From: Spizellomyces punctatus DAOM BR117
Taxonomy: Eukaryota > Chytridiomycota > Chytridiomycetes > Spizellomycetales > Spizellomycetaceae
DNA length: 64,000 nt
Assembly (NCBI RefSeq): GCF_000182565.1
Contig: NW_015971558.1
Coordinates: forward strand, 16,593-80,592
Direction: 5' to 3'
A program made the translations under genes and the position numbers. This document shows positions 1-64,000 of this stretch, one piece after another (the first letter of the stretch is position 1; each line of letters starts with the position of its first letter). Below the pieces are notes generated by a model. It searched no databases. It was not told the DNA's origin and worked only from the letters and a program-made list of their open reading frames with translations.

Positions 1-709
1 TGGGTGCTGTAGCCGTTGTGGATTCTGTTGCGGGTTGGTGGGCACGTCCACATTCAACACTGTTTTTCCACTGCCTGTTTCTCCTTTCGATCCATCTACC
101 AATCAGATCGTGCCAATTATTGATGGCCTGTGTCCACTCCGTTCGCCATTGCTGTTGTTGTTGGTCCCCCTTGTCCGGATGATAGTGTCGAAGGACATTC
201 CTATGCGCGCGGCTTAATTCCTCCCGTGTGTTGGCTTTCATCTGGAAAAACCGAGCCAAGAAGTCCATGTTGGCATCGGTGATCTTTTTGCTTGACAATA
301 GCGGCGGATTGGCATCGTATTGCACTGGTGTTTGTTGGTGAGGAATAGCAAATTCTTCAGTGCCTCGACCAGCAGAAGACTGTCCACCACGCTGCTCGGT
401 CGTCCTCTGTCGTTTCTTGGATCTCGTCCCCGGATCTGGTTGGACATCCGGTTCCTTGCGACGCTTGCCGTTTTGAGCACGACCAGTGGTGAGCTTGAAC
501 AGATGGTCGTAATGGGCAAAGAGGAGATCGTAGAGTGTGTTGTAAGAAGCACTCGGCACGGAGATGTCGCCTACATGGATGAGGTGGAATTTCTCTCGAC
601 ACGTTTGGTGAACAGCATCTTCTACAAGGTTTGTGCTTTTCAGGGACGTCCGCACAGCCGTCGTTAGCTCATCGATCAGGGTCATTTTTTGTGGCGTTAG
701 TATCCCCAT
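1..709 (-). CDS. J-domain protein of virus-like block (partial, runs off left edge)
   Basis: Reading the minus strand from an ATG at 709 gives 236 open codons to the window edge with no stop. Residues about 150-205 look like a J domain: a helix, the diagnostic H-P-D tripeptide at about residue 177 followed by K-G-D, a glutamine run, then a second amphipathic helix. J domains stimulate the ATPase of Hsp70 chaperones. Residues about 80-100 hold two basic clusters (K-R-R-K and K-K-R-Q-R) that could be nuclear localisation signals. The N-terminal 75 residues match nothing I recognise. A TATATAA-like sequence (724-730, read on the minus strand) lies only about 15 bp before the ATG. The frame is intronless, like the neighbouring primase-helicase gene and unlike the host genes. 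J-domain identification is sound; the role is inferred. The C-terminus is outside the window. Confidence 0.75.
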   Translation of the reverse strand, partial: MGILTPQKMTLIDELTTAVRTSLKSTNLVEDAVHQTCREKFHLIHVGDISVPSASYNTLYDLLFAHYDHLFKLTTGRAQNGKRRKEPDVQPDPGTRSKKRQRTTEQRGGQSSAGRGTEEFAIPHQQTPVQYDANPPLLSSKKITDANMDFLARFFQMKANTREELSRAHRNVLRHYHPDKGDQQQQQWRTEWTQAINNWHDLIGRWIERRNRQWKNSVECGRAHQPATESTTATAP

Positions 710-1021
710 CGTGCGACAGGGGCTATATAAGCTAAAATTTTCGAATCGATCGATTGATGGGCACCACGCCACACCTCTGCGAACCTAAAAATGCAAAATT
801 TTCGTGTTGCGTGACATGACGCATCTGTAAGCCACAAACCAATGAACCAGTACCATACGACCCTACCACCAGTAGGGTTGACTTTATGATCTATCTGTCT
901 AGATTTTCGTGCACCAATGCACGGATTTTTATGGGTCTTTACATAAGCAGCTCTTTTTACTTTGATCTATCTGGAACGAAAGACGTCACATTTAAAAGCT
1001 GATTTAATGTCAATATACAAC
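710..1021. other. Intergenic stretch with short hairpins
   Basis: No gene seen. AT-rich DNA between the divergent J-domain and zinc-ribbon ORFs. Two small hairpins are visible: 860-878 (7-bp arms, 5-nt loop) and 908-923 (6-bp arms, 4-nt loop). The pentamer-rich sequence TTTTCGTG recurs near 800 and 904. The region probably contains the promoters of both flanking ORFs. Confidence 0.4.
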
Positions 1022-1186
1022 ATGTCCGGAAATCCCAGAGAAAGACCGTGTCGTGACTGCTTAGAGGTGATCCCTTGGGTGGCTCGACATATCAGATGTT
1101 TACATTGCTACATCAAGTACAAGGAACTGAAGTTAGCAGAAGCCATTGATCACTTCATGCGTCAAGATGATTCTGATTCTGAGTGA
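1022..1186 (+). CDS. Small zinc-ribbon protein
   Basis: Short ORF of 54 codons from ATG 1022 (an in-frame ATG at 1007 would add five residues). It has C-x2-C near the N-terminus, then a second C-x2-C about 16 residues later, the spacing of a zinc ribbon, and an acidic tail ending D-S-D-S-E. It ends at TGA 1184-1186, and the same frame stays open beyond the TGA into a RING-like segment (1187-1438), so this may be the front of one interrupted gene. Function unknown; such small zinc-binding ORFs are common in large DNA viruses. Confidence 0.4.
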   Translation: MSGNPRERPCRDCLEVIPWVARHIRCLHCYIKYKELKLAEAIDHFMRQDDSDSE

Positions 1187-1438
1187 CACCTTAACAACGC
1201 AGTGAAAAATCACATTCCTGTCATCTTCGATTGTGGGCATCATGTCTGCGCAGAGTGTTTTGTCAACTGCTACAACTCAAACGAAGAGAATAGCCGCAGG
1301 TGTCCTTCCGAGCAAATGATTTCAACTTGTGGCATCGATCACCTGGCAATTCATCAATGGATTCACCCCTCCTCTAAAGTTACACCGGTAACCGAGGAGC
1401 ATCATTGCCATGATAAAATCACCATTCATCATATATAG
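1187..1438 (+). pseudogene. RING-like zinc-finger segment, same frame after a TGA
   Basis: Immediately after the TGA at 1184-1186 the same reading frame continues for 83 codons. It carries D-C-G-H-H-V-C-A-E-C-F, the typical middle of a RING finger (C-x-H-x2-C-x2-C), then R-R-C-P-S. There is no ATG at its start. The first cysteine pair of a RING could be supplied by the upstream zinc-ribbon ORF, so the two may be one ubiquitin-ligase-like gene split by a single stop. From 1322 onward it overlaps the antisense gene ending at 1322, so its C-terminal part may not be functional. Alternative: two separate small genes, the second starting at a non-ATG codon. Confidence 0.35.
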
Positions 1439-1702
1439 TCCAGTCCTTTCTTCTAAGACATGCTTCAAACCATAGGATGTGCTTTTTGACATACTTCGGT
1501 GTACCCGAAACACCTTTGGAATTAGTTGTATCCCCCTTTCAATGTTAGATATATTGAACATCTTCACATTATCTTCTAAAGTCGGTCTTTCTTTTGACGG
1601 CTTTCTCAACGATGTCCCAGCAAGTTCATTCCCAAATTGAGTTAATAATACATTAGAAGGAAGCCTCGACAGTACATTCTTGATTTCATCTAAGGTTACC
1701 AT
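1322..1702 (-). CDS. Small virus-type protein with S-Y-G-L-K-H signature
   Basis: 126 codons on the minus strand. I chose the ATG at 1702 because upstream codons to 1819 are low-complexity promoter-like DNA. The middle carries S-Y-G-L-K-H-V-L-E at about residue 73, followed by a motif of the form G-x-Y-x-x-N-G-D-F-I-x-A-M-x-x-L-G-Y. From memory this signature recurs in small uncharacterised proteins of large DNA viruses and phages; I cannot run the search here. No enzymatic residues are obvious. It is transcribed away from the primase-helicase gene with 134 bp between the two start codons, so a shared bidirectional promoter is likely. Function unknown. Confidence 0.6.
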   Translation of the reverse strand: MVTLDEIKNVLSRLPSNVLLTQFGNELAGTSLRKPSKERPTLEDNVKMFNISNIERGIQLIPKVFRVHRSMSKSTSYGLKHVLEERTGLYMMNGDFIMAMMLLGYRCNFRGGVNPLMNCQVIDATS

Positions 1703-1836
1703 TTCGATGCTTTTTTGTATGTTTATAAAAGCTCCCAGAAAAAAAACATTTTGTGCGTTTATTGCATTTTTCTCAATAACTGCAATTATTGCATTTAGGA
1801 ACAGCGATAAAAATCTCAACTGACTATCAACAAACC
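1703..1836. promoter_or_regulatory. Short AT-rich bidirectional promoter region
   Basis: 134 bp between the start codons of two divergent virus-type genes. Strongly AT-rich with an A-run (about 1739-1746) and repeated ATTGCATTT elements at 1761-1769 and 1788-1796. No canonical TATA box. Assignment as promoter rests on position. Confidence 0.4.
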
Positions 1837-4464
1837 ATGACTGTAGAAATCACCAAACATAAGCAACCAGAATCTGAAGGAACCTTCGTTACTATGGACA
1901 AGAAACTGAAACTCGACCAAAAGCCAAAGATGTTATTCCGTAAAGACTATTTTGGAATTGATAATATTATCAAGTGGGATGTTGAAGAGTATGTCAATAA
2001 TCACAAGAAGTATCCCTACTTGACAGAGTTCATTGGTGCTCTACCGGATGACCATGAGATAAATGCCTTTGTGGATTTCGACCTTTCTTATGCCACAGAA
2101 GAAGATTTACCCTCGGATGAGGAAGAAGATGCTATTCAAATTTTTGTTCTGCAAACTTTTGAATCCTTATTTTTAAATGATCTTTTTTCTTACCGATGTG
2201 CATTTTGCAGGAAAGGCTTTGCGTCTAAGAAAGAGAAGAGTGAAGAGACAGGAGAATATGTAGAGAAGGGCAAGTGGAAAGTATCGTTCCGCATCTTTGC
2301 TGACCTGCGCACCACTCATAAAGAGATGCGAAACCGCTTGCTTCACTACTTTCCCGACATGAGCAAAGCGCCTGCTTGTATTCGTGATAAGACTTTTGAG
2401 CATGATTCGTTTTTTGACCCTTCCGTCTATGAAAAAAATCGCAAGATTTGCTGCGTGGGGAAGAGAAAGAGCCAATATGACTCGCGGGTTCTAGAACATC
2501 TTGATACCGCCGACCCATTAGAAGCCTTCTTGATTCAACACATCGACAAGTATGCAGAATGTGCGGAGTGGGCTATTCAAATGGCAGATCAAAAAGAAGC
2601 CCCAAAAAAGCAAAAGACCTCTACAAAGTCCACGAAGAAATCCAATGATTCTTTTGAGCAAATGGCAAAGGAAGTTATTCTGGAATCATTTCCTAATGTG
2701 TACCTGCTTCGAGATCTCGGGAAAGCCGATCAATTAGATCATGGAATCAATGTCTTTGTCAAGACAAAACACTGCTTTCTCATCGACGCCAATCATGATG
2801 TATCTGTGGCTACTATGTACTTCTCCATCACGAAGTCAGGAATCAAGTTTACATGTAAGCAATGCGATGAGGAGACCGATGCAAAGCCTCACAAGCATAC
2901 TGGCATCAAAAAATTGTTCACTCGGATTAACAGTCCTATCCAATCAGATGATGCTCTTTTACATGCATTAACTTCTCCTAGCCATCTCGGTATTGCCCGG
3001 GCACTAGCGGCGAAAAGCGAGGGTGACATTCTCTTCGATGGTAGCAACTTTTGGATGTTTCGGAAGCAGTGGGTTATCATAGCCGATCAAGTTGTCCGGC
3101 TATTTATGAAGAACACGTTGAACCCCCAGTGTGAGCAGTACGTAACAGAACTTTATGATCGTCTATCTGAAGAAGAGGATAAAGACAAGAAAGCCGACAT
3201 CTTGGAACAAATAAGGAAAGTCGAACGCGGGCACAAACTTTTAACTACTAACACCGACATAAAATCCATCATCTCTTGCCTCAAAACGGAGGTGTACAAC
3301 GAGGGCTTCCTGAAATGCCGAGATAACAACCCTAATATTATTGGATGCAATAACGGGTACTTTGATCTGCGGGATTATACTTTCAAGCAGTACACAAAGG
3401 ACATCTTCATCACGCATACTGTTGGCTATGACTACTTTGAACGGGATGAAGATTTTGACCCAGACACATATCAGCAAGTATTAGGTGTCGTGGCACAATA
3501 CTTCCCAGAGGATGACGAACGAGAGATCGCTCAAATATTCTCAGGATACTGTCTACGTGGTGATCATAAGGAGAAGATCTTTTGCGTTTTCACCGACAAG
3601 AGCGACGGCTTCAATGGTAAGACAAAGTTTGCTCAGATGATCACCATTGCTATGGGAACTTATGCGACCGAAGGTAACAACGATCATCTATATGTAAGTA
3701 CCAGGTTCTCGAACCAAAATGGTCATAATGCAGCAATGTTTGCCCACGAAGGAGACCGACTGGCAATCTATGATGAGATGGATGAAAAGAAGACTATAGA
3801 CACGAAAGAGATGAAAAGACGCAATGGAGGCGCTACTAGAGGCAAAGGTTGTAGACCATCTTCAAAGGAGTTTGAGTTTGTCGATTTCATGACAAAAATG
3901 ATCATGATTTTTAACAATGGAAACCAACCGAAATACGATACCAGTGATAATCCTTTCCTGGAGCGGATGCTTGTATTGCCTTTTCGAGCCAAGTTCCTTA
4001 GTCCCGCTGAGTACGAAAAATCGGAATATCAATACAAATTCTTAGCAAATCCTCACATCGACGAACGTTTCTCTGTGTGGCGTCCTTACATACTCAAGTG
4101 GATGATTGAAGGGCACAAGAAGTACATGGAAAAAGGATTTAATGACATCCCGGCTGAATGCCGTAAGTGGAAGGAAGATGTCACCAAAGACGTTGATAAC
4201 ATAGAAGAATGGATCAATGAACACATTGAAAAGGTTGATGATCTCGACTGCTTTGTTACTACAGCAGAGATCCGAGGAAAAATGGATCGAGAAATCCAGG
4301 AATACTTCAAAGGTAAAAAAGGTCATCTTGTGGAGCGATTGAAAGTCTACCTTGACAATTATGTCAAGGAATCTCGACTGAAAATTGACGAGTGGAATGT
4401 GGATGGGACACAAAAGGACAAGAAATTTACAGACTTTTTCCGTGGATACATGATCAACTGTTAG
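1837..4464 (+). CDS. AEP primase / superfamily 3 (D5-like) helicase fusion
   Basis: 875 codons from ATG 1837 (the frame opens upstream at 1789 only with a TTG). N-terminal primase of the archaeo-eukaryotic type: F-V-D-F-D at about residues 79-83 supplies the paired catalytic aspartates, followed by a C-x2-C pair and the conserved block around F-D-P-S-V-Y with basic residues after it (about 192-208). C-terminal SF3 helicase: G-F-N-G-K-T Walker A near residue 590, a Walker B with Y-D-E-M-D near 643, motif C with F-N-N-G-N near 690 and an arginine-finger segment E-R-M-L-V-L-P-F-R near 708. The P-loop has S rather than G at its first position. This arrangement is the replication protein of nucleocytoplasmic large DNA viruses, virophages and related mobile elements. 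Intact, intronless and AT-rich. Function (priming and unwinding at the element's origin) is inferred from family. Confidence 0.85.
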   Translation: MTVEITKHKQPESEGTFVTMDKKLKLDQKPKMLFRKDYFGIDNIIKWDVEEYVNNHKKYPYLTEFIGALPDDHEINAFVDFDLSYATEEDLPSDEEEDAIQIFVLQTFESLFLNDLFSYRCAFCRKGFASKKEKSEETGEYVEKGKWKVSFRIFADLRTTHKEMRNRLLHYFPDMSKAPACIRDKTFEHDSFFDPSVYEKNRKICCVGKRKSQYDSRVLEHLDTADPLEAFLIQHIDKYAECAEWAIQMADQKEAPKKQKTSTKSTKKSNDSFEQMAKEVILESFPNVYLLRDLGKADQLDHGINVFVKTKHCFLIDANHDVSVATMYFSITKSGIKFTCKQCDEETDAKPHKHTGIKKLFTRINSPIQSDDALLHALTSPSHLGIARALAAKSEGDILFDGSNFWMFRKQWVIIADQVVRLFMKNTLNPQCEQYVTELYDRLSEEEDKDKKADILEQIRKVERGHKLLTTNTDIKSIISCLKTEVYNEGFLKCRDNNPNIIGCNNGYFDLRDYTFKQYTKDIFITHTVGYDYFERDEDFDPDTYQQVLGVVAQYFPEDDEREIAQIFSGYCLRGDHKEKIFCVFTDKSDGFNGKTKFAQMITIAMGTYATEGNNDHLYVSTRFSNQNGHNAAMFAHEGDRLAIYDEMDEKKTIDTKEMKRRNGGATRGKGCRPSSKEFEFVDFMTKMIMIFNNGNQPKYDTSDNPFLERMLVLPFRAKFLSPAEYEKSEYQYKFLANPHIDERFSVWRPYILKWMIEGHKKYMEKGFNDIPAECRKWKEDVTKDVDNIEEWINEHIEKVDDLDCFVTTAEIRGKMDREIQEYFKGKKGHLVERLKVYLDNYVKESRLKIDEWNVDGTQKDKKFTDFFRGYMINC

Positions 4465-4499
4465 TGATGAATGTTGGGATAATGCGACACTTTTCGACG

Positions 4500-4864
4500 A
4501 TGAGGAGTAACAACATATTTAGTGGGGGGTAACAGGGGGTAGAATTGAAAAAGCATTGAAAAGGCAGTTTGGGCTCTGGATGAAGCATGTAGGGAAAAGA
4601 GAGAAGAGCTCAACCCCCTGTCACTTTTGACTCCATACATGTAGAGACGTACCCCTGTAACCCCCTGTTTTTCATATACGGAACAAAAAAATATATAGAG
4701 AGAACCTTCTCTCTTTTAGAAAACAAAACTAAATATGTAAAAAGATAGGGGTTATAGGGGGTAGCCCTTGATGCTATGTAGAGTGGAAGGACAGGGGTTG
4801 GACAGGGGGTATGGAGGGAAAACCGGCTCTACATACCCCCTGTAAAAGAGGGGGTAAGGACTAA
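4500..4864. repeat. Cluster of ACAGGGGGT / TACCCCCTGT motifs in both orientations
   Basis: Non-coding AT-rich stretch just after the primase-helicase gene. A core of the form ACAGGGG(G)T or its complement occurs at about 4531, 4613, 4660, 4751, 4790, 4802 and 4837, with further G4-G5 runs nearby (for example 4747 and 4850). Copies are dispersed and in both orientations, so this is not a tandem array. Candidate roles are replication-origin iterons or a regulatory region; position beside the replicative helicase favours an origin, but this is inference. Confidence 0.5.
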
Positions 4865-4960
4865 AGAAAAAAGAAGCAAAAGCGGGGACTTAGTCATCCT
4901 GCATGCTGGCTACATAAGGAAACTAATGTCGAGTTAGAACCAGTGTTGAGTTTGAAGTAG

Positions 4961-5008
4961 GTCGAGTTTGGACACGTGAAATATTAGACGCGTAAAATTT
5001 TACGTGTA
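4961..5008 (+). repeat. Direct repeat copy A with internal palindrome
   Basis: A 48-bp sequence repeated at 6005-6052 with two or three mismatches. It contains CACGTG and the 14-bp palindrome CGTAAAATTTTACG (4991-5004). The two copies bracket the orphan gene at 5443-5841. Confidence 0.75.
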
Positions 5009-5314
5009 AGTGCGCTATGTCTGGTGTGAGGTGGCTCGGCTCTCCAAAGGTACTCTAGATAACCACGTGCTACCTGTGTTGATTATTGGGTGGTGTAGGT
5101 TGAGGGTGAATGACCCCGAAGTCAACTTGTATGTTATACATGGAAACTGAGATTGGGGTCATTTACCCTCGCTACCCAGATAGCAAGGGAAACCTGGTTC
5201 ACTGCGACTTATTTGCATGAGTTACAATGCTTAGGTAAGCAAAAGATGGCATCCCACTTTGTCGATGAGAGATCGAACATGTTATATCGATAGGATGAGA
5301 GGCCATCTATTGGA
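5009..5314. other. Intergenic stretch with imperfect inverted repeat
   Basis: No gene seen. Contains an inverted repeat with 16-bp arms (5102-5117 and 5155-5170, one mismatch, 37-bp loop) of the form GAGGGTGAATGACCCC. Several ATCGATA elements occur near 5286 and downstream. Confidence 0.5.
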
Positions 5315-5442
5315 CCATCTTATCGATAAGATGGGAGAGTTCCTTTTCCGCTTATAAAAGAGGGTCGCCGGTCTCCCCAGCTCGAAGCCTTCTTTTCAAA
5401 AACGATTCCATATACAACATTCGAATACAGCTGCAATTAACA
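5315..5442 (+). promoter_or_regulatory. Promoter with 20-bp palindrome and TATA box
   Basis: A perfect 20-bp palindrome (5315-5334, centred on ATCGAT) lies 18 bp upstream of TATAAAA at 5353-5359. The ATG of the orphan gene follows at 5443, giving a leader of roughly 55-60 nt. The geometry is that of a RNA polymerase II core promoter with an operator-like site next to it. Confidence 0.6.
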
Positions 5443-5841
5443 ATGGAGAAAATGATGAGGCGAGCAAGTGAAGAAGAGCTAAATGAGATGAAGAGGTTCT
5501 ACCAACTCACAGTTGACAATGAGATGCACCAAGCAGTCGTAACAACGAATCGCCGTAGAAAGGAGGCAATTGAAAGGAAAATGGTTAAGAAGGATGTGAG
5601 GACAATCATAGGCGAAGATGGTTCAAATATGTATGTGGCATCACTAGTAGAGGAGAAGCTAAATGCTTTGGTGGATGACGTCAAGCAGGGGCTAATGGAG
5701 GCAGGATATACAGAAGACCAAGTGATGGAGATTATCACAATCTACCACAAACAACAAAAAGTGTTGAGACTGAAGGTCTCCCGAGTACCATCAGTAAAGG
5801 AAGGTGGAGAGATGGAGTCCCAAGCTAAAGTGATTTCATAA
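5443..5841 (+). CDS. Orphan charged, helical protein
   Basis: 132 codons from ATG 5443, the first ATG after a well-placed TATA box. The product is rich in Lys, Glu and Met, with long predicted helices (residues about 5-60 and 65-105) and no cysteine pattern, signal peptide or membrane segment. I do not recognise it. It lies between two copies of a palindrome-containing direct repeat (4961 and 6005), intronless like the other genes of the left block. Its stop codon falls inside the first unit of a 44-bp tandem duplication (5827-5914), so the last few residues come from repeat sequence. Function unknown. Confidence 0.55.
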   Translation: MEKMMRRASEEELNEMKRFYQLTVDNEMHQAVVTTNRRRKEAIERKMVKKDVRTIIGEDGSNMYVASLVEEKLNALVDDVKQGLMEAGYTEDQVMEIITIYHKQQKVLRLKVSRVPSVKEGGEMESQAKVIS

Positions 5842-5914
5842 AGTGTGGCATTTGAACCTAGTGGCAAGATAAAGTGATTTCATAAAGTGTGGCGTTTGAA
5901 CCTAGTAGCAAGAA
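5827..5914 (+). repeat. 44-bp tandem duplication across a stop codon
   Basis: Two adjacent 44-bp units (5827-5870 and 5871-5914) with about three mismatches, beginning AAAGTGATTTCATAAAGTG. The first unit contains the TAA of the orphan gene. A second small repeat (CCCAAGGGAAACGAACC-like, two units) follows at about 5944-5980. Confidence 0.8.
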
Positions 5915-6004
5915 TTTGCTCGAGTAAAATCACCAAATGAACTGCCCAAGGGAAACGAACCGCCCAAGGGGAAACGAACCATGGAGTCTTGAGAAGAAGC
6001 AAAT

Positions 6005-6052
6005 GTCAAGTTTGGACACGTGAAATATTAGATGCGTAAAATTTTACGTGTA
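6005..6052 (+). repeat. Direct repeat copy B with internal palindrome
   Basis: Second copy of the 48-bp repeat at 4961-5008; the palindrome CGTAAAATTTTACG lies at 6035-6048. Same orientation as copy A. Confidence 0.75.
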
Positions 6053-6130
6053 TGTCAGAGAAAATTTTCGGCATAGATGCACACATCCCTTCATCAATAG
6101 TCCTGGACTTGGACAAACACCTTGGAAGAC

Positions 6131-6170
6131 TCGAAACACTTTGAAACACTTTGAAACACTTTGAAACACT
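6131..6170 (+). repeat. 10-bp tandem repeat, four units
   Basis: Four consecutive 10-mers of the form TTGAAACACT (the first reads TCGAAACACT). No coding potential seen. Confidence 0.85.
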
Positions 6171-6221
6171 CCAATGCATTGGGCAAACACTTCAATACAG
6201 CTTATTATATAGAATATTATA

Positions 6222-6320
6222 AGCCGGGTATATCATATTATACACCGGGTATATCATATTATAAGCCGGCTGATACAGTGCATCAGATAAGCCATTCGGC
6301 TTATCTGATGCACTGTATCA
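6222..6320. repeat. 21-bp tandem units followed by a perfect 23-bp hairpin
   Basis: Two 21-bp units of CCGGGTATATCATATTATA begin at 6224 and 6245. They are followed by a perfect inverted repeat, arms 6271-6293 and 6298-6320 with a 4-nt loop. The hairpin lies directly before the retroelement complex and could be a small foldback element or a boundary structure. Confidence 0.75.
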
Positions 6321-6510
6321 CCTGCGTGCTCAGCTTCTTCACCAAAGAACCAAAGCGAGGTGCCAGGCACCTTGGGAATGACCCCTAAACAGTTACATGG
6401 AGTTCCCACCACCTCTACATTGCTGCTGCAGCCGAAGTGGACAAGGATTGAATCCTGCAAAAAGTCCGAGAAGATGGTACCCCTCGTTTGATTCTCCTTG
6501 CCTGGATAAG
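6321..6510 (+). mobile_element. Gag fragment of a gypsy-3-family element
   Basis: Plus-strand sequence closely related to the reverse complement of about 27311-27495 inside the gypsy-3 gag region, including the stretch encoding F-F-A-K-E-P-K-R-G-A. Many differences are C-to-T or G-to-A changes. It is cut off exactly by the 5' LTR of gypsy-1 at 6511. It may be the left remnant of an older plus-oriented gypsy-3-family copy whose LTR end survives at 32063-32258. Confidence 0.75.
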
Positions 6511-7001
6511 TGTGACAGAATTCTTCTGTCAGTGCTAGGGTTATACTGGTTAGATGTGGTTCCAAACTAGTAGTCACATGACTTTGCTGATGGTGTCAGC
6601 ATTCATTTGACCAGAATTAGATAAATAAGCAGATTTAGCCATTTCTGGCTAAATTAGATGAGTATTCTGACACACTGGCATCTGCCCCTTTCAATCATGT
6701 GGCACAGTGTATTTAGGATGACTTGTCTCACTTCTGATTGGCTATAAGTGGTGCAATAGGCTGACAAATAGTTTAGGATGACATGTATGAGTTCTGATTG
6801 GTTGCAAATGGTGCAATAGGCTGACAAAGAGTTTAGGATGATGTGGGTGAGATCTGATTGGGTAGTTAGGATATAGCATTTGTCAGCCCCTTTGTCTATA
6901 AAAAGAGGACCTCTCTGAGGCCCCTCAAAAGGAAAATAACAAGTAGTAACCAAGTCTTCCCTAGTTTTCTGTTGTCTTCTTGTCCCTGCTAGCCTGTTAC
7001 A
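6511..7001 (+). repeat. Gypsy-1 5' LTR
   Basis: 491 bp, TG..CA ends. A TATA box lies at 6897-6904. Upstream are 60-bp units (6711-6770, 6771-6830, then a diverged partial from 6831) each containing CTGATTGG, the complement of a CCAAT box. Confidence 0.9.
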
Positions 7002-7062
7002 TGGCAGCACCACCTTAGACAACAACCCCAGACTCTTAGACCTTCTGTGAGAGATCAGAAGG

Positions 7063-7240
7063 TAAGATCCCCAGAGAACCCCAGAAACCCAGAGAATCCC
7101 AGAACCCCAGAGAACCCCAGAACTCCAGAGAACCCCAGAACTCCAGAGAACCCAAGAACCCCAGAGAACCCCAGAACCCCAGAGAACCCAAGAACCCCAG
7201 AAAACCCAGGAACCCCAGAGAACCCCAGAACCCCAGACCA
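7063..7240 (+). repeat. Low-complexity AGAACCCCAG tandem repeat in place of gag
   Basis: Roughly 18-bp periodic repeats of AGAGAACCCCAG. In one plus frame they encode repeated P-E-N-P-R-T units. They occupy the position where a gag gene is expected. The pol frame reads open through the last units. Confidence 0.85.
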
Positions 7241-7281
7241 CCCAGGCTGCCTACCAAGAAAGCAAGATCCATGTAGTAGAG

Positions 7282-10200
7282 GTGGCTCCATACTCTTTAA
7301 GTACCCCCAAAGGGCCAAGGATTCCCCAGAGTCACTTGCTGACTGTGCAAGGTAGAATCCAAGGAATCCCAGTAACCATTCTCCTGGATAATGGGGCAAA
7401 CCAACTCTATGTGTCACAGTCCTTTGTCAAGAAGGCACAACTGGTGACTCATTCTCTCTCTGGAGCAGAAATCTCTATGGCTGATGACAGAAAGCACCAA
7501 GAAATAGGCTTTGTCAAAGGTCTTCAGTACTCAGTAGGAACCTACACAGAACAGTCAGACTTTATAGTAGCCCCAATCAAGTTTGACTTGATCCTGGGTA
7601 TACCTTGGTTTGCCTGGAGGAATCCCAGTATCAACTACAACAAGAACACTGTGACCTTCACCACCTCCCAGCACCCCAGAGTCAGATGGTTTGTTAAGCA
7701 GGCCAGCTCTTCCAACAAATCCCAGAAGTCCAATCTTATCACCATGGTATCAGCAAAGATGTTGGCCAGAACACTGAAGAAGAGGACAGCAACAGCTTTT
7801 GCTGTGTATCTCAAGAACCCTCAAGATACCAGCACCCCTCCAGACACCATGGATTCCAAAGTCACCAAGCTTCTTGAAAACTATCAAGATGTCTTTGCTG
7901 AAGAGCTTCCCCCAGGACTTCCCCCTGAGAGATCAGTAGATCACAGAATTGAACTCAGTGACCCCAACCAGACCCCCTGGAGACCAACCTACCACCTCTC
8001 TTCTTTGGAGTTAGAAGAACTGAGGAAGCAGCTTTCAGAGCTTCTGGAGGCAGGCCACATCAGACCATCCAAGAGCCCATTTGGAGCACCTATCCTCTTT
8101 GTTAAGAAGAAAGAAGGTTCTTTGAGGATGTGTGTGGACTACAGGGCTCTGAATAAAATCACCATCAAGAACAGATATCCCCTCCCTAGGATTGATGAGC
8201 TGATGGATAGGCTGAATGGAGCCCAGGTGTTTACAAAGCTAGATCTGAAGTCAGGCTATTACCAGATCAGAGTCCACCCAGAAGACATCCCCAAGACAGC
8301 CTTCAGAACCAGATATGGTCACTTTGAGTTCCTGGTCATGTCCTTTGGAATGACCAATGCCCCAGCCACTTTCATGACTTTGATGAATGATGTCCTTAGA
8401 TCCTTCTTGGACATCTTTGTTATTGTCTACCTAGATGACATCCTCATCTACTCCAAGACCCCAGAAGATCACCTGCACCACCTCAAGCAGGTTCTGCAAG
8501 CCCTCAGGCAGAACAAGCTGTATGCCAACCCCAGCAAGTGCCAGTTCTTCAAGCAAGAAGTAGAGTTTCTTGGCCAAGGTACTCTCACATGAAGGAGTCA
8601 AGCTTGACCCCAAGAAAGTGCAGACTGTTCAAGAATGGCCCACCCCTCAGAGTGTCACTGAAGTCAGACAGTTCATGGGCCTGGTGAACTACTTCCATAG
8701 CTTTCTGAAGGACCTGGCAGAGCAAGCTGCACCATTGACAGACCTGTTGAGAAATGACAAGCCCTGGACCTGGTCTGAACCTCAGGAGAAAGCTTTTCAG
8801 GAGCTGAAGGATATGGTCACCAAAGCCCCTGTACTCAGACCCTTTGACCCAGCCTTGCCTACCACTGTCTTCCCTGATGCCTCAGGCTATGCAGTCGGTG
8901 CATGGCTTGGACAGGATGATGGGAAAGGCCATGAGACCAGTTGCCTACCACTCCAGGAAGATGGCCCCAGCAGAGACCAGATATGACACCAGAGAACAAG
9001 AGCTGTTAGCCATCCATGATGCCCTCAGAGTTTGGAGGCCCTACCTGGAAGGAACCCCCTTCAAAGTTATCTCAGACCACCAGTCCCTCAAGTGGCTACA
9101 GAACCAGCCCTTCTTGACCAGAAGACAAGCCAGATGGGTCATGAATTTCCAATCTTTTGACTTTGAGATTGGCTATGGCCCAGGAAGACTCCACACAGTG
9201 GCAGACATCCTGTCTAGAAGACCAGACCTGGCCCCAAGATGCATCAAGTGCAAGGCCTTGGTGACAGCAGAGTTGAATGCTGTGACCCACACCACCAGCA
9301 CCCTTCAAGAGAGATTGAAGACCAGTACCACAGAAGACCCAGAACTTCAAGAGCTCCTCCAAGCTTTGGATGACCCCAGGAGACCAGAAGACCAGCAACA
9401 AAGGCTCAAGTACCTCAGCCATCAAGATGGGTTACTCTATTTCCAGGACAGGATCTTTGTTCCTAGTGACCCAGACCTAAGGTTGAGCCTACTCCAAGAA
9501 ACTCATGACACTCAGTATGCTGGACACTTTGGCATCACCAAGACCCATGATGCCCTAGCAAGGCATTACTACTGGCCAAGGATGTACAAGGACATTAAGA
9601 AGTATGTCAAGTCTTGTGATTCCTGCCAGAGAAGCAAACCTAGTCAGCAACCACCAGCAGGCTTGCTGCAGCCCCTCCCAGTACCCAAGACCAGATGGAG
9701 CCAGATCTCCATTGACCTGATCCCTGACCTACCTATGACTTCCTCTGATCACAATGCCATCTTTGTCATTGTTGACAGATTGTCAAAGAGAGGCCACTTC
9801 ATCCCTACCACCAGCAGAGCCTCAGCCAAGAACCTGGCCCTGCTCTTCTTGAAGCACATCTTCAAGCACCATGGCCTCCCAGAAGTGATTGTATCAGACA
9901 GAGACACCAAGTTCACCAGTTCATTCTGGTCCAACTTGATGCAACTCTTAGGCTGCAACACCCTCCTAGCCACTGCAAGGCACCAGCAGACCAATGGACA
10001 GGCAGAGAGAACCATCAAGACTTTGAAGATCTACCTCAGAGCTTTCCTGGAGTACAACATGAAGAATTGGGAAGATCTTCTCCCCTTTGCTGAGTTTGCC
10101 TACAACAACAGTGTCTCAGAAACCACAGGCTTTACCCCATTCTACTTGGAGAATGGCCAGCATCCCAGGACCCCAGCAACACCACCAGGAGAAAGCCATG

Positions 10201-10775
10201 ATCCTGAAGCAACAGACTTCCACCAGTATATTCAGCAACTGCTTCAAGTAGCCAAGGCCAACATGGTCCTGGCCCAAGAAAGACAAGTTCAGCAAGCCAA
10301 CAAGTCTCTCAGCAAGGCCCCAAGCTACCCCCTAGGCTCCAAAGTTTGGCTATCTAGAGAAGGTATCACCCCAGAAGACGAAGCCCAGAGGCCAGCCCAG
10401 AAACTTCTTCACCCCTGGCTTGGACCTTACAGAATCAAGGCCAAGGATGAATTTCAGAATTACACCCTGGAGCTCCCCAGCACCATGAAGATTCATCCAG
10501 TGTTCCATGTGAGACTCCTCAAGCCTTACCTGGACCCCACAGAGGACTTCCCTACCAGACCGGTACCCCCTGAGCCTGAGCCAATTATCCAGCAAGGAGA
10601 AGAGTTTTGGGAAGTTGAGAAGATTCTGGACCACAAGATCAGAAGGAAGAAGAATCTCTACCTCCTCAAGTGGAAAGGCTATCCCTCCTCTCAGAACACC
10701 TGGGAACCAGAAGAAAACCTCCTACCCCATAGCAGAGAAATCTTGAAGGAGTTCCTAGCCCAGAAGGGAGCTTAA
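7282..10775 (+). pseudogene. Gypsy-1 Pol (protease-RT-RNase H-integrase-chromodomain), two frameshifts
   Basis: The frame is open upstream of 7282 through the low-complexity repeats, so the true start is unclear; 7282 itself is GTG. Order: protease with D-N-G-A near 7387 (usual D-S/T-G-A); reverse transcriptase about 7945-8570 with Y-L-D-D at 8429; RNase H about 8840-9230; integrase with an HHCC zinc region about 9500-9630 and D, D, E near 9711, 9897 and 10006; a C-terminal chromodomain about 10605-10740. One-base shifts near 8574 and near 8930 break the frame into three (7282-8592, 8570-8986, 8844-10775). Everything else is well preserved. Arginine is encoded almost only by AGA/AGG. Without gag and with two shifts it is non-autonomous as read here; sequencing or assembly error at the shifts is an alternative. 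Confidence 0.85.
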
Positions 10776-10791
10776 TCTTAAAGTGGGGGAG

Positions 10792-11404
10792 TGTGACAGA
10801 ATTCTTCTGTCAGTGCTAGGGTTATACTGGTTAGATGTGGTTCCAAACTAGTAGTCACATGACTTTGCTGATGGTGTCAGCATTCATTTGACCAGAATTA
10901 GATAAATAAGCAGATTTAGCCATTTCTGGCTAAATTAGATGAGTATTCTGACACACTGGCATCTGCCCCTTTCAATCATGTGGCACAGTGTATTTAGGAT
11001 GACTTGTCTCACTTCTGATTGGCTATAAGTGGTGCAATAGGCTGACAAATAGTTTAGGATGACATGTATGAGTTCTGATTGGTTGCAAATGGTGCAATAG
11101 GCTGACAAATAGTTTAGGATGACATGTATGAGTTCTGATTGGTTGCAAATGGTGCAATAGGCTGACAAATAGTTTAGGATGACATGTATGAGTTCTGATT
11201 GGTTGCAAATGGTGCAATAGGCTGACAAAGAGTTTAGGATGATGTGGGTGAGATCTGATTGGGTAGTTAGGATATAGCATTTGTCAGCCCCTTTGTCTAT
11301 AAAAAGAGGACCTCTCTGAGGCCCCTCAAAGGAGAAAAATAACAAGTAGTAACCAAGTCTTCCCTAGTTTTCTGTTGTCTTCTTGTCCCTGCTAGCCTGT
11401 TACA
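10792..11404 (+). repeat. Gypsy-1 3' LTR with expanded 60-bp units
   Basis: 613 bp, 122 bp longer than the 5' LTR, because the 60-bp CCAAT-bearing unit occurs three times (11052-11111, 11112-11171, 11172-11231) rather than once. TATA at about 11298. Otherwise nearly identical to the 5' copy. Confidence 0.9.
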
Positions 11405-11531
11405 GGACGTAACCTTCCACAGTAGTGGAGAAGTCTCTCTCACGAAAAATGGGTGACAAATTGCGAGCAGCATATGCTGGAACAATGCATATTACCTGGA
11501 AGGAACCCTGAAACCCCAGGGCTTTCCAGAT

Positions 11532-14325
11532 ATGGAAGTCTGTGCAACAGAGGTATTACCTGCCCTTGCACATGCCAGACTCAGACACGTAGGACAACAT
11601 GTCCTAGGAAAGATGGCATCGGCTATGCTTGGCTGGCCCATAGTGGGGGCTCACAGTCATATGGACTGTGAGGCATGCATACTCAGAAAATCATCCCATA
11701 CACCATTTCCAGCAGCCAACAAGGAACCAAGAGAACTTTGTGAGCTGATTCACTCCAATCTACAAGGACCCTTCCGAATTACAGGCCTGACTGGAGAATG
11801 CTATGCTCTCACATACATTGAACACACCTCGAGGTATGGCATTATCTACTGCATCCCAAACAAGGAAGCAGAAACCATCCTCTCCAAATTCAAGGAGTAT
11901 AAGGCATGGATTGAATGCACCATGGACAAGAAAATATGCACTGTGCATACGGACCGAGGAGGTGAATATAATGGTGTCTTCCACAAGTACCTCACGGACT
12001 GTGGGATCCAGCACCAACAAACTATGGCATACTCAAGTCAACAGAATGGTATCGCTGAGCGCTGGAACCATACCAGCTTAGGGTGAGTATGCACCATCTT
12101 TGTGGACATGAAACTGCCATGGAAACTGTGGGCCATCCTAATACAAATGGTGACCTACCTCCACAACCTTACCCCCAACTCCTTGGGCGATAAAACTCCC
12201 CATGAGCTGCTGTTCCAATGCCACCCCAACGTCATGCACCTGAGGCGCATCAGCTGCGTTGCCTATGCCCACGTCCCATCTGCTGGTAGGGACAAGATGG
12301 CCAACAGAGCTAGGAAAACATACCTAGTGGGGTATGCCCAACAAGATGGCACCAAGGCCTACCTTGTCTGGGATCCGGTACGCAACACCATCGTGACCTC
12401 CAGGGACATCAAATTTAATGAAGATGCCCCTCTTGAACTCAAATATCAGCAGGACCCTAGCACTATGGATCTGCTGGATGAGACCACTTCCAATGACGAT
12501 CAGGAGTATCAAATTGACTACATCATGGATGAATGCTGGACTCGCGTGCACAAGCCCGAATACCTTGTGAAATGGCTATAAGGACCCTACCTGGGAACCC
12601 CGAGTCACTGTCGATGACACACAAGCACTGGACACATGGGAAAACCGCATCCAAGCATACACCGTCGACGCACATACAGGGAAAGTAAACCCTGAGTCCC
12701 TCACCTTCAAACAGGCGATGGCTACCCCTGATACCAATGATTACCTGATAGCCTGCCAACAGGAAATTGAATCCCTGAAGGCACACAGCACATACGTCAC
12801 TGTACCGCATCCGCCCCATAAGCGCATAATTGGCACAAAGTGGGTTTGCTGCAAAGTATTCAACCCTGACAGCACATTCAAGAAATACAAAGCCAGAGCA
12901 GTATGCCAAGGCTTCACCCAAAGGCCAGGAATCGACTTCAATGATATGTATTCCCCAACCTTACCACTTCCAATCCTCTGCCTCTTCCTCATGTACATGG
13001 TCCAACATGGATTGGACATACACTCAATGGATGCCATCACTGCTTTTCTCAACAGCAAAATGGACAAGGAAGTCTTCATTGAGCAATTTGAGGGCTTTGA
13101 ACTACCCAACAAGCCAAGGAAAAGCTGGGTACTGATGCTGAAAAAGGTGCTATATGGCCTGAAGCAGTCACCCCTCCTCTGGTACCAAACCCTTAGAACT
13201 GCCCTGGAAGAACTCGGCTACCGCATGGTGGAAATAAGCCCCTGTGTGTTCTACAAGTATGCCGCGCCAGGGCGCACCAACTCCGACATTCAGCCATCCC
13301 TGTCAATGCTCATAATCATAATGATCTTCATGGATGATCTACTGATCCTCACCAAGGATCCTGAACAAATGAACAAGTCAAAGAAGGAGCTTCATAGTAA
13401 GTTTTCCTTTATGGACCAAGGTCACATAACCAACCATCTAGGACTGGCATATGAGTATGACATCTCCGCGGACATAAGGACCCTCAAGTTCTCCAACCTG
13501 ATGTATATTGACAACCTGCTTGACCATTTCAAATTAATGAACTGCCACGCAATTGCCACACCATATGCTGTGTCCACACACAGTCAACAGATGCAAGAAT
13601 CAGCACATTTCCCTAACCCCAAGATATACCAAGAAGCAGTGGGGGCCCTTACTTGGGCTTCCATCTCATGGCGATGGGATATTGCCACTGCGGTCGGATA
13701 TGTTGTGCACAACGTCAGCACACCTACCCAATGTGATTGGGAGGCAGTCAAGTGTATCTTCAAATATCTGAAAGGAACAAGGGACTTTGCCATTACCTAC
13801 ACATCCCTGGAGAAAGATCCCTGCGGTCTCAGGGTGTATATGGATGCGGACTATGAAGGCAACCTCTCGGATTGCAAATCTACGTCTGGCTTGCTAGCTA
13901 CCTGGAATGGCTACCCCATCCATTGGAAAAGCAGCAAGCAAACCTGTGTTGCCCATAGCACCACAGAAGCAGAGTACATCGCAGCAAGTGTGGGATTCAG
14001 AGAGATCCTCTGGATATGCCAAATCCTCGCGGATGTGTTTAGGCCCATTGCTGGCTTCCAGCTCCTACCCACCCCTCTCCATATTGACAATGAGAGTGCT
14101 GCCACTTTAGCCCAAACCAAGGCCATAAACCAACACATGAAACATATTGATGTGCATTACCATGGTATACGTGGAGGCATTGCGGATAAACAAATTGCAA
14201 TTCTGGACACGGATACGAAGGAGCAGATGGCTGATTACTTCACCAAGCCATTAACCCAGGAGGATCATAATCGATTGAGACAGAGAATCCTGAGTGGACT
14301 GGATAATATTCAAATGTGCGCGTGA
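11532..14325 (+). pseudogene. Copia Pol: integrase, chromodomain-like segment, RT, RNase H
   Basis: GAG-pre-integrase zinc region (H..H..C-x2-C) at about 11570-11690. Integrase core follows: the first catalytic position reads H-S-N-L where D is expected (about 11755), the second is in H-T-D-R-G-G-E (about 11950) and E in G-I-A-E-R (about 12052). A TGA at 12084-12086 interrupts the frame, which then continues. At about 12505-12650 lies a chromodomain-like stretch with E-Y-L-V-K-W and T-W-E-P, broken by a small deletion near 12578. RT runs about 12718-13500 with F-M-D-D-L; RNase H about 13790-14300. The 535-codon RT-RNase H frame (12718-14325) is intact. The element cannot be autonomous. A chromodomain between integrase and RT is unusual for copia in my experience. 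Confidence 0.8.
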
Positions 14326-14453
14326 CCCACGTACGTGGCAGCAAACTTTGTGGAAGTGCAACTGGATGATAATGGTGGAATGCAAAAAATGAATATGAAT
14401 AATATTATCTACACAGCAACACCCAAACCACCCAAACCACCAAGTCCGCCTGC

Positions 14454-15278
14454 TCAGCCTGCACCACCAAATCCACCAAAGGGACCAAAAGGACCATCCC
14501 AACCCTCCAAATCTTCACCCTCCAACTCCTCCTCTGTCTCCTCCTCCTCCTCCCCTCTCATCACCTCTGCAAACTCCTCCCCCTCATCCGTCACCACCTC
14601 TTCCAAGAGCCTGGTCAGCTTCGCGATCTCATCACGTACTGCCCCAGCAGCCTTCTTCTTTGCTCTGTGGGCTTTCTCACGCTGGACTTCACTGGGAGGG
14701 AAGGCAGGCAGCCTTCCTCTTCTCCAAGATCTATTAAGGGCCAGATCTTGGAGACCACAATATGTGCCCAGCACCCCCAAACAGATGGGACTGTGTACGG
14801 GGAGTGACCGCATAACATCTCATTCAGTCCTGGCCAGGCCCAAATGCCTTTGCAACACCTCTTCCCGGTCTTTCCAGTGCTGCAAAAAGGTGCACCAATG
14901 AGCTGCCTCTACAAACTCCTCCTCCACTGCACTCAGCTCGCACGCAGGCTTGGGTACCTTCCCCACCGCTGTGGCCACCTTTCTCTTGGCTGTCAACACC
15001 ACAGCCTCAAAAACCCCTCTCCTGCGTCTCTCCTCCAAAACAGGAGTCTCCCTTGCTCTGCCTGATCGTCCCGCACTCGACCCCACACTTGGCGTGGTGG
15101 TCTTGGCCTCTGAAGGAGGAGGGGCTTGGAAAAGCCCCGGTTGCTCCGTAGGGACCAAAGGGACATTGGAACTGGCCACGGAGCTCTCCGCCGTCATCTT
15201 GCACAACCGCCGCAAGAACAAGGTACGCAAAGTTTCACTGGGAACTTTGCCTTTCCCCTTCTCTTCCTTGGGGGCCAT
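14454..15278 (-). pseudogene. Antisense ORF in the 3' region of the copia element
   Basis: Minus-strand frame starting at ATG 15278. It is interrupted by one in-frame TGA near 14817-14819 and then runs on to 14454, about 275 codons in total. The first half is Ser/Pro/Ala-rich and basic with W residues near its end; the second half has a long helical, strongly acidic stretch (runs of E, D) and a Gly/Phe-rich tail. It is not a recognisable gag: no zinc knuckle or capsid motif. It sits between RNase H and the polypurine tract on the opposite strand from pol. The plus strand here is only low-complexity Pro/Ser coding. The gene may be cargo or a former antisense ORF of the element. Confidence 0.5.
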
Positions 15279-15470
15279 AATACAAAAAAAAAAAAAACTG
15301 GAAACACCATTAGCAGCTAGCCAAATGAGCTCTGCAAGTCCACAATGCTGTTGTGGCAGGTCTTACAGTTGATAGAAGTCTGTGTGAAAGTGTAGAAAGT
15401 TGGTGGGCGATGGGTTCTTGTCTTGTAAAGAAAAATAGCAGTTCAGACTTTTGACAGGTCTGAGTGGGGG

Positions 15471-15608
15471 TGTTAGCAATCACAGGTAGCAGACCTCTAA
15501 GCCACTTAACCGCTATGCCATGCGGGCGCATCTTCACTGCGCCACGCGCATCGCTAGATTTCTTTTGCGTTGCTAGCTAGTATATTCAATAGTGACTTCT
15601 TAGCATAC
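15471..15608 (+). repeat. Copia 3' LTR, truncated
   Basis: Begins TGTTAGC directly after a purine tract and ends where the gypsy-2 LTR begins. Only 138 bp remain. Confidence 0.65.
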
Positions 15609-16147
15609 TGTAAGGTAGACCTGTCCTTTGGTATTCGCACGCAAGTGCAAACTTAGATTTTTGCAACGCGTCTCTCATATCCCCATATATAGCTATAGTG
15701 ATCATGTAGCCATGTATGGCCAAAGTATGGCACAGCACGTAACAGTAGTTAGATTATGTAAGCCCCGCCGCACCAATGACCTGTCAAAGTCGTTCGGTTC
15801 TGCGGCAGCCCCGTAGTTGGAAGATCATTTGTCCCTTTATTTTGCTAGTGCCAATCACTTCCGATTGGTGCAAGAGGGACTGCACTGGCAGAGGTGGGAA
15901 ATCTCATGCCGACACCCTGCCGAAGGAGGGAGCAAGCATAAAAGAGCGCTGCTCCAAAGCCCCTCAAGGAGGAGGGCAGGAAGCAAGGAAAAAACTAGAA
16001 GAACAACTAGCCTAGTTAGCACGCAAGGAACTATCAATAGTTCCCTTTCTCTTGTATTAACAACAAAGTCTTTATACAGCCCTCTCGCAGGGCCCAACAA
16101 TTTGCAAGAAAACGTTGACTGAAGCAATCTGGTCGATTGACATTACA
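15609..16147 (+). repeat. Gypsy-2 5' LTR
   Basis: 539 bp, TG..CA. Contains a perfect 8-bp-arm hairpin (GGAACTATCAATAGTTCC) near 16027. Confidence 0.9.
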
Positions 16148-17607
16148 TGGTAGCACCACCTGAGACTACCACACATGATACGGAATCAGAAGACATTCGA
16201 CCCTCTATCATCTTCGACCCATTCGCCTCTGATAAAAACTCAGAAGCTTCTACCTTCAGCCCAGAGCCCCGTGAACAATCCAAAATGTCCAAAGATGATC
16301 ACCCGTTCATCACCATCAAGGAAGAGGGAGAGGACCCAGTCTTCCAATTCGAGGCTGTACCATGGAACAACCAGCCGCCGCAAGAACCAGGGCCCGCACC
16401 GATGCCACCCCCACCACAGCTGCCAATCCCTCCAGGCACTGGTCATCTAGACAGGCTCCTGGTAACCCTCACCAACCTAGCGCAACAGCAAGCATTCGGG
16501 AACGTGATCACGCAACAAGCTGCGGCCAATGCTGCAGCTGCCCGCCGCATTGAGCGCCAGCAAGAAATGATGATTAATGCAATGCTCAGCACACTCAGGG
16601 CATGGTTGCATATGTACAATGGCACACCAGATGCTCGTCAACTAGAAGAGTTCCTAGGAGCCCATAGGAGCTACCTTTGTGTTGCACATGCTAATGAAGG
16701 AAGAAGATCGGATGTGGAGGCACATATCCAAACCTATCTCACAGGTCCAGCTTTAGATTGGTGGCACAACTGGGCTAGCTTCAACCATCATGCCAATACC
16801 CTTGAGGAGCTGGAAACTGCCTTTGTTCACAGGTTCATCCCCCATGACTCTCGAAATAATCTCCACCAGCGGTTCTGGAACTTAATCATGGGCCAGAGTG
16901 TCACAGAGTACACCCAGGCCTTTAATGCCCTTGTGGGAGAGGATATCTTAGGCCATCGACTTACAGGCTGACCTAGAATACCAGATGCCAACATTCTGTG
17001 ATACTATATGGAGGGCATATGCTGAAACCGTGGAGTAGGAGAAGCATTATATAATCATCTCATCTCAATGAAAACAATGCTGTCACTAATGAATGATGAA
17101 GAAGATATATTGGTCCCCCTACAGCAGAGCCTTCATATGGCATATAATGATCAGGGACTCATCAATCGAATTGGTGCGCCCGCACCATCCTCAACCACAC
17201 CAAGTCGCCTGTCCACTTGTGGACGAGGATCCTTCTGTGGCTGCATGACATCCACAGTAACCCGAGGTGCCACTTGGCCAGTAACGAGAGCAAGCTCTGG
17301 CATTGTTTGCAATAACTGCAGAGGAAGAGGGCATTATGCTCGTCAATGCCCATCCACTCCAGTACAAGCTGCCCCGTACCCCACGCAGTCGCCACGAGGT
17401 CCAGGAAGTCCTCGTGGACCCGGACAACCCTCTACCAGAGGTACAGGACCAGGAAGGGGATGTGGGGTCAGAATGTCCCAATCCCAGGTTCAATCAACAA
17501 CAACTGAACACCCTCCAATTGAGTACCAATCCATGGAGGTTGACGAGCCCACCTGGGCAGAGCAAGAGGAACCATCCTCAATTGAAGAAATCTTTGAGGA
17601 TGAATGA
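16148..17607 (+). pseudogene. Gypsy-2 Gag, frameshifted
   Basis: An open stretch of 274 codons (16147-16971) has a Pro-rich N-terminus and a retrotransposon capsid-like region with A-L-D-W-W and a following F-V-H-R-F. The frame breaks near 16940. A second stretch (17068-17607) carries a CCHC zinc knuckle (C-x2-C-x4-H-x4-C, about 17311-17355) followed by a Pro/Gly/Arg-rich tail. Structural nucleocapsid function in an intact relative; non-functional here. Confidence 0.8.
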
Positions 17608-17739
17608 ACGGAGGATTTTTAGCAAAGCCGCTGACTGCCCTGATCCCTTCAATGGCTATGGTACACATGCACGAGGTCATTGTACCATGACTACCAGATC
17701 AGGACCAGAAGGAAGAACCATTACATTGCAATGACCCCA

Positions 17740-20700
17740 AGATCAAAAGTCCTGAGATTGAGGAACCCTTCATTATCCATGGATGTATTGGCGATAAGTT
17801 TGCTAGAATATTATTCGACACTGGATGTACAAGCTACCTCATCAACAAGAAGTTTGCAAACTGACATCATTTCGAACAGTATGCTCCAGAGCAACCCCTT
17901 CGGATAAAATGGGGCGAAGAAGGTTCTCAGAGCCTATCAAACTTGATGATAACCTCTTCACTAGTCTTGTCCAATTCACAACCTCGAGGATTCATAAACC
18001 TCGGGAAGATCCCTTTCGTTGTAGCAAACATTGGCATTGATGCAGTGATAGGGTTACCTCTATTAAAACTCCTTAAGCAAGTCTCCATCGATTGGACAGC
18101 ACAACAACCAACCCTTCGGTTTAACTTTAACAATGTGAGCCATAACATCGAAGTGCAATGGACCAGCAGAGCATGGAAGCCACTGCCTCATATAATGCCG
18201 CCCATCTGAGAGGATTCGGCAAACATCCCTCATGGTTTATTCAACCCAAGATGATATGGGATGAATGCTCCTCCAAGCGATTCGACAAAGATATCAAATG
18301 TAACAGATACCTGACAGCATGGAGGATCCAACCAGAGGAAGTCGATGATCGCTATGTGAGTTTCCATGTAGCAAGGCTCTACGCAAAAGGCAAGAAAAGA
18401 AAAGGAGAGTTTGACACAGCCGATAATGGATGCACAGGATTCCTTAGGGTTACACTCAATAAATAAAACAACACGCTTTTTACCGAGAATGGCGAGTTCC
18501 CCCCAGACAGAGGGGAAGACAATTTTAGCATTGAACTCCTTCCTGGAGCTAAACCACTCACATACCCCTTACGGCATATGAGTACCAATGAGTTAGAGGA
18601 GCTTCATCGACAGCTCAATGACCTCCTAGCAAAAGGACGAATATGACACTCCACTAGCCCCTGGGGAGCCCAGATAGTGTTTGCCAAGAAGAAGGATGGG
18701 GGATTATGAGTATGTTTAGACTATCGAGGACTAAACGCCATAACCAAAAAGGACTGGACCCTGCTACCAAATCTACAAGAGATGCAAGATTGTGTAGCTG
18801 GTGCAAAGTTCTTCACAAGTATCAACATCAAAGACACTTACCATCGCATTAGAATAAACCCATGCGATGTGGAAAAGACCGCCATTCATACACGATTTGG
18901 ACACTTTGAGTATCTGGTAATGCCTTTCGGATTAACTAATGCTCCAGCTGCATTTCAGCGCCTCATCAACAAGATCCTTGGCCTGCATTATGATGACCTA
19001 GTCCTCGCCTACCTCAATGACATCCTGGTATTCTCCAGGACAATGGAGGAACACCAGAAGCATGTAGATATTGTGCTTCAAGTCCTAACTGAACACAAAC
19101 TCTATGTGAACCCAGCCAAGTGTATGTGGGGACAACCTGAGGTTGAGTTCTGTGGACATATTATCAGATGAAATGGAATACGGATTGCTCCTAGCAAGAT
19201 CCTAGCTGTCCAAGACTGGCCACAGTTGCGAAACCATCATGATGTCCAATGATTCTTAGGATTAACTAATTACTTCATTGACTTCATCAACCGATATGCA
19301 GAAATTGTGATGCCCCTCTCACAACTACAATCTGGAAAGAAAACATGGCAATGGAAAGAAGAAGAAAAAGCGGCATTCGAAAAGATCAAAAATGCTATTA
19401 CCACTGCACCTGTCCTGGTGACCTTCGACCTGACTAAAGACACTTTCATCTTCACTGACTCATCAGGATTTGCGATCGGCAGATGGCTAGCCCAGACCAC
19501 AGACCCGGAAGATGAGATACCATCTCCGCTGCTGAAAACCATTCAAGAACTTAAAGTGCTACCCCATCTATGACCAGTCTCATTTTACTCCCGTAAGATG
19601 AAACCTGCTGAGATGCAGTATCCAGTTCATGAACAGGAACTTTTAGCCCTAGTCAAGTTCTTGAAACATAACTGCCCATATCTGATCGGTATCTTCTTCC
19701 ACACCTTCACTGACCATAAAAGTCTGATCTACCTCCAGATGCAGCCACATCTTTCCTGACGACAAGCAGGATGGGTTGAAACATTACAACAATTTGACAT
19801 GATGATCAAATACATGCCCGGACAAGTTAACCATGTTGCGGACATTCTTTTGCAGAACCCACACTATGCACCCCAATGTACAGAGTGTCAACAATGAATC
19901 CAGTTGCAAGCCATATTAGTTGCCAGCACCGAGACCATGCTAATGCCATTTAATCACAAAGAATGGATTCAGCCACTGAACCAAGACAATTATGCCCTTA
20001 CAATAATCAAGATGTTGAAGACAACACCAGCCCATGCCTTAGGATCAAGGCTACAATGCTATGCAATACAAAATGACCTCCTAACTTATGAGAAGGACTG
20101 GCTATATGTACCAGAAATGGAGCATACTAGAATCTTACAGCAATATCATGACAGCCTAATAGATGGCTCACACAAAGGCCAACAACACACATTAGCTAAA
20201 ATTCTATGAAAATTCTACTGGCCTCACCTCGAACGTGACGTCTATGCATACATTCGGACTTGTCCTGAATGCCAACAATACAAGAACCCTTTATGAAAGC
20301 ATGGGTTTTTGCGACCATTACCAATCCCTAATAGTCGATGGCATACAATCAGGTTTGATATGACTTATATGCCTCCGGGCAATAGCACCCATGGATTCCA
20401 ACCCGACACCATTCTTTGTTTTGTCAACTACTTGACTAACTGGACCATCCTCGTACCAACACTCCAAGCTTCCAACACTTGTGATCTTGCACAGACATAT
20501 TTGTCCCAAGTCTACAAGAATGTAGGAGCATCCAGGATCTTTATTACTGACCACAACCTGAAAGCCCTTTCCAATTTTTTTGAGGCCTTCTGTAAAGTCC
20601 TTGGTACGAAACACCAATTTGCTAGCACCCGACACCAACAAACTGATGGCAAATGCGAATGGATGATACAGACAGTAAAGTCCATATATCAGCTGTACCT

Positions 20701-20970
20701 CAACTATGCAGCAGATAATTGGCCACAGTATCTTCCTCTCCTCAAGTTCACATTGAACAACACCCCGAATCAACATGGACTGACACCATTCAAGGCAGAT
20801 ATTGGGCAAATGCCCTTACAAGTGGATGGAGTCATTACTTCCACAGAACTCCAAATGATGAAACCTATCGACCGAAATGAGATTAAGGACATCAAAAAAG
20901 CAATGGATGAAATAGCTGTAATTGTTCAACACCACATGAAAGAACTACAGGATAAATATGCAGAACACTA
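17740..20970 (+). pseudogene. Gypsy-2 Pol, left part (protease, RT, RNase H, integrase)
   Basis: Degenerate protease with F-D-T-G-C near 17815. RT about 18590-19170 has Y-L-N-D at about 19010 instead of Y-L-D-D, so the first catalytic aspartate is lost. RNase H about 19440-19860. Integrase zinc region about 20150-20290, catalytic D near 20353 and 20547 and E near 20655. The frame is crossed by stops, nearly all TGA: 18644, 18707, 19169, and near 19249, 19571, 19757, 19895, 20207 and 20293. At three of these the equivalent residue in gypsy-1 is Arg. The integrase C-terminus continues at 30468 after the inserted gypsy-3. Confidence 0.85.
20967..20970 (+). other. Left target-site duplication of gypsy-3 (ACTA)
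   Basis: ACTA directly before the TGTAACGG LTR start, matched by ACTA at 30464-30467 directly after the LTR end. Removing the element plus one ACTA makes the gypsy-2 integrase reading continuous. Confidence 0.75.
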
Positions 20971-21569
20971 TGTAACGGATTTTTTGTTGGTAGACTACAG
21001 TAAAGACAACTTGGGTCTCCTAGCAGGTTGTGTGGGTGTCCGTACTAGGAATCGTAGTCTCCAAATCCTTTCTTTGGGCGTCGGTAGCGACTTGAGGGCG
21101 AGAGGCAAGGAGAGTCGGTTAGTTGTGAACCGAGCAGGATTTAGAGGCTTCGGTACGGGTGATCAGGCCGTTGAAGCGCTCTGTTAGGTTCCTGTTAACC
21201 TAAGATTGGAGTTGAGAAGCGAGTTATGGGGATTTTTGTCGCTACGGCTTCTGCCCCCGACTTATTTTATTGAATACATCCTTTTTATACAAGATTCTTG
21301 GATAAACTGTTAAACTAAACTAAACTAATGGGTGTCGCTGCACCGCAACTGATTTATTGGTGGCGGTACCGATCTCTTCCTTTTCCGCACTGGCTCGGGC
21401 CTCCACAGGTTGTACGAGGCACGCTGAAATCTAATGCGCCAATTGCCATTCTCCGAACCGGTTTTTTCGGTCGCGGTAACCCAATCGGTGGAGTTGGTCA
21501 CGCGATTCGTGCTTCCCGCGTCCGATTTGGGCTTACTCGCGATCTCTCGAAGACGTCCTCGTCGTTACA
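20971..21569 (-). repeat. Gypsy-3 3' LTR
   Basis: 599 bp; plus-strand ends TGTAACGG and GTCGTTACA. Adjacent purine tract on the minus strand (plus strand reads CCCCCCTTTGAAG at 21571-21583). Confidence 0.9.
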
Positions 21570-21626
21570 TCCCCCCTTTGAAGAGCCAACGCACCGGCGC
21601 TCCGAGCGGGGGTGTTGGGACGTCAA

Positions 21627-24600
21627 TTACCAGGTCGGTACCGGATCTGTGGGGTCCGCTTCATCTGCATCTTGGTTCACGACCCAGATGATACTGGCAC
21701 GGCCACCGACGTTGCAACAAAACCAGATTTGATCTGTTGCGGTACGAACGATGGTACCCGGGGTCACGTCGGGGCCAGTTCTGGTTACGTAGAGGGCCGT
21801 AAAGGTCTCCGCGGCCCTTTTCAGGTTTGTCGCGCGGAAATGGTACTCCGCGTGCTCGTGATGTCGGGGTCTGGTGAGCCTTGCAGAGGCTTCCGCTGCG
21901 TTCGCCGTCCTTAGGAGCACCGTCCTAGCTGCTTCAATGACGGCGGACGCAAACTCGTGGGCGTCGTCGTTCGGCCAATCGGTGAACGGAGCCGTTTTTC
22001 GGCTTCCCGCCTCGTGTTGGGGAACCCCGCGGTCGAGCCAAGCGGCGCACGGAGCTGGGCGCCCTCTTTTTCCGGGTTTTTTCGCGTCAGCAACTATTCC
22101 GACCGCTGCTTCACCACCATCGGTGGCCTTGCTGTAGGGGTCCGCGATGTGGTTTGTGAGGGGCTGGCCCACCGCGTAAGGTTTCGGAGCGTCGACTCCC
22201 AGCCAAAACTCATGCCCTGGAGTCTGCAGCGGCGCGTTGGGGTTGGTCCGAAGCTGATGAACCCAGGAGTGAACCCAGGTAGCGATCGCAACCCCAAGGC
22301 GATCCAGCACGCCCTCGGCCTCGAAGTCGCCCGAGTCTTCCTCCCAAGGGTAGCCGGACATGTACGTGGAGGGTACGCTCACTCCTGCTTGTCCTCTGAG
22401 ATCGGTGTTCATTGTGTTAGAAATGGAAGTTTTAGTTTCGGTGTCGATAGAAGGGGTTTGCGAAGCAGAGTGAGTGTGTAAGGGAAGTAGGTCGTGGGCG
22501 GTTGAAGAAGAAAAAAGAGGGGGAGCGTGCAGGGGCGTCCTTTTAAGGTCGTCGCCGGCTGATTTTGACAGCTCGGACGCGCGTAAGCGTGATCGGGAGG
22601 CTTGGTGTGGCGTTCTCGACTGGTGAGGTAAGCCACGCGAAACTGGTTTTCTTTCTGGTGAGAGGGCGTGATTATCACGTGAGCTATCGTCCGGATAAAC
22701 CGCGAAGCATTGGTGGTCGGAAGCATAAGCCGTATCTTCCGGGGCGTCGCCTGCAAGGCTGACTACCAAAGAGTCCTCTACTAGCGCGCTAGTGGGAGCT
22801 CTGGATCTCCAGTACTCTTCTAAGGCTTCGGAAGCCTCTGTTAGGGCTTCCTCTGGTTCCCAGGTATCCTCATGGGGTGGGTATCCGGACCAACGTATTC
22901 GAAATTGACGTTTTCCGCGCCTGGTTCGATGGTCTACTATCGCTTCCACTTCAAACTCGCCATCTGAAGCGTCGGAATCCTCCGCTTGTGCTTCCGCGAC
23001 CTTTTCCTCAGTTTCGGCGTCGACAGGCTTCTGGTACGGACGTAATTTCGATATGTGAAACCATGGATGAAGTCGTCTCATCTTGTCTGGCAGTTTTAAC
23101 TCGTAGTTGTCGCGGAGAGGGTTACAGTCGGTCACCGTGACTGGTCCCAGCCATTTCGGAGCGATCTTGGACTCATACCCTGCTAGGTTTTTCGTGCTCA
23201 GAAGCACCTTATCTCCTCTCCGGAACTCCAAATGTCGTCGCGATAAATCGTAATATCTTTTCTGCGAATCCTGGGCTTCGATCATCAGATCTCGGATAAG
23301 GATGTTTAGGTCGCCGAGGTGTTTACAGAGCTCTTCCGCATCTGCATTTCTGGTTTCTGACGGCCTTTCAACGATGTCCGCCAGTGGATTGTGGGGCTCA
23401 TAGCCTAGGTCCATTCTGAATCGCGTCATTTTTGTCGCCTCGTGTACCGTATCGTTGATAATGAATTCCGCAACCGGAAGAAAGGTGTCCCAGTCGTCTA
23501 ATCGGGTGTTGACCATTGTGGTAAGGACCTGCAAGACCGTTGCGTTGTCTCTTTCTGATTGTCCATCACCTTGAGGGTGGTAGGCTGTGGTGAGCTCTTG
23601 ATTAATCTTTAGGTTTTTGCAGACCTCCTGCCAAAATCGACTCGTAAATTTGGAGTCGCGGTCCGAGATAATGGTCTCCGGGATGCCGTGCAATGGGACG
23701 TAGCGCTCTATAAAGAGTTCCGCGACCTGAATAGCTGTCGCAGTGCTCTTGAGGGGCCATACGTGGATCCTCTTTGAGCATTTACATGCTATTAACCAAA
23801 AGGCGTCGTACCCTCTGGAAGTAAGTGGGAGCTTGGTTACGAAGTCAGTCGTGATGACTGTCCAGCGTCCCGGAGCTGGTGGTATGGGTTTCAGCAACCC
23901 CGGAATCAGTTGCGGTACCCTTTTTGAGCGTTGACAGGTTTCACATCCTGCGCAGTGTTTTCTGAAATCTTGTGCCATTTTCGGCCACCAGACTTGCGCT
24001 GCAGCTCTAGCGTAGGTTCTTTCGAATCCGAAGTGTCCTCCCCCCTCGTGAAAAAGCTTGCGCACCTCAGGGGTGCAAGCAGGGGGCACGTAAAGGCGCC
24101 AAAGGTCTTCGGAGACTGAAAAACGGTGCCACAGCAGGTTATCTGCACGTTGCCAGTCCTGAAGAAAGCGCGTGTCGGCGGTAGTGTACGTGTCGGGGCT
24201 GGTCTCCCATAGGAGCGTGCGGGCCTGTTGGGCTATGGGGTGGAGCTGGCCGGTGAGGCCAGCGCGGATGGCGGCAATGAGTGCAGGCTGTAAGGCCAGA
24301 CGAAAGACGGCATCTGCCAGTGTCGAGGAAGGTGCGAGAGCAGCTGGTGTGGTGCGCAGCCGTCGTCTTCCGCGTTTCGACACCCATATTTGGGTCGCGG
24401 TGGAGCAGAGTAGAGTTCCGCGCCAAGTAGCCCGCGAAAGTGTATCAGCGACTATGTGGCAGCGTCCTGGTTTGTGTACGATTGTCATCCATTCGGACCA
24501 GTAACTAAGATCGAGGGCCCAGCGGAGGAGCTTTCGGTTCTCGCCTTTGTATTTGGCGAGCCACAAAAGAGCTCGGTGATCGGTAATGACCGTGAAAGGC

Positions 24601-27600
24601 AGGCCTTCGAGGTATGGGCGGAGTTTTCCGAGGCCCCAAATGAGGCATCCGGCCTCGAGTTCGACAGGTGGGGCCTTCTTTTCCGAGGTGGTGGTGCCTC
24701 GGGAATGGTAGCACAGCGGGCGTTTAGAAGCATCCGGCTGTAACTGTTCGAGCGTGACATTAAACGCTGTGTAGGAAGCGTCACTGTGAAGGGTGTAGGG
24801 GAACCCTTTTCTGGGTGCCGCAAGCACTGGAGCTGTTGTCAGAGCCTGCTTGGCGGCTGCGAAGGCAGAGTTTCGGGAATCGGTCCATGAAACTTCACGC
24901 TTCGCGATAAATCTGCGCAGACCTTGGTCGGGGCGCTTGCGAGCAAGGCGTCCGACACAAAAGGGGTCAATGGGCAAGTCCGCCAACGATGAGTGGCGTA
25001 GATTGACCGCCGGTAGGTCTGAGGAGCTAGATTTCGGATGTTGCGAAACCTCAAATCGGGCTCCAGTGGCTGTGATTGTAGGGGCCACCGCCGTGTCGAG
25101 CATGGATGGTGAATTGAGCTTTTCAGCGCCTTTCTTTGGGTCAGCGCGACCCTTTTTAAGGTCTCGGTATTCGCGAACGCCCTCTTGGATAGCGTCTTGC
25201 AGGGGTCGGACGAGTTCCGCGTAGCGAGAAATGAATTGGGCGTAGAACCCTAGGAGACCCACGAATGACCATAGGTCACCTATGAATTTGGGTCGTGGCC
25301 AATCGACTATGGTTGCGACCTTGTCTGGATCGGTAGCGAGACCCTGAGAGGAGGCAACGAAACCGAGGGCCGTGAGCTGGTGAAAGAGCCATTGACACTT
25401 GTCGAGTCTTAGGGTGAGTTTGGCTCTGGAAAAGCGGTCGAGCCAGTCCGCGATGGCGTCTAGGGCTTCCGCGGCTGTCTCCGCTCGTGTGTGGATATCG
25501 TCGACGAAGTTGTTGATATTTCGCCATTTGGAGGGACCCAAGGTGTCGTCCATCACCCGACAGAAGTGCGAGGGGGCAGTCTTGGGTCCGAAGGGCATAA
25601 AGAGTGGTTCGTAGATGCCGTCATGGAGTCTGAGCGCGAGCCATTTGCGTACCGACGCATCGGTGATGGCGATTTGGTAGAATCCTTTGTTTGCGTCACC
25701 TCCCGATATGTATCGGAATGGGACTGCGACGATCCAGTTCAGGATGTCGAGCATGATGGGAAAGGGATATGGATCCCAGGCCATGCAGTCGTTGGCTCGG
25801 CGATAGTCGAAGGCTACGCGCGGGGGTTTGTCTGCATAGCGAATGATAACAGGATCGCTGGCGAAGGTTACTTCGGTGGTTCGTTTCCACCTCTGAAGCC
25901 CCATCATGGTGTCTCGCTCCGTCTCGAGGGCTGTCCGCTCCAACGGAGAGTACGACCGTGGCCTCGAAAGGGGTGGCGGAGCCGAGATAAATCGAGGCGC
26001 ATAAGGAATCTTGGTGTAGTTCCCTATGAGATGACCCTCATAGCTGAAGGCTTGATGGAAGTGTCGTAGAATGTTGATTAGGGCCCAGACCACGGGTTTG
26101 GGTCGCTTGAGATCGACGTGGAAACGTTCCGCGTCTTTTAATTGGGCTTCGAAGGCCCCTGGAGCCCTCTCCGTAGAGTCGAGGTTCCATTTGTTCCGAA
26201 GTGTCTGCCATTCTTCTTTGGAAATGTTCTCTTCGGGGTCCGCAACCGAATTATGGGTCGCGGTGGACAGTTTGAGGCCTAACGGGACCGTTGAGCTAGC
26301 AGCGGTGGCCTCAAGAGGGTTTTCGATGAGAAAAGTTTGGGCTGCCACGCGCGTCTGTCCCGTGATTAACATGGTTAATCTAGACTTCTGAGCTTTGGCT
26401 TTGGTCAGCCGTGGCATTGACACATCCTTCATGAATTCACCCTGCTTGGTCTTGTATGGCGTGCCGCGCATGTGATCGGTGTCCAGCTCATCCGTTATGG
26501 AGCAGGGGATAAGGATGTCTGGATTCTTGAGCGTCACCGCGAAACTGGGTAACGGGGGTTCCTGAACCAAGGTTTGGAGTTTCAAATGTCCCAAAACGTC
26601 GTTGGCTAGGATGATGAGAGGTTTCCCGTACGCGATGACCCGAAAGTAGGCGCGGAAAGTCAGGTATTCTCCGCCGCGGCCTCTGAGGGAAGTTTCGAGG
26701 CATACTGTCTTGGTAGATGAGATACGTCCACCAATGCCGTTGAAAGCCATCGTTTCCGCATCCTGCAAATCGGTTTCGGAGAACAGAAGGCCTTGGTACG
26801 TGTCGGAAATCAGAGACTCGCAGGCCCCTGTGTCTAGTACCACAGGTGCCCAGAGCTGCGCGATGACGGCTAGCGTCCAGCAAGGCTGCGTTTGGGTCTT
26901 AGTCTGGCTTTTGAGTACATCGCCTAAATCTACTGAGTAGAAGGCGTTGATAGAAGGCACCGCGATCTCGAAATGGGGCGCGATGTCGTTAATTGTTGCT
27001 TCCGTAGCCTTGATCACACTCTCAAAGTGTTCTCTAGTTTTGTCGTTTTGTGGTTTTGTTGTTTTATTCTGGCGAGCAACTTGTTCGATAGCCAGCATGA
27101 CTATACGCGTCCGTTCGCTCTCTTCGTGTCTTTGGAGACGTGGATGGTCTTTAACGTGCCGAAATTTGGGGTTTCCGCGACGATAATAATAGTCTGAGCG
27201 AACGATATTGCCTGTCAGGAGAAATGCCACCAGTTGCAGGTTGGCGTACGCATCAAAGATAACAGGATCTTCAGAGCTCCACATCAAGAATTTCTCGCGC
27301 TCGTCGAGCTTTATCCAGGCAAGGAGAATCAAACGAGGGGTACCGTCTTCTCGGACCTTTCGCAGGATTCGATCCTTGTCAGCTTCGGCTGCGGCAGCGA
27401 TGTAGAGGTGGTGGGAACTCCACGCGACTGCGTAGGGGTCGTTCCCGAGGTGCCCGGCGCCTCGCTTCGGTTCTTTGGCGAAGAAGCTGAGCGCGCGGGG
27501 GTTGTTGCCCATCATCAGAGCCACTTGCGGGGTGCCCCAGATGATGGCTATGTTGTCCCAGACTCGGTCCCAGCCCTGCGTGGGCGTGCGGGGGTCCTCT

Positions 27601-29186
27601 TCCTTGGTCACCGTGACCTTGGAAAGAGGTGCGGTCATCAAAATTGTTGATTCCGAGTGCTTGGGTGAATGAAAGAACCCGATGGTGTGGAATCCTTGAT
27701 TAGCGGCTTCCGTTCTTTCCAGTTCCGAAGCCGAAAAAAGAGTCTCGGTGGTAGCGGACGTCGAGTCCAGCTCCACTATGTACGCCTTCTTCGATTCCTG
27801 TTTGGGTTTCCAACCTGAGGGCATGGGTGCTCCATATGGTCCTTTCTTTCCATCTTCAGGATCTTTTCGGTTCGGGTTCTGCCAGCAGAAAACATTCCAA
27901 TGCTTTTTCTGACAGAATTTGCAGGGTGCCGGTGGTTCCTTGTTGGGGTCCGGAACCATCTTCTGAGGACCATCGCGACCCTTTTCGGGGTTTCCGGTTT
28001 TATGCGGAGCCGTCTGCTTAGGGCCTTTGTCGGTTCCGGTCTTTTGTGACTTCTTCTGAGCTTCTGCAGCACCGCTGTAGCAAGGGTCTCGTTTTCTGGT
28101 GTCATCAGAGCCGAAATAAAGGCGCAGGAAGTCTTTTAATTTGGTCAGGTTCGTGACGTTACAGGATTTGACCATGATTTGGATGTCGCTGGGCAATTGT
28201 TCGACTATTAGGTCGAAATGCTGGTCAGCGGGACATTCTATGTTTGCCCGGTCGCCATAAGCGAGGCGCCGGAGATGAGTTTTGTGGTCGATGAACGCGA
28301 GAAAGCTGCGAAATTCTTTGGGGTTCGCATGGCAGCGCACATATTCGGTTTTGCGCTTGGACTCGGTTAGGGGATCTCGGAACTCTCGAAGCAGTTCCTC
28401 TTTCCACCTTTTCCAGGTCCATGAGCGAGTTTCCTGGGCTTCCAGAGTGTAAAACCAAGCGTCAGCAGGGGTTTTCTCGGCTATCATGGCTGGTAGGAGC
28501 TGTACCATCCTGGCATCCGACGTTGCGCTAACGTTTTGAAGAAGTTGGACTTTGTTAAGCCATTCTTCAACGTCTTGGTTTCTTCTGCCCGTAAACTCGG
28601 GTACGTCCTTTGCTTTCAAGGAATCGACCTTGGTGTCGCTGGCCCACGGGGCCGCTGGCACTTGGATTGGAGGCACCGCACCTGAAAAACTTGGTTCGGT
28701 ACGCTCCCTTGGTGTGTCCGCCGTTTCCCACGGGGTTGCGGACCGTTCTCTTGTAGCTCGTGCTATGGGAGGTTGTTCAGGCAGCGGGCGATGCGCTAGG
28801 GCTTCTAAGGCTCGTGCGAGGCGCTCATCCGCCGCTGTCTGACGTTCGGAAAGCCTATGAAGCTGTTCCGTAAGGTTTTGAGTTGCCAACTGCGTTGCAG
28901 CAGTCGAGCGGGCAATGTCTTCTTTTAACGCTGCCACTTCAGAGGCCATCGTGGCCAAGTTAGGGGCTTCCGGTTCGACGGAAGTGGTCCCTGAACGCCT
29001 TGGGCGTGTTGCGGGAGGGACTTCGACGTCCTCCGCAGGACCCTGACTACGAGTCTGGATCACAGGTGAGCGGCCTCGCGTTGGTGAGCGTTCGACCGGC
29101 ATCATTCTCGGTTTCGTGAAGTTCTGTCTCCGAAACGAGAGAAAAGGTTTCCGAGTAGCTACCTGAGCGGATCTCGGTTTGCGCAA
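21627..29186 (-). CDS. Gypsy-3 Gag-Pol polyprotein with chromodomain and long C-terminal extension
   Basis: One uninterrupted frame of 2519 codons; first ATG 29186, a second at about residue 28. Order by residue: Arg/Pro-rich N-terminus with a coiled stretch; gag about 180-340; zinc knuckle C-x2-C-x3-H-x4-C near 420; aspartic protease L-D-T-G-A near 780; RT about 1070-1260 with F-V-D-D near 1227 rather than Y-L-D-D; RNase H about 1460-1590; integrase zinc region near 1717-1760 and catalytic D/D/E with I-S-D-R-D near 1843 and G-Q-S-E-R near 1877; chromodomain about 2076-2129 ending in W-E-P-E. After this are about 385 residues with no retroelement domain I recognise: Ser/Pro-rich, then a folded-looking part. 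The enzyme copies element RNA and integrates the DNA, the chromodomain probably steering to modified histones. No sign of decay. Confidence 0.9.
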   Translation of the reverse strand: MRKPRSAQVATRKPFLSFRRQNFTKPRMMPVERSPTRGRSPVIQTRSQGPAEDVEVPPATRPRRSGTTSVEPEAPNLATMASEVAALKEDIARSTAATQLATQNLTEQLHRLSERQTAADERLARALEALAHRPLPEQPPIARATRERSATPWETADTPRERTEPSFSGAVPPIQVPAAPWASDTKVDSLKAKDVPEFTGRRNQDVEEWLNKVQLLQNVSATSDARMVQLLPAMIAEKTPADAWFYTLEAQETRSWTWKRWKEELLREFRDPLTESKRKTEYVRCHANPKEFRSFLAFIDHKTHLRRLAYGDRANIECPADQHFDLIVEQLPSDIQIMVKSCNVTNLTKLKDFLRLYFGSDDTRKRDPCYSGAAEAQKKSQKTGTDKGPKQTAPHKTGNPEKGRDGPQKMVPDPNKEPPAPCKFCQKKHWNVFCWQNPNRKDPEDGKKGPYGAPMPSGWKPKQESKKAYIVELDSTSATTETLFSASELERTEAANQGFHTIGFFHSPKHSESTILMTAPLSKVTVTKEEDPRTPTQGWDRVWDNIAIIWGTPQVALMMGNNPRALSFFAKEPKRGAGHLGNDPYAVAWSSHHLYIAAAAEADKDRILRKVREDGTPRLILLAWIKLDEREKFLMWSSEDPVIFDAYANLQLVAFLLTGNIVRSDYYYRRGNPKFRHVKDHPRLQRHEESERTRIVMLAIEQVARQNKTTKPQNDKTREHFESVIKATEATINDIAPHFEIAVPSINAFYSVDLGDVLKSQTKTQTQPCWTLAVIAQLWAPVVLDTGACESLISDTYQGLLFSETDLQDAETMAFNGIGGRISSTKTVCLETSLRGRGGEYLTFRAYFRVIAYGKPLIILANDVLGHLKLQTLVQEPPLPSFAVTLKNPDILIPCSITDELDTDHMRGTPYKTKQGEFMKDVSMPRLTKAKAQKSRLTMLITGQTRVAAQTFLIENPLEATAASSTVPLGLKLSTATHNSVADPEENISKEEWQTLRNKWNLDSTERAPGAFEAQLKDAERFHVDLKRPKPVVWALINILRHFHQAFSYEGHLIGNYTKIPYAPRFISAPPPLSRPRSYSPLERTALETERDTMMGLQRWKRTTEVTFASDPVIIRYADKPPRVAFDYRRANDCMAWDPYPFPIMLDILNWIVAVPFRYISGGDANKGFYQIAITDASVRKWLALRLHDGIYEPLFMPFGPKTAPSHFCRVMDDTLGPSKWRNINNFVDDIHTRAETAAEALDAIADWLDRFSRAKLTLRLDKCQWLFHQLTALGFVASSQGLATDPDKVATIVDWPRPKFIGDLWSFVGLLGFYAQFISRYAELVRPLQDAIQEGVREYRDLKKGRADPKKGAEKLNSPSMLDTAVAPTITATGARFEVSQHPKSSSSDLPAVNLRHSSLADLPIDPFCVGRLARKRPDQGLRRFIAKREVSWTDSRNSAFAAAKQALTTAPVLAAPRKGFPYTLHSDASYTAFNVTLEQLQPDASKRPLCYHSRGTTTSEKKAPPVELEAGCLIWGLGKLRPYLEGLPFTVITDHRALLWLAKYKGENRKLLRWALDLSYWSEWMTIVHKPGRCHIVADTLSRATWRGTLLCSTATQIWVSKRGRRRLRTTPAALAPSSTLADAVFRLALQPALIAAIRAGLTGQLHPIAQQARTLLWETSPDTYTTADTRFLQDWQRADNLLWHRFSVSEDLWRLYVPPACTPEVRKLFHEGGGHFGFERTYARAAAQVWWPKMAQDFRKHCAGCETCQRSKRVPQLIPGLLKPIPPAPGRWTVITTDFVTKLPLTSRGYDAFWLIACKCSKRIHVWPLKSTATAIQVAELFIERYVPLHGIPETIISDRDSKFTSRFWQEVCKNLKINQELTTAYHPQGDGQSERDNATVLQVLTTMVNTRLDDWDTFLPVAEFIINDTVHEATKMTRFRMDLGYEPHNPLADIVERPSETRNADAEELCKHLGDLNILIRDLMIEAQDSQKRYYDLSRRHLEFRRGDKVLLSTKNLAGYESKIAPKWLGPVTVTDCNPLRDNYELKLPDKMRRLHPWFHISKLRPYQKPVDAETEEKVAEAQAEDSDASDGEFEVEAIVDHRTRRGKRQFRIRWSGYPPHEDTWEPEEALTEASEALEEYWRSRAPTSALVEDSLVVSLAGDAPEDTAYASDHQCFAVYPDDSSRDNHALSPERKPVSRGLPHQSRTPHQASRSRLRASELSKSAGDDLKRTPLHAPPLFSSSTAHDLLPLHTHSASQTPSIDTETKTSISNTMNTDLRGQAGVSVPSTYMSGYPWEEDSGDFEAEGVLDRLGVAIATWVHSWVHQLRTNPNAPLQTPGHEFWLGVDAPKPYAVGQPLTNHIADPYSKATDGGEAAVGIVADAKKPGKRGRPAPCAAWLDRGVPQHEAGSRKTAPFTDWPNDDAHEFASAVIEAARTVLLRTANAAEASARLTRPRHHEHAEYHFRATNLKRAAETFTALYVTRTGPDVTPGTIVRTATDQIWFCCNVGGRASIIWVVNQDADEADPTDPVPTW

Positions 29187-30193
29187 GAGTTTCGGTACGA
29201 CCGAATAAGGTTTTCAGCTGAATTTGAGAGGGGAAGGCGGTTCGTCGCGCTTCTCCACCATGTAACGGATTTTTTGTTGGTAGACTACAGTAAAGACAAC
29301 TTGGGTCTCCTAGCAGGTTGTGTGGGTGTCCGTACTAGGAATCGTAGTCTCCAAATCCTTTCTTTGGGCGTCGGTAGCGACTTGGGGGCGAGAGGCAAGG
29401 AGAGTCGGTTAGTTGTGAACCGAGCAGGATTTAGAGGCTTCGGTACGGGTGATCAGGCCGTTGAAGCGCTCTGTTAGGTTCCTGTTAACCTAAGATTGGA
29501 GTTGAGAAGCGAGTTATGGGGATTTTGTGTCGCTACGGCTTCTGCCCCCGACTTATTTTATTGAATACATCCTTTTTATACAAGATTCGTTCCCTGAACG
29601 CCTTGGGCGTGTTGCGGGAGGGACTTCGACGTCCTCCGCAGGACCCTGACTACGAGTCTGGATCACAGGTGAGCGGCCTCGCGTTGGTGAGCGTTCGACC
29701 GGCATCATTCTCGGTTTCGTGAAGTTCTGTCTCCGAAACGAGAGAAAAGGTTTCCGAGTAGCTACCTGAGCGGATCTCGGTTTGCGCAAGAGTTTCGGTA
29801 CGACCGAATAAGGTTTTCAGCTGAATTTGAGAGGGGAAGGCGGTTCGTCGCGCTTCTCCACCATGTAACGGATTTTTTGTTGGTAGACTACAGTAAAGAC
29901 AACTTGGGTCTCCTAGCAGGTTGTGTGGGTGTCCGTACTAGGAATCGTAGTCTCCAAATCCTTTCTTTGGGCGTCGGTAGCGACTTGAGGGCGAGAGGCA
30001 AGGAGAGTCGGTTAGTTGTGAACCGAGCAGGATTTAGAGGCTTCGGTACGGGTGATCAGGCCGTTGAAGCGCTCTGTTAGGTTCCTGTTAACCTAAGATT
30101 GGAGTTGAGAAGCGAGTTATGGGGATTTTTTGTCGCTACGGCTTCTGCCCCCGACTTATTTTATTGAATACATCCTTTTTATACAAGATTCTT
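28988..30193 (-). repeat. 603-bp tandem duplication of gypsy-3 leader plus partial LTR
   Basis: Sequence 28988-29590 is repeated at 29591-30193 with very few differences. Each unit holds the start of gag, the leader, the primer-binding region and the first 328 bp (plus-strand orientation) of the LTR. Consequently a partial LTR (29261-29588) lies internal to the full one (29864-30463). Confidence 0.85.
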
Positions 30194-30463
30194 GGATAAA
30201 CTGTTAAACTAAACTAAACTAATGGGTGTCGCTGCACCGCAACTGATTTATTGGTGGCGGTACCGATCTCTTCCTTTTCCGCACTGGCTCGGGCCTCCAC
30301 AGGTTGTACGAGGCACGCTGAAATCTAATGCGCCAATTGCCATTCTCCGAACCGGTTTTTTCGGTCGCGGTAACCCAATCGGTGGAGTTGGTCACGCGAT
30401 TCGTGCTTCCCGCGTCCGATTTGGGCTTACTCGCGATCTCTCGAAGACGTCCTCGTCGTTACA
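29864..30463 (-). repeat. Gypsy-3 5' LTR (full copy)
   Basis: 600 bp, matching 20971-21569 almost perfectly. Followed directly by ACTA (30464-30467). Confidence 0.9.
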
Positions 30464-30972
30464 ACTATGACAAAGGATGCACAGCTATTACCTTTGCCAT
30501 AGGAGACCAGGTCCTACTCAATCACAAAGGGATTGAGGTAGACATTAGTTTGTGAAAACCAGCAAAGCTAGCTGCTAGCTGGATCGGTCCCTACACAATC
30601 AAAGCAATAGGACCTTATCCAGACACCTACAAGCTCAAGTTACAGGATACTCGCTTATCCGCCTTATATCCTATCTTCCACATTAGTGTCCTAATGAAAT
30701 ATGAAGACCCAGCATCTCACTGCTATAGGAACATAGTAGTACTGCCACCTCCTGTTCATATTGCAGGGATTCCCGAATATGAAGTCAAGGAGATTATTGA
30801 CCAAGGCATATTGTGATGTCCATGTGGAGAAAAGACATTCTTTGAAGAAAGATGTTATCAACAGTGGGTAGTAAGAATGATAGGGGGGAAAGTGAAATAT
30901 GCTCCCATCTAAAAGGACAAAGCAACTGGTTCTTTGTACATAAAAAGTGGCTTCCAAGTACACATGTATATT
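30464..30972 (+). pseudogene. Gypsy-2 Pol, right part (integrase C-terminus, chromodomain remnant)
   Basis: Continues the integrase interrupted at 20970. It includes the segment F-A-I-G-D-Q-V-L-L, the G-P-Y block, Y-P-I-F-H-I-S-V-L and a degenerate chromodomain starting E-Y-E-V-K-E-I-I-D near 30775. Interrupted by TGA near 30553 and 30815 and a TAA near 30910. Confidence 0.8.
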
Positions 30973-31050
30973 CAGTAGGGCTTTAGTACGTAGATGACAC
31001 AACAAAAGTAGAAGGCTTGTCTAGCACCAAGATAGTGATAAGTGCACTTT

Positions 31051-31238
31051 TGTATAAAGTATATACATGACCAAAATGAGTGACGACTCAGCAAATGGTC
31101 CCTGTGGGCACCAGGTGAAGCTGCTCCAGGGGTCAGCCCCCAAATTGTATAAAGTATAAAAAGGGCCAGAAATGGAGCGACAACTCAGCAAACGGTCCCC
31201 ATGGGCACTGGGTGAAGCTGCTCCAGGGGTCAGCCCCC
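31051..31238 (+). repeat. About 94-bp tandem duplication in gypsy-2 3' region
   Basis: Two units starting TTGTATAAAGTAT (31051 and 31145) and containing GGTGAAGCTGCTCCAGGGGT, with roughly 10% divergence. The stretch 30973-31521 otherwise shows no plus-strand coding potential and leads to the 3' LTR. Confidence 0.75.
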
Positions 31239-31521
31239 AAACAATTACCTCATCATGATGAAAATCGTACATACATAAAGTGTTGCATGAGATGCAATTG
31301 CATGGGTCACGCTGGGAAAGCCCAGTAGTCCCGGGGACAGCCCCACTGGCCGAGCCACAGAGCTCAACCGGTCTGGGCAAACTGAGGAGACACCCAGGGG
31401 ATGAGGAAAACCCTAGGACCTCACTACATAGAAGTAGATAGAGCTCTTGTTTCCAGACCAAAAGAAAGGTCAAGAAGAGATTAAAGCCTTTGCTACTGCT
31501 GCAGGTATAATCTGCGGGGGG

Positions 31522-32062
31522 TGTAAGGTAGACCTGTCCTTTGGTATTTGCACACAAGTGCAAACTTAGATTTTCGCGATGCATCTTGTCCTCATATCAC
31601 CATATATAGCTATAGTGATCATGTAGCCATGTATGGCCAAATTATGGAGCAGTGCATAACAGTAGTTAGATTATGTAAGCCCTGCCGCGCCGATGACCTG
31701 TCAAAGTCGTTCGGTTCTGAGGCGGCCCCGTAGTTAGAAGATTATTGTCCCTTTATTTGCTAGTGCCAATCACTTCCAATTGGTGCAAGAGGGACTGCAC
31801 CGGCGGAGGTGGGAAATCTCATGCTGATGCCCCGCCAAAGGAGGGAGCAAGCATAAAAGAGCGCTGCTCCAAAGCCCCTCAGAAAGGGAGGCAGCAAGCA
31901 AGGAAAAACTAGAAGAACAACTAGCCTAGTTAGCAATGTGAGGAACTATCAATAGTTCCCTTTCTCTTGTATTAACAACAAAGTCTTTATACAGCCCTCT
32001 CACAGGGCCCAATGATTTGCCCGAAAATGTCGACTAGAGCAATCTGGTCGATTGACATTACA
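31522..32062 (+). repeat. Gypsy-2 3' LTR
   Basis: 541 bp, homologous to 15609-16147. Differences are concentrated at former CpG sites. Confidence 0.9.
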
Positions 32063-32258
32063 TGATCACCTGCACTGAAGCCTCTAAATCCTGCTCAGTT
32101 CACAACTAACTGACTCTCCTTGCCTCTCGCCCTCAAGTCGCTACCGACGCCCAAAGAAAGGATTCGGAGACTACGATTCCTAGTACAGACACCCACATAA
32201 CCTGCTAGGAGACCCAAGTTGTCTTTACCATAGTCTACCAACAAAAAATCCCGTTACA
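32063..32258 (+). mobile_element. Decayed LTR fragment of the gypsy-3 family, plus orientation
   Basis: Reverse complement of the first ~190 bp (plus-strand view) of the gypsy-3 LTR, ending CCCGTTACA at 32258. Together with the gag fragment at 6321-6510 in the same orientation, it may be the outer shell of an older element into which the rest of the complex was inserted. Confidence 0.8.
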
Positions 32259-32585
32259 ATTTTGTCATTCTGTCATCAGGTCATCTGGCTAACATGCAGT
32301 TTTTAGTCTCCAAGCCTTCGTTACTGAACATCCTCTGGCTTGTGATGCTGCCCAGTCGATTCGCTCCTGGATGCAAGAGTCTGGCTTCAATGCCATCAAG
32401 AGTTCCAGATCAAGGCCTAGTAGGGACCGCGTGTAGTGATGGGCAGTTATCCGGTTAGAACCAACCGTTACGTATTGCATGTATAATTGCTTAGTAGTAG
32501 CTTAGTTGGCTTTTCCGAACCGGTTGTCGCCGGTTTATTCCCTGGTGTAGTAGCTAGTGCCAGTTTCTGTCACCTCTACACTATT
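32259..32585 (+). repeat. Dispersed repeat R, copy 1 (5' truncated)
   Basis: Starts ATTTTGTCATTCTG and contains CCAGTCGATTCGCTCCTGGA, closely matching 49552-50008 (copy 2) and more distantly the end of copy 3 (50222-50700). No coding potential. Confidence 0.75.
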
Positions 32586-32753
32586 TTACTGTACCCCCGA
32601 ACGCCTCGCGTCGTGGAGATAATTAACCAGATTAATCACGTGATTCGTCATCCATGTATTGTATTACCGCCCTGCTAAGTAAGCAGCTTGCCAGCTCAAC
32701 TCCGCCTCTCACAATACTGTACGTTCCACTCGAAATTTCAAAAAAAAAAGACA

Positions 32754-34120
32754 ATGGGTACTCTCGAAGACTTGCGCGAAATTTACGAGGCTTTCTGTGC
32801 TTTCGGCTCCAATCGCAATCTCAGCAATCCTCATGGATCGATGGAGTCCATTGCCGGGCCGACAATGGATGGTAACTCCTTGATAGAACTGTTATCAACT
32901 GGCAGAAGGACCTAATGCCGCAGCGACGCCATTTCCTCCAGGTGCAAAATTTGCGAAGTTTGCCCGCGATAACAGGCTGATTGATAACAAACGTGTGACC
33001 ACCACGGATGTCGACATAATCTTTAACAAGGTTTGTGGGTTGTTTGATCGACGGGCAGCGAACAGTGGGCGAAACTGATGATCACTGCTTACAGGTTAAA
33101 ACCAAAGGTGCCCGCAAGCTCGACTGGAATACTTTCATCGATGGACTCACTGAGATCGCCGTGAAAAAGTATCCTGGTAAACAGGGTCGGCAGGCACTGG
33201 ATGCGGTTATTAGCACTATCATGAAAAAAGGAGGAGGTCCTATTGCCACTGGCACGGTGAGACAGCGCGGTATTCAGATGGCCATCTTTTGTTACAGTTT
33301 CACTGACATGTTCATTTGCGGTATAAGACGCCAAAGTCAGACGGCATTGTTGACCGCCTGACCGATACGTCCAAGTATACAGGAACCCACAAACTTCGCT
33401 TTGACGAAGCGGGGCGCGGACGCGGTGCCGAAGGACGCGATCGCCCAAGTGCGACTGATCAGCTGTCGAAAATTACTAACCGAGAAGAGACCTCTGTTCG
33501 CGGACTTCCAGTGTCCATTGATCCCGAAGAAGGAGACAAACAAGAACTGACAAGCAGCGCTGGCAAAAGAGGTCACTCAAGTGTCGTTACCGCCAGCTCT
33601 GAAAGACTTGGTAAGTGGCCATAGAGCAAAGCTCGTCCTACTCAAGTTCCTGGAAACTTCGCCTCATCATCTTTCCTACTGCAAATGTGTGGGACTTGAT
33701 GGAACAAGATTTAGCGTCTAGCAAGCCCAAGAGCTCGAAATTGGGCTCAAACACGAATTTGGCCAACAAGCCCAAAACACCTCAGGCCAAAATTGACAAA
33801 TCCTATGGCGCGGTAAGTCACCCATTTCCATACGGTTCAAGTGACACGTATTTACTTTGCAGCTAGAATGCCAAGGGTGGCTCCGTTTTTGACCGGCTTA
33901 CCAATTCTGGCCAGGTGCGCAGCATCAAGTTATCCATTGGTCACCAGTACAGTTGCTAATATAGTTCTGCTGACAGTACACCGGAACTCACAAGCATAGA
34001 TTCAATGCAGATGGCTCTGGGCGTGGCATTGCCGGGCGAGATTCCCCTGCAAAGGGGACGTCCCCAGGATCTTACAGGGGCGGTGACGTCAAGGATTTAA
34101 GTCAGATTCTACGCTCTTAA
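32754..34120 (+). CDS. p25-alpha / TPPP family protein
   Basis: Multi-exon host gene. Exon 1 runs 32754-32871, exon 2 from 32942 to 33030, exon 3 from 33095 to 33256, exon 4 from 33328 to 33610; two or three further exons reach the TAA at 34118-34120. The N-terminal half is the p25-alpha EF-hand-like core, with F-A-K-F-A-R-D and L-D-W-N-T-F. Then comes the family signature [14 protein letters not shown] with G-R-G and G-R-D after it. A second signature ([15 protein letters not shown]) occurs near the C-terminus at about 33885-34040. TPPP proteins bind and bundle tubulin and are retained in organisms with cilia or flagella. Convergent with the next gene. The introns around 33611-33690 and 33950 are the least certain. 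Confidence 0.8.
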
Positions 34121-34250
34121 TAGGGCACGTCCAGGCCAAGGATTTCTTCGTTCTTTGTCAACTACAAGTGAGCTAATTAAGCATATTCTACGTCTGCAAA
34201 CTTTTGCTACATGGGTGGCAGCTCGGCCTTTCTCAAGTCTAAATATCGGC

Positions 34251-35809
34251 TCATGATGACAAAACCAACGTAATAATTTCCAGCTCATTTGCATTTACAG
34301 CAACCTCGGTACCTTGTTCCGCTCGCTTGTACATTTCCCAGACAGAGTACCGTATGGCACCCTTCTCTTCCGGGCAATCTGTTTTTTGTTCATAAGCGAT
34401 GATTGTGAATAATTGCAGTACTGTATCCCAATCGCTAGGCTTAGAAGGTGTGGCGTGGCGATGATAATTCAGTTGAGGTAGACATAAGGATACTGCGTGT
34501 GCAGAGCAACTCGTGGACCAATCACCAAGACTGGCTTTGCGGCTTGATCTTGAGGACGTTGGGTACACACACAATTGAGTCAAGATGAGGTCAGCAAGGG
34601 CTACCTTGAGATGGGAAAATGGAAGGTACTACGGGCGACCCAAGTTGCGGTCGCCTCGATTAGGAAAGAATGCGTTTTCAAAACCATGGAACTATAAAAT
34701 ACCTCCAGGAACTCATACAGACGTGGGCGATCCAAACTCCTGAGAGTAGGGGTGAACATTCGCAAAAAAGACTTCATTTCTATATGATCAGCAAATACAA
34801 GAAGCGACAGCTGCCCGAAAGAACGTGAGTTAGTTAGGGACTCATTTCAAAAGAAAGCTCACACGTCGGAAATATGTCACCTCAGAGACCCATTGAGCAG
34901 CAGTCCGCAAGACCTCTGAATCTGCGAGCTCAAATTGAAGCATTGAAGAGATAACTTCCACCGCACTGGACATATTAATCTTGCGATGACGACCAAGGAG
35001 AGTAGCAACGAGGGAAGTACCGATGCTGTCTAACCCACATCGAAGAATGAGAAGAATGGGCATATGCGTCGGGTAGAATGCTGTCTAGATGGGAGATACC
35101 TTTATGGAAAGCTAGGCCGATATCGGTACGGACAAGTTCCAGAAGAAAATTCATCACCATTCGGCCTTGCTGCACTTTGGCCAGTCCCGGCAGGCATTCG
35201 GTGATGCCTGTCTGCCAAAGGCCCCATGCATCCGCCGTGACGTCCCAGAGTACTTTCCCAGTCGCTGTTTGTTCATCATCACTCGTAGGTCCGGAAAACA
35301 GCTGGTAGAAAGGGGCACTGCCATGCACCTTGAGCACCTGTTGAAGTATGGCGACCGCAGCCTGCGGTATTCCTTCAGAAAGACATCGAGGCAATGTGGA
35401 AAGACTGAACAGTGCAAACAAAATCGAGCTGCGTGGCACGATGTGGTGTTTGAATATCCAATGTACCGGCTAGATAAGTTGTAGGATCTTACGTTGGCGG
35501 GAAATATCTCGAGGAAGCAAATGCGTCTATTATACGAAGAGCGGACTCATCTACAAGTCCAGTGGTAAAATTACATCAGGAGAACTCTTGCGAAGATCAC
35601 ATTCCAACAACAGGAATGTCAAACGCACATTGCTTGTCGTCGAGTACATCCTGCACCAAATCCGCGTACGCTGCGGGATATGGCCTTCCGTGAACCACAT
35701 CAGATGTTGTACCTTGGAGGCTCCCGCACCGCACGCTTAGAATTTGATCCACTTCTTGTCTGAACGGTTCTATGGCGTCTGGCGAGCGGTGAATGGAACT
35801 TCCTCTCAT
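34251..35809 (-). CDS. Unknown multi-exon helical-repeat-like protein
   Basis: Minus-strand host gene assembled from open segments at 35597-35809, about 35490-35550, about 34975-35440, 34842-35060 and 34251-34583. The longest exon encodes alternating amphipathic helices rich in Leu and Ala (around L-S-T-L-P-R-C-L-S-E-G and A-A-V-A-I-L-Q-Q-V-L), suggestive of HEAT/ARM-type repeats. No catalytic motif, signal peptide or membrane segment. I do not recognise the family. The first ATG (35809) is only 96 bp from the katanin start on the other strand. Splice sites between the first two segments could not be fixed, so the 5' end is provisional. Confidence 0.45.
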
Positions 35810-35905
35810 CGATTGTCACCGTGTACGGGAATGAACCTCGAAGACGCGTTCGCGTGGGCAAGGGTTTCTATCGGTGATTCTCCTATACCAGGCTTTATTC
35901 TCAAC

Positions 35906-38349
<2,444 letters not shown>

Positions 38350-38490
38350 ATCCAGCATCAAAGTAAGAGGCGAAGTGGAGGATTCAAGAGCGGTGACCCT
38401 CTCATGATAGTCATGACTCCGAACTTTCAGCTGGCGGGTGGTATCTACTGTTCCTTCGGCGCGTGTATCCGGTAAATACCTTGTCCACCA

Positions 38491-39885
38491 TCAACCTAGG
38501 ATTCTTGTTGCAATGGACTCAGCCCATTCCCGCATATCCAATCCATCTACAATAGCATTCGCACAGAAGGGCTCTGCTAGGAGAACCGATGGTGAGGGTC
38601 GTTGTGCCGGATCTTTGATCAGACTATGTGTTGTCAGAAAATATACTGCAATCAATTTTTTCTTGAGTTGAAGTTCTGTGACATACCAGAGATTGATAAA
38701 TTGTTCGAAAGACTCCGAGAAACGTCCTGGAGGTAAGGAAGGGGTAGGACCTTCCTGGACGAATTCTATCAAGTCCAGAACCGATGTCAAAGGTGGATAA
38801 GGGAATTTTGCTAATGCAATCTCCATCAAGGTCACACCAAGACTCCATATATCAGAAATAACTGTTATGGGCATGCTAGCGCAAGACCTTTCTGGTGCCA
38901 TATACCCTTGTGTCCCTGTGAACTGGTTTGGACGTTGTGTTCAGTACCCCGATCACAGGCCACCATAACCAGATCTTGACTCACTGTTAGTGCCGCTGAT
39001 TCAACAAGGTCCTTGCTGACGCCAAAATCGGATATCTTCACCTCTCCCAGTCGATTCAGTAGGAGATTGGCAGGTTTGATATCTGCCGGGAATGGTCAAC
39101 GCGACAATAATCAGCCTAGTAGCAAAAGCTCCTGCGGCACGTATATACCTCTATGAACAATATGACACTCGTCATAGAGATAACATAAACCCCGTAAGAC
39201 CTTCAAGCGGTGTTCATTTTTGGTCTTTTCAGTGTACGAACCACGAATGCTCATACCTGCACTGCGACTTTACCAACATATGCTTCTTCTATAGGTCCAG
39301 TCTTCAGGTAGACATTGCTTAATGACCCTAAATCCATATATTCCAACAGCATTACTATGTCCCCTTCATTGATGTATGCTCCGAGGAAGGTCACAACATA
39401 TGGTGAACGGAGCTTGCGCAATATTGAAAGTTCTCGCAATATCAAGTTCCTTTCTTTTGCTCTGGGCGTATTCTCACGTGTCGTTATCGGAAGAATCTTG
39501 CGGGCCATGGTAATGCCACTCGGTTTGTGCAGCACTTTTGCAACCACTGAAGCAATACTTCGTCAAGAGCAAAACTGCAATATAACCTGTTGAACTTACT
39601 TCGCTCCAGAGGGGCAATGAACTCGAAATCGGCTGCGTCATAACGTACTTCCTGACTTCCCACTATATCCGTTTCAACCGCGGCAACTAATGCCGAGTCA
39701 GGGGTAAGGTCTCCGCTCCTCGGCTCACTCGACAACGATGCTAAACTTTCTAAGTGAGACGCAGATTCTGAACCTGCTAGTGATTTTCTTCGACCAATTG
39801 GGTAGAGAGAGAGAAGAGGCCTGATTTCTAACCCCGCGGGCTTCCGCCGTGATAATCCCGGGGAGTTGTTTGGGGTTATGCCCAT
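38491..39885 (-). CDS. MAP kinase kinase (STE7/MAP2K family)
   Basis: Minus-strand multi-exon gene from ATG 39885. A Ser-rich N-terminus of about 100 residues is followed by the kinase domain: glycine-loop region ending G-V-V-A-K-V (about 39545), A-R-K-I-L-P with the ATP-binding Lys, helix [10 protein letters not shown], hinge [11 protein letters not shown], catalytic H-I-V-H-R-D-I-K-P-A-N (split by an intron near 39090-39120), [16 protein letters not shown] activation loop and [10 protein letters not shown]. The loop S-x-A-x-x-T and G-Y-M-A-P-E-R are MAP2K hallmarks. The C-terminal lobe ends with D-P-A-Q-R-P. Acts as dual-specificity kinase in a MAPK cascade; which pathway cannot be told. 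Shares a 106-bp intergenic region with the kinesin gene. Confidence 0.88.
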
Positions 39886-39991
39886 GTCATCTTACATGCC
39901 ATAAAACGTCCCGGTCAAGTTGACGCTGACAGTTTACCTCAGGGACGCGTGCGCGTTGCACCCAGACTTAGTCTCGCTGTCCTCCCAGACC
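39886..39991. promoter_or_regulatory. Short divergent promoter (MAP2K / kinesin)
   Basis: 106 bp between the two start codons. No TATA box seen. Promoter role inferred from the divergent arrangement. Confidence 0.35.
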
Positions 39992-42900
39992 ATGGAGCGC
40001 ACCAGTGGTGGACATGCGTCGGCACCTCCCGTCCAGGAGACCACCCCCGACCATGACAGTGTGCAGGTAGATACTCCCACCAGTACCAATAGATCCATGG
40101 CGGCTTCTCCTAGTACGATACAGATATACGCTCGGGTACGACCAACCCGCCCAAATACCAAACTCCACGTAACACCTGAACGTTATTGGTGCTCTCCTGC
40201 CGAGCAAGACAAACCGCGAATTGGGTTCAGAGTCCCGCGAGACCAAGTCGCGGGGTTGGTGAATAATCAAAGGGAAGTGTATGAATTTGGTTTCGATAGA
40301 GTTTTCGATGTCACGACGGGCCAAGACGAAGTGTTCGATATAGTAGCCAAACCGGTTGTCTTGAGGTAATTTAGCAATTTAGCATTTGAACCCTCGGGAG
40401 ACTACATGCCGTACTCATAATATTCTACTTCTGCCAGCGTTATGGATGGATATAATGGTACCATATTCGCCTATGGCCAGGTACTATGTGCTGTAGGCCT
40501 CGGTCAGAGACCAGCCAGAAGAGTGCGGCTTGAAAGCTAACGTTTTCCTTTCACGAAGACCGGCTCAGGCAAAACATTCACAATAACCGGTGGTGCTGAG
40601 CGATATGCCGACCGCGGTCTTATTCCGCGGACCTTGCAATTCATTTTCAAGGAAATCCAAAAAGTACGATGCGCTGAGCCTGCCAATCCTTACCCTACAC
40701 TGACGCGCAAATACGCTGGCAGAGGCATGATTTTCATTATGAAGTGAGCGTCTCATACTTGGAAATCTACAATGAAATTGGGTATGATCTTCTTGATAAC
40801 ACACGAGACGCCAAAAAACTAGAGGATCTTCCGTGAGTGATGAACGAGCAATTTTCATATTTACGTTAGCGATATCGTCACCGACAATTGTAAAAGTAAA
40901 GTTACGCTACAGGAGGATGAAGAGGGTAATATACATTTGCGGAACCTCGCCGCCATGCCCGCGAAGGATGAAGAGGACGCTTTAAATCATTTATTTATTG
41001 GCGATACAAATCGCATGATTGCCGAGACACCATCCAATCCGGCATCATCACGCAGCCATTGTTTGTTCATCATCAGCATGCTTGGGAGAAAGGAAGGTGA
41101 AGATAGAATACGTAGAAGCAAACTACATTTAGTGGATCTTGCTGGGTGAGTGAAGGTGAAGGTTCCAACAAAAGATAGTCCTGTGGGGTGGGTATGCTAA
41201 TCAAAGTCATCAGATCCGAACGAGTTGCGCGAACAGGAATAGGAGGCAACCTCTTAAAGGAAGCAAAATATATCAATTTGTCACTGCACTATCTTGAACA
41301 AGTCATCATAGCTCTGCATGAGAAGGCACTTGGAAGACGAACACACGTCCCGTATCGCAATTCAATGATGACTAGTGTGCTCCGGGATTCACTGGGAGGA
41401 AACTGTCGAACTACCATGGTTGCCACTGTTGCCGTTGAGGATGAATTAATCGATGTAAGCCAACTGGTACTGACACCAGAATAATTGACAATAAATAATC
41501 GCTACCCACAAATGTAGGAATCAATTTCCACTTGCCGGTTTGCTCAACGCGTCGCATTGATTGCTAACCATGCGATCCTTAATGAAGAGCTGGATCCGCG
41601 ATTGGCGATTATTCGGCTGAAACGCGAAGTTGCCCGACTAAAGGCGGAGCTCGCCATTGCTCGCGGTGAAGCAGGACAATCAGATGGAGAAACCTTACCA
41701 GATTACGAAAAGGACAGGTGCACGCGGAATGAAATTCTAAAAGGAATCCCGCTCGATTTAAGCTCAATTTTTTCCCCTTTCTAGAGTCAAGGAAGCTGTT
41801 GATGACTTCATATGCGACCCTTCCCTTGACGCATCCCTTGTATTTAGTGACTTCCGCAAGATTGATGAAGCTTTCCGCGTCATGAAGGTTTGGAGCTGAA
41901 ACTATCCTTGAAAATCGTATATTATAAGATTCCTCATTTTTTGTATACAGCGATATATCACAGTGGCCCGTTCCGCAGTCCATGACGGGGGAGCAGCTGC
42001 CGAGAAGCCTCCAGCTGAAGGAACCTATAGCCAGCCTGCTAACGATGTGCTTCAAGAGAATGAATTGATGAGATTAAGACAGCTACTAGCTCACCGGAAC
42101 AACGAGATCAGTAGGTGGATCATCCGTCTTTCTTCAAACTGACCGAATTGTAAACTTCCTCTGTCACAATTTGCGTAGACGTCCTCGTTAGCATGGTGAA
42201 TAATTATAACACTGAAGATAGGGCCAAAACAGTGGATCTACTACAAACGGTAAGTTGTAAACCGGTTTTGAAGTCCGTCGTCAGCACTGGCTCATGATGG
42301 TGAGTAACCGAATAACGACAGCCTCGAGCTGAACGCATCATGGAGCAGCCGTTTCAACTCGGGGATGTTGGATCAGAGAGGATGCAAACAAACTGGGGCT
42401 CCAATGGTTAGTTTTGTGTCATTCAAAGTTCCAGAGATAATATATGAATCATATCGGATCTCGCTGTGTGGGGGGACACATCAGCCTTGCTGGGATTGAC
42501 TGGACGGCTTGCAGCGAGCGTACCACAGCTCACCACGGAAAAGGCGAAGGCATTTGAGATTTTCAAGAGAGGATATCCATCAGGAGAGTGGATCGAGGGG
42601 CAAAAGACACTGCTGAAAAATAAATACGCGGAAGCTAAAGCACTGGGGGAACAAGCGAGCCAGCTGCGATCAGCCATCAGTACGTTAGAATGGATGCTTG
42701 CTTCAAATAAAATCTGTCTTTGGGTAAACTCAAAACACGCTTTCACAGAGGCAATGAAGGCCACGCTGGCACAGACAGAGGTCGGTGACGCTGCTGCAGA
42801 GGAGCAGAGCGTAGATTTACGCAAGAGAGCGTTAGAGTCGTCTGCCAGGTAAGACACGGAGAAGACACGACCATCATGGCTTCTCCCTTAAATACGAGTA

Positions 42901-43859
42901 TATATTTCGAAAGGTACAAAGCAGCGTACCAGCAACTTAAAGACTTGAAAATTGAGATCGAGCATCTGCAGCACCTGCTCGAGCAAGCCCGGCATCGGCT
43001 TACGCGCGATTTTGAGTATTGGTACATACATGTGTACCTTGCCACGGAGGATCCCTTACTGCAGCAATCAGAAAATGATGAGGCTAGGTTGGAAAGAAGT
43101 TCGACGCTTGAGACCTCGCGTCCCAGGTGGTCTTCCATGCCTATAATATCATCCAGCAGAGCAGAAACATCTGCAAGTGCTCGGTACGATAGCACAAAGT
43201 CCGTTGAAGAGACGAGGACAGTGATATCGTCTAATTCTGCTTCGGCCTCAGTATGGGAGACGTATCAAATGACAGCGCCTACCGCGGGAGCATACGCGGC
43301 CAAGTTGGCCCAAGCATTTGAGATAGGAGGGCCGAACAATATGCATTCCGAACCAAATGACTACATGTCAGAACCACCACTGGCTAACTCCGCAGACAGG
43401 GGCCGACCAGGTTCAACGCGACAGCGAATTGTGAGTTCACGCTCTGAAAGGCGATGGTCTTCTTCCCTGGATGTATTCGTTCTGATATCAATTGTCTCGC
43501 CGCAGGCGCTGCCGAAATATGTATATCCTCCAAATGTTAGCTCTTCTACACCACAAATTACTTCCAACGTCCCGATATCCCATGTCTTTCACATCGATTC
43601 CAAGATACCGTCACGCCATTCTTCACCATCAACATCCCGCGTCGAGAGATATGGCCCTGGAAACCCATCGAGACCAACAAGCGCACTGCACACCAGCCCG
43701 GGGGAGGGATCTCGTTCGTGCCTCGACTGCTCAGAAAATGGACTGGTTCCATCAACACCAGCATTACAAGCAATTGGGAAGACTAGCATCAGCCAAGATG
43801 TCGAGGAATTTTACCGAATACGTAACGGGCTATTAAATAAAGTCGCTACTGGGAGATGA
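39992..43859 (+). CDS. KIF6: Kinesin-9 family motor, KIF6-like
   Basis: Start at ATG 39992 (another in-frame ATG at about 40098). A Ser/Thr-rich leader is followed by the motor domain: I-Q-I-Y-A-R-V-R-P, G-F-R-V-P-R-D and L-V-N-N-Q-R-E (typical of KIF6), Walker A G-Q-T-G-S-G-K-T split by an intron near 40480-40560, switch I S-S-R-S-H (about 41050) and switch II D-L-A-G-S/E (about 41140). The distal part has the family's neck and linker region A-I-I-R-L-K-R-E-V-A, a block with K-A-F-E-I-F-K-R-G-Y-P (about 42545) and a coiled coil to about 43010, then a Ser-rich tail ending at 43859. Kinesin-9 motors act in cilia or flagella. At least ten introns; exact exons from 41800 to 42450 are approximate. 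Confidence 0.85.
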
Positions 43860-43943
43860 TATCCGCTATTAGGCATTGGGCTGAATACACGCTGATAGTA
43901 GCCAAAAAAATTCCAATCGCTACCACATTGTAACCGACTTCAA

Positions 43944-46673
43944 TTAATAGGACCATATCCGTTGCCCTTCGGCTATGGATTTAAAGGTGCCCGACTGAAA
44001 TTCGCCATAAGCGATTTTAGCATTGAAGATCCACTGATCATATTCGTGGTAGCTATAATGAATTCCCGGTGTCCTATTCGTCGGTATTATCCAATATATC
44101 AGAGTCTCGCCGAAGTCAGCTGATGCGCAGATGATCTCACCTTCGTCTTGCTGTGAAAGGAATCGAAGCGCAGACACTTCGGTAAACGTGCAGCCTCCCA
44201 GGAAAACGATCAACGTTACCTTCTGTTTAGGTTTTACTGCTAACATGGCAGTGAAACAAGGAGACGCTGAGCACACATGTGGTACAGCTAAGTTCCATCA
44301 TACCACGCACCTTTCGCTACGACTCTGGTATCGCCGGTTCTCTGGACCTCTTCGAATGTCGGGCCTGGCAAAAGCCGCATTGGTTCTTCCCATCCCTTCC
44401 ATCCAACAGGTGCCGGACCGGCAACTGACTTCTCCCAGGTGGTGCTCCCGCCGCCTACACCTTTCTGGCACGCCGCTTGAACCAATCGAACGGATATAGG
44501 TGCATATCCAGAGTATACGTATGATATATCGTTCGGTTGGTGCTCATTCACATCATCCACAATAAGTCGGAAGGCTTTCCGTATTTGTGGGTAAACATGC
44601 CGGGATGTGTCCTGCTTACGAAGTATGCCGACTCTGGCCAAATTTTGCAGAGTGAGGATATGTTCATGGCCGTAGGTCTAAAGTATTTATCGACATTTAA
44701 TGTTACGTCACAGGCAGCGATCTACGAGTGCGGAGTCATACCTGAATAATATCGCGGCGAAAATTTTCGTACTGTTTTGTTTTGAGCCCACCATCTACGA
44801 GAGAATACAGGCTGAGGAGACGCAAAGTCTGCACCAAGGGTGTCTGTTTATCGATGAGCTCCTCAATGTAATCGATGTGTGGTTTACTAATAATGCCGGC
44901 AACGAAATCTGCAACAAGTCTCCTCAGTTTTTGGACTTGAGCCCTACTCTCTAGTGTTCACACACACATACTCTGTTGAACCTCAAGCATGCTGTTGAAA
45001 TCCTTGTCTCTTGTATACTTCGTCACTTCTTCGGCAATTCCGGTGTCTGCATTAACATTCTAACACAGTCAGCAATCCTTTTCTTTGTTCACCATGATGG
45101 TCAACTTACGCAGCTTCAAAGATTGATGTTCCGCCTGGAGATTCCCAAGCTTGCCGATGAAATCCTTGATCTGCGTGACTGTCCTGGCTTGGTGCCGTCC
45201 CTATACGAAAAGTATGTAAGACATGCTTTGCGGCATTAAAGGTGGGAGGAAGATCGAGGTACAAACCTCATAGTCCTCATGTATGCGTCGCGCAACTTGG
45301 CTCAGCAGACCTCCAACCACGGCAAAATTAAGGTCTCTCAGCTGTGCAAATAGTCTATCGGAACTATTCAAAGGTACTTTCTTGGCTTTGGTGGCAGCAG
45401 CCGGCGTGTGAGCGGTTGACGAACCACCGGAGGGAACGGCGCTTGGACCACCAATCATTGACGGGTCCAATTCGACAAAGGCTATCAAGAATTCAAGTGA
45501 TTACAGAGAAAGATAAGAGATTATTCACATTTGCTCACTCACTGCTCCGAATCCCGAACACTTCGTCTATGAGACCCTCGTATGTAAGCTGCGTGGACAT
45601 GGGTGTTATGAGATCCACCGTTCGATCGATAACGACCATTGCATCAATTTCCGAGAAGCCAGGGAAAATTTTAGCAGAAGCTTCCTCATCCTCCGCACTG
45701 GCGAGGACTTCGTGCCGCATGCGTAAGAGAAGATCAGCAAGCGACTGTTGCCGAACCACTTAGCATACTCTCCATCTGGCGGAAAGAGATTGAACATACT
45801 CGTGCGTACTGGCCCTTCCCAACAATACGCGGAATTAATCCAAACATGGTTTGCAGTTTCATCAGTGCTTTCGCCATGCAAAATATGGCTGTTGTATCCC
45901 CTTCCTGCAGGAGTCATCCATGAGACGCCTGACTCATTCCGCAGCTAGGCGAGCGATGGAGCCAACATACATAATACCCACCAAGTAAAGTTCACGAAAC
46001 GCAGAATCCAGCTCAAGAGACAGCAAATCGTCTTCCAGAGGTAAAAGATCCAAATGGTATTCTCCCACGATGACATCTCCAAAGACACCCTCCTCTTCCA
46101 GGACCCGCTCGCAAATTAGCGAGCGACGTGGCACAAAAAAGATACTGTAGCTGATTTTCACGCCATGCTGACTATGTGTCTGAATATGGCCTACCGGAAG
46201 CGAGTGAACAAACGGATCATGACAGTATGAATACCGGAAAAAAAAATATAGTACCTGCAATACATTTCACATGACCAACTTTAGGCCTGCAGATATAAAT
46301 TAGACTTTTGCAGTCTGTATCCAGTTTTCCAGGTGCCAAATGATAGATCTTTTCCACGCCGTGCTCCTGCAAGAAGGTTGGTAGCTTTAGCACTCGAATG
46401 GTGTCCCCGGTCACCAGATTTTTAAACAGTAATCAATCAACTAACCTACGGACCTTTAACAATGTAAACTCTGCCACCAAACTCAAGGGCCCGCTCAAGG
46501 AAGGATCTATGACCAATCCCTTTTTGCCTCGCACCTTGCACATTATGTCCTGTCGGATTGAGTTTATCTTCCAAAAAAATTATGGAAAGACCTACCGAGT
46601 CCAACAAGTCTATAAGCTCCTGCCTGGCATGGTCTTTGACCGCCCCTGTGCTAAATACTCCAGCCGCTTGCAT
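43944..46673 (-). CDS. VPS33: VPS33 (Sec1/Munc18 protein of HOPS/CORVET)
   Basis: Minus-strand multi-exon gene from ATG 46673. N-terminal exon with L-I-D-L-L-D-S-V-G and V-Y-I-V-K; then Y-H-L-A-P-G, I-Y-I-C-R-P (about 46300); [19 protein letters not shown] (about 46100); [15 protein letters not shown] (about 45620), the most conserved Sec1 segment; F-V-A-G-I-I and Y-I-E-E-L-I-D-K-Q (about 44860); [14 protein letters not shown] (about 44510); and [16 protein letters not shown] near the end. VPS33 is the SNARE-binding subunit for fusion at endosomes and the vacuole. About eight exons. Convergent with the kinesin (84 bp), divergent from MetAP2 (181 bp). Confidence 0.9.
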
Positions 46674-46854
46674 CTTAATATTTGAATCTTACAAGATGCA
46701 AAGGAAAGATTGCCCCTCCAGTCTTGGGGGAGGGGGTAACCTGTGCAAGCCTCATAACTGTCATTTATCCGAAATTAGCCAAATTGGCTAATCAAAAAAA
46801 CTGTGACGAAGTGGATTTCGACACCCCAACGTAGAAAAAGGCAACAAGGACCAG

Positions 46855-48829
<1,975 letters not shown>

Positions 48830-49140
48830 ATTTTTAAAGTGCAGTGTTATTGCCCCCCGTCCATGCCACCCTGCGAAGCTACTGGCGTAATACAATGCTT
48901 GCTCAATCGTCTGCGACAGTTTGTCTGCCACTTAACGTGATGAGTTGTCTTAATAACCGCGCAAGGGATCTCATTATCATCAGTAGCCAGCAAGTCGGCT
49001 TCAGGGGCCTGACCGATGAGACACTGGTTGCCAGTAGATTGACAATGTGAAGGACAGTAACGTGCGTGCAAATGGTACAGTCTATCGAATAGCGGAAGTG
49101 AACGTAATCCAGAGAGTGGCTTAGCTAGGTGAAATCAATG
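48830..49140. other. Gene-free stretch
   Basis: Downstream of MetAP2; I see no gene, repeat or clear regulatory signal. Confidence 0.4.
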
Positions 49141-50015
49141 TGTGGAGGTGATTGAAAGTGGCACTAGGACCCATTATTATCCGGATTAATCCGGTTAATC
49201 ATATCGCATAATCAGCACCCCCATCTATCGCTCAAAGCGGTGTGGCATGCATGTAATGTTTTTTTTTTTTAAACTGCAGTGAGGCGCATGCTGAAGGTCT
49301 ATAAAAGGGGACCTGCTCCCTCTTTCCTCTTTACCCATCCTCGACTCTCAAACCATCTGCGCAAACGCTCATCACGACCCACATCACAACCCTCATCGCG
49401 ACTCGGTCAACCATGAGAATGCAGATGTAGTGGTGCCGAGGACCTTGCCCACCTGATTACAACCAACTGGAACCAGCGCAGCCTCGGAACCAACAAAGCT
49501 GTTATTATGCTGCCACATTAGTTGAGCTTGGTTGGTATGTACTGATTGCATTTTGTCATTCTGTCATTCATCTCGCTGACATGCCATTTTTTGTAGTCTC
49601 CAAGCCTTGTCACTGAAAATCCCCCAGCTTGTGACGCTGCCCAGTCGATTCGCTCCTGGATGCAAGAGTCTGGCTTCAATGCCATCAAGAGTTCTGGATC
49701 AAGGCCTAGTAGGGACCGCGTGTGGTGGTGGGCAATCATCCGGTTAGAACCAACCGTTACGTATTGCGTGTATAATTGCCTAGTAGTAGCTTAGCTTTTC
49801 CGAACCAGTTGTCGCCGGTTTATTCCCTGGTGTACAGCTTGTGCAGATAAAGATGGTGCATCACGTGAGTCATGTGGGGGTCTAGAATTCTAGTCTACAC
49901 GTCCAAGATTCTTGCTGGTGCGGCGGCATGACCCCCACATGACTCACGTGATGCACCATCTTTATCTGCACAAGCTGTAGCTAGTGCCAGTTTCTGTCAC
50001 CTCTACACTAATCGT
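49141..50015 (+). repeat. Dispersed repeat R, copy 2, interrupted by a MITE
   Basis: Non-coding repeat with a TATA-like TATAAAAGG near 49301, a pyrimidine-rich leader with TCGACTCTCAAA, a segment shared with copy 1 from about 49552 (CCAGTCGATTCGCTCCTGGA) and the end CCCTGGTGTA..GCTAGTGCC. The layout (TATA, leader, conserved 3' part) resembles a solo LTR or TRIM-like element. The 5' boundary is approximate. Confidence 0.65.
49835..49977. mobile_element. 143-bp MITE with perfect 48-bp terminal inverted repeats
   Basis: Arms 49835-49882 and 49930-49977 are exact reverse complements; spacer 47 bp. Flanked by TA on both sides (49833-49834 and 49978-49979). Copy 1 of repeat R has no insertion at this point, so it is a real insertion. 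TA target sites suggest a Tc1/mariner-type transposase in trans. Confidence 0.9.
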
Positions 50016-50221
50016 GCGTGAAAATAGAAATGTCAGTGCCACGGAGCATTGCAGCCAGTTGAATTAACCACATTTATTGTGACATCAACCTCATGAAGAT
50101 AAACAAAAAGACAGGTCCAATATGTGTGGCCATGAACGGTGCAATTACTATCCCTTGCGGTCATCTATGAGAGGAATATTCTGCAGTTGCCACCTGCATG
50201 ATGCTCCATGACTCAATATAT

Positions 50222-50700
50222 CCACTCTTTTTCTATATAAACTCCCCCTCTTCTTCTTCCCTCTTGTCTCTTTATCCCTCGACTCTCAAAGCATCTGCCC
50301 AACGCTCAAGTCTCAAATCCATCATGAGAATACTGCTCTGGTGCTGAGGACCTCATCCACCCGACAAAACCAACATAATCCCTTGCAAACGCTGCTATTA
50401 CTATATTGCTACGATCGCAGGTATATCTTGCTGATTTTTCCCACGTGCATATTCCCAATTTTACGTAGTATCTGAACATCCTCCGACCCAAAAAGAGCTT
50501 TGGAATCAAAGGCTTAGTAGGATTTCTCTCGTGGTGGTGGGCTTAGTTACCCGGTTGACCAACCGTTATGTATTGCATGTGTAATTGGGCCCAGTCGTAG
50601 TTGGTTGTAAGGAGGGAATTACTTAGCTTTTCCGGGCTGGTTGTCGCCAGTCTACCCCCTGGTGTCTTGTGTTGTGACTTTTGTTATTGCCAATACACTA
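50222..50700 (+). repeat. Dispersed repeat R, copy 3 (diverged)
   Basis: TATATAAA near 50236, leader with TCGACTCTCAAA (about 50280), then AAAGAGCTTTGGAATC and a final part with TTAGCTTTTCCG and CCCCTGGTGT matching copies 1 and 2 at lower identity. Confidence 0.65.
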
Positions 50701-50795
50701 CCAGTAGCGACTCTGATGCCGTAAATGCTTACATACTGTCGCCGTTCCAAAGTATGCATCACTGACAGTGGTTATAGAGGTTTGCTGATAGAGAG

Positions 50796-53700
50796 ATGTC
50801 CGACGACGAGGCCCCGCATTCCAAACCAGTAGATGACGCGCCAAATACTGCAGAAAAGAAGCAGGGCATGGCGGCTCTGTTTCACGGAGTGGAAAAATCG
50901 GCGGCCGAAATCGAGAGCGATGAAATCCGGAGAGAAAAGTCGCGCGTTGCAGCAGCTTCCATAGCAGCCGATGTGCGGGAGCGTATCGCTGGGTCTGGGC
51001 TCGCTCTTACAACAGGAAAAGGAAAGAGTGTGGTGGAAGAGCAGGAAGCAGTTACCAAGCAAGAAATTGATCAAAAGCCCTCCGGCTTTAGGACTGATAT
51101 CGTAAGTATATTATTGAAGTTGATCGTTCACTCATAGCTTGAGCTCATGGCTTGGCAGGTTGATCACCGTCTCAGTCTAGCTAGTCTTGCCGACAAATAT
51201 TCCACGACAATTAATTCTCGGAACCCATTGAAATCGCAAGGGCTTTCACCAAGAGATATTGTTGAGCGAGCGAAGCGACATGGACCAAATGCACTTACAC
51301 CGCCCCGTCGTACTCCTTGGTACTGGAAGTTCTTGCAATGTTTGGGCAATCTTTTCAATGTGCTTCTCGGTGCGGCAGGAACCGGATATTTGATAACTTA
51401 CGCAATCAATCAAGTGGACTACTTTGAAAATGTGAGTATTTTTGCTGTAAATAGAGTGTATCTATTCTCATGCTCTCACAAATACAGGCATATATCGGAT
51501 GCATCCTAATTAGTGTCGCGTTTATTAACGCAGGTATCGAATTTTATGAACTTCAGAAAATCGCTGCAATCTTGGGGTCGTTCACAAATCTCATTCCCGC
51601 GCAAGCGGAGGTGATAAGATCTGGACAACTGAAAACTGTACTAGCACAAGAGATAGTCCCTGGAGGTCGATACAGCATTCGTACGCTTGGTAAATGACGG
51701 GTTTTGCTGATATCCACTTCGTTGCAGATATTGCAGTGATTCGTGCCGGCGCTAAAGTGCCCGCAGATATGGTGTTATTTAATAGCACTGATTGCAAGGT
51801 AGACATGTCCAGTCTGACTGGAGAAAGCGATCCACTAGGTCGGACTGCTTTGGAGAATGGGGCTCCACCTGATGTCGAAGCGATTGACGCTCCCAATGTG
51901 GTGTTCAACGGAAGTGTTATCGTGTCCGGCGAAGCTTATGGAATTGTCATTGGGACAGGAGATGCAACAGTTCTGGGAAAGATTGCCGAGCTTACCAAGG
52001 CCGAAAAAAAGCGCCGTTCGCCTCTCTCCTCAGAGATACACCGCTTTTGTCATACAATATCAGTGCTTGCCACTATCACCGCTTTGATATTCTTTTTATT
52101 TGCGGTCGCTCGCGGGCGTAACTTTAACTACGCATTAACGTTCGGGATCGGAATTCTCGTTGCGTGGATTCCTCAAGGGCTAGCGGTCACTGTCACGATG
52201 TTATTGACGATCGCAGGAAGACGCATGGCGGAACGGAGCGTTCTGGTAAAGGATCTTCACGGGGTTGAAACGCTCGGTGCTGTTACGATGCTCGCTACAG
52301 ATAAAACCGGAACTCTGACGAAGAATGAAATGACAGTTGTTAACTTGTACACTAGCGGTGTTGTGTGGTTCGCGGGACCTGGAGGCCCGAATGAGTGTCC
52401 GGTGGGAGAAAGGCCTTTGAAAATGGATGGAAGTGGTATTCCCCAGATACTTCACATGAGTGCTACATGCACCAGGTAAATGGGTTAAGGTTTTCGATGG
52501 GGTTACGCCTTGTACTCACGGTGGAAAGCGGTTTATTGCCAGAGCCCGCTTTGATCGAACGGATGTTCCGTTGGAGCAAAGAGTTGCATTGGGCGATGCA
52601 ACAGAAGCAGGGCTTTTACGATGGGCTGGATCCAGGCTGATGAACATAGATAAGGTAAGATTGAGACAAAGGTTGGCAGTTTCCGCCTCGTTCTAGTTTA
52701 AGTATAATTGATAATTGCCCAAAGCTTCCAGTGTTGTACCCCAAAGTATTTGAAGTTCCCTTTACCTCTGATACCAAATGCCACATCTCCATTCATCGGA
52801 AGGGACACTTGACGGGCGGGCTTACCCTTCATATGAAGGGCGCACCGGAAGTTGTTTGGAAGCGCTGTAGCACCGTGTGGATTGATGGAAAAGCGGTCCC
52901 CATAGCTGAAACTGATGAAAAACGGTTTGTAGATGCGCATGCAAAAATGTGCGCAAAAGGACATAGAGGTATATGACTTGAATTCAGACCACAAGCGGAG
53001 TTGTACGTTGACTTGGCTAATAAAAGAGCTCACTGATGCTTGTAGTGTTGGCATTCGCGATGCTGCAGCTCCACGGGAAGAAGTATCCCGATAACTGGAA
53101 ATTCGACAAGGAAAAGAATAACTTTCCCACTGTAAGGCGACTTGAGCAAAGCAACGTTTTCGCGTGTTGAGAGTTTTTACAGCCTAACCAGCCAATCTAT
53201 TCCTTGCATTAGACAGATCTGACATTTGTCGGGCTTGTTTCTCTAGAAGATCCACCCAAAACTGGCGTACGCCAGGCGATTGGGAAAGTACGTGGTGCGG
53301 GGATAAAGGTAGTTATGGTTACTGGCGATCACCCGTTAACAGCAGAAAGCGTTGGAAGATCCATCAACCTTGTCACTTCTCTGTCTCCCACGCGGCTCTC
53401 GTATCACGACGACCTTCCTGTTGCACGTCCTATCCGAGATCGGGACAACACTTCGTGCGTCATTCTAAGTGGGTCGGTTCTCCCACATTTGACTGATAGC
53501 GACTGGCTACACATACTTCTTCACGATGAGGTAGTCTTCGCTAGAACCTCCCCAGCACAAAAATTAGACATCGTAACTCGAGCACAAGCCCTAGGGCATA
53601 TTGTTGGCGTGACAGGGGATGGTGTGAACGACGCTGCCGCGCTTAAGAAAGCAGATCTCGGAATAGCCATGAATAAGACTGGAAGTGATGTAAGCAAGGA

Positions 53701-55327
53701 GGCAGCTGGAATGGTGCTACTGGATGACGATTTTGCAACCATTGTGAAAGGTATATTAGAAGGTAACAAGATATATTTGAAAATGTGCAAATGCGATAAT
53801 CACTCACTTATAACCCTCAGGGCGCCTCATATTTTGGAATCTGAAAAAGGCCATTAAATACTCACTGACACATATCATGGCGGAAGTGATTCCCTACCTT
53901 CTTTTTGTTCTTGTACCGATCCCGCAGTGCCTTACGTCAATTCAAATTCTTGCGGTAGATTTGGGATTCGAACTATTTATCACGCTATCTTTTGCTTTCG
54001 AACCACCAGAAGATGAAGAGTTGATCATGAAGATGCCGCCTCGTCGACCTGTTACAGAAGAAAGCATAATGGCTGTAATGCATGCGCGACGACTGCGTCG
54101 AGACGCAAAGCGGAGAGCTATGGACGAAGAAATTGCAGCGGAGGCAGGCGAGGCTGGTTTATCAAGAGAAAATGAGAATGCGGAGGACGATGGGGGAGTA
54201 CGATCAGATTCCCACGAAGGGATCCCTTTGGGAGTTGCCACGTACACCGATTCCCATATGCTAATGGCCAGGCTGGTAGATGAAGACGCAGAGTTGCTCA
54301 TGGAAGATATTCGACAACAGAATGTGGTTGGCGCAGAAGCCGCAGAAGCAGCAGCTGCTCGAATCCGATCTCGGTACGAGAAATTGTGGTTTGAGGTCCG
54401 GGCAGTACTCACGCAACCCGGATACTGGAGGGCGCAGTATCGTGCATGGCGAGAGCTCACCCAGGGGTTTATCGTTGGAGAGAGGTTGGTAGATGGAGAT
54501 GTGATGATGTGGGCATACCTGGAGGGCGGCGTTATTGAATGTTGCGGTGGCCTCGCGACATTCTTCGCTGTGCTCTGGTTCTCATTCGGCATATCAGGAG
54601 CGGATGCGGTACGTGCACAAAAAGGCAGACGCTACTTCCTACCGCATAGCCCTCCACTCGAGTTGGGCAATGGGTCTTATGTGGTGAGTGATATGCGGGT
54701 GAACGCCGGCCCAAGGATGCCATATGTATTTAACTGTTGGAAAGCTGGGTGATGCACAATTCGAAGCACTCAAGCAAGCACAAAGCGGTTTCTACCTCTC
54801 AGTATTGATTATTCAAGTGTGGAACCTGTTCGCTTGCAAAGCTCGTTTGAGACTACCCTTCGGGAAGTTTATGGTCGAGTAAGTTGTGATTAATACAATG
54901 CCTTACGCCTTTGAATGTGCTTGACTCAGCGACACTTTAGAAATCCAAAGACGTGGTATGCGCTCCTTGCCGGTTGTGCGGTTGGTTTTTTCATTGTTTA
55001 CACTCCTTTAATGAATGGCAAGTATCTCTTAGTTTGGGGCTAAGAACTCCATGATTGACATGCGTTGCTTGTTTGTAGCGCTTTTCTTCACGTCAATGAA
55101 CGTCGATCCTATTTTTCTACTCGTTCCCATGAGTTTCGGCGGATTCCTTTTGTTATACTCCATTTTTCGAAGATTGGTATTACAAAGAGGTGGGTTGGAA
55201 ACGTGCCCTCGTGCCTTCCTTATCACCATCTCAAACATATTCGTGGTCAGTTAATCCTGATGAAAGAAGTGCAAGTGTTGAAGGGTTGAACATGGCTCCG
55301 TCAAACTGGGTAAGAGGATTTTCTTGA
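50796..55327 (+). CDS. P-type IIC (Na,K/H,K-ATPase-like) cation ATPase
   Basis: Start ATG 50796; about nine exons; TGA at 55325-55327. The cytosolic N-terminus of about 100 residues is followed by membrane segments M1-M2, the actuator domain with S-L-T-G-E-S (about 51815), M3-M4, phosphorylation motif D-K-T-G-T-L-T (about 52302; preceded by A-T rather than the usual C-S), nucleotide domain, T-G-D-G-V-N-D-A (about 53608) and M5-M10. M4 reads I-P-Q-G-L where IIC pumps have P-E-G-L, replacing the ion-coordinating glutamate by glutamine. M6 has D-L-G-F-E-L. Between M6 and M7 lies a loop of about 160 residues, helical and charged, where relatives have about 30. It couples ATP hydrolysis to cation transport at the plasma membrane; ion specificity cannot be read off given the changed M4. 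Confidence 0.88.
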
Positions 55328-55888
55328 TGATTTTCATAACATTTTAATTGATGCGAAATGCCTGCGAAAGTCTCTCAGCGATCGGAGCAAAGCATCAACA
55401 TCTGGACACAGGAGGGGTTTATTGAGTGGTCTCCGAATAGGCAAGATTGTAACTACTGATAGCTAGCTGAGCACATCCGCAAGCACCAGCTAGAAGATCA
55501 TCGTTCGCGTGTGGTGAAAAGTGTCGTTTTGACAGTGTGTTTACGGAAGCCGTGCTTACGTCAGCGTCGGGCTTAGCATAAACCGAGCCAGAGTTCCACT
55601 CTTCTTTTTCCCCTTACCAGGTTTTGATATCGTCGCCAAGAAACGAACACTTAGATTTTGGTATGGCAAGGACTATATCCTACCAAAAACGAAAATCTCA
55701 CATCTTCATTCCTGGCATCGGGCTTGCTGGACAATCCGTACCTGGATCAAACACCAAATGGGATTTTCTTTATTAAGAGTTTCTCCAACATGATTCCCAA
55801 GAATTCCTTCAACCTCAGATCATGACTGGAACACAAACTTCATCTGAAACTGAGCTCTCATTCGATTCAAAATGTTCAAGGATTGACA
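55328..55888. other. Gene-free stretch between convergent genes
   Basis: I see no ORF with homology on either strand. No repeat noted. Confidence 0.4.
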
Positions 55889-56618
55889 CTAACTTATTTT
55901 CAGGCGTTGTAAACCACATGATGGGCAGAATTTGTCTGCCGCTACGCCGAATGAATGCCCACAATCTGCGCAGAATTTTGCCAGTTTCCACCCATCGCCC
56001 CCTGCTCCATCGGCAGCACTCGCTACATCATCTCGTCCTGCAGCCAGTGAGACGCCACTTGCTTTCCCAGGGCCAACCTTTGCTTTACTAGCCGCAGCCT
56101 TCGGTTTCGAGGTTAATTGTAGTTTTGACAGGGTCTCAATGGTTTTGGTGGGTTGGGGTATCTCTGGCTTCTTCTGACGCTCTTTGGCAAAATACCCCCC
56201 TGGTTTGCAGCTGCGCAGGTGAACCTCAAGTCGATCGCGCAGGAACTAGCAGAGAAATTGATCAAAATGATATGTCTCGTACTTGCCGAGATTCAAATTA
56301 TCGTCATACCTTTCTAGAGCAATTTGGACATTCTTCCCGGCCTTGGTCCATAAAAGTCGCAAAGGCAGCATCGTTGTAATCCTGTGTTGACAGGCCCCCT
56401 ACGGCGACTGCATCGTTCCCCGAACCCCCCGCATTTGGAGGACGGGGTCTGGGACGTCGCTGCTCTTTCGGAAGCAGGGCGTTCCTAGCATCCCATTTCG
56501 CGAGACATTGCTTTTCGTGAATGGCGAGGGATTTTGAGCCAAACTCTCGGCCACATATGTAACACACACGGGTGAAAGGATTGCGGCCCTCAGCCTTTGC
56601 AGCAACTCTAGTGTCCAT
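55889..56618 (-). CDS. C2HC zinc-finger protein of the ZC2HC1 type
   Basis: Minus strand, ATG 56618, TAG at 55889-55891. Exon 1 (56618 to about 56306) holds the first C2HC finger (C-Y-I-C..H-x4-C) followed by the family's K-W-D-A-R-N and a Pro/Arg-rich linker; it ends inside the second finger after C-P-N-C-S-R-K. The second exon (from about 56246) restores it as F-L-R-D-R-L-E-V-H-L-R-S-C. After an Ala/Lys-rich linker comes a C-terminal zinc ribbon C-A-D-C..C-P-S-C (about 55905-55970). ZC2HC1 proteins are small, uncharacterised and mostly found in ciliated or flagellated eukaryotes. About 200 residues. The intron is inferred from the interrupted finger. Confidence 0.75.
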
Positions 56619-57232
56619 CGCTGCTGTCGTAAGAGAAGACTAGAGTATTGCGGTGGGAGCCTAACTTGCCATCAAATAATACTATCCACCATGATGTCAC
56701 ACCCAGTCAGTCTGAGGGGGAAAAGCTAAAAATAGCCAGTTATGCGCGGCCCGATCAAAGATAGGTCGTCTGTTGCATTTACATGTTAAGTATTAAGGGG
56801 TAAAGACACAGAGAAATACAATTCATTTAATACACGTTTGTCGCTGTCTTTCGTCGGCTAATGGCTGACTTCACCCCTAAACATTCACCTTTATATCAGC
56901 CTGGTTTGCTTTATCATCCGGCATTTAAAACACTACCTCGTCGAGCCACTCTAGTTCCCATTACGATATGCTGATCCTCGTTCAAGCTGGCTATTGCCGC
57001 GGCATGCGAAAAAAAATTGCGGGGAATATACTTTGCAGCTGTCCGGTTTGAAGGAGCAGCATTTGCGATGGACTGACGACGACAACAATCCCAACGGGTA
57101 AGCAAAGGGTAAGTACTGGTGCTTGCCAGGACTCGCTTACTCTGGAATCATCAAGCATTGCTGTGTGCGGACGGTGACGACGTAGGCCCGCAGAGGGCTG
57201 CCTTCTACAAACGAACCTTAAATGATCAAGAC
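56619..57232. other. Gene-free stretch
   Basis: No gene recognised. The last exon of the FAM149-like gene may extend into the right end of this interval. Confidence 0.35.
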
Positions 57233-60200
57233 CTACAATATACTATTGGCTTTGTTTTTACCTTGCCGAAAATGGTCGCGGTGATGTAGCTCTAGTCCGC
57301 TGTGCTTGTATGTCGGCCACATCTGGCGTCTCAAATAATACATGACGGGTAGACTTGAATCTGCGATCAGCTGTAGGCGACTATGCCGTATGATAATCGC
57401 AATATACCTTAGACGGGGCCACGGTGTCAAGCACCTCGTGAGAATGGGAGCCCATACTCCGAATAGGTGGTAGCCGTTTCGAAAGATGAGTGTTCCCAGT
57501 TACGGAGGTAGAAGGCCTAGATGACTCCCTATGCGCGGTATTAATATGGTTCACTCGACTCAATCTGATAGCACTATTGCTAGGTACCAGGCATTTGACG
57601 GAGCGATCCTGGTTTGTCCTATTCCTATGCTTAAGAAAGTGAGGTTGCATCAAAATACTACCGGCGGACAGAACTATGCTTTGTGCGTTAAGATACTGTA
57701 ATTTAGACTAGTTGGATAGCTTACCTCGTCCCATATATCATATCGTTCAAGGCAGTGGGGATGGCGTTGACTGTCGCAGGGCCAGGCACAGCTGGTAATG
57801 GTAATAGTCGCATGCCCGGATTGTTTCTGAAATGATATCCTGTCAGGGAAGAGACTACAGAAATTTGGAAATCCTACCAACCGCTTCCAGTTGTGCCCGC
57901 CTTGTTTTGGTGCGGCGCTTTGCAGCCTGACAGCATGGCTCTGGTGCTGAGAATGATTGAAGACATCTGCAATACGTCCAGACGTGGGACGCGCGGATGT
58001 TGGCCGCGCAGACACAGTAGTTCGTGCAGACGTTGGGCGCGCAGATGCCGGGCGCGATGTTGACGACGCCTCTAAAATGAGCAGACTATTCGCCGGAGTT
58101 ACAAAAATGTCGTGCCTTTTGAGCAGATAGACACTTGTGAAGGTCCGTTAAGGTATTACGAATGAGCAGATTAACGAAACTCACGTCGCGCGAACACGAG
58201 CTGAGGATTCCCGCTTTTGCAGTGAAACCGGGCGAATTGTGATGGCACTGAGTAGGCCATCGTCGTCGCTATCATCCTGAAACAGCATTTCAGGGTACCC
58301 CAATCCTCCTTGTCCACTGGTCGCGTGGACATTGTCGTGTTCATCCGCTTCTGAACCTCTTAGTGCTAGATGGATGGAAATGTGAATGTTTAATATCCTT
58401 CAGCATTGAGTGTATACCATCTCGGGGAAAGTCTGTCACAGTGGTACTTACTGGCGGACAATGCGTCAATAAGTGGATGGAACATGGGAACCAACTACAA
58501 ATAGGTGGCAGATCGGCTTAGTGGAGCAATGGTCATCTGGGTATTAACTTGGGCGGAGCACTAATCCAACCCTGACCTCTTACCTCCGACCATATGTCAT
58601 CAAATATATGTCCTACTATATCCTGCCGAATGCTGGCATTTGGTGTCATTGGAGGTATAGCTTGACGTTGATGTGAGTACCGTTTAATCTTTTTATCCTC
58701 TAGGTCCTCGGCACTTTTACGTGTTAGTTAGCAGAGAACAGATTATGGGTGGTGACCCAACCAGGGATGACACATACGTTTGAGTATCGCACGCAAACCA
58801 CTCATCGACTTCGCCGTTTTCGGCAAAGACTTCTTCGTGCTTATGGTTGACGCACGGCGTAGCGCCATCGTCGATCATCGTCAGAGAGGACATCACTGAT
58901 TCCGCGGGTATTCTCAGTAGATCTTCGAACGAAGGTACCAAATACTCATATAATGCTACGCTGTTGAGGTCGTGGTCCTATGAACATGCTCAGTACCTGT
59001 CGACGCAGCCTCAGCCTGGAAGTCTCCATCATTAGGAGAGTCTGTAAAAATCATTACCGGGAGCATCATCAATACGTCATAAATATTCACGATATGGGTT
59101 GTCTGAAGGGGCGCAGTGTCCAAAGGTGGAGTCGAGATTTTCGTGACGTCCAACTTGAGTTCACTTGCGCAGCTTCCAGGGTGGTCAAAGAGTTTTTGCA
59201 AGCCAATGAAAGCTATGGCCCAATCCGCTACGGTGGTCTTGCACAAGCTAGCACAAGATTCCACGCGGAATGATAATAGTGCAAAATACTGATCATCTTG
59301 CAAATCTCTTAGATGATTGCCTAAGTGTTTCTTCAGTGCATCTACACCGCCAGGTCCATTCGCGAAGAGTTCAACGCTGTACGTCGTATCGGGTATCGGT
59401 GAAAACTCCATTGGAAGATACGAAGGTTGTGGGTTTGGGTTCTCCGGTGTTGGAGTTGGACAGCGATCTTCCTCCTCCTCACCGATTCCTGCTTTTCCCT
59501 CCTGCCCGTGGAGTGTTTTAAAGTATCGAAAGATCAGCCTGGATTCGCGTAAAATGTACAGATGTTTTAGATAGAAGATTAATAGGTTATAGGAATACGA
59601 TCGTACCAGCGAGTGTGCCCATTTCGTCGGTCATGATTCAGCAATCCTTTTATAGCTTCTTGTACTTTAGGATCCGACCAATCAAACAAGCTCCTTGCAT
59701 AGTACGGCCAATTTCCGTTTGGGCCAGTTGGCTCTTTCGCGTGGTCATAAATCTGATCAACTGCCTCCAGCATAAATTTTCGAGCAACAATATCGTTACT
59801 GAGACCAATTCCTTCAACAAAAGGTAGCGAGTCTGGGTAAGAGGCATGGCACGGCTTTGGTGAATAAAGGGATGCTGAGTTGTGCTCAATTGGATTCTCA
59901 GGAACAAAAAAATATGGAGAATGGCATCGAAGTTCACTCCTCGGTATAATTTCATACCCCAAATCTTTCGTGGGGAGAATCTGATGTCCACGTACACTGT
60001 GACCGGGCGCATATGTTCATTATAATCAAAGAACAGTTTGCGTATTTGAAGCGCACTTACCGCAAATGGGGGAAAAGGGAAGACCATTCTACGCATTCCT
60101 CCATCAATTGCTGATTACCAATGAGGGTATCGCTTTCTATCGGAAAACAGGAAGACGCAATGTCAGGAGAGAACATCCCAACATCCTCCCAAAACCCACT

Positions 60201-60375
60201 GCCCGTACCATGATATAGAAACGTTTCGAGTTGCTCCAACATCTCTTCGACCTGGGATGTAGCGTGCGCATCGTAATCCTAGCAACAAATGCCCAACTAA
60301 CTTCAGTATGGAGTTTTTCGTCATTATTCGCTCAAGTTCTGTGCTCATTCCGGCCTTTCCATATTTGCGCCTCAT
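57233..60375 (-). CDS. FAM149-like (DUF3719) protein, probable ciliary
   Basis: Minus-strand multi-exon gene. The first exon (ATG 60375) and the second encode a helical domain with L-E-T-F-L-Y and E-C-V-E-W-S-S-L-F-P-H-L-R (about 60060-60250); the F-P-H-L-R ending matches my recollection of DUF3719 in FAM149 proteins. An exon at about 59590-59960 could splice from a donor near 59606 to an acceptor near 59545, joining it in frame to the stretch 58956-59544 and avoiding the apparent stop at 59579. Further exons lie at 58717-58941, about 58600-58650, and 57674-58080 with an R-P-T-S-A-R repeat, then 57381-57653. The 3' end is uncertain. FAM149B1 is linked to cilia in animals. Splitting into two genes (59579-60375 and 57233-59411) is the main alternative. 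Confidence 0.5.
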
Positions 60376-60600
60376 TTACACTTAGTGCAGCTCACATGTT
60401 CAACATCATCCCAAGAGGAGCTCACAGTACTGACTACGCTGGAAGGTGCATAGTCATATATTCTCTGCGATATTGAGCCGGATGATTGCCTGGAAATAAT
60501 GCCTTAGTTTTAATTGCAAGGATTGTCCCAGGTGACAAACTCATGCTAACCAGCGACACGCACGTCTGGGAACAAGTGTCCATTACAACTATCACGCCAT

Positions 60601-63600
60601 ATGGGCTCAAAAGGCGGTCAACCAGTTCCAGAGTACACGTCGAAAGCAGTCAATACCGTCTGCAGGTTGGTCAAGGTCGTTGGTGAGGTCTCCCATCCAA
60701 ATCCGCTGCTACGTAAGCAAAGATGGTTGATTAGCTTCACATTCCAAAGGCAGTGGCTGGAACCAACAAGTTTGCCAAGGACAAAGTGTGAGATTCGTAC
60801 TTTGCAGATGCCACGTACACGAGAGGCAGATCGACGGAAGCCCTAGTATGCGGGTTTAGGAGGGTATTCATACGCATTCGACAAATGCTTGGGGTCAAGC
60901 GTGTGGAAGACATCTGCCAGGCTGGTAAGTCTACGTTTGCAGGGGATAGTCCAGACTTTGGAGACCCGCGGCAGGCACTTTGTTGCACGTTTCTAATTCT
61001 GTCAGCTATTAGCCGCGGCGCTTGGACTGGTTGCATACGGGAACTATCTTTTTGGGCAATCTGGATCCATATCGGTTGGCGGTGGTGCATATCTTTTTCT
61101 TGGACTGGCGTTCTATTATGTGTCGAATCACTACCCATCTACCAAGGGGTCTAATGTTGTGAATTATGCTGGAGGCACAAAGGGTTTCCATGCATTGAAT
61201 GCATCGCCACGGGCCGTGTTAATGTGCGCAATTCTGGCGTTGACAGTCATCAGTGCGGAGATCCACCGGCGCCTCGACATAATCAAAATACGACATGTGG
61301 AAATTAGGGACGCTATTGGACACAAGCCAGAAGCATCTCCGTTATCATGTCGTCCCATCGCACAATTGGTTGGCCGCAGGTACGATGCCATATACCGAAA
61401 TTCAACGTATTTTGACCCAGGGGCTTCCTTGGCGTGCGAACCTGCGGGGTGCCCTTGTCTGCAGGGAGTTGCGCGCAGACGTGGAACGCCAAGATGTCAT
61501 CTCTACCGGCAATATGACAGACCATTTGACCCCTCCAAGACTGGCTTGTATGTTGCTGAGTACTGGTTCAAATGTGGAGTGAACGGGAAGGGAAAGGACT
61601 TGGTGTTTTCGTCGACTGTTTCTCGAATCCTACATGTTCGAGACCGACCATCACTGCAACTGAGGAGCCTTGGTGTGGATCAAATAACAGTCGCATTCCC
61701 AGAAGCAGTAGCCCGTGATAATAAAGGGGACCTACGGTTCAGTGTTGCACCAACCGCACTCGGTGGACTCGATCCCAGCTCCTTCCAAAGTCGAGTAGTA
61801 GATGGGAATGGTATCACATTGGCGAATATTATCATAGATGATGTCCACGTCGGTGCTCCTATGACTGAGGCAGCTTTGCATGCTACAAATCAAGATACAT
61901 CTAAAGCGACGTTCATTCTCCACCTCCGTCTCCCCGAATATACAATACCGATTAACCAGTGGCCCGTAAACGCAACGCTCGAAATGTGGCCTTCGCCTAG
62001 GGCTTGTTTTGATGCCCAGTACCCTTTCGCGCCATGTTCACCGAAGCAAGTACGCATATCAATTTTTCCTCCACCCATAGCACGAGCATGGCTTAAACAT
62101 CGCGTGGATGCAGTCACCTTGGTTGCCCGTTTCGCATTTTCCGGCACTTTTATTACAAAGACGGGTAGACAAATGGCACTGGCGGAGTCGTTTTCAGTAA
62201 CTCTCGCCCAGCAGACAGCTGGATTCTTTTGGAACAGCCGAACTGTTCGCACCACGCTGGACATTCTGTGGCTCCGTCACGCGACGCTTCCGACGGCGCC
62301 AGGTGCTGATTTTACGAAAGAAGAGATCGAATATGATATTGCAATACATTTACCACGGGAAAAATACAACACCGGCGATAAGCTCATATTGGCTGTCCGC
62401 GAAAATGCCCTAGTTGGAGCTGGTTGGCCTCATTTCCCAGTATGGAGCGCCAATGCAGAGGTGGAACTAGTCAAGGGTGAGAAACGAACTGCATCCTGCA
62501 TGTCGAAATCTCATGATAGCATGGCTCATTTGTGAATCTTAGGGTTTTGCTGCTCGGATGAGCCTCGTCGCTCCTATCGCGTGGATCTTGCAGCCCATTG
62601 CCATCTTCCCGGCAAGTTCTACGCCAATGCAAACGCATGTCCGCAAATAGGCGCAGTATCCCAACCCCCCGGTGGTTTACAAAGAAAAGCGCTTCCGTCT
62701 GCGCGTCTGCAACTGATTGGACCACGAGTTATGGTTTTGTACGCTGGTGAACCTTTTGTAGATCCTGGGGTCAGCATTGTCGGTCTGCAGGAGGGCGTTT
62801 CCGGACACAAACCGAAGGTCATTACCCGATTCGATAGATCATTTGATGCCGCAAAGCCTCGGGCGGGTGTCTTCGTACAGACATATCTGCAGGATCCCGT
62901 AAACGATGACCACACGTCGGTAACCCGAGTTCTCTATGTGCGGCATCGTCGACCAACTGCGGCTCTTGTCGGCTGGTACGAAAAGTTGACGGCACGGAAC
63001 GAAATGAGTGAAGGCAACAGGCGGGGTATGATCGTAATACGGTTCTCGTCGCGCGTGAACATCGATTTGGATTCTTTTGCTATTTCGATCAATGGATCTG
63101 CTGTGGAACCATTGAACATCAAATATCATAATGATACCGATTTATGGGACGTAGAACTAGATTACCAAAAAAGCAAAGGGGCGTGGAGAGAAGGGACCAG
63201 CATTGCTGTCAACATAAATGGTGATAAATGTACGGACGCTCGGCCGCCATTTGGTAGATGCGACGTGAATCAGCGCCTAGAAGCCATCACAGGGCAAGGT
63301 GTGCATGTGATCGGGATTCAGGACACAAGGTGGACCGCCGAGCATCTTGAGGTTACAGTCCAATTCTCTGACGAGGTCAAAGGGGTGTCAGGAACCGACA
63401 TCGGTCCGGAGGCTTTTGAGGCCTCTTTCGTTCACGCTAGTGACCGTATCGTGAGAGACTATCAGCCCGCATGTCGAATTCCGGGTGCTGGGTTGGAAGT
63501 GATGGGTGTGGAACGCGTCCTTGGCCAGCACGTTGTCTACAGTTTAAGGATTCGCGGCGCAGTGCTCCAATCCGATGCATGGAAAGGTGCTGTCATAGTA

Positions 63601-63916
63601 GCCTTGCGGCCTGGAAAAGTGGTAGCGTCCAATTTTGCCGGACTCATCGTTCCTTGTTGGGCCTCTGTGGTTGACGGTAAGTGAATCCATCATGCTTGTC
63701 GAGAGTATGTGGAGGCTGACTCATGATTCAGGCCAAGCCAATACTCCAAAATCCTCGATCCAAAGTATAGGATACGAGTTTGCTCTTGCACTCGTTGCAC
63801 AGCTTGTCAAGACTATATTGCTTTTCAGCACGCTTTATGTTTGCATCTTTGGAGACGATCATCTTCTAGCAGGTGCTTGGGGAAGTGCCTGCATTTTGAT
63901 TTTGTTCTTAGCTTAA
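60601..63916 (+). CDS. Large membrane protein with two DUF5011-like Ig repeats
   Basis: The long exon 61008-62535 and exon about 62543-63680 are certain; the last exon ends at TAA 63914-63916. 5' exons from ATG 60601 are tentative. N-terminal region with hydrophobic segments (L-L-A-A-A-L-G-L-V-A-Y-G at about 61008; A-Y-L-F-L-G-L-A-F-Y-Y-V; A-V-L-M-C-A-I-L-A-L-T-V-I-S). Two copies of a module follow, each with Y/F-x-D-P-G-x-S and a closing R-x-L-x-V-R (about 61390-61650 and 62735-62945), as in DUF5011 bacterial-type Ig domains, each followed by a beta-rich domain. Two hydrophobic segments close the protein (about 63775-63910). Cysteine-rich around 61430-61580. Probably a cell-surface protein; function unknown. 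The 3' untranslated region runs to the window end. Confidence 0.6.
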
Positions 63917-64000
63917 TTTGTTACAATTGTTTTATGTTGTATAAGCGTAGATTGTTATTAGGTTTATTTTCGTAGTATGCTGTAACAGCAGATGGAGTTA

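Follow-up and report, generated by a model that had tools for sequence, protein, structure and literature searches.

The window, a stretch of 64,000 nucleotides from the chytrid fungus Spizellomyces punctatus DAOM BR117, contains a retrotransposon, gypsy-1 (6511-11404), that is almost free of CpG, which raises the questions of how this dinucleotide was lost and how coding capacity was kept. The exact count was 3 CpG against 277.9 expected from base composition (observed/expected ratio, O/E, 0.011), in a window with a G+C content of 48.2% and an overall CpG O/E of 0.784. The three sites, at 8896, 10379, and 10561, are those that an earlier note on this DNA had counted by eye, and its estimate that hundreds would be expected agrees with the computed value, which rules out chance as the cause. 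In the three open pieces of the window copy, CpG occurred 3 times, while 194 (s.d. 9.6) were expected for the same protein under host codon usage, and Arg was written as AGA (53) or AGG (22) and never as CGN (0), as the note had described. Host codon use was rejected as the cause. Host genes had CpG odds of 0.92 and write most Arg as CGN, and the claim of depletion thus withstood the comparison with them.

Gypsy-1 is a family of chromodomain Ty3/gypsy LTR retrotransposons with the order protease, reverse transcriptase, RNase H, integrase, and C-terminal chromodomain, ahead of which gag is present in a sister copy (L017) and missing in the window copy (Table 1). The LTRs have the ends TGTGAC...GTTACA (TG...CA), and those of the window copy shared 490 identical bases among the 491 aligned, besides 122 gapped bases, in line with their earlier description as nearly identical; differences in LTR length within the family are due to 60-base spaced repeats, and the copy number of the tandem repeats coding for the PQRTPE-type linker also varies between copies. 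The further description of this copy as nearly intact did not hold, because it is without the gag region of approximately 1.7 kb found in L017, carries two frame changes (near 8564 and 8890) in a region that is one open frame in L017, and has no 5-base target-site duplication; it is itself a defective derivative. Among the five elements with both ends, this duplication was found at L017 (ACATT) and L021, and the window copy, L018, and L020 had none. In L017, the gag and pol domains are open and the LTRs are identical (554/554).

Table 1. Coordinates of gypsy-1 features and of other elements in the window.
Feature	Position	Strand	Remarks
5' LTR of gypsy-1	6511..7001	+	491 bases; 0 CpG (~20 expected)
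Likely primer binding site	7002..7031	+	First bases 3' of the 5' LTR (TGGCAGCACCACC...); read from sequence
Tandem repeats, 8+10-base spacing	7047..7262	+	Coding for PQRTPE-type linker before protease
Aspartic protease (RVP_2)	7354..7671	+	PF08284, E 4.8e-08
Reverse transcriptase (RVT_1)	8101..8577	+	PF00078, E 2.1e-43
Stretch between the two frame changes	8564..8894	+	RNase H start
CpG private to window copy	8896..8897		TG in 11 other aligned copies
RNase H domain	8925..9158	+	PF17917
Integrase, H2C2 zinc-binding and core	9468..9962	+	PF17921; PF00665 below its cut-off
CpG private to window copy	10379..10380		AG in 10 others
CpG private to window copy	10561..10562		CA in 9 others
C-terminal chromodomain	10608..10757	+	PF00385, E 5.5e-19
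3' LTR of gypsy-1	10792..11404	+	0 CpG; exceeds 5' LTR by 60-base units
Decayed elements adjoining gypsy-1	11532..20300		CpG odds 0.42
Copia reverse transcriptase	12718-14325		In decayed elements
Second gypsy clade, reverse transcriptase	18497-19159		2 TGA at Arg positions
Gypsy-3, comparison	20966..30421	-	CpG-rich chromodomain element
Gypsy-3 single frame	21627-29186		2519 aa

Seventeen places in the 24.0-Mb genome, picked because they match gypsy-1 and totaling 73.4 kb, contained 35 CpG where approximately 4,300 were expected, and the O/E ranged between 0.000 and 0.032 at all 17 of those examined. L017 had 2 CpG against 378 expected, and a single CpG was present in approximately 9.1 kb of LTR sequence (32 stretches). 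Relative to same-protein expectations, 1 CpG was seen in pol against 215 and 1 in gag against 49.5, while a second gag type, approximately 71% identical in DNA, was equally CpG-free. Since the lack of CpG was found across the whole family, decay after insertion of the window copy was rejected, as the earlier note had argued; its view that the loss occurred in the lineage and not in the copy, with coding kept, is supported by the depletion at 17 of 17 places, the second gag type, and the open gag and pol of L017. The CpG-free state covers LTRs and coding sequence alike, the proteins being kept through synonymous choice (Arg as AGA/AGG and almost no C at the third position before G), and gypsy-1 was either CpG-free before the two gag types split or became so in both.

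Other elements of this genome show what CpG-specific decay looks like. In dead, diverged gypsy-3 LTRs, 79 of 115 CpG had changed to TG or CA, whereas other C/G transitions numbered 28 of 667; in a related gypsy clade, all in-frame stops were TGA (13/13), 9 of them at residues where gypsy-1 has Arg. One stretch (L027, 700-2837), not similar to gypsy-1 and consisting in part of a decayed gypsy-3-like LTR, had 0 CpG against 81 expected, and decay alone can therefore also reach zero. Gypsy-3 itself is CpG-rich, as previously stated (symmetric odds ratio 1.05; 597 CpG in the ORF against 501.5 expected), and long open frames were found for it at several places too, so that the loss of CpG is not required for success. 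A copia family of the same genome showed the trend seen in gypsy-1 in a less extreme form.

Regarding the host, a DNMT5-like gene was found as a methylase frame and an SNF2/helicase frame on one strand, 24 bases apart, with a RING domain below the cut-off; the two frames probably form one DNMT5-type protein. The methylase frame matched 7r76 with E 3e-278 (listed as DNA repair protein Rad8), which we take to be the DNMT5 of C. neoformans, and the nearest DNMT5 proteins, among those of up to 1.75 times the query length, were from chytrids, namely, Phlyctochytrium arcticum (63%) and Rhizophlyctis rosea (55%). Another gene, in the window, had matches over short segments to proteins of zoosporic fungi. 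The genome also encodes one SRA domain and Pre-SET domains. Together with the CpG-specific decay of other elements, this repertoire fits the suggestion of the earlier note that CpG methylation or a CpG-directed defence was the cause, and we propose that CpG maintenance methylation of the DNMT5 type marks CpG in the transposons of this host. 5mC is described as confined to transposons in Spizellomyces in the available text of a previous study (PMC12695648). Two statements in the available texts count against an explanation by methylation: a review reported that, in early-diverging fungi including chytrids, 6mA has almost entirely taken over from 5mC as the main mark (PMC13297926), and 5mC was concluded not to be a substantial shaper of base composition across eukaryotes (PMC12695648).

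CpGs arising in single gypsy-1 copies are not shared between aligned copies. All 28 CpG sites, of which 23 lie in pol (12 sequences) and 5 in gag (8 sequences), were present in one copy only, and none was common to two; 23 of 237 private variable columns made a CpG, whereas 0 of 394 shared variable columns had CpG in at least two copies (p = 8e-11), with 6 of these 394 carrying it in a single copy. CpG-creating transitions were under-represented even among private changes (8/497 vs 47/970, p = 0.0013), which suggests that some CpGs simply mutated back, whereas CpG-creating transversions were not (13/969 vs 29/1951). Non-transmission fits reversion and elimination alike, and does not tell them apart.

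The shortage of CpG-creating transitions would also be expected if the pattern were a passive footprint, namely, if an old and heavily methylated lineage had lost CpG by the deamination of 5mC while purifying selection kept its proteins, with no advantage in the loss itself. The raised TpG and CpA of gypsy-1, the exclusive use of T in the twofold C/T codons before G of L017 (73/73, repeats included), and the conversion of CpG to TpG/CpA in dead elements of the host, which went to zero in L027, point in the same direction. However, the fourfold sites before G of the first gag/pol type carried A 95, T 48, G 21, and C 1 times, and T, the product of deamination, was thus in the minority at 48/165, against approximately 76% expected under C-to-T conversion; the second gag type had 24/57 against 79%. 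The missing C was not mainly replaced by T, and deamination alone therefore does not explain the loss. Moreover, of the 19 conserved Arg columns, 14 retained Arg and the remainder had K (3), L, or S; C, H, Q, and W did not occur, and AGA/AGG cannot be reached from CGN by deamination. We consequently regard a purely passive origin as unlikely, although it is the alternative that deserves the most attention. A clearly outnumbered T before G in the first gag/pol type (p = 0.0002), an excess that the second gag type did not show (p = 0.83); Ile codons before G favored T (10 T, 4 A). A model of elimination fitted only with a weak transition bias, and at a bias of 3 the second type was fitted no better than by conversion.

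The best reading, to which we assign a probability of approximately 0.65 from the sequence comparisons, is that host CpG methylation, through mutation and silencing, keeps removing gypsy-1 copies that bear CpG. A new CpG would allow the host to methylate the copy in which it arose, the methylated copy would be silenced and/or its CpG mutated to TpG/CpA, and new insertions would be seeded by copies without CpG. A CpG-free copy could persist and keep jumping in heterochromatin, since a CpG maintenance methylase would find nothing in it to act on and it would have no CGA to turn into TGA. That the family escapes methylation, and does not simply bear its footprint, is our inference, and the CpG-free yet protein-coding state looks like a durable means of evading a CG-directed defence. 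A stronger version, which we put forward tentatively and at rather less than even odds, is that the whole-length CpG-null code is an evolved, maintained, and heritable counter-defence, in which a copy gaining even one CpG would drop from the transmitting pool and the fourfold sites next to G would, in at least one type, have shifted to A, which is one step more distant from CpG than T is; this may have arisen twice in one fungus, fully in gypsy-1 and partly in the copia family, against a DNMT5 maintenance methylase.

The codon use of gypsy-1 is unlike that of the host, with C at the third position of 264 of 460 fourfold codons before non-G and Arg written entirely as AGR in L017, and a 63%-identical protein was found on an environmental contig (P0001). 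These features would be consistent with a recent arrival from an organism poor in CpG in its genome or codon usage, in which case the pattern would have come from outside and would not reflect adaptation to this host. Nevertheless, two diverged CpG-free gag types are both present in this genome, which indicates that the CpG-free state has been maintained either in this host or for a long period, and the CpGs are not common to the copies found here and the copia family has the same trend; we consider this origin very improbable. No DNA of gypsy-1 relatives was found among the viral contigs and genome contigs searched. Selection at the RNA or translation level, by a CpG-sensing RNA defence or a codon-pair preference, would reach the same extent, since the LTR and internal sequence are both contained in the genomic RNA of LTR elements. 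Host genes, however, with the CpG odds given above and T favored over A before G, follow no such general codon-pair rule, CpG mutation at the DNA level is evident in other elements, and we know of no CpG-sensing RNA defence in fungi, such that we give this explanation equally little credence. C-to-T mutation with a CpG signature is on record in the transposons of some fungi, as stated in the available text of PMC4352252, and a RIP-like burst may be envisaged to have removed all CpGs at once. Such a burst would leave TpG/CpA and broken frames, whereas gag and pol are open in L017, Arg was kept, and T was not favored at fourfold sites before G; it was rejected on these grounds as barely conceivable.

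CpG is also avoided in the coding sequences of small DNA viruses and RNA viruses of vertebrates, in which depletion is usually partial; gypsy-1, a genomic parasite of a fungus, stands at approximately 1% of expectation or less. In its gag, protease, reverse transcriptase, RNase H, integrase with SH3_Tf2-1, and C-terminal chromodomain, gypsy-1 resembles the chromoviruses (Tf2-like SH3), although its nearest proteins were no more than 63% identical among the matches listed. The MIP/RIP-like decay of transposons in Microbotryum and rusts, as far as described in the available text, involves C-to-T change at CpG, as in the diverged gypsy-3 LTRs of this genome (PMC4352252); the elements there are damaged, whereas gypsy-1 is the undamaged CpG-free counterpart. 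The only precedent found in the open-licence literature for CpG-free or CpG-depleted transposons escaping methylation was ONSEN (ATCOPIA78) of Arabidopsis, the LTRs of two copies of which are described as being without CG or CHG, which its authors count among counters to silencing (PMC3907296). Both are LTR retrotransposons without CG sites in their LTRs, apart from the single CpG mentioned above for gypsy-1, and ONSEN is active. The loss in ONSEN is described, in the available text, for the promoter/LTRs, whereas in gypsy-1, a fungal Ty3/gypsy chromodomain element that writes Arg as AGA/AGG, it extends over the whole coding element, gag and pol as well as LTRs.

Elements rich in CpG and carrying long open frames, dead elements whose CpGs have decayed, and a CpG-free family with recent insertions thus occur together in one genome, which amounts to a natural experiment on the control of transposons by CpG methylation. 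For Spizellomyces, methylation data from nanopore reads as well as RNA data have been produced, and a transformation method is cited in the available text of PMC12695648, and the question is therefore open to a direct test. Should the CpG-free family prove to be expressed and free of methylation, the escape would lie in CpG content itself; if it is silent anyway, silencing there would not need CpG methylation.

Regarding the gypsy-1 copy in the window, a member of a chromodomain Ty3/gypsy LTR retrotransposon family, the earlier note had counted three CpG dinucleotides by eye, and both the number and the positions proved exact, against 277.9 expected from base composition. The observed/expected ratio (O/E) was 0.000-0.035 in the four 1-kb windows lying wholly within the copy, and the CpG odds were 0.92 at 33-64 kb of the window, which is occupied chiefly by host genes. 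The open pieces of the copy contain 3 CpGs, versus 194 (s.d. 9.6; minimum 169 in 300 draws) expected for the same protein written in host codon usage from 3,902 host codons, and Arg is encoded by AGA or AGG in 75 of 75 cases, as had been stated. Among the strand-symmetric dinucleotide odds of gypsy-1 (CG 0.01, GC 0.78, TA 0.58, AT 0.80, CA 1.33, AG 1.38), CpG is by far the most depleted. The description of this copy as nearly intact cannot be maintained: the gag region of L017, a sister copy, is missing, and frame changes near 8564 and 8890 distribute the protease, reverse transcriptase (RT), RNase H, integrase, and chromodomain over three frames. Its LTR pair shows 1 mismatch in 491 aligned bases plus 122 gap bases, and it has no target-site duplication.

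Features in the window and in two fetched genomic stretches (L022 and L027)
Feature	Sequence	Coordinates	Strand	Remarks
Primase/helicase-like open frame, 891 aa	window	1789-4464	+	weak D5_N match, E 2.4e-06
gypsy-1 copy	window	6511-11404		
Linker repeat in gypsy-1	window	7047-7262		encodes PQRTPE-type linker at gag-protease junction; also in L019, L020, L021; number varies among gypsy-1 copies
Direct repeats	window	15609-16149, 31522-32064		89-93% alike, 15.9 kb apart; have the appearance of an LTR pair from an earlier gypsy element that received the gypsy-3 insertion
gypsy-3	window	20966-30421	-	CpG-rich chromodomain element; single 2519-aa frame
Duplication of 603 bases	window	28988-30130		gives second, partial copy of gypsy-3 end
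Ty1/copia-like long frame	L022	207-2327	+	706 aa
CpG-free stretch, not gypsy-1	L027	700-2837		partly resembles decayed gypsy-3 LTR; similar pieces in L026, L016

Across half of the primase/helicase-like frame, identity to phage primase/helicases is about 21%; a PDB search at an E threshold of 0.1 returned 0 matches, and no relatives were found in viral_contigs. This frame may be what is left in the chytrid of a DNA virus or of some virus-like element.

A protein search of the genome (24.0 Mb, 29 contigs) with the RT gave at least 53 matches, distant families included, eleven of which were 96-100% identical across 326-330 residues, and an LTR search gave 63 matching pieces. Gypsy-1 sequence was present in 16 of the 20 stretches fetched, which with the window makes 17 places, fewer than all genomic copies. 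All 17 are CpG-free or nearly so (O/E 0.000-0.032), with 35 CpGs in 73.4 kb versus approximately 4,300 expected (summed rows), versus an O/E of 0.10-0.87 in the non-gypsy-1 parts of the same stretches. Ten of the 11 CpGs in the L018 element lie within a foreign 513-base insert, which matches a repeat present in many of the loci examined. The LTRs contain a single CpG in a total of about 9.1 kb (32 stretches). L017 has open frames for gag (332 aa) and pol (1345 aa), domain matches to gag, protease, RT, RNase H, integrase, and chromodomain, and 2 CpGs versus 378 expected. Because the LTRs of L017 (554/554 identical) and L021 (0 mismatches in 491 aligned bases) are without mismatches, and target-site duplications are present (ACATT and CAAAT, respectively), the CpG-free form inserted recently.

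A second gag type was found in two fetched copies, L022 and L026; that of L026 is 71% identical to the first type in DNA and 69% in protein, and has 1 CpG versus 59 expected. The CpG-free state is present in two diverged types of gypsy-1, with coding retained. The next clade in the genome, the RT of which is 37-54% identical to that of gypsy-1, retains 0.24-0.67 of the expected CpG (six rows). Since this clade retains CpG and both gag types are near zero, the near-zero state is later than the split of that clade, and most simply predates the parting of the two gag types. On the 41-kb contig C28 (L029 and L030), gypsy-1 and copia stretches are in mirror order, an arrangement suggestive of either a large palindrome or an effect of the assembly. 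LTRs lacking CG and CHG sites have already been described for the retrotransposon ONSEN in Arabidopsis (PMC3907296), and CpG-directed decay was previously known in fungi (PMC4352252); no report of a coding element that is CpG-free along its full length was found among the open-licence papers listed.

Other elements in this genome have undergone CpG-specific decay. Five gypsy-3 LTR stretches that have diverged to 76-92% identity with the CpG-rich window LTR were compared with it (ten matches above 93% or under 200 bases, including the window's own copies, were set aside): 79 of 115 CpG sites have become TG or CA, 29 are kept, and 7 are otherwise changed, versus transitions at 28 of 667 other C/G positions (Fisher p 1e-55). 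In the RT of the related clade, in-frame stops are TGA in 13 of 13 cases, which are partly non-independent because some copies are near-duplicates; 9 face an Arg of gypsy-1 and the others H, H, M, and K, a pattern that would fit, and be mostly expected from, CGA-to-TGA changes. Decay by itself can reach zero, as in the L027 stretch (0 CpGs versus 81 expected). The Ty1/copia-like frame of L022 has 20 CpGs versus 123 expected and encodes Arg by AGA/AGG in 33 of 35 cases; akin stretches occur in L020, L024, L026, and L028, and this family adjoins gypsy-1 in several clusters. Long open frames are likewise present in a CpG-rich family of this genome, several distant RT matches being located within 2528-aa frames.

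CpGs are not common to gypsy-1 copies: each of the 23 CpG sites in a pol alignment of 12 sequences (the first 310 bases and L022, L025, L026, L028, and L029 left out), and each of the 5 in a gag alignment of eight, is confined to a single copy. CpG was made in 23 of 237 private variable columns, versus 0 of 394 shared variable columns with CpG in at least two copies (p 8e-11), and 6 of the 394 have CpG in a single copy; since private changes include many unseen by selection, these counts show non-transmission of CpG among the copies seen, not its cause. CpG-making transitions were threefold rarer (8/497) than other T-to-C or A-to-G changes (47/970), which fits rapid reversion through deamination, and CpG-making transversions were not rarer (13/969 versus 29/1951). 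More than reversion is needed because of the pattern at fourfold sites, and both the mutational removal of CpG and the loss of CpG-bearing copies are likely to have operated.

If methylation and deamination acted alone (conversion), C before G in fourfold codons is expected to become T. In L017 gag and pol, with the pol repeats left out, fourfold third bases before non-G were C 264, T 85, A 69, and G 42, and before G were A 95, T 48, G 21, and C 1; T thus accounts for 29% before G versus 76% predicted by conversion (p 4e-36). Over three codon sets, log-likelihoods were -131, -90, and -74 for conversion and -76, -68, and -56 for C dropped in proportion. For the elimination of C-bearing states, in a simple model built for the present analysis, they were -71, -65, and -65 with a transition bias of 2, -83, -66, and -75 with 3, and -101, -69, and -88 with 5. 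Conversion is therefore worst or near-worst, and elimination is tenable only with a weak bias. The second gag type has T at 24 of 57 fourfold sites before G, where conversion predicts 79%, with A not in excess over T; Ile codons before G favour T (10 T, 4 A). The host T:A ratio is 212:152 before G versus 296:351 elsewhere, a preference opposite to that of the first gag/pol type. At 19 Arg columns conserved in 60 relatives (of 120 listed), gypsy-1 has Arg in 14 and K (3), L, or S in the others; retention was lower in 4 of the 60.

On contig C3, a cytosine methylase frame (1107 aa; PDB 7r76, E 3e-278), the nearest named relatives of which are from chytrids, is followed 24 bases on, on the same strand, by an SNF2/helicase frame (1078 aa) with a RING domain below the cut-off. 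The pair would have the DNMT5 architecture, provided that both frames belong to a single gene. The sole further methylase-family match was one short frame, which we take from its motifs to be DNMT2-like. The searches also gave 1 SRA match, 2 Pre-SET matches, and 15 Piwi matches, several of which are pieces of one gene. Published work reports 5mC in Spizellomyces exclusively within transposons, and describes 5mC across eukaryotes as without a substantial effect on base composition (PMC12695648). According to a 2026 review (PMC13297926), DNMT5 is a maintenance methylase for CpG that depends on ATP, and in early-diverging fungi 6mA has nearly taken the place of 5mC as the dominant mark.

For gypsy-1, we infer a mechanism with methylation as the agent, targeting to heterochromatin, and escape from silencing. 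Chromodomain integrases, as a class, are thought to direct insertion toward H3K9-methylated chromatin. DNMT5-type methylation is described as operating in such chromatin in Cryptococcus (PMC13297926), and the chromodomain integrase may place gypsy-1 there. A CpG in a copy located there would be open to methylation, which would then be maintained, and the methylated CpG would lead to silencing or mutate to TpG or CpA. CpG-free copies would offer the methylase no target for maintenance.
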